Positions 1 through 22,908 of a DNA stretch of 22,908 nt are shown here, piece after piece. Within the stretch, counting starts at the first letter, position 1, and each line of letters starts with the position of its first letter. Below the pieces are notes generated by a model. That model was not told where the DNA came from. It saw nothing but the letters and a program-made list of their open reading frames with translations, and did not search any database. The DNA is taken from positions 1 to 22,908 of the IMG/VR virus record IMGVR_UViG_3300025147_000044; one strand, 5' to 3'. Both the position numbers and the translations under genes were made by a program. Source of the stretch: a virus.

Positions 1-319
1 GTTCCCGATTTGCGTTATTCCCTAATTGCTGATAAATGATTCTCATGTCCTCGGTAGTGAATTCAGTGCCTAGATATTGATTTATTCCGTTCAACATGAA
101 ACTACTGAACTCTTCGTTTCTCTTCTTGCTTTTAAATGGTTCGGTTTTACTTGCTGCTCTTGAAAGCCATTCCAAAACTTTATATTTGAGTTCAATCTCG
201 TGATCCACATCCACTCTGAAGTACTCGTTAACAGCTTCGTGTACTATGAGTTCGTAGTTGCAATTTACAAAGCTTCTTGGGAAGCACTTCATAAGTCTTA
301 TTAATTCTTGATTTATCAT
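1..319 (-). CDS. Partial early phage protein, unknown function
   Basis: This gene is cut by the left window edge, so only about the first 106 residues are visible. The start is ATG at 317-319 on the minus strand, preceded by a strong CAGGAGG ribosome binding site. The frame is open to the window end. The protein begins MINQELIRLMKCFPRSFVNC and is soluble and charged, with no membrane segment and no motif I can assign. It resembles in style the short uncharacterised proteins found in early operons of Clostridia phages, but I cannot name a family with confidence. It is the most promoter-distal gene of the visible early operon, 24 bases after a 49-residue gene, and is presumably transcribed from the Cro-side promoter or a promoter after the terminator at 1480-1508. 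Confidence 0.75.
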   Translation of the reverse strand, partial: MINQELIRLMKCFPRSFVNCNYELIVHEAVNEYFRVDVDHEIELKYKVLEWLSRAASKTEPFKSKKRNEEFSSFMLNGINQYLGTEFTTEDMRIIYQQLGNNANRE

Positions 320-342
320 TTTTCTTCCTCCTGTGGTATAAT

Positions 343-492
343 TTACCTATAGAAATTTTTCTTGTGCAGGTACAAAGCATTCTGAGATTTGATGTAGAGG
401 TCAATCTCCTTGCTGGGTGCCTGTTCTTTTATGCCTAGTTTTATTATCATTCGGCGCTTAAATTCACCTTGTGACAGTACAATTAGTTCCAT
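343..492 (-). CDS. Small early phage protein, 49 aa, unknown function
   Basis: This short gene runs from ATG at 490-492 to TAA at 343-345. A good GAAAGGAG site lies 8 bases upstream of the start, inside the end of the antirepressor gene, and the start codon directly abuts the antirepressor stop codon, so the two are very probably translationally coupled. The protein begins MELIVLSQGEFKRRMIIKLG and is basic and hydrophilic, with no recognisable domain. The tight packing and clear ribosome binding site are the main reasons to call it. Its function is unknown. Confidence 0.6.
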   Translation of the reverse strand: MELIVLSQGEFKRRMIIKLGIKEQAPSKEIDLYIKSQNALYLHKKNFYR

Positions 493-1239
493 CTATACTA
501 TTTCTCCTTTCAAAAACTTATTTACAAAATACACTTGGCCTTTGCCTGTAACCTTTGGTGTCTTATTAATTGTTGTGTGTCCATCGGAGTGCGAGATTAC
601 AGTTTCCTTAATTTCGAATAGTCCTTGTTCCATGGATTTCTGAGTTGGCATGTTGTAGGAAAAACCTTTCTTTTGGATAAGATATCCGTTTTTCCTCAGC
701 GATTCAAAGAGTCTGTTCTGGCCTATCTGGTGGCCGTTCTGCTGAATAAGCTTTGCGAGATCTCCGATAAGGATGCAAGTTTTCGATGTGGCCACGCTAT
801 CAGCAAAAAGCGCTTTCGGTTTGAGTGCTTCGATGTGTCCTTCAAGTGCTTTCTTTTCTTCCTGTTCCTGAATCCATGCTTTAGCTCTCTCGATTGGATC
901 AGCTATCTGGTATGATGGCGCCTGATTGACTAGCATCTTCTCCATGCGGTTGAATGCTTCGATGTACTTAAGTTTCCATTCCAAAGCTTTTTGTCCGGTA
1001 AATCCCATTACCAGGAGCGAGAATCCATCTCTGGTTAAGAGGTATTCTTTGAAGGCTCTATTGTTTTCGTTTTTGTATTCAGATTCGAAAAAGAGCATTC
1101 CCCAATTTTGGGGAGTGAGATTTGCTTTGATTGATTCGATATCTCTAATCAAATGGTCATGTCTTTTCTCGAAATTCTCTGCAATCTGTCTGCTGTTTAC
1201 AACTACCTGTCCATTATTGATTATCGCTAGATTACTCAT
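493..1239 (-). CDS. Rha-family / KilAC phage antirepressor
   Basis: This 248-residue protein has two parts. Residues about 1-105 match the Rha regulatory domain, with the motif KRHDHLIRDI at 25-34 and YLLTRDGFSLLVMGFTGQKA at 66-85. Residues about 125-245 match the KilA C-terminal (ANT) domain common at the end of phage antirepressors. Proteins of this architecture interfere with the CI-type repressor or bind DNA in temperate phages, favouring lytic growth. The gene lies in the early minus-strand operon, overlaps the upstream 61-residue gene by 8 bases, and is followed without a gap by a 49-residue gene. The domain assignment is secure. The actual target, probably the repressor at 2543-2881, is inference from context. 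Confidence 0.92.
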   Translation of the reverse strand: MSNLAIINNGQVVVNSRQIAENFEKRHDHLIRDIESIKANLTPQNWGMLFFESEYKNENNRAFKEYLLTRDGFSLLVMGFTGQKALEWKLKYIEAFNRMEKMLVNQAPSYQIADPIERAKAWIQEQEEKKALEGHIEALKPKALFADSVATSKTCILIGDLAKLIQQNGHQIGQNRLFESLRKNGYLIQKKGFSYNMPTQKSMEQGLFEIKETVISHSDGHTTINKTPKVTGKGQVYFVNKFLKGEIV

Positions 1240-1417
1240 ACTTCCTGATCACTACTCCTTTATCATCTATCTCAAAAAAGTCATAAAGTTCACGAATACA
1301 GTGAAATGGTTCTCCACCGGAAATAATAAAGACCGTTCTGCCATCGTCATTTGCGAGTAGTCCTTGAATTCTCCGGCCGTCTCGCTTTGCTGCTGCTCGG
1401 ATGTATTTCTTTTCCAT
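1232..1417 (-). CDS. Small early protein, 61 aa, unknown function
   Basis: The start is ATG at 1415-1417 with AGAAGGTG about 8 bases upstream. The product is a small soluble protein that begins with a basic stretch (KKYIRAAAKRDGRR) and has an acidic C-terminal half. No family is recognised. It is the first gene after the terminator at 1480-1508, and its end overlaps the antirepressor start by 8 bases, so it probably leads a sub-operon that includes the antirepressor. It may help set antirepressor translation through coupling, but that is inference. Confidence 0.7.
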   Translation of the reverse strand: MEKKYIRAAAKRDGRRIQGLLANDDGRTVFIISGGEPFHCIRELYDFFEIDDKGVVIRKYE

Positions 1418-1479
1418 TTATTCACCTTCTTAATTTTCTATTTCTATCTGTCTCAATTCATACACAAGTGTTTGGCCAT

Positions 1480-1508
1480 AAAAATAGAGGCCTAGAGGCT
1501 AGACCTCT
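1480..1508 (-). terminator. Intrinsic terminator within the early operon
   Basis: Read on the minus strand, a 10-bp stem (AGAGGTCTAG with CTAGGCCTCT, one G-T pair) with a 3-base loop is followed by ATTTTTAT. It lies just after the zinc-ribbon gene ending at 1525 and before the 61-residue gene starting at 1417, so it would separate the Cro-proximal genes from the antirepressor unit. Confidence 0.75.
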
Positions 1509-1524
1509 TAAAGTCCTACCATAT

Positions 1525-1731
1525 TCAATCCTCCACATAAAATTCATGGAACCGCATTGGCTCTCCACACCTGGAACAGGTTATCTCTTGCCCAACATGA
1601 TCGCCCGTGAAGGGTTCTCCGTAAATTTCAACGAATGATTCGTATGGCCATTCGATAATCCCTAAGCACTGCGGACATTCCACTGTGACCCTTGTAATTT
1701 GTCGTACTCCGACAACAACAACCGATTTCAT
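1525..1731 (-). CDS. Small zinc-ribbon protein, 68 aa
   Basis: The preferred start is ATG at 1729-1731, because AAGGAG sits 7 bases upstream. A longer frame exists but lacks such a site and overlaps the neighbouring 49-residue gene. Two CxxC pairs at C19/C22 and C52/C55 form a likely zinc ribbon. The rest is acidic and has no other recognisable domain. Such small zinc ribbons are common in phage early operons and may bind nucleic acid or host proteins, but the role here is unknown. Its stop codon is followed by the hairpin terminator at 1480-1508. Confidence 0.75.
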   Translation of the reverse strand: MKSVVVVGVRQITRVTVECPQCLGIIEWPYESFVEIYGEPFTGDHVGQEITCSRCGEPMRFHEFYVED

Positions 1732-1745
1732 TTCTTCACTCCTTT

Positions 1746-1895
1746 TTAGGCAACTACATATAGGAACGCCACCCATGACATCGCACCTGCAATGACCAAG
1801 ATTAATTCTAGAAATGCAACCGGCAATGATTCTTCGTGCTGCTCTCTATCCATCAGTTCTCTGTGCCTTCTCCTATAAAAATCCGCTTTATTCAT
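1746..1895 (-). CDS. Small single-pass membrane protein, 49 aa
   Basis: This short gene runs from ATG at 1893-1895 to TAA at 1746-1748. An AAAGGTGG ribosome binding site precedes the start. The first 25 residues are highly charged (MNKADFYRRRHRELMDREQ is the start) and residues about 27-48 form one hydrophobic membrane segment ending close to the C-terminus. It overlaps the upstream HTH gene by 8 bases, and its end lies just before the AAGGAG of the zinc-ribbon gene, as expected for a coupled operon. The function is unknown; small phage membrane proteins of this form can affect host envelope or superinfection, but nothing here proves it. Confidence 0.6.
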   Translation of the reverse strand: MNKADFYRRRHRELMDREQHEESLPVAFLELILVIAGAMSWVAFLYVVA

Positions 1896-2151
1896 GTGAT
1901 CCACCTTTCTCTACAATTCCAGCAATAATATTTAGTGTGCTTTTTAATTTTTCGTTTTCTTTCAGAACACGTTCATATTCTTCTTTCAGCACATACTTTT
2001 CAGGATTTTTGATTCTTTCGAGTTCTGATTCATATATGGTCAGATATCCTTTTGGCGAAACTAAGCATTTTATCTCACCTTTTTGGGCTAAATTTCTGAC
2101 CGCTGCATAGCTCATTCCTGACTCTTTAGCAAATACTTTTGGTGATATCAT
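1888..2151 (-). CDS. Excisionase-like / MerR-type HTH protein
   Basis: This 87-residue protein has an N-terminal winged-helix-like segment (residues about 1-50, including SGMSYAAVRNLAQKGEIKC) of the kind found in excisionase and MerR-type DNA-binding proteins. A charged coiled-coil follows at about 50-80. It starts at an ATGA overlap with the end of the Cro-like gene, and its AGGAGG site lies inside that gene, so the two are cotranslated. The position beside the regulatory switch and the small size fit an excisionase or an accessory early regulator. Which of these it is cannot be decided from sequence alone. Confidence 0.7.
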   Translation of the reverse strand: MISPKVFAKESGMSYAAVRNLAQKGEIKCLVSPKGYLTIYESELERIKNPEKYVLKEEYERVLKENEKLKSTLNIIAGIVEKGGSHE

Positions 2152-2345
2152 TTCTTGCCTCCTAACAATTCATTTCTTTCAACCCCAAGAGCTTTCGCTA
2201 TTTTATCCAACACTTCTAAAGTTGGATTATTCTTGTCGCCTCGCTCAAGATTGGCAATATATCCGGCTGATACGCCTGATTCTTTTGCTAGCGCACCTTG
2301 GGATAAACCCTTTTTTAATCTAAGTTTTTTCAAATTCTTTAACAT
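2148..2345 (-). CDS. Cro-like XRE-family repressor
   Basis: This 65-residue protein is almost entirely one XRE helix-turn-helix domain, with LSQGALAKESGVSAGYIANL as the HTH and the typical ...NNPTLEVLDKIAKALGV segment after it. The start ATG at 2343-2345 is chosen because GAGGAGGTG lies just upstream; a longer frame to 2387 would begin inside the operator. It is the first gene of the minus-strand early operon and diverges from the CI-like repressor gene across five operators, the classic position of Cro. It probably binds the 15-bp TGTTCT..AGAACA sites to shut down the repressor promoter and its own promoter. Confidence 0.88.
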   Translation of the reverse strand: MLKNLKKLRLKKGLSQGALAKESGVSAGYIANLERGDKNNPTLEVLDKIAKALGVERNELLGGKK

Positions 2346-2363
2346 GTTTTCACCTCCTCTTTT

Positions 2364-2378
2364 TGTTCTCTGAGAACA
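2364..2378. promoter_or_regulatory. Operator O1 of the immunity region
   Basis: The sequence TGTTCTCTGAGAACA is a perfect palindrome with 7-base half sites around one central base. It overlaps the -10 end and the start region of the leftward early promoter, so a bound repressor would block transcription of the Cro-like operon. Confidence 0.8.
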
Positions 2379-2405
2379 TAATACCATGTTCTAACAGAAC
2401 ATCAA
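2378..2405 (-). promoter_or_regulatory. Leftward early promoter
   Basis: On the minus strand the -35 is TTGATG (2400-2405) and the -10 is TATTAT (2378-2383) with a 16-base spacer, and TGG just before the -10 gives an extended -10. Operator O2 fills the spacer and O1 abuts the -10. It would drive the Cro-like gene and the early operon. Confidence 0.7.
2387..2401. promoter_or_regulatory. Operator O2 of the immunity region
   Basis: TGTTCTAACAGAACA has 6-base inverted half sites identical to those of O1. It lies between the -35 and -10 of the leftward promoter, 23 bases centre to centre from O1, about two helical turns. Confidence 0.8.
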
Positions 2406-2438
2406 ACCCCAAATTATAATGATTATGGTCTTTTATCG

Positions 2439-2453
2439 TGTTCTGTCAGCGCA
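2439..2453. promoter_or_regulatory. Operator O3, degenerate
   Basis: TGTTCTGTCAGCGCA has one perfect half site (TGTTCTG) and one degraded half (CAGCGCA against CAGAACA). It lies between the two divergent promoters and may be a weak or asymmetric site. Confidence 0.6.
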
Positions 2454-2480
2454 TAACTCTCGAATGCTCTGTTTTTCGCC

Positions 2481-2509
2481 TTGATTTATATTCTGACAGA
2501 ATATATAAT
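2481..2509 (+). promoter_or_regulatory. Repressor-side promoter
   Basis: TTGATT (2481-2486) and a perfect TATAAT (2504-2509) are separated by exactly 17 bases, which is near consensus for the main sigma factor. The spacer is filled by operator O4. Transcription should begin near 2516, which excludes the ATG at 2510 as the repressor start. Confidence 0.85.
2489..2503. promoter_or_regulatory. Operator O4 of the immunity region
   Basis: TATTCTGACAGAATA is a perfect 7+1+7 palindrome differing from O1/O2 only at the second base of each half (A/T instead of G/C). It exactly occupies the spacer of the repressor promoter, so it can switch that promoter off. Confidence 0.78.
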
Positions 2510-2523
2510 ATGCTTACAGAACA
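2509..2523. promoter_or_regulatory. Operator O5, half site
   Basis: TATGCTTACAGAACA contains one perfect half (CAGAACA) and a poor left half. It covers the predicted start of the repressor transcript, so it could serve autoregulation. Confidence 0.5.
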
Positions 2524-2542
2524 TGAAAGGAAGTGTAACAAA

Positions 2543-2881
2543 GTGCTTGGCGAAAATTTAAAAAGATTGAGATTGTCCTTAGGACTTGGTGTAAATGATT
2601 TGTCGAGGATTTCTGAAGTGAATGCGAGTTATATCAGTGCAATTGAAAATGGGAAAAAGAATAATCCGTCAAGAAACGTATTAGAGAAGCTAGCTCAAGC
2701 ATTGAACGTTTCGGTTGAAGTATTATTAATAGAAAAAATGATTCCCGATAACGAGAAAAACATTGATGTTAGCGAAGAGGGGTTGAAGGTTTTATTTAAT
2801 AAAATTAGAAACTTATCTGAAAGCGATCAAAGAAAAATCAAGGCAGTTATAGATGCATTTGAAAAGGAATCTCAAGAATGA
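2543..2881 (+). CDS. CI-like XRE-family phage repressor
   Basis: This 112-residue protein has an N-terminal XRE helix-turn-helix domain (about residues 1-65, with SRISEVNASYISAIENGKKN) and an acidic C-terminal helical region of about 45 residues that probably mediates oligomerisation. There is no LexA-type self-cleavage domain. I chose the GTG at 2543 because AAAGGAAG lies 9 bases upstream and the promoter at 2481-2509 would start transcription near 2516. The ATG at 2510 would lie before the transcript start, and the frame can be extended upstream only through the operators. It diverges from the Cro-like gene and heads the repressor-ImmA-integrase operon. It presumably holds lysogeny by binding the 15-bp operators. 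Confidence 0.87.
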   Translation: MLGENLKRLRLSLGLGVNDLSRISEVNASYISAIENGKKNNPSRNVLEKLAQALNVSVEVLLIEKMIPDNEKNIDVSEEGLKVLFNKIRNLSESDQRKIKAVIDAFEKESQE

Positions 2882-2888
2882 GGTGACA

Positions 2889-3224
2889 ATGGATTTTAAT
2901 TATGACGATCTTATAAGGCATATGAAAAAATTAATTGATTGTGGCGAACTTACAATTCTATTCATGAAATTTAGTGACATAGGTGGAATGACAACATCGA
3001 GAAATGGTCATACACTTATTGTCATAAACTCAGCACAATCACCAGAAAAACAACTTAAGAGCTTCATCCATGAGGCAATTCACGTTTATTTAAATCACGA
3101 TGCTGAAAGTAAGGAAGAGTCTGAAAACCTCACTGATTTCGTCACTAGTCGAATCATTGATGAATTGAAGGAGGTTAAAAAATATGAAGGGATCTGTAGA
3201 GAAGTATCTGTTGCAAGCGGATGA
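2889..3224 (+). CDS. ImmA/IrrE-family metalloprotease
   Basis: This 111-residue protein carries the zinc-protease motif HEAIH at residues 61-65, followed by VYLNHDAESKEESE, as in the ImmA/IrrE (peptidase M78-like) family. The start ATG at 2889 follows AGGTG by a few bases, 7 bases after the repressor stop. It is shorter than many family members (often 150 or more residues), though the core motif is intact. In the related ICEBs1 system ImmA cleaves the repressor ImmR to start induction. The same role on the repressor just upstream is strongly suggested here, because that repressor lacks a self-cleavage domain. Its last 41 bases overlap the integrase start. Confidence 0.85.
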   Translation: MDFNYDDLIRHMKKLIDCGELTILFMKFSDIGGMTTSRNGHTLIVINSAQSPEKQLKSFIHEAIHVYLNHDAESKEESENLTDFVTSRIIDELKEVKKYEGICREVSVASG

Positions 3225-4263
3225 TGTTAGGTGGAGATATAAGATATTTATATCCAATGAAAAGGGAGGAAGGATAAAGAAAGACGGCTTTCTAAAGAAG
3301 AAGGATGCCGAAAGTGCATTGCGAAAGCACTTGGATCAGCTAGAAAGATTGAACGGTGTTCAAACAAACATTATGACGGTTGAGGACTTTTCGGATGATT
3401 TTTACGAAAAGAAAAAAGGTAGCGATATCGAAATCACTACCTCGGAAAGATATAAATTATTCAAGAATGACATTAACAAATACCTGGGTAAAATAAAACT
3501 GATTGAGTTGAATGTGATTGATATCGAGAAGTTCTACATCACTTTGCGAGATGAAAGAAAACTCTCCAACAGTACAATTGTTAAAACTCACAGATACCTA
3601 AGAATGATGCTCGACAATGCCGAAAAGAAGATGCTTATCGATAAGAATCCTGCAAGATTAGCCGATACGCCATCTGTAGACAAATTCGCATATTCAATAT
3701 GGCAGCCTGATGAGATTGAGTCTAACTTGATTAAGCTTAAGCCCTCTTACCTTTATAATCTGATCTATCTGGCCGTACATACTGGTGGAAGGCTCGGAGA
3801 GCTACTATCACTAACCTGGGATGACATAGATCTTGCTGAAGAAGTGATTTCGTTTAATAAGAATCTGGCTCTTATCAATAATGTTATCACTATCAAAAAA
3901 CCGAAAACAGAGCATTCGACCAGGAAGATCACAATTCTTGAAGATACATTGCCTTACATGAAGAAAATGAGATCTAGAATTGATACCAATTTGGTAGCCC
4001 ATGATCTGAATGGGCAGTATTGGAATCCTAAGTATATCAGTAAAGCTTTTAGGGTTGAGTTACAGCGATATGGTGTTAAATCGATTCGGTTTCATGACTT
4101 AAGGCACACTCATGCGTCCTGGCTTTTGAGCGTTGGCGTAGATCCAAAGGTAATATCTGAAAGACTAGGACATTCCGATGTGGCTTTTACACTTCAGACT
4201 TACACCCACCTAGGATTAGATCACCAAAGGGAAGAAATGAAAAAGCTCAAAGGTATACTCTAA
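3184..4263 (+). CDS. int: Tyrosine-recombinase phage integrase
   Basis: This 359-residue protein has an N-terminal arm-binding domain (about 10-60), a SAM-like core-binding domain (about 65-150) and a C-terminal catalytic domain (about 170-359). Visible catalytic residues are R203 (TGGRLGELLSLTW), H304 and R307 in HDLRH, H330 in LGHSDVAF and the nucleophile Y340 in TYTHL. The catalytic lysine lies in the KKPKTEHSTRKI hairpin. A GGAGG site 8 bases before the ATG marks the start, inside the end of the ImmA gene. The gene ends 70 bases from the tRNA-Ser-half attachment core, the usual arrangement for tRNA-targeting integrases. It should catalyse insertion into the host tRNA-Ser(UGA) gene and, with an excisionase, excision. 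Confidence 0.97.
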   Translation: MKGSVEKYLLQADDVRWRYKIFISNEKGGRIKKDGFLKKKDAESALRKHLDQLERLNGVQTNIMTVEDFSDDFYEKKKGSDIEITTSERYKLFKNDINKYLGKIKLIELNVIDIEKFYITLRDERKLSNSTIVKTHRYLRMMLDNAEKKMLIDKNPARLADTPSVDKFAYSIWQPDEIESNLIKLKPSYLYNLIYLAVHTGGRLGELLSLTWDDIDLAEEVISFNKNLALINNVITIKKPKTEHSTRKITILEDTLPYMKKMRSRIDTNLVAHDLNGQYWNPKYISKAFRVELQRYGVKSIRFHDLRHTHASWLLSVGVDPKVISERLGHSDVAFTLQTYTHLGLDHQREEMKKLKGIL

Positions 4264-4278
4264 AATACAAAAAAATAA

Positions 4279-4298
4279 GTGCACATTTTAGTGCACAT
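4279..4298. repeat. Putative integrase arm-type site, left of attP
   Basis: This stretch contains two GTGCAC motifs 12 bases apart and the string TGCACATTTT(A)GTGCA at 4280-4295. A near-identical copy lies on the other side of the core at 4510-4524. Paired repeats flanking an attP core are typical of integrase arm-binding sites. Confidence 0.55.
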
Positions 4299-4333
4299 AA
4301 CTCAAAACTTATTCATGAAAAAGTCGCTATAAA

Positions 4334-4391
4334 TGGCGGAGAAAGAGGGATTCGAACCCTCGGTGCGGTCTCCCGCACGCCGGTTTTCAAG
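4334..4391 (-). other. attP core: 3' half of tRNA-Ser(UGA)
   Basis: Read on the minus strand this is the 3' half of a class II serine tRNA. It has the anticodon loop CTTGAAA (4385-4391, anticodon TGA), the 3' anticodon strand ACCGG (4380-4384), a long variable arm with stem TGCGG/CCGCA, a T arm GAGGG-TTCGAAT-CCCTC (4345-4361), the acceptor strand TTTCTCC, a discriminator G, and an encoded CCA (4334-4336). Bases beyond 4391 (CTGAC on the minus strand) cannot pair with ACCGG, so no 5' half is present and this is not a working tRNA gene. It sits beside the integrase with phage genes on both sides. It is therefore an attP core whose crossover lies in or after the anticodon loop, and integration would rebuild an intact host tRNA. 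Confidence 0.9.
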
Positions 4392-4509
4392 GTCAGTGCA
4401 TCCGTTAATTTTGTTTGATTTCTTTTTAGATTATTTCGCAATAAGCTCATTAATTAAGCCTTTTAAATGTTCTGTATGAAACAAATTAAAACATCGTGAA
4501 AAACATGAC

Positions 4510-4524
4510 TGCACATTTTGTGCA
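4510..4524. repeat. Putative integrase arm-type site, right of attP
   Basis: TGCACATTTTGTGCA matches the left-arm string at 4280-4295 except for one extra base there. The two copies are about 230 bases apart with the tRNA-half core roughly between them. The 4263-4586 stretch has no gene; it holds these arms, the core and the following terminator. Confidence 0.55.
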
Positions 4525-4542
4525 ACAAATGAGGTTTTCAGA

Positions 4543-4582
4543 CAAAGTAAAAGGGCAGCGATTGAGCTACCCTTTTACTTTG
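4543..4582. terminator. Strong hairpin terminator, probably bidirectional
   Basis: A 17-base stem (CAAAGTAAAAGGGCAGC at 4543-4559 with its complement at 4566-4582, one mismatch) has a 6-base loop. On the plus strand it is followed by TTTTT. On the minus strand it lies 3 bases after the stop of the zinc-ribbon membrane gene, with the U-rich part inside the stem. It insulates the attP side from the accessory island. Confidence 0.8.
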
Positions 4583-4585
4583 TTT

Positions 4586-4798
4586 TTAAATATCCCAGGT
4601 CTTACCACAATCCTGGCATACGGCTTTTGTATTCATTTTTGACTTATTACCTCTTAAAAGTACAATAAGCGCAATCCATCCAATTATAGGTATAAAAAGT
4701 AGAATTAAATAAAATAATACCGATAAACATCCTCTTCTTTTAACCTCTGATACTACTTGTGTTTGTGTGTTTTCGCTTCCGCATTTAGGGCATTTCAT
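4586..4798 (-). CDS. Zinc-ribbon membrane protein, 70 aa
   Basis: The protein begins MKCPKCGSEN and ends with a second cysteine pair (C61/C64 after C3/C6), so the two ends of the chain can form one zinc ribbon. A hydrophobic region at about residues 25-48 (with a PIIGW turn) should insert in the membrane as one segment or a hairpin. The start ATG at 4796-4798 has GGAGG 8 bases upstream, and two TATAAT matches lie upstream at 4827-4840 (minus strand) without a clear -35. It is transcribed toward attP and stopped by the hairpin at 4543-4582. Similar zinc-ribbon membrane proteins occur in Gram-positive phages near attachment sites. A lysogenic-conversion or superinfection role is possible but unproven. 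Confidence 0.8.
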   Translation of the reverse strand: MKCPKCGSENTQTQVVSEVKRRGCLSVLFYLILLFIPIIGWIALIVLLRGNKSKMNTKAVCQDCGKTWDI

Positions 4799-4884
4799 TT
4801 TCCATATCCTCCGATATTTTTCTTTTATTATAGCATTATATTTAATCGTTTACTATTATTTACAATTTGTTAATAATTAGTTTG

Positions 4885-4913
4885 TTGACTATTGCACCGC
4901 AATACGTTATTAT
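4885..4913 (+). promoter_or_regulatory. Consensus promoter of the accessory operon
   Basis: TTGACT (4885-4890) and TATTAT (4908-4913) are separated by exactly 17 bases, close to consensus for the main sigma factor. Transcription should start near 4920, 30 bases before the 55-residue gene. The spacer holds the palindrome at 4890-4904. Confidence 0.8.
4890..4904. promoter_or_regulatory. Palindromic operator candidate in the accessory promoter
   Basis: TATTGCACCGCAATA has perfect 6-base half sites around 3 bases and occupies the promoter spacer. It has the same 15-bp size and spacer placement as the immunity operator O4 but a different sequence, so it is probably read by another regulator, perhaps the AbrB-like protein encoded downstream. 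Confidence 0.55.
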
Positions 4914-4950
4914 TAAATCATAGAAAGAAATAAGAAAGGCGGTAAACAAA

Positions 4951-5118
4951 ATGAAAAGAACAGATAAAGACATAATCAAAGTGGAGAGAATGAATTACAA
5001 AATAGCGAAGGATGAATACAGATGGTTCCAGACGATCGACGGAAGTTATGATCCTAAGACAAAAACAATCGAAGTAGTAACACAGTGCAGAACATACTAT
5101 ATTGAAGACGAAATCTAA
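4951..5118 (+). CDS. Small accessory protein, 55 aa, unknown function
   Basis: The frame runs from ATG at 4951 to TAA at 5116-5118, with AAGAAAGGCGG upstream as ribosome binding site. The protein begins MKRTDKDIIKVERMNYKIAK and ends CRTYYIEDEI. It is hydrophilic, rich in Lys, Tyr and Thr, with predicted beta character and one cysteine. No family is recognised. It is the first gene after the near-consensus promoter at 4885-4913 and shares the operon with a 66-residue protein and an AbrB-like protein. Its place between attP and the lysin, on the strand opposite to the late genes, fits a gene expressed in the lysogen. Confidence 0.65.
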   Translation: MKRTDKDIIKVERMNYKIAKDEYRWFQTIDGSYDPKTKTIEVVTQCRTYYIEDEI

Positions 5119-5126
5119 AATCTTAA

Positions 5127-5151
5127 TCAGGTGCCGGACCTGACAACCGGC
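5127..5151 (+). other. Two mutually exclusive small hairpins before the 66-aa gene
   Basis: TCAGGT (5127-5132) can pair with ACCTGA (5138-5143) around GCCGG. Alternatively GCCGG (5133-5137) can pair with CCGGC (5147-5151), which abuts the GAAGGG ribosome binding site at 5152-5157. The two foldings exclude each other, so this may tune translation of the next gene. The stems are short, so this is tentative. Confidence 0.35.
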
Positions 5152-5166
5152 GAAGGGATGAAGAAA

Positions 5167-5367
5167 ATGGAAAACTTAAGTTTTGAAAAGCAATTAGAAG
5201 TAGGATCCCAGATATTTAATGCAAACCGGAAACATTTACGATATATGAATAGAATCAGTGCAAGATTAACGCAACCTGAATGGATGGCAATGTTTGATAG
5301 AAATAAGAACATCATGAAAATGTACATAGACTATATGAAAAATATAAGCACAGAAGGAGGAAAATAA
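5167..5367 (+). CDS. Small accessory protein, 66 aa, unknown function
   Basis: I chose ATG at 5167 because GAAGGG (5152-5157) lies 9 bases upstream. The upstream in-frame GTG at 5131 has no ribosome binding site, and ATG 5158 directly touches the GAAGGG. The protein begins MENLSFEKQLEVGSQIFNAN and is mostly helical and charged, with several methionines near the C-terminus. It has no signal peptide or recognised domain. Its stop codon is one base before the start of the AbrB-like gene, whose ribosome binding site GGAGG lies within its last codons, so the two are translationally coupled. A partner role for the AbrB-like protein is plausible but not shown. Confidence 0.7.
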   Translation: MENLSFEKQLEVGSQIFNANRKHLRYMNRISARLTQPEWMAMFDRNKNIMKMYIDYMKNISTEGGK

Positions 5368-5368
5368 C

Positions 5369-5815
5369 ATGAAAAGAACCGCAAAAGTATCAGTCACCAA
5401 TCCAGGAGGGAATGCCTCAAAAGGATCCCTCCGATATACTCTTACACTTCCCCCGATTATGATGCAAGAATTAGGGATAACCCCTGAAGATAGAGACATA
5501 GTAATTACCCTAGAAGATAATAAAATAATCATAGAAAAAGGAGAAGCAGAAATGGAGATCAAGAGATTTACAGGGATTAAGCAGGCGGTAGGGCATTTTA
5601 ATAATCATCAAGGACATGCGGAAATCATGTTAGATAAGGAGTCTGGTAAAGTGTGGTGTGATGTATTTGCAAGCGGAAATGAGTGGAAAGAATATCACGA
5701 TCATAGCGTTGTCAGATTGATGTCAAAGGCTACTGTAAGCATGTGGGAAAGAGATGATAAGACAAGCATGAGAGAAATCAACGAGAAAGCGGAAGAAATG
5801 ATGAAAACCGAATAA
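5369..5815 (+). CDS. AbrB/SpoVT-like DNA-binding protein with unknown C-terminal domain
   Basis: This 148-residue protein has an N-terminal AbrB-like swapped-hairpin domain at about residues 6-58, with GSLRYTLTLPPIMMQELGIT followed by the DRDIVITLEDNKIIIEK strands. Residues about 62-148 form a separate part with Trp and His residues (KVWCDVFASGNEWKEYHDHS) and a helical acidic tail, which I cannot assign. AbrB-fold proteins serve as transition-state regulators or as antitoxins. The gene follows the 66-residue gene by one base, ends the operon, and converges on the amidase gene across a terminator. It may regulate its own promoter through the palindrome at 4890-4904. No cognate toxin family is recognised among the neighbours. 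Confidence 0.8.
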   Translation: MKRTAKVSVTNPGGNASKGSLRYTLTLPPIMMQELGITPEDRDIVITLEDNKIIIEKGEAEMEIKRFTGIKQAVGHFNNHQGHAEIMLDKESGKVWCDVFASGNEWKEYHDHSVVRLMSKATVSMWERDDKTSMREINEKAEEMMKTE

Positions 5816-5825
5816 TAGGCAAATA

Positions 5826-5858
5826 AAAAAAGGCACCTCAATTAAGAGATGCCTTTTT
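5826..5858. terminator. Bidirectional terminator between accessory and late operons
   Basis: An A-rich then GGCACCTC left arm pairs with GAGATGCC then T-rich right arm (one mismatch, loop AATTAA). It has A and T runs on both sides, so it works in both directions. It lies between the convergent AbrB-like gene and the amidase, ending both transcripts. Confidence 0.85.
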
Positions 5859-5860
5859 GC

Positions 5861-6970
5861 TTACTTCAATTTTATGTATTGTGCTGACACCCATCCTTGG
5901 TTAGGACCCCAGGCTACCTTATACCAGCCCGGCTTAGATTCCATGATCCAGACCTCGGAACCATCTTCCAGGATGCCTATCTTCTTTCCATTGGCATCGT
6001 CCCGGACATTAAGATAAGGCTTGGCCATGACCGTTGCATACTGTACCTTTGGCGCAACGACTATTGGGACCGGCGCCTTGTCCATGCTAATCCAGTCAGC
6101 GGATACATACCCGGTAGGTGTTTCCCACCACCCCCTGTCAAGGCCGTACAAGGTCACTGGAGCGTCCTTATGTATGGTCTTGATAATTGCATTACCCGTG
6201 CCCGGTCCACTCCGTACGTTAAGCACTGAAGCTGTGACATAACCAGTCAATGCCTCTTTGAGATAGGCAGTGCTGCAGTATCCCACAACTCCATCATATT
6301 TTACTTTCGCCCATGCACCTGATACTGAGTAGATGGATACTTTCCTGAATTTAGGCATTGTAGCAAGTATTTTAAAGTTGGTACCAGGACCGTATCTGAC
6401 ATTTAGGTTTTCTGTGCATATCTTTTCTGCAATAGCTTTTTCCAGTGGAGCCACTACAGGCTTATCAATGGCCTTTTGTACATCTGATCTAAACATGTCC
6501 ATGGTGTATCCAAATTTACTCCACCAATGCCGGGGATCTCCGTGATTGGATCCTAATCCCGCAAGGTATGCCTCATAGTGTGCGATTACCCGATTGACTG
6601 GTATATTAAACTTCACACACCATTGAGCAACTTTTTTGATGGTATTGGCCAATACTTTACGGAAATAGACTTCTGAATGGTCCTTATCCTCGCACATTTC
6701 TATTTGTAGCGCATATCCATTTGCTTTACCGCCTACACCCCAAGCCCAAAAGTTTAATGGGAGAAGTTGCCAAAATTCAAGGTCATCGATAAAAGCGTGA
6801 ATGCCTACTTTACGATCTCCATTATTCCATCGTTTAAACCACTCCTTGGCCATTACACCAGGAGTGGCTGTAGAGTGGATGATGATCATAGTTGGAACAA
6901 TACTGATATTATTCTTAACATTCCAGATATAGCATAGATTGAAGATCATGTACTGTATGAATTCTTTCAT
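5861..6970 (-). CDS. Endolysin: N-acetylmuramoyl-L-alanine amidase with three SH3b domains
   Basis: This 369-residue endolysin has an N-terminal amidase-2 (PGRP-like) domain at about residues 25-165. Candidate zinc ligands are H32 (IIIHSTATP), H131 (VIAHYEA) and D145 (with H143) in the SNHGDPRHWW motif. Three SH3b-type wall-binding repeats follow at about 185-240, 242-295 and 310-369, each beginning with an L-N-V-R motif and ending with G-Y/W-(V/C)-S. It should cut the amide bond between muramic acid and the peptide stem during host lysis. There is no signal peptide, so export depends on the adjacent holin. AAGGAGG lies before the ATG, and the start is 2 bases from the holin stop. It is the last gene of the late operon. 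Confidence 0.93.
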   Translation of the reverse strand: MKEFIQYMIFNLCYIWNVKNNISIVPTMIIIHSTATPGVMAKEWFKRWNNGDRKVGIHAFIDDLEFWQLLPLNFWAWGVGGKANGYALQIEMCEDKDHSEVYFRKVLANTIKKVAQWCVKFNIPVNRVIAHYEAYLAGLGSNHGDPRHWWSKFGYTMDMFRSDVQKAIDKPVVAPLEKAIAEKICTENLNVRYGPGTNFKILATMPKFRKVSIYSVSGAWAKVKYDGVVGYCSTAYLKEALTGYVTASVLNVRSGPGTGNAIIKTIHKDAPVTLYGLDRGWWETPTGYVSADWISMDKAPVPIVVAPKVQYATVMAKPYLNVRDDANGKKIGILEDGSEVWIMESKPGWYKVAWGPNQGWVSAQYIKLK

Positions 6971-6972
6971 AA

Positions 6973-7479
6973 CTATTCCTCCTTGGAACTCGTAGCTGTA
7001 ACTGTTTCCTTAACTGATTCTGTAGTGATGCCGTCAATTGTTTCGGTAGTTGCCTGGTTTACAGTTCGTATAGTTGTAGGTTCTTTCTTCCCGCCCTCTT
7101 TTAATTGTAAGAGTACTTCTTTTAGTTTATCTGGAACTGGTACTCCTAATCTTGCAGCATTCTCTAGTATTGATATGCCTTCCATGCCTGCGTAAAATAA
7201 TATGGCTAGCATCCGGATTGTGCCTTGGGTTCCTGTTACATGGTCGATTCCCACGGCCACAGCTACGATTAATAGAATCATCATTTTTTTGAAGATTCCA
7301 TTGATCCCAACTTCACTTGACAACTCTTTGTCCTTTATTGCCCTCATGATGCCTGTTACGTAGTCAATCCCCATGAACAGCAAAAGAACGTAAATTGCCA
7401 TGTCCCAACCCCCTAAGAGTTCAACCACTAAAGTTCCACCTACGGCTATCATACTTGCTATCTTTTTGTCCCATGTCAT
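6973..7479 (-). CDS. Phage holin (TcdE/holin-4-1 type)
   Basis: This 168-residue protein has four hydrophobic segments at about residues 8-23, 26-45, 64-80 and 88-105, with GIDYVTGIMRAIKDKELSSE between the second and third, a hallmark of the toxin-secretion/lysis holin family. The C-terminal 45 residues are a Thr-, Glu- and Ser-rich hydrophilic tail. Holins of this family form membrane lesions that let the amidase reach the wall. An AAGGAG site precedes the ATG, and the gene sits just upstream of the amidase, completing a two-gene lysis cassette. The Thr-rich tail is longer than usual for the family and may modulate timing. Confidence 0.9.
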   Translation of the reverse strand: MTWDKKIASMIAVGGTLVVELLGGWDMAIYVLLLFMGIDYVTGIMRAIKDKELSSEVGINGIFKKMMILLIVAVAVGIDHVTGTQGTIRMLAILFYAGMEGISILENAARLGVPVPDKLKEVLLQLKEGGKKEPTTIRTVNQATTETIDGITTESVKETVTATSSKEE

Positions 7480-7504
7480 TTAAAATCACTCCTTATTTTT
7501 TGTA

Positions 7505-7531
7505 ATATAAAAGGACCCCTCGGCGGGATCC
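7505..7531 (-). terminator. Terminator between tail fibre and lysis genes
   Basis: On the minus strand GGATCCC pairs with GGGGTCC (one T-G pair) around a GCCGA loop and is followed by TTTTATATT. It would reduce readthrough from the tail genes into the holin-amidase cassette. No convincing separate promoter for the cassette was seen. Confidence 0.7.
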
Positions 7532-7575
7532 TCAGCATCATTTTATGTCATTAGGTTACTTCTCAATTCCTGCGG

Positions 7576-7604
7576 ATTGCTATATCAATTAAATTTATAG
7601 CAAT
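7576..7604. repeat. Inverted repeat over the tail-fibre stop codon
   Basis: ATTGCTATA (7576-7584) and TATAGCAAT (7596-7604) are a perfect 9-base inverted repeat with an 11-base AT-rich loop. The stop codon of the tail-fibre gene lies inside it. No T run follows, so it may protect the mRNA end or help termination at 7505-7531. Confidence 0.5.
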
Positions 7605-9319
7605 GCCCCAATCAACGTATTAGCAATATCGGTATGTCCTGCCAGTGTAGGATGAACGCCGTCCGCTATATATCCATAAACTTCATTGGCTAATTTTCCA
7701 CATCCCCATTTGCCATATAAATCAAGAAATGCACAGTTATTTAGTATGGATAAATCCGCCATCGCGTTGACATACTCCATTTGTTTTATCGGATTTGATG
7801 TATCGTCCGTCCTTGTTCCAACTGAAAATAATAAGCAATCGCCATATGTCAGTGCTTGTGTTATTGCGGCCTGTACTAAGTTTTTATAATCAGCTATCGG
7901 ATTTTGTCCACCGTAATCATTTGAAATAAGCGGTATAATAGTCAAAATTGGTGCGAAAGCCTTTGCGTTTCTCAAGCTGTGCGGATGAAACGCCGCTCCT
8001 GTCGCTAATCCAAACCTACCGATATTATTTACACGTATTCCGGCAGTTCCTTTTAGTGGGGTTATGCCATTTAGTATTGTTTGCGTAACATTTGTAATGG
8101 TAATAGTGTGTTCTCCGTCCACCAATCCGGTTTTGGTATACCATATACCCTGAGCATCCCCCTCGAAATATGTGCTGATAGTTTCAGATGCACCACCGTC
8201 AACGGAAATTTGAACATCCCCTGTCCACCACGTTTTTGTGAGCAATACTTTTACCCCTGTACCCTCAAATGTTATTGTTGCAGATTCGCCGGGAACATTG
8301 GTTGCAAGGGAATATGTATTTAATGAAAATCCTGAAATGCCTCCACCGTCAGCCCATGCACCATTCAATGTCCAATATAAAGATGGCTCTAAAAATGGGT
8401 ATCTACCCTCTATGAACCCACTCCCTACATCACCGTACAATGCTTTGATACGATCTTTAAATTGCGCTACAAACCCCTTTGTAATCCAATCAGGTATGGG
8501 CAATCCAGCCCCGTCAGCGTTGCTATCCCCATGTATTACAATGTCATAAATAACAGTGTTCCCGCTTTTTATATCAGCTAACGCTCTGCGCCATTTTCGT
8601 AAGCCGATAGCCGAATTAAACAGATAGTTACCATTAGACATCAATTGTGATTTAACCCATGAGATATTTGCTCCTATGCTGCCTTCGCCTTGCCTTGCAT
8701 CTATGATTTCTTGGGCAATTACTTCGCCCACTGGAACAGGTGTTGTGATGATGTCGTCAACTCGGTTCTGAACTGCCGCCAATGACGTATCAACGCCATC
8801 CAATCTAGCATCTAAATTTACCTTTCCACCTCGGGCATTTATTACCTCAGCATCTACAGTTACACCAGCGATAACTTCTTCAAACTCTTGCTTAAGGCTT
8901 CCAAATTCTCCTAAGGCTGCTTGCAATGCGCTATAGTCATTACTGGATACGATCACATCGGATTTATTAGATTTATACACCATGATCGAAAAAGTCATTG
9001 ACCGTACAAATTCAGTTCCTTGGTTGATCTCAAACTCGGCATACACGATGCCTGGAACAGCAAATACTTGACTCATGTTTTCGATGTAAAACTTTCCGCC
9101 CTCAAGCGTTGCTGCAATATAGCCATCAGTCCCGTCAGGTTTTTGAAACCACATTCGGATTGTCTCTGTTGATGGAGTGATGATCACACTGTTTTGCACC
9201 AGGGTAATTATTATCCCTCTCCCTGTATCGTCTGTTTTTCCCCAGGGTTCAAAGTCAAGGCGTTTCGATGCAAGGTCCCATTTAACCTTGGAGTAACTAT
9301 CTCTTAAGTTTATTGCCAT
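7595..9319 (-). CDS. BppU-SGNH tail fibre / baseplate esterase
   Basis: This 574-residue protein joins an N-terminal BppU-type baseplate-attachment domain (about 1-140) to a linker with the fibre-like motifs NARGGKVNLDARLD and DARQGEGSIGANI, and then an SGNH-hydrolase domain. The hydrolase shows the GDS motif with S266, a NDYG motif (block III), and the C-terminal DGVHP with D553 and H556 as the other catalytic residues. A beta-rich stretch at about 330-420 (GTGVKVLL..., ISVDGG) looks like an inserted carbohydrate-binding module. Such enzymes usually remove acetyl groups from surface sugars. As a late tail gene next to other baseplate proteins, it probably binds and trims host-surface glycan. 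AGGAGG lies upstream of the ATG. Confidence 0.88.
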   Translation of the reverse strand: MAINLRDSYSKVKWDLASKRLDFEPWGKTDDTGRGIIITLVQNSVIITPSTETIRMWFQKPDGTDGYIAATLEGGKFYIENMSQVFAVPGIVYAEFEINQGTEFVRSMTFSIMVYKSNKSDVIVSSNDYSALQAALGEFGSLKQEFEEVIAGVTVDAEVINARGGKVNLDARLDGVDTSLAAVQNRVDDIITTPVPVGEVIAQEIIDARQGEGSIGANISWVKSQLMSNGNYLFNSAIGLRKWRRALADIKSGNTVIYDIVIHGDSNADGAGLPIPDWITKGFVAQFKDRIKALYGDVGSGFIEGRYPFLEPSLYWTLNGAWADGGGISGFSLNTYSLATNVPGESATITFEGTGVKVLLTKTWWTGDVQISVDGGASETISTYFEGDAQGIWYTKTGLVDGEHTITITNVTQTILNGITPLKGTAGIRVNNIGRFGLATGAAFHPHSLRNAKAFAPILTIIPLISNDYGGQNPIADYKNLVQAAITQALTYGDCLLFSVGTRTDDTSNPIKQMEYVNAMADLSILNNCAFLDLYGKWGCGKLANEVYGYIADGVHPTLAGHTDIANTLIGALL

Positions 9320-9330
9320 ATCAATACCTC

Positions 9331-9684
9331 CTATATTCCTATGCTGTCATAGACAGGGATTTCAAATGTCGGTGAGCTTATAATCTTTCCATTCACCTCA
9401 AGCTCTAAGTCTGCTTGTACTCCATTGCTAACTTGATTTAGGATTAGATCATCTAATTCGATGTTAAATGCTCCATTAACGATGACAGCTGCAGTGGATT
9501 GAAATGTTCCATCTGCAGCTCTAAACCTGATTTTCAATGTTTCTGTTCCTGGTACTAGAATTATATTGTCTGCTGCTATGGTGACTCTTAGCCCTCTGCC
9601 TGTATCTGAACTCTTAGCCCAGAAACCACTAAGCACTGATCTATTCGTAATGTCCCAGATGATGCTTTTATAGTTTATGGCCAT
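9331..9684 (-). CDS. Stand-alone BppU-family baseplate protein
   Basis: This 117-residue protein consists of a single BppU N-terminal-type domain. It shares a clear pattern with the start of the next gene: M-A-I-N at the start, W-D near 10-11, D-T-G-R-G at residues 27-31, and P-G/S-T-E-T-(L/I)-(K/R) at 45-51. The two are therefore paralogues. BppU attaches receptor-binding proteins to the Dit/Tal core in lactococcal-type phages. Here one copy stands alone and the other is fused to the esterase. A GGAGGTGATGTAA site overlaps the stop of the preceding gene just before this ATG, so the two are translationally coupled. Confidence 0.85.
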   Translation of the reverse strand: MAINYKSIIWDITNRSVLSGFWAKSSDTGRGLRVTIAADNIILVPGTETLKIRFRAADGTFQSTAAVIVNGAFNIELDDLILNQVSNGVQADLELEVNGKIISSPTFEIPVYDSIGI

Positions 9685-10056
9685 TTACATCACCTCCGGA
9701 ATAATAGGTTCAAAGGTTAACGATGCGTTGTCGAGTTCTTCTTTCGGGATATACTTTAAGATCAATAACTGAAGGGCTGAATTTTCAACAAGCTTCACAA
9801 GGCTGACATTCTCCGGGTTTACCACACCATCCAAGACATAATCCTCGATGTCCTTAATTCCTGTGCTCAATCCTTTTACGATGGCCAGTCTTATCGTTTG
9901 CTCCGGGGTTAAACTTACATTTTCAATCACCACGTTTTGAAACTTAGAATTATCCAGATATGGGCTTTCATCCGTATCATAAGCCGTGTGTGTTTTTGTG
10001 TAGGTTATCTTTTTCGTGTGAGGTTTCCACTCACAGTTCTCATCTTGGTAAAACAT
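9685..10056 (-). CDS. Baseplate-module protein, unknown function
   Basis: This 123-residue protein begins MFYQDENCEWKPHTKKITYT and has a short aromatic and charged N-terminal region followed by a helical C-terminal part. No domain is recognised. The ATG is preceded by AGGAGG, and the stop abuts the BppU start. Its place between Tal and BppU, the usual site of small tail-tip accessory proteins, suggests a structural or assembly role in the baseplate. The sequence alone does not show whether it is in the virion. Confidence 0.75.
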   Translation of the reverse strand: MFYQDENCEWKPHTKKITYTKTHTAYDTDESPYLDNSKFQNVVIENVSLTPEQTIRLAIVKGLSTGIKDIEDYVLDGVVNPENVSLVKLVENSALQLLILKYIPKEELDNASLTFEPIIPEVM

Positions 10057-10065
10057 ATTTGCCTC

Positions 10066-12738
10066 CTATACATCCTTCGTTACCGTGACTCTAACTTCTA
10101 CAGCATCCAGGATTGCGTATCCGCTATTTAGGTTTCCGTTAAAAAATTTCAATGTTGCTCCACCGGACCCAAATACTGCCGCTGGAACTGTTGTCCACTC
10201 ACTCCAGATTCCTTGACCTATGGCATTGAATGCCTCTGAAGGAGAGAAGTTATAGGCCGTAGGAACTACACCTGCACTTGTTCCATGTGAGCTGTTCTTT
10301 CGTCTGACTCTCATTTCAACAATCACATTGTATCCACCCTGCCAGTAGTTATAGATATTAGATCCAAAAGTCATGACACCATCTTTCCAATAACTCATTC
10401 CGCTGTATCTACCTTGTGCTGCAGTAGCACCATAGTAGCTATCCACGCTTGCTGTATCGTGATTGACGGTATACATCGATGATGGGCCGAATACTGCCGT
10501 GAAGGTCTTAGCCGTTACCGGTGGCACGTTGAAAGTTGAAGCTGTTGGGTTTAAGGTTCCATGTATTGTTCCGAAATCTTCATAAGCCGGAGCATTCGGA
10601 GAAGTTCCCCATGTATGAATAACAGATCCATTTTGAGCAACTAGACCATTAGCTAATGCGTTTCCTCTTGTGTTTTTACATCGCCCTGTAGCTCCATCGG
10701 TCATGATAATACACCAATTCGCATTTACGATATCCACATTGTCACATTTGACCATTGCGCCTTGAGATCCTAATATTCCGGCTCCACCATTTACACCACA
10801 ATCAATATTTAGTGCCGTGATACTGACATAACTATTTTTTGCGATTATCGGCTCTGTGGTGGTTCTTTGTATTAAACCCATGCCATTAGTGCTTTGCAAA
10901 ACCACTAATATGGAGTTATCCTCTGAGGTAATATTTCCGTTTATCACTGCTGTATTTACAAAATCTAGTATTATCAGTCCGGCACCTGAATAGCCCTTGA
11001 TTGAAATTTCTTCGTTTATCGTTCCAAAAATATCAAAGTGTATATCTACACCGTTTAAGATTTTACGCCCTTTGAGGACTGTATTTAGTACATAATTCAC
11101 TGAGCTATAGGCACACCCCTCACCAATAGCATATGAAGCACCTTGATTAATAACACCTGGAATAACCGGACAGTCATAATCATCTGCTTCAAAGTAAGGG
11201 ATGACCGCTCCGGATTCTCCGAAGGCTGCAACTAACTTCTCTCCATCTTTTACCTGCAGGCCATTGTATTGCAAATCTGTATGTACGCTTGCAGTACCGC
11301 TTCCAATTTTAAATGTCTTATTGGAGAGATCTATCTCAAGAGTTCCGTCTATGCTTCTCAGCTTTCCAGTGGTGACTTCTCCAAGGTTTGCGCTTATGGC
11401 ACTTAGACTTTCAGTTAAAATAAACGATGCAACGATCTTTCCGTCCATAGTGATGGCGGTCGCATAAGGTCCATTGATCCCTGTAGAGCTGTAGCCAAAT
11501 CCATTGAGATTCGCTCTCCACAGCTTAGTAGCTGTAGCCGGGTCCTCTGTATCCATAATCAGGATTTCACCAGGTCGCTTTACAACATGTCCGCCTAAGG
11601 CGTTTGTCAATAGCGTTGTAGCTTCGTCTATGGCTTTCTCCAGGTCTGTTTTATTTAACGATATAACTGATGCCATATCATTTATCAAACCGTTGAGCTT
11701 AGTCAGAGCGTTTGCTGTGGTCTTAGTGAATGATCCTATCTCAACATCAGCATTCTTGCCTGTGAGCAGATCCTTTTTTATTCTAATTATCCTTGCTTTG
11801 TGATTAAGACCTAAATCTTTGTAGGTGCATTGGACTGTATCACCCAATCTGACTTTAACAAGGTTCTGGAATGCTTTATATTTTGTTGTATTCTCAAGCA
11901 ATATCAAATCAACTTTGATGTTTTTGACTGGTATATCGCATTGCGTATTCGTGTAATAGGCCAATGCTGCAGCCCTTAAAAGGACGATTGCAGCAGCTTC
12001 ATCGATATCATTATCAGCATCTACACCAATATCGAATTCCACTTCTTTAATGTGAGGGTCGGGAAATTCATTTAGGTGAGCACTATCAACATAAACCTCA
12101 GGAAGTTCAAGCCCGTCTTTGCCCTTAGGTCTCATACGAGTTATCAGACTGTCCCAGTCGCTTTCAATCACTACACCTTTGATGTTCTTTCCGTACTCAA
12201 TTGTAGCGCCATTGTCAGCCCCTATACGCCCCTTGATAGCTATCACATGATTATTAACCTCAAGTTCTCCACCCCATCTTGTTAGGATTGAATCAGAGCC
12301 TATGAGGCATTGCATTGGATTCTTGTTAATAAAATATTGTGTATTCACGGTTGCAATATCAGAGGATGCTGTGAAGGGATGAGGAAAATTAGTTCCGTTT
12401 AGGACATCCTGCATGGCACCTAAACAGTTCTTGTTTGTTGGTCTAACATCCCTTACTTCATTGCCTAATAAATCCCATACTCGATGCCTGCAATATATCG
12501 TGGATTCAGTGGCATTATCTATCACTTTGTAAATTCTGAAAGGTTGCTCATCCATATAGATAAGCCTTCCTTCCCTAATCAACTTCCATTTTTCAGCCTT
12601 GTCATGTTTGACATCAATTTCAGCAGTGTAGTACTTATTTAGGGCATTATCAGATTCTGCTCTGGTTACAATATTTGTGATATCACCTAAACCGAAGGAA
12701 CTGTAATCTATTGAATCGTGTTCAAATAGTTTGATCAT
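10066..12738 (-). CDS. Tail-associated protein (Tal/gp27-like) with beta-helix C-terminus
   Basis: This 890-residue protein starts at the ATG overlapping the Dit stop codon (TAATG), with a weak GGGGG site. The N-terminal third (about 1-350) is the Tal/prophage-tail domain that caps the tail tube (gp27/gp44-like, sometimes called endopeptidase tail). A helical linker follows at about 345-385. A conserved fibre segment (ILIMDT, then GFGYSSTGINGPYATAIT) lies at about 385-430. Residues about 510-720 are rich in N-G, V-I and short beta strands, like a right-handed beta-helix that can bind or cut polysaccharide. The last 150 residues (SMSYWKDG... EVRVTVT) look like a beta-sandwich. No protease motif was identified. 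It is the tail-tip centre, next to Dit. Confidence 0.85.
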   Translation of the reverse strand: MIKLFEHDSIDYSSFGLGDITNIVTRAESDNALNKYYTAEIDVKHDKAEKWKLIREGRLIYMDEQPFRIYKVIDNATESTIYCRHRVWDLLGNEVRDVRPTNKNCLGAMQDVLNGTNFPHPFTASSDIATVNTQYFINKNPMQCLIGSDSILTRWGGELEVNNHVIAIKGRIGADNGATIEYGKNIKGVVIESDWDSLITRMRPKGKDGLELPEVYVDSAHLNEFPDPHIKEVEFDIGVDADNDIDEAAAIVLLRAAALAYYTNTQCDIPVKNIKVDLILLENTTKYKAFQNLVKVRLGDTVQCTYKDLGLNHKARIIRIKKDLLTGKNADVEIGSFTKTTANALTKLNGLINDMASVISLNKTDLEKAIDEATTLLTNALGGHVVKRPGEILIMDTEDPATATKLWRANLNGFGYSSTGINGPYATAITMDGKIVASFILTESLSAISANLGEVTTGKLRSIDGTLEIDLSNKTFKIGSGTASVHTDLQYNGLQVKDGEKLVAAFGESGAVIPYFEADDYDCPVIPGVINQGASYAIGEGCAYSSVNYVLNTVLKGRKILNGVDIHFDIFGTINEEISIKGYSGAGLIILDFVNTAVINGNITSEDNSILVVLQSTNGMGLIQRTTTEPIIAKNSYVSITALNIDCGVNGGAGILGSQGAMVKCDNVDIVNANWCIIMTDGATGRCKNTRGNALANGLVAQNGSVIHTWGTSPNAPAYEDFGTIHGTLNPTASTFNVPPVTAKTFTAVFGPSSMYTVNHDTASVDSYYGATAAQGRYSGMSYWKDGVMTFGSNIYNYWQGGYNVIVEMRVRRKNSSHGTSAGVVPTAYNFSPSEAFNAIGQGIWSEWTTVPAAVFGSGGATLKFFNGNLNSGYAILDAVEVRVTVTKDV

Positions 12739-13424
12739 TAGCAATTCCCCCAGTTTGGTATAATTTCAACTTTTGTGACCGTACCAACCCACGATATGAC
12801 ATTATCTCCAGTCACTAACTTTGGCCACTCATTGGCTGCCACATCATTATTTTTTGGGGTTAGGTCCTTATAGCACTCTCTGATGTCTGCATTGATGGTC
12901 ACATATTCAGAAACATTCTTCAGGATGTAATTGTCATTATTGATTGTCAACGTAATTTCGCCTGTGCCATAGACCTTAATAATAGGATTAGCTGATGCTG
13001 TCCCAGGATTGCTTAAGGTACTCGATCCTAACAAAGTAATCATATCCAAGCCTTCATCAAGATAATTGAGAGGCTGGCACTTGATCTTTATGGTCCCTTG
13101 TCTGAGTAACAACCATCTCGGCCAGTCCACTTGGCCATATATACGGCCTTTGTAAAACACACCAGGCTCGGAGGATAATTTCAATATTCCTTCACCCCTA
13201 AGCCATGCCTTGATGTAATTCAATTTCGTTAAATCCTTAAGTGTGATCAATATCTCTTTATCTATAGGCGCTAAGGATTCGTCATCGTTGTAGAGATATC
13301 CATCACGCCCATCGACTTCTTCAAACTTCCCTTTCTGACTTGCAGTCTGTATAGGAGGAAGTTTGTTTACAACTATTTCCAGATCTTCACTACTTGTGTT
13401 ATTCCAAATGAAATGAGGTAACAT
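12738..13424 (-). CDS. Distal tail protein (Dit, siphovirus tail component)
   Basis: This 228-residue protein is a Dit-like tail component: an N-terminal domain (about 1-115, HFIWNNTSSEDLEIVVNKLP) and a beta-rich C-terminal galectin-like domain after GTIKIKCQPLNYL. ATG at 13422-13424 is chosen for its AAGGAGGAG site; an upstream in-frame start would overlap the tape-measure end. Dit forms the hexameric hub joining tail tube, tape measure and Tal. The order tape measure, Dit, Tal is standard for Gram-positive siphoviruses. The stop overlaps the Tal start by one base, so the two are coupled. Confidence 0.9.
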   Translation of the reverse strand: MLPHFIWNNTSSEDLEIVVNKLPPIQTASQKGKFEEVDGRDGYLYNDDESLAPIDKEILITLKDLTKLNYIKAWLRGEGILKLSSEPGVFYKGRIYGQVDWPRWLLLRQGTIKIKCQPLNYLDEGLDMITLLGSSTLSNPGTASANPIIKVYGTGEITLTINNDNYILKNVSEYVTINADIRECYKDLTPKNNDVAANEWPKLVTGDNVISWVGTVTKVEIIPNWGNC

Positions 13425-13437
13425 GTTAACTCCTCCT

Positions 13438-15642
13438 TTATGCAAACTCCCAGTTTTCTTTCTCTATGTCATTTTTTAATGCTCTATCAAATTCCGGATA
13501 TAGCTCTCTTGATACTATTTTCTTATCCAGGTAAACATTAGGATTCTTGCTTGCGATAATTGATAATAGGTCAATCATCTTCGCAAATAGGGTTGTGTCA
13601 TTCTGCACGCCTAGAGTCTTCATTGCATCTGACATGATCGGTACAAGCTTATTCAAAGGAAGTATAGCTTCTCCGCCTGTTGATGGTTCTGCAAAACCTT
13701 GTAATCCTGCAGCCGTATTTAAGATTGTAGGCTTCGTGAATATACCGCCTAATGCGTTCCACTTCACACCTAGTGAAGGCTTGCCTGGTAATCCTAGATA
13801 GTCTCCAATCTTTCCCCAGAATCCCTCTTTACTCCATGTGACAGAGAATGAAGGTAGCTTAATCGAAGGTAATGACCATTTGAAATCAAAAAATCCTTTA
13901 ATCTTCTTAATGGCTTCATCGACCTTGTCTCTAGCAAATTGAATCTTTTCTTTAATGCCATCCTTAATGTTGTCGAATATTCCCAGGACCGTATCTTTCA
14001 CGCCCTTAACCTTGTCGAAAAACTCTGTGATCTTTGCAATGGCTCCTTGAACTTTGTCCCTGGCAAACTCAATCTTGTCTTTAATACCAGTTGCAATCTG
14101 TTCAAACCATTCAATAACGTTAGTGACTAGAGGGATAATATATTCTCTGAATTTATCAGCCAGCCATTTTATGATTGCACCAACAAATTCGATTGCGGGC
14201 TTGATAACATTGTCATATACCCATTTCAGGGTATCTCCCATCGTCTGGAATGCTGCCTGAATTTGTGGCATGTGTTCCCTGAACTTATCTGCAATTGCTT
14301 TGACCAATTCAATGATCACATCAAATACAGGTTTCAGGATGTTGTCCCAAATATCAGATATCAATTTAAACGCTGTTTCTACCACTGCAAATATCCATGG
14401 CCATGCTGCTAAAAAGATATCCCATACGACTTTAACGAGATCCACAATCGCATCGAATGCTGGTTTAAGTGTGGTTTCCCATATCTGCTTTACCTTTGAG
14501 AATACGGCATCCACAAGCGCTTGAATTCGTGGCCAATACTCAACGAACTGGTTTACAACATCCTGTACCATTTGAACAATAAACTCGAATATCGGAGTAC
14601 CTACGTCTTGCCATACCTGTTCTATGAAATCAAAGGTCTCTTTGAATTTCGCTTGGATCCACGGCCAATTCTCTTTGAAAAAATCAATCACAGTTCCAAT
14701 CGTGGTACCAAATTTATAAAATGCTCCTGCTATACCGTCTAAGGCATCGGGATCACCTACACCTTTAATACCATCTTTCAGAAATTCAAAGTTTCTTTTT
14801 ATATTGTCAAAAAACGAGAAATCGAAAGTTCCCATTCTGCTTTGTAGCGTTTCGATACCAGCTGTAATCTTCTGTACTACCTTAACTGCAACTGCTAAAA
14901 CAGGCGTTCCTATTGTGGCTATAAATCTATCCCAGGTAGCTTTCAAGTTACCTGTTACATTTTCCCATGAGTCAGCTTCTCTTGTAGCCTGTCCCATAGC
15001 ACCATTTAATTCATAGGTTTTCTCTACCGTCTCAAGTAAGAGATTCTGTCTTTCCGCTTCATTCAGGTCCTGCCATTTTTTACCATATTTATCTAACGAC
15101 TTTTGATTCATCTGATTCGCATTAGTAAATACACCTATAGCATCACCTGCAGCAAAGTTACCCTTCATAAATGAGGCTATTGAGGCTGAGGCTGTTTCCA
15201 TCGAAGTATCATAAAAGGCTGCACTATCTGCAGCAAGCTTAGTGGCTTTTTCAGTGGCCAGCATTGAGGCTTCAGCACTCATGCCTGCACCCTTTGTTTG
15301 AGCACCAAATGAGTTCCAGGAAGTAGTCAATCTGTCTACATGGATACCTAGCTCTTTAGACTGATTCTTGATTTTATCCATTGCAGCGCCAGCATCGTTA
15401 CCAAACACCTGATCGAACTGAGCGCCCATTGCTTTGATTTTAGCGGATGTCTCAATCATCTGTTTGCCAAAGGCTATAATTTTTTGTACTGCAAATGCTG
15501 CAACAATAGCACCACCGATTTTCTTCATCGCAGAACCTATCTTTGATTCAGATTTTTGAGCGGTGTTTGTTACTTTGTCAATGTCACCAGAGGCTTCTTT
15601 GCCATTGGTGATAAATTTTCCCATGAGAGTGAATAATTCCAT
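13438..15642 (-). CDS. Tape measure protein
   Basis: At 734 residues this is the tape measure that sets tail length; by the usual rough rule of 1.5 angstrom per residue the tail would be about 110 nm. It has an N-terminal helix-rich region with the conserved TMP motifs (about 70-200, including TTSWNSFGAQ and a phage-tail-type core) and hydrophobic segments at about 43-58 (GGAIVAAFAV). Four 44-residue Trp-rich repeats follow at 326-501, then two copies of GIK(D/E)KI(E/Q)FARDKV-type helices, and a C-terminal region with GGIFTKPTIL and GGEAILPLNKL. GGGAGGTGAAGCA precedes the ATG. It lies just after the frameshifting chaperones, as expected. Its end overlaps the region before the Dit start. Confidence 0.92.
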   Translation of the reverse strand: MELFTLMGKFITNGKEASGDIDKVTNTAQKSESKIGSAMKKIGGAIVAAFAVQKIIAFGKQMIETSAKIKAMGAQFDQVFGNDAGAAMDKIKNQSKELGIHVDRLTTSWNSFGAQTKGAGMSAEASMLATEKATKLAADSAAFYDTSMETASASIASFMKGNFAAGDAIGVFTNANQMNQKSLDKYGKKWQDLNEAERQNLLLETVEKTYELNGAMGQATREADSWENVTGNLKATWDRFIATIGTPVLAVAVKVVQKITAGIETLQSRMGTFDFSFFDNIKRNFEFLKDGIKGVGDPDALDGIAGAFYKFGTTIGTVIDFFKENWPWIQAKFKETFDFIEQVWQDVGTPIFEFIVQMVQDVVNQFVEYWPRIQALVDAVFSKVKQIWETTLKPAFDAIVDLVKVVWDIFLAAWPWIFAVVETAFKLISDIWDNILKPVFDVIIELVKAIADKFREHMPQIQAAFQTMGDTLKWVYDNVIKPAIEFVGAIIKWLADKFREYIIPLVTNVIEWFEQIATGIKDKIEFARDKVQGAIAKITEFFDKVKGVKDTVLGIFDNIKDGIKEKIQFARDKVDEAIKKIKGFFDFKWSLPSIKLPSFSVTWSKEGFWGKIGDYLGLPGKPSLGVKWNALGGIFTKPTILNTAAGLQGFAEPSTGGEAILPLNKLVPIMSDAMKTLGVQNDTTLFAKMIDLLSIIASKNPNVYLDKKIVSRELYPEFDRALKNDIEKENWEFA
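14140..14667 (-). repeat. Four tandem 44-residue repeats in the tape measure
   Basis: The segment encodes four units of exactly 44 residues (132 bp each, residues 326-369, 370-413, 414-457, 458-501). Each starts W-P-x-I-Q/F-A (M-P-Q-I-Q-A in the last) and later has a (I/V)-(W/Y)-(D/E/Q) then K/T-P-(A/V/I) pattern. Units 2 to 4 are most alike. Whole-unit duplications in tape measures change tail length. Confidence 0.8.
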
Positions 15643-15654
15643 TGCTTCACCTCC

Positions 15655-16352
15655 CTACTGTTTCTTTTCCTTGATATATTTATTAGCAATTTCTAAAGCC
15701 TGTTCTTGAGCCTCTTCAGAGATTGCTGGGGTGATCTGTTTTGTTACTGCATCTTTATATTCCTGGTAGGTCATGTCAGACATGATTGATTTATGCAGAT
15801 AATATTCCATCATCGCTTCTTCCTGAATTTCTCCCATAAGAAAGACAATGTAATCGTAAAGCTCTCTAGTATTGGATAGGGTTTTTAGTAATCCATCTAC
15901 ATCGGCATAGCGTTTGAAGAAGATGTCTTTTAAACGTTCTTCTCCTATTTGCTTAAGAATGACGATATAGATTTTATAAAATTTGCAAGTTCAGGCTTCC
16001 TAAAGAAATTTATGATTAATTCTCCATAAATATCAATTTCTAGTTCCTGAATATCTTTCACTGTTGTGCCACAAAGAGAAGCAAGTAGCCTATTGATATC
16101 ATCTTTTCCTCTTTCGATATTCCCCAAGGCCACTTCCATAAGTTCAGCGACAAAATCCATTCCAAGATCAGCCATTTCATCATCGTCTTTTTTAGTCTCA
16201 GCCTTTTCGGGCTTTTTCTTTTTTGCTGAGGCTTTTTCAGTGGCATCAGCTTGCTTTTTAAAGAAAGCCTTAAGCATGTCCTTTATTCCTAACTTAGAAA
16301 ACAATGTCAGTACCGGAAATAAATCCTGGCCTGATAATTTACGCATTTCCAT
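15655..16352 (-). CDS. Tail assembly chaperone GT fusion by -1 frameshift
   Basis: The long product joins residues 1-125 of the gene at 15945-16352 to 107 residues read in the -1 frame from 15978 to the stop at 15655-15657, giving 232 residues. The shift occurs at the heptamer A-AAT-TTT. The -1 frame is open from the heptamer to its stop, and its internal ATG at 15837 lacks a ribosome binding site, so the downstream part is not an independent gene. The extension begins YKIYIVILKQ and ends KYIKEKKQ, and is helical and charged. This copies the lambda G/GT arrangement, in which both products prepare the tape measure for tail tube assembly. It lies between the major tail protein and the tape measure, the canonical place. 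Confidence 0.82.
15945..16352 (-). CDS. Tail assembly chaperone (gpG-like)
   Basis: This 135-residue protein is the unshifted product. It begins MEMRKLSGQDLFPVLTLFSK, has a Lys- and acid-rich hydrophilic stretch at about 40-60 (KKKKPEKAETKKDDDE) and a helical C-terminal domain. GGAGG sits upstream of the ATG. It corresponds to gpG-type chaperones in position, size and presence of a slippery site near its end (codons 124-125 of 135). It should coat or solubilise the tape measure before tube polymerisation and be absent from mature virions. The MTP gene upstream is separated by a hairpin at 16388-16407. Confidence 0.88.
   Translation of the reverse strand: MEMRKLSGQDLFPVLTLFSKLGIKDMLKAFFKKQADATEKASAKKKKPEKAETKKDDDEMADLGMDFVAELMEVALGNIERGKDDINRLLASLCGTTVKDIQELEIDIYGELIINFFRKPELANFIKSISSFLSK
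15978..15984 (-). promoter_or_regulatory. Slippery heptamer A-AAT-TTT for -1 frameshift
   Basis: On the minus strand codons 124-125 read AAT TTT after a final A of codon 123, so both tRNAs can slip back one base (AAA TTT). An SD-like AGGAAG (15996-16001) lies 11 bases upstream, the spacing at which such sites stimulate -1 shifts in bacteria. No strong hairpin lies within 10 bases downstream; a weak GAAGAA/TTCTTC stem lies about 35 bases away. Confidence 0.82.
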
Positions 16353-16387
16353 TTAACTAACCTCCAGATATTTTTGTATAAAGTAAA

Positions 16388-16407
16388 GAGCTAGGTTTCC
16401 CTAGCTC
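16388..16407 (-). terminator. Hairpin over the major tail protein stop codon
   Basis: On the minus strand GAGCTAGG pairs perfectly with CCTAGCTC around a GAAA tetraloop, followed by TTTACTTTAT. The MTP stop codon TAG lies inside the left arm. It probably acts as a partial terminator that lowers transcription of the chaperone and tape-measure genes relative to the abundant tail protein. Confidence 0.7.
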
Positions 16408-17237
16408 ACTGTTACTGTGCATGTTCCTGTAAATTTGCCATCTCCAGTCTTTACAGTGACCGTTGCAACACCTGCAGCAACACCTATGACATGTCCTTCA
16501 GCATCTACTGAGGCGATGTCATTATCGGATGATGTGTACTTAAGGTCTGGGTTTGTTGCATCAACTGGCGCTATGGTTACTACAAGAGGCTTAACTGCTG
16601 CTATAGCAACTGCTAATGCTCCTGGGACTGTAATACCTGTTACAGGCTTAACTTCACCAGGGAAATAAATCTTCCATGCTCCACCGACTGCGGTTGGATC
16701 TTCTGCTCTTGCTTCAAACGTTACAGGGATTCCTGCTTCAGAATGATTTGCAGTCTCAGCACCTAGACCAGATACGGATATTCCGTATTCCATCATGATC
16801 AATACTGGTGCATCGTCCCCTTCTCTGAGTCCGAAAACAGCGATGTCCTTAATGTAGTCAGTGTCATCGATCTTGTGCTTTGGCTCAAGAACCTTGTACC
16901 CTGTTGGAGCTTCATCTACTACCGCATCCCTTGATGTGGAGATCAATGAGGCTTTCAGGTTTGCAATGGTCCATTCCTTCAGCGTGGTTTCAATTGTCAT
17001 GTCAGTGCCTTCGATATAGTCATTACCCTTCACCTTGATAAGAACACCGTCGATTTCTGCTTGTCTCATATTCTGGACAATAGAAACCTTGACACCGGAT
17101 GTCGTGGCACCTAGGCTCTCACCTTCAAACTGTCCTAGGGCTTTGTTGTAAACAACATCTCTCCATAAGGAAGCGGAATGAAGCATAAAGTTTTCAGCAC
17201 TTGTAGAAGTGAAATTTGTTCTGTTTAATGCTTTCAT
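16401..17237 (-). CDS. Major tail protein with C-terminal Ig-like (Big2) domain
   Basis: This 278-residue protein is the tail-tube subunit. Residues about 1-195 form the tube domain, with motifs such as SASLWRDVVYNKALGQ, GNDYIEGTDMTIETTLKEW and GIPVTFEARAEDP. Residues about 200-278 form a bacterial Ig-like group 2 domain, with PVTGITVPG, then DLKYTSSDNDIASVDAEGHV and a run of short strands ending TGTCTVTVS. Such surface-exposed domains on tail tubes are thought to help weak contact with host sugars. The gene lies between tail terminator and chaperones. The tube core and Big2 assignment are firm; the adhesive role is inference. Confidence 0.9.
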   Translation of the reverse strand: MKALNRTNFTSTSAENFMLHSASLWRDVVYNKALGQFEGESLGATTSGVKVSIVQNMRQAEIDGVLIKVKGNDYIEGTDMTIETTLKEWTIANLKASLISTSRDAVVDEAPTGYKVLEPKHKIDDTDYIKDIAVFGLREGDDAPVLIMMEYGISVSGLGAETANHSEAGIPVTFEARAEDPTAVGGAWKIYFPGEVKPVTGITVPGALAVAIAAVKPLVVTIAPVDATNPDLKYTSSDNDIASVDAEGHVIGVAAGVATVTVKTGDGKFTGTCTVTVS

Positions 17238-17239
17238 GT

Positions 17240-17602
17240 TTAATACCTCCGATAAATTTTTAATTTGAATTGCATGAATTTACGATTAATCTCAGTATCT
17301 GGCTGAGGTATGGACCTCGCCAGAATGAATTGAAAATTTACGATATAATCATCATTCTTTGCTCTTGATTTATTAAGTTCCAAGCAGAATCTTGTACATA
17401 GTTGCTCGATTCTTATCTTGTCATTTCCTGTGTTATCGAAAAGTTCAATTTCCAGATCACCATTTAGGACACCATCATCGTCATCACCATCCAGGACAAG
17501 CCGATAAATAGCATAAGGAAAAACAACATCCTTTGACGGATTGAATTCATGAAAGGTATTAGGATGAATTGAACTTAATTTACTGTATATAGCACTTAAC
17601 AC
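17240..17602 (-). CDS. Tail terminator-like protein
   Basis: This 120-residue protein begins MLSAIYSKLSSIHPNTFHEF and contains PYAIYRLVLDGD near residues 29-40 and a beta-rich end (FMQFKLKIYRRY). Size, composition and place just before the major tail protein fit the tail terminator (gpU / SPP1 gp17-like) that caps the tail and joins it to the head. It follows the HK97 gp10-like gene by 3 bases. The family call rests mainly on order and general pattern. Confidence 0.75.
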   Translation of the reverse strand: MLSAIYSKLSSIHPNTFHEFNPSKDVVFPYAIYRLVLDGDDDDGVLNGDLEIELFDNTGNDKIRIEQLCTRFCLELNKSRAKNDDYIVNFQFILARSIPQPDTEINRKFMQFKLKIYRRY

Positions 17603-17605
17603 CTG

Positions 17606-18022
17606 TTACACCTTCCTTACTTTGAATTTTTGTCCTAGGATCTCCTGACAGCGCTTTTCAATCTGTTTCTTCACTGATTTATACCCTGGCCTCATGTAAG
17701 GCTGCGCTCTCATACCCATAGTGAAGATTGTCTTTCCATCTTCATCCTTGTAAGCCCATCCGCCTTTTCTACCCTGGCCATTCTCTGCATATATTCCGGT
17801 TCCAAATTCTACCCATACAGCATATTCAGTATTTACACCAATCGTCACACTCATTTCTGCTTCGTTGACTTTATATCCTAGAGAGGTCTTTAATGCGGTT
17901 GTGTCAGTCGGTATGAGTGGAAAGATTGCACTATAGATCAATTCCCCTATCTCATATAACATTGCCTTCTGGGCTTGTCTGAGGGCTTCCTTGCATGCTG
18001 CTGAATTGTCTTTAAACTGCAT
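17606..18022 (-). CDS. HK97 gp10-like head-tail protein
   Basis: This 138-residue protein matches the HK97 gp10 family: an N-terminal helical part (ACKEALRQAQKAMLYEIGEL), the VEFGTG motif at 71-76 after YAVW, and the conserved GMRAQPYMRP at 103-112, followed by a basic helical tail. Family members join head and tail during siphovirus assembly. It lies between the head-closure and tail terminator genes, spaced by 3 bases on each side, as in related genomes. Confidence 0.9.
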   Translation of the reverse strand: MQFKDNSAACKEALRQAQKAMLYEIGELIYSAIFPLIPTDTTALKTSLGYKVNEAEMSVTIGVNTEYAVWVEFGTGIYAENGQGRKGGWAYKDEDGKTIFTMGMRAQPYMRPGYKSVKKQIEKRCQEILGQKFKVRKV

Positions 18023-18025
18023 GAG

Positions 18026-18349
18026 CTACACCACCTTATTGAGATAGACTTCAAGGTGATGATGTTGATTGCCTGGATCATCTACAAATACGATTCTATA
18101 GCCTGGTTTATTCTCATCCGTACCTACACCCTGACCTTCTTTTAAGTCAGTCCTGTAGGGAAGAATAAGCACATGGGTAGAGGCTTCAATGTATGCATTT
18201 TGTATGATATTACCTTTGAAGTCTGTTCCTGTAAGCATGTCCAATAAGCCATCATTAACCATGAAAGCAAAGGTCTCGGTTTCAATAGTTCCACCAATTC
18301 CATTCGGCTGACTGGTTTTACTAAAAATATAGAATTTTTCTTTAGTCAT
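18026..18349 (-). CDS. Head-tail joining / head closure protein
   Basis: This 107-residue beta-rich protein begins MTKEKFYIFSKTSQPNGIGG and contains DMLTGTDFKGN, then HVLILPYRTDLKEG and VFVDDPGNQHHHLEVYLNKV. The last stretch, with the D-D-P-G-N-x-H-x-x-L-E motif, is typical of the phage head-tail adaptor (SPP1 gp16-like stopper) family. It lies between the DNA-packaging connector and the gp10-like gene. The stopper closes the portal channel and provides the tail docking surface. Confidence 0.82.
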   Translation of the reverse strand: MTKEKFYIFSKTSQPNGIGGTIETETFAFMVNDGLLDMLTGTDFKGNIIQNAYIEASTHVLILPYRTDLKEGQGVGTDENKPGYRIVFVDDPGNQHHHLEVYLNKVV

Positions 18350-18350
18350 C

Positions 18351-18905
18351 CTACCACCTCAGTTTTCGATGCTTATCGAGAAACTTCAATAGTGATGCAG
18401 GATAACCTTCCTCAGAGTTTGAGTCCATATCAAAATACGTGGTGCTTACTCTTGAATAGGTCTCTGACTTGATGCCTAGTTTCCCGGTCATTCGAAGTTC
18501 ATACTCTATCAATTTAACTACACCATCTACTACATCAAGCGGATAAACCACCTTAGTGACCATAATAAAGTCCTTTTCATCAAGGATGGATTCATTTACC
18601 CTAAGTGATGTTCTTGTCACCTCAGCGACCGTATAAAGCCCATCATTTAGTAAACTATCGGATATCTCTATCGTCTGTGCAGGTCTGAATCCCAACAAAA
18701 GAAAGTCAGCACCCTTTATAGTCTTATCTGCAGAAATCACTTCAAGTGTAGTGTGGGATCTAACTCTTTTGTCCTGAAATTTATTATGGGTATTTCCTCG
18801 AACCATTTCTTCCAATGCTTTTAGCTTCGCTCCCAGTCTGGAAGGGTTTCCAATACTCACATCGTCTGGAAGCAACAGTGTGAGATCATCTATTGTAATA
18901 ATCAT
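18351..18905 (-). CDS. Head-tail connector / DNA packaging adaptor
   Basis: This 184-residue protein lies where the SPP1 gp15-type adaptor (head-tail connector, gp6-like) is found, after the capsid genes. Residues 1-50 are helical (IITIDDLTLLLPDD, then KALEEMVRGNTHNKF). A beta-rich insert follows (EVISADKTIKGADFLLLGF..., GLYTVAEVTRTSLRV). The end has helices (VDGVVKLIEYELRMTGKLGI) and SLLKFLDKHRKLRW. The adaptor joins the portal to the stopper. GGGAG precedes the ATG. The beta insert is larger than in the smallest members of the family. Confidence 0.82.
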   Translation of the reverse strand: MIITIDDLTLLLPDDVSIGNPSRLGAKLKALEEMVRGNTHNKFQDKRVRSHTTLEVISADKTIKGADFLLLGFRPAQTIEISDSLLNDGLYTVAEVTRTSLRVNESILDEKDFIMVTKVVYPLDVVDGVVKLIEYELRMTGKLGIKSETYSRVSTTYFDMDSNSEEGYPASLLKFLDKHRKLRW

Positions 18906-18930
18906 GTAACCACTCCCTTGTAAATAGTAA

Positions 18931-18956
18931 AAAAGCGGTTACTTAGAACCGCTTTT
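18931..18956 (-). terminator. Terminator over the end of the acidic gene
   Basis: On the minus strand AAAAGCGGTT and AACCGCTTTT form a perfect 10-base stem with a CTAAGT loop followed by a T run. The stop codon of the preceding 76-residue gene lies at the end of the loop. It would reduce transcription past the capsid module into the connectors. Confidence 0.8.
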
Positions 18957-19169
18957 GCCTCTCTTAGATGTTGTTTTTTCTTCTTCAGCCTCTTTTATAG
19001 GCTCTTCTTCAACTTCTTCTATTGGATCTGTCACTTCTTCTGGAAGTTCTGGTTCTGTGAGCTGCTGTTGCTCAACCATGATTTCCTTGAAGCCTTCTTT
19101 GAGAAGGAGGTCTCTTTCCTTATCGGTGGAGACCAGTCTCTCAACATTTAACCTTAAAAGCCTATACAT
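18939..19169 (-). CDS. Small acidic capsid-module protein, 76 aa
   Basis: The ATG overlaps the capsid stop (TAATG), so its translation is coupled to the capsid gene. The N-terminal 32 residues are mixed (MYRLLRLNVERLVSTDKERD) and the next 33 are a Pro/Glu-rich acidic region (EEVEEEPIKEAEEE). The end is basic and Ser/Gly-rich (TTSKRGKSGSK). Small acidic proteins of this kind are common just after capsid genes in Gram-positive siphoviruses and may be minor head components, but no function is known for this one. Confidence 0.78.
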   Translation of the reverse strand: MYRLLRLNVERLVSTDKERDLLLKEGFKEIMVEQQQLTEPELPEEVTDPIEEVEEEPIKEAEEEKTTSKRGKSGSK

Positions 19170-20092
19170 TATACAGGCTTAGCTTCTTTGTAGTTGATGT
19201 AGATTGAGGATACAGCATTGTCCTTAACCCAAAGATCATGATATCTTCTGTAGTCCATAGACCAAGCGTTAGCCTCCTGGTTTGTCTGTGGATCAAAGAT
19301 TCTCATGTTGTCCTGTTTGGTTACTGCAATTGGGGTAGTTCTTGGCACGATAATGAAATTCATCTGAATGCCAGTTGCAGCCTTAACGTATCCGCCTACT
19401 TCCTGACCTGCAGTTTCACCATCATAAAGGGTGATTGCAGAATACATTCTGTTTTCAGGGGTTACGATAAGAGGGCATGAGTCGATTGAAGGAACCTTAG
19501 TAGTGATTCCACCAGCTGAGAAATCAACTGACTGAAGCTTACCAAGTACTGCCATTTCGACTTCCTGAAGCGCATCATAAGTGATATGGATAACCAGTTC
19601 ACCATTGTGTCCTGCCTGTCTTACCTGCTTGATACCGATCTTGATCTTCTCAAGAATGGTAGCTGCTGCAGGAGTATAGGAGTAAACCTTATTTGCTTCA
19701 TCTGCTGAAGCTGACAGCTTAGACAGTCTGTAGGCATCTATTTCAGGATGAACTTTCGTTCTCTGGAATTCGCCCATGACCATTCCGGCAGTGGCAACAA
19801 AATTAGTTTCATCAACATCGTTGGCATCAAGTCCGAACTTTCTTCCTCTGTCCTGAGTCATGCTCTTTGTTTCGTACTCGAAATTCACGTTACCCTTAAC
19901 AAAGCCAGTGTTACCTGCTCTGCCATAGTTTCCAAGTCCGTCAACAGAAACCTTAGGAATCTTTACTTCCTTGCCTCCTGCGTACTTTACCTGACCTGCG
20001 TTGGCATCCATCCAACCTGTGACCATTTCCTTTAGTGCCATTTTGTCGAGATTGTCCTGAAATACGGTTGCGTATGCTATTGTGTTTGCCAT
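19169..20092 (-). CDS. Major capsid protein
   Basis: This 307-residue protein begins MANTIAYATVFQDNLDKMAL and contains the patterns of an HK97-fold coat protein of the Clostridia siphovirus group: VKIPKVSVDGLGNYGRAG at the start of the E-loop region, then MTQDRGRKFGLDANDVDETN, and later TPIAVTKQDNMRIFDPQTNQ near the end. No cleavable N-terminal scaffold is fused; the scaffold is a separate gene just upstream. It assembles the icosahedral shell with the scaffold protein and the portal. Its stop overlaps the start of the acidic protein. GAGGAGATG lies before the ATG. Confidence 0.92.
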   Translation of the reverse strand: MANTIAYATVFQDNLDKMALKEMVTGWMDANAGQVKYAGGKEVKIPKVSVDGLGNYGRAGNTGFVKGNVNFEYETKSMTQDRGRKFGLDANDVDETNFVATAGMVMGEFQRTKVHPEIDAYRLSKLSASADEANKVYSYTPAAATILEKIKIGIKQVRQAGHNGELVIHITYDALQEVEMAVLGKLQSVDFSAGGITTKVPSIDSCPLIVTPENRMYSAITLYDGETAGQEVGGYVKAATGIQMNFIIVPRTTPIAVTKQDNMRIFDPQTNQEANAWSMDYRRYHDLWVKDNAVSSIYINYKEAKPV

Positions 20093-20115
20093 TTAAATAC
20101 ATCTCCTCTTTCTTT

Positions 20116-20673
20116 TTATAATCCAAGTGCTGCTGCTACTTGGTCATTTAGTGTCTTAGCTGGGTCTGCAGGATTTCCACCAGGTAACTTATTTTCAATT
20201 ACCTTTGGGTCATCCTTTTTTAGTGGATCAACTTCTTTGAAAAAACTAGGCGCGGTTTCTTTGGTCTGCTTAACCAGATTGTCCAGGTCCTTAATGTTCC
20301 CGTCCTTATCTAGTTCAAACTTGTCCAGTCCACCAGCCTTGAAAATTGCATATTCAGCATCGGTGGCACCCGCTTTTTCAAATGCTCCTTTGACTTTTAC
20401 CATCTTGTCCTTGTCTGAAGCATCCTTTTCAAGTGAAGCTACCTTAGCTTTGTAATCATCGATTTCTTTTTGAAGGGTTTCATTGTCCTTATTCCCGCCC
20501 TTTAAAGTTTCCATGGACTTGTTTGCTTCCTTCAACTGATTGGAAATGTCGTTGAACTTATCCTTAGGAACCGCATTCTTTGGGAATTCAGCATTGATCT
20601 CGGTCATAGCTGCGTTAACATCCACCACTCCATCCTTTGTGTACTTTTCGATTATTTTCTTGATCCATTCCAT
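20116..20673 (-). CDS. Phage scaffold protein (Gp20 family)
   Basis: This 185-residue protein starts at ATG 20673 (a GGAGG 8 bases upstream decides against the start at 20688). Residues about 25-45 show the typical E-F-P-K-(N)-A-V-P-K-D-K-F-N segment of Gp20 scaffolds, and residues about 45-95 form a long coiled coil (NQLKEANKSMETLKGGN, then LQKEIDDYKAKVASLEKDAS). The end has a Pro- and Gly-rich linker and a short C-terminal helix (DQVAAALGL) that may bind the coat protein. It should direct capsid assembly and leave before DNA packaging. It lies between MuF and major capsid protein. Confidence 0.9.
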   Translation of the reverse strand: MEWIKKIIEKYTKDGVVDVNAAMTEINAEFPKNAVPKDKFNDISNQLKEANKSMETLKGGNKDNETLQKEIDDYKAKVASLEKDASDKDKMVKVKGAFEKAGATDAEYAIFKAGGLDKFELDKDGNIKDLDNLVKQTKETAPSFFKEVDPLKKDDPKVIENKLPGGNPADPAKTLNDQVAAALGL

Positions 20674-20879
20674 TGATACAACCTCCATACATTTTTATAC
20701 AGGTCTGTGCCTGTCCGGGTTCTCTGAATCTTTATGCTCTGCAGATACCAAAAAAGAGCAATATAAAAAAGCCTTAGAAAATAAACTCTAGGGCTTAATC
20801 ACCACCTTATTCTATTTACACACGGTTATCACATCCGATAACTGGAAGATGTGGGATCACTTCCTTTCACCTGTTAAGG
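20674..20879 (-). other. Intergenic leader with terminator before the scaffold gene
   Basis: This 206-base stretch has no clear gene. At 20764-20796 (minus strand) AAGCCCTAGA pairs with TCTAAGGCTT (one G-T pair) around GTTTATTT and is followed by TTTTTT, a good intrinsic terminator. A 5-base ACAGG/CCTGT hairpin lies at about 20699-20714. A 14-codon frame (GTG at about 20853 to TAA) lies just after the MuF stop, too short to call a gene. No clear promoter for the scaffold-capsid genes was recognised. Confidence 0.7.
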
Positions 20880-21833
20880 TTATCCGTAAAGTTTCTCATA
20901 CTCATCTTTGTGGTTCTTTTTCAACCACTCCATGTAATTACCTTCTACAAGCTGCTTGGTCTCCTTATCTCTTCTCAGTGTGCTTTCATAGCCATTGACG
21001 ATTGATGTACATCCGCATCGACAATTGATATCTTCTGCAGGTACGCCGAACGTTCTAGGCTGCAATGCCTGGGCGCCTGATCTACTGGTGAACATTTCAT
21101 CTTTGCCAACTATTTGACCGTCAAGATGCTGATGTGAGACTCTTGTCTTTCTATCAAGTGTGGATATCCATTTCTTTTGGATCTGGATTCCCATACTTGC
21201 AGCAATGTCTTGAGCTTCCATCCTGGCCAAAGAGTTTATTCTTCCTGATTCAGTCCTGATGATGGTCTTTGCTTTCTTATAGCTTGTACCCTGCATCACC
21301 TCTGACAACCTTCTGGCCATTTTGCGATTGTCATAGCCTTGGATTAAACCTTCCTCTAGCACTGATTTGATTTGCTTTTGCGCTGTAGGAAGATAATCTT
21401 TATAAAGCCTCTCTGATAATGGAATTCCATTTACAGGGAACTCTATAAGCTTCTTGATTTTATTCTCATCTACAAAACCAAATGAAAATTGCATCTGTGC
21501 CTGGTTCTCTATGTTGTACCACTCACCGAAATAGCCATATTCAAGCTCTTTAAGGTCAGCCTTATAGGTTAGGTCCTTAACGCCATCAGTCAGAGTGGTG
21601 AGCTTATCGTCAATCTGTTTGTACATAGACTGCATTCTTGTCACCTGCATCATTTGCGCATAACTCATTTGAGGATGCTCTGCCATGAATGTTCCTATGC
21701 TATAACTTAGATCTTCTAAGGAGTCTTTGAAGAGAATCTCCAGTTCCTTGTTTATCTGTGCTTCAGTCTTATTTGATAATCTTTCGATTTCCAACCAGAA
21801 CTTATTAGGATTCTTCGCCAATTGGATCACCAC
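20880..21833 (-). CDS. MuF-like minor head / head morphogenesis protein
   Basis: This 317-residue protein has a helical N-terminal half and a MuF (phage Mu gpF, SPP1 gp7-like) domain at about 170-290. It shows KKAKTIIRTESGRINSLAR, W-I-S-T-L-D-R-K-T-R-V-S-H-Q-H-L-D-G around 220-236, and the INCRCGC motif around 270. Family members are carried in the procapsid in a few copies and help DNA delivery. It overlaps the portal end by 29 bases. The start may be GTG at 21833 or the TTG at 21821, which has GGTGG 8 bases upstream; I keep the longer one. It is followed by the terminator region before the scaffold gene. Confidence 0.85.
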   Translation of the reverse strand: MVIQLAKNPNKFWLEIERLSNKTEAQINKELEILFKDSLEDLSYSIGTFMAEHPQMSYAQMMQVTRMQSMYKQIDDKLTTLTDGVKDLTYKADLKELEYGYFGEWYNIENQAQMQFSFGFVDENKIKKLIEFPVNGIPLSERLYKDYLPTAQKQIKSVLEEGLIQGYDNRKMARRLSEVMQGTSYKKAKTIIRTESGRINSLARMEAQDIAASMGIQIQKKWISTLDRKTRVSHQHLDGQIVGKDEMFTSRSGAQALQPRTFGVPAEDINCRCGCTSIVNGYESTLRRDKETKQLVEGNYMEWLKKNHKDEYEKLYG

Positions 21834-22908
21834 CCATCATCGTGCTAACAAGGTTCTTATCGACTTCATAAGGACCTTCGGCTTCAAGTTTTGCTTTTTC
21901 TTCCTCAAAGTCTAATTCAAGGATTTCGCATACAAGCTTTAACTTGCTTTCCTCACTTATTGGCGACAAGATGACCGTCTCAATCTTTTGATTGGTGGTC
22001 TCAGCCTTTGCCTTCTCATTGGTAACTATGTTATCCTCATTGACCATCATTTCCCTGGTAATTATAATTTGAGGATCCTGATATAAATACTTTGTGCTTA
22101 ACCTAGTATTGATCTCATCCGTCATGACCTTGATAAGGTCTCTCAGGACCATTCTGAGCTTAGGTTCTACCTTATTGCACTTAAGATCTAAAAGGCTATA
22201 TCTAGACTTGATAACAACGTTGGTGATGTTACTATCTCCTACCTGAGAAGAATCGAATCCCATACCAAACTTGTAAATCCCTTCTTTATCCAGTTCAAGC
22301 TTTACCTTCCTGGCTTCTGTCGGAATATCTACAGTCTTGACTTCTAGACCACCTTCACTGTCTACACCTATTGTCTTTCTTGTCTTCAGGTTATTGGTTA
22401 GTGCGTCAAGGTCATCTCCTGCGTATCCTCTGACCACGTAAATGGCTTCCTGGAAGTCCTGAAGATTATTTGATAGGGAACAAGCCATTAAGTCGTAATC
22501 ATCAATCAAGGCCTTAATAGGCTCTAAATCGGTGCTTTCTTCTTTGTTGTTCTGAAGCTTGAAGAAAGGAATATATCCTAAGCCTCCACCGTCATAGTAG
22601 GCTTTATCATCCTCTAGGGTGATGTGTGGCCTTGGATTAGGCTTTGCAGTATCATCCAGAACGTAAGTGTTCTTACCCTTCTCCTGGGTGAAGTAAGTTG
22701 TATTCTTATCAGTCCAAACTTCAGCCTTTATGATCTCAATGTCCTTGCCTTCTTTGTCCTGAATCGTTGTTGTGTAGTACCTTAATATTCCTAGTTCCTT
22801 ACCCATGTCCTGTTCATCCTTGACCAGGATAACGCCTAATGAATCAGCCACAGCAAATCCCATCTTTCCGTCTGCTTTACGATAGGTATAGATGTATTCA
22901 AGGCCTTT
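21805..22908 (-). CDS. Portal protein (SPP1 gp6-like), 5' end cut
   Basis: This 367-residue fragment is the C-terminal part of a portal protein; the frame is open to the right edge, so the start lies outside the window. It shows the conserved core of the SPP1-type portal family: IPFFKLQNNKEESTDLEPIK, the helix region LIDDYDLMACSLSNNLQDFQ, YVVRGYAGDDLDAL and later SSQVGDSNITNVVIKSRY, and a C-terminal acidic tail ending DPIGEES. Portal proteins form the 12-subunit ring through which DNA enters and leaves the head. It should be preceded by the terminase genes. The stop lies inside the MuF start, indicating coupling. Confidence 0.92.
   Translation of the reverse strand, partial: KGLEYIYTYRKADGKMGFAVADSLGVILVKDEQDMGKELGILRYYTTTIQDKEGKDIEIIKAEVWTDKNTTYFTQEKGKNTYVLDDTAKPNPRPHITLEDDKAYYDGGGLGYIPFFKLQNNKEESTDLEPIKALIDDYDLMACSLSNNLQDFQEAIYVVRGYAGDDLDALTNNLKTRKTIGVDSEGGLEVKTVDIPTEARKVKLELDKEGIYKFGMGFDSSQVGDSNITNVVIKSRYSLLDLKCNKVEPKLRMVLRDLIKVMTDEINTRLSTKYLYQDPQIIITREMMVNEDNIVTNEKAKAETTNQKIETVILSPISEESKLKLVCEILELDFEEEKAKLEAEGPYEVDKNLVSTMMGGDPIGEES

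Follow-up and report, generated by a model that had tools for sequence, protein, structure and literature searches.

A Probable Non-integrated attP Aimed at tRNA-Ser(UGA) Within 22.9 kb of Temperate Phage DNA

Results and Discussion

Gene Organization Around the Integrase Locus

The stretch of DNA analyzed here (the window, 22,908 bases) is an entire IMG/VR virus record, classed as linear, i.e., without end repeats. Early and regulatory genes and a tyrosine integrase gene occupy its left part, a tRNA-like segment flanked by short repeats follows the integrase, and accessory, lysis and structural genes fill the remainder (Table 1). The catalytic residues R203, H304, R307, H330, and Y340 of the integrase were invariant (n = 10 sequences), and the protein shows the catalytic domain with the R..H-x-x-R..H..Y arrangement of tyrosine recombinases. 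Among the late genes, 7595-9319 (-) codes for a tail-associated protein. It combines a BppU-like N-terminal domain and a CE2-type N-terminal domain with an end resembling GDSL/SGNH hydrolases, and is likely a receptor-binding protein with predicted esterase activity. The start of its neighbor (9331-9684) appeared similar by eye, with no Pfam match, and the major tail protein (16401-17237, minus strand) carries a Big_2 Ig-like domain at the C-terminus.

Table 1. Features of the 22,908-base window in positional order.
Feature	Position	Strand	Basis or remark
Early genes: Rha/KilAC antirepressor, small genes, Cro-like HTH	493..2387	-	
CI-like HTH protein and ImmA/IrrE-like protein	2438..3224	+	
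Tyrosine integrase, 359 aa, stop codon 70 bp before the core	3184..4263	+	PF00589 (E 1e-22), SAM-like domain, weak Arm-DNA-bind_4; phrog_1 (E 4e-68)
Left arm: two AGTGCACAT direct repeats, 12 bp apart; presumed arm-type integrase sites	4278..4301	+	Function predicted
attP core: tRNA-Ser(UGA) 3' half, anticodon loop to CCA, 58 bp	4334..4391	-	Sequence and host tRNA match
CTTGAAA, 7-nt anticodon loop; predicted strand-exchange region	4385..4391	-	Host match starts at its C; halves in relatives; predicted for the window phage
Right arm: ACTGCACATTTT then GTGCAACA; presumed arm-type integrase sites	4508..4527	+	Function predicted
Short accessory genes, attP to lysin	4586..5815	.	
Amidase endolysin with SH3 repeats, and holin	5861..7479	-	
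Tail, major tail, head, capsid, and portal genes	7595..22863	-	Capsid phrog_422 (E 1.4e-97); portal PF05133

The tRNA-Ser(UGA) 3' Half and Its Host Counterpart

The reverse complement of 4334-4391 is CTTGAAAACCGGCGTGCGGGAGACCGCACCGAGGGTTCGAATCCCTCTTTCTCCGCCA, in which the anticodon loop CTTGAAA (anticodon TGA), the 3' strand of the anticodon stem, a long variable arm, the T arm, the 3' acceptor strand, and CCA follow one another. The segment represents half a tRNA, since ARAGORN gave no complete tRNA within the 22,908-base window. The Rfam search returned as its sole result a plastid 3'UTR family over the tRNA-like part, below the gathering score, which was taken as resemblance to a tRNA end and not as membership. 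A megablast match to Vibrio phage HY01 was merely the tRNA-Ser gene of that phage, and no exact copy of either the 58-bp core or the left arm was found among the viral contigs searched.

The host counterpart was sought in 398 genomes sampled from the same phylum as a Lachnospiraceae genome. The best host match to the core showed 92% identity over 60 bp (E about 1.5e-18) and lay in a gene called tRNA-Ser(tga) by ARAGORN, and the core was matched in 73 of the 195 genomes belonging to the family of the best-match genome (E <= 1e-14). The match of the core to tRNA-Ser(UGA) is far beyond chance. In all the host genes displayed, similarity started exactly at CTTGAAA and the 5' half was unlike; immediately upstream of this motif, the phage reads ...atgcactgac as against ...ggcaccggt in the hosts. 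The sampled genomes contained no host tRNA more than 92% identical to the core, and the exact host was not found among them. Tightening the threshold to E <= 1e-18 across the order of G370 gave no match; as this threshold drops even the 92% match of G370 itself, the result says just that nothing better was seen. The host of the window phage is probably of the Clostridia type.

The first-pass annotation, made from the sequence before any search, had placed a tRNA-Ser 3' half between the integrase on the left and accessory plus late genes on the right, which the core sequence, the host match, and the gene map all confirm. It had also named host tRNA-Ser(UGA) as the target, with crossover in or next to the anticodon loop; this is supported by the point at which the host match begins and by related integrases, which split tRNAs at the same loop (see below).

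Short Repeats Flank the Core on Both Sides

The heptamer TGCACAT occurs at positions 4280, 4292, and 4510, around the core, and has no other copy in the 22.9 kb. Two copies of TGCACA on the left together with one on the right were obtained in none of 1000 dinucleotide shuffles of both flanks (0/1000), and the longest single word common to both flanks (10 bp), reached in 40/1000 shuffles (4%), is not rare alone. From their arrangement, the two-sided repeats are presumed to be integrase arm sites.

In lambda-type systems, the sites attL and attR each carry phage arm sites on one side only. Whereas such sites have one-sided arms, the TGCACAT repeats flank the core on both sides, and 4334-4391 was hence read as attP. 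The presumed arm repeats are also near-palindromic and can form hairpins with a T-rich stretch behind them (4296-4279 and 4526-4508, minus strand).

Related Integrases and the Geometry of Their Lysogens

A direct search for the same integrase gave none in viral contigs and only distant ones, with 24-29% identity, in genome contigs. Integrases sharing 32-46% identity with that of the window were found in the G370 family, mostly beside a tRNA gene. Four of the related prophages (G410, G501, G495, and G597), with integrases of about 37-41% identity, resemble the window in that the tRNA 3' end faces the integrase stop codon, but their target is tRNA-Trp, not tRNA-Ser(UGA). In each of them, a complete tRNA-Trp adjoins the integrase and a 3' half on the same strand, beginning at tRNA position 29-32, lies 39.8 kb (G410), 50.2 kb (G501), 41.1 kb (G495), or 38.0 kb (G597) away. 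The order in G410 is tRNA-Trp, integrase, and, at the other end, holin, amidase, accessory genes, and the 3' half, followed by a nitroreductase/ferredoxin gene and a chromate transporter gene of host type. In G597, a complete tRNA-Trp was also seen no more than about 210 bp from the displaced 3' half (G597:C2, 3461145-3461397), a second complete tRNA-Trp being present at the integrase end.

Two more distantly related integrases (L104 and L136; 30-32% identical) adjoin a complete tRNA-Ser with the CTTGAAA loop, the contigs displaying the complete-tRNA side only. The first-pass annotation had called for a search of host genomes for a tRNA-Ser(UGA) sharing the core and for prophages with this integrase at that tRNA. 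The former gave matches of up to 92% from the anticodon loop onward. The latter gave no lysogen with the exact integrase of the window among the contigs and genomes searched.

The layout seen in the window, namely, a tRNA 3' half with repeats on both sides and phage DNA beyond, was also present in other IMG/VR contigs with related integrases. Paired TTGCAAACATTTTGC repeats flank the half tRNA on both sides in L091 and L095, and the far side holds a tail-fiber or endolysin gene in L095 and L102. Hence, an attP within a contig is nothing unusual.

Extent and Arrangement of the Phage Genome

A near-identical contig, G001 (L009/L023), matched the window at 98.9% identity over 11,977 bp (window 10,932-22,908) and runs 13.4 kb past its right end. 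The extension codes for TerL, TerS, HNH, a Holliday-junction resolvase, and DnaD-like, SSB, RecT, and SbcC-like proteins, all on the minus strand, and the phage is therefore at least 36.3 kb long. Neither the window contig nor this 13.4 kb extension contains a recognizable host gene. Two other IMG/VR contigs, from 3300009774 and 3300022561, are 99.9% (L007) and 98.9% (L009/G001) identical to the window in the late genes, which suggests that one phage species is present in several samples.

A second relative, IMG/VR record 2642422541_000001 (G634; 41.4 kb), encodes Rha, SSB, DnaD, holin, and lysin proteins that are 67, 71, 64, 45, and 68% identical, respectively, to those of the window phage, along with a CI-like protein and an integrase, the latter unlike that of the window at merely 24% identity. 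Its integrase gene lies at base 1 and its endolysin gene at 34,027, about 33 kb apart. G634 thus presents this map with its opening beside the integrase, and, as it contains the gene types of the left and right sides in one linear order, both halves of the window are tied to one type of phage. Clostridioides phage CD1801 shares a capsid protein (62%) with the window phage but differs in the tail module. In the relatives L087 and L088, the contigs stop within about 40 bp of the end of the endolysin gene, perhaps owing to an assembly or trimming break.

These observations are consistent with the window being, very probably, a fragment of a temperate phage in a non-integrated arrangement with an attP aimed at tRNA-Ser(UGA). 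The first-pass annotation had put forward a circular genome, virion DNA packaged from elsewhere, or a tandem prophage junction; a circular or permuted map agrees with the G001 extension and with the wide separation of integrase and lysin in G634. Recognizable host genes directly beyond the portal, which would have spoken against it, did not appear: the DNA there carried terminase, replication, and recombination genes. As G001 stops short of the left end of the window and the two do not overlap there, closure of the circle was deduced from the gene order.

At the window, a circle, permuted virion DNA, a concatemer, and two copies of the same phage in tandem at one tRNA-Ser, with the window spanning their junction, have an identical sequence and are separable by reads only. 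Such same-phage tandems are very unlikely here: tandem arrays at one tDNA do occur (125 of 3919 islands in Islander; PMC4383910) but are rare relative to single islands, and the absence of a recognizable host gene from the window contig and G001 argues against one. Still more improbable is a heterologous tandem or chimeric assembly, in which the integrase side and the lysin side would be different phages joined at a common tRNA core. A junction of this kind would result if two phages sat side by side at a single tRNA, and the nearest relatives of the integrase do differ from those of the structural genes; however, G634 combines, in a single record, close relatives of the left-side Rha and of the right-side lysin and holin, and one kind of arm repeat is found on both sides of the core. 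Under a last reading, the prophage has decayed and the tRNA half is what is left of a broken host gene. The chance of this is negligible, and the reading, favored by nothing beyond the segment being a half gene, was rejected in view of the phage DNA on both flanks, the break at precisely the anticodon loop, where the relatives have it too, and the intact integrase. The arm-like repeats and phage genes on both sides thus uphold the earlier description of the segment as an exchange core.

Proposed Integration and Comparison With Known attP Sites

For the non-integrated temperate phage proposed here, the window would be a 22.9 kb piece of a siphovirus-type genome of about 36-40 kb, present as replicating circles, as virion DNA with circular permutation, or as a concatemer. 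What the analysis shows directly is the anatomy, the homology, the match to the target, and the way in which relatives are arranged as lysogens; the state of the source DNA and the steps that follow are deduced. The insertion site would be intact, with phage genes on both sides, because the genome was cut open away from the attachment site. We infer that the integrase binds the arm repeats and, by analogy with its relatives, cleaves and exchanges strands within the 7-bp CTTGAAA, with the same 7 bp of the host tRNA-Ser(UGA). The phage-borne 3' half would then complete the host tRNA gene beside the integrase, while the displaced host 3' half would land at the far, lysin end.

In Islander, attP sites contain a tDNA fragment, and the anticodon-centered class accounts for 2083 of 3919 islands (PMC4383910). 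In the A-site islands and prophages of this class, the fragment covers the 3' part of the tDNA, starting at the anticodon loop and running to the end of the gene, and a tyrosine integrase is adjacent, the gene being restored on integration. At 4334-4391, the tRNA part likewise covers everything from the loop onward, and its 3' end faces the adjacent integrase gene (stop codon to core, 70 bp); the only difference is that the window is seen as an unintegrated attP. The segment reads as an ordinary textbook A-site tDNA attP.

Temperate mycobacteriophages have an attP with a common core of 30-45 bp that rebuilds the tRNA, with exceptions in which the core does not rebuild it (PMC10865867). The window resembles these sites in having a tRNA 3' half as core, flanked left and right by presumed arm sites, but differs in the host phylum and in its longer core (58 bp, including the tRNA-Ser variable arm). 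tRNA-dependent lysogeny involves a core of about 10 bp, no rebuilding of the tRNA, and a complete tRNA borne by the phage (PMC10865867); in the window, the 58-bp core reaches CCA and no complete tRNA is present. There is no departure from the known kind of tDNA attP, in which a 3'-half core rebuilds the tRNA. From sequence alone, it was possible to name the gene targeted by an unclassified environmental phage and to predict its lysogen ends; beyond the naming of the target, the window illustrates a well-known rule.

The left hairpin might, in a lysogen, double as a transcription terminator of the rebuilt tRNA-Ser, a role that is considered quite unlikely; if true, it would link integrase binding with tRNA 3' end formation.
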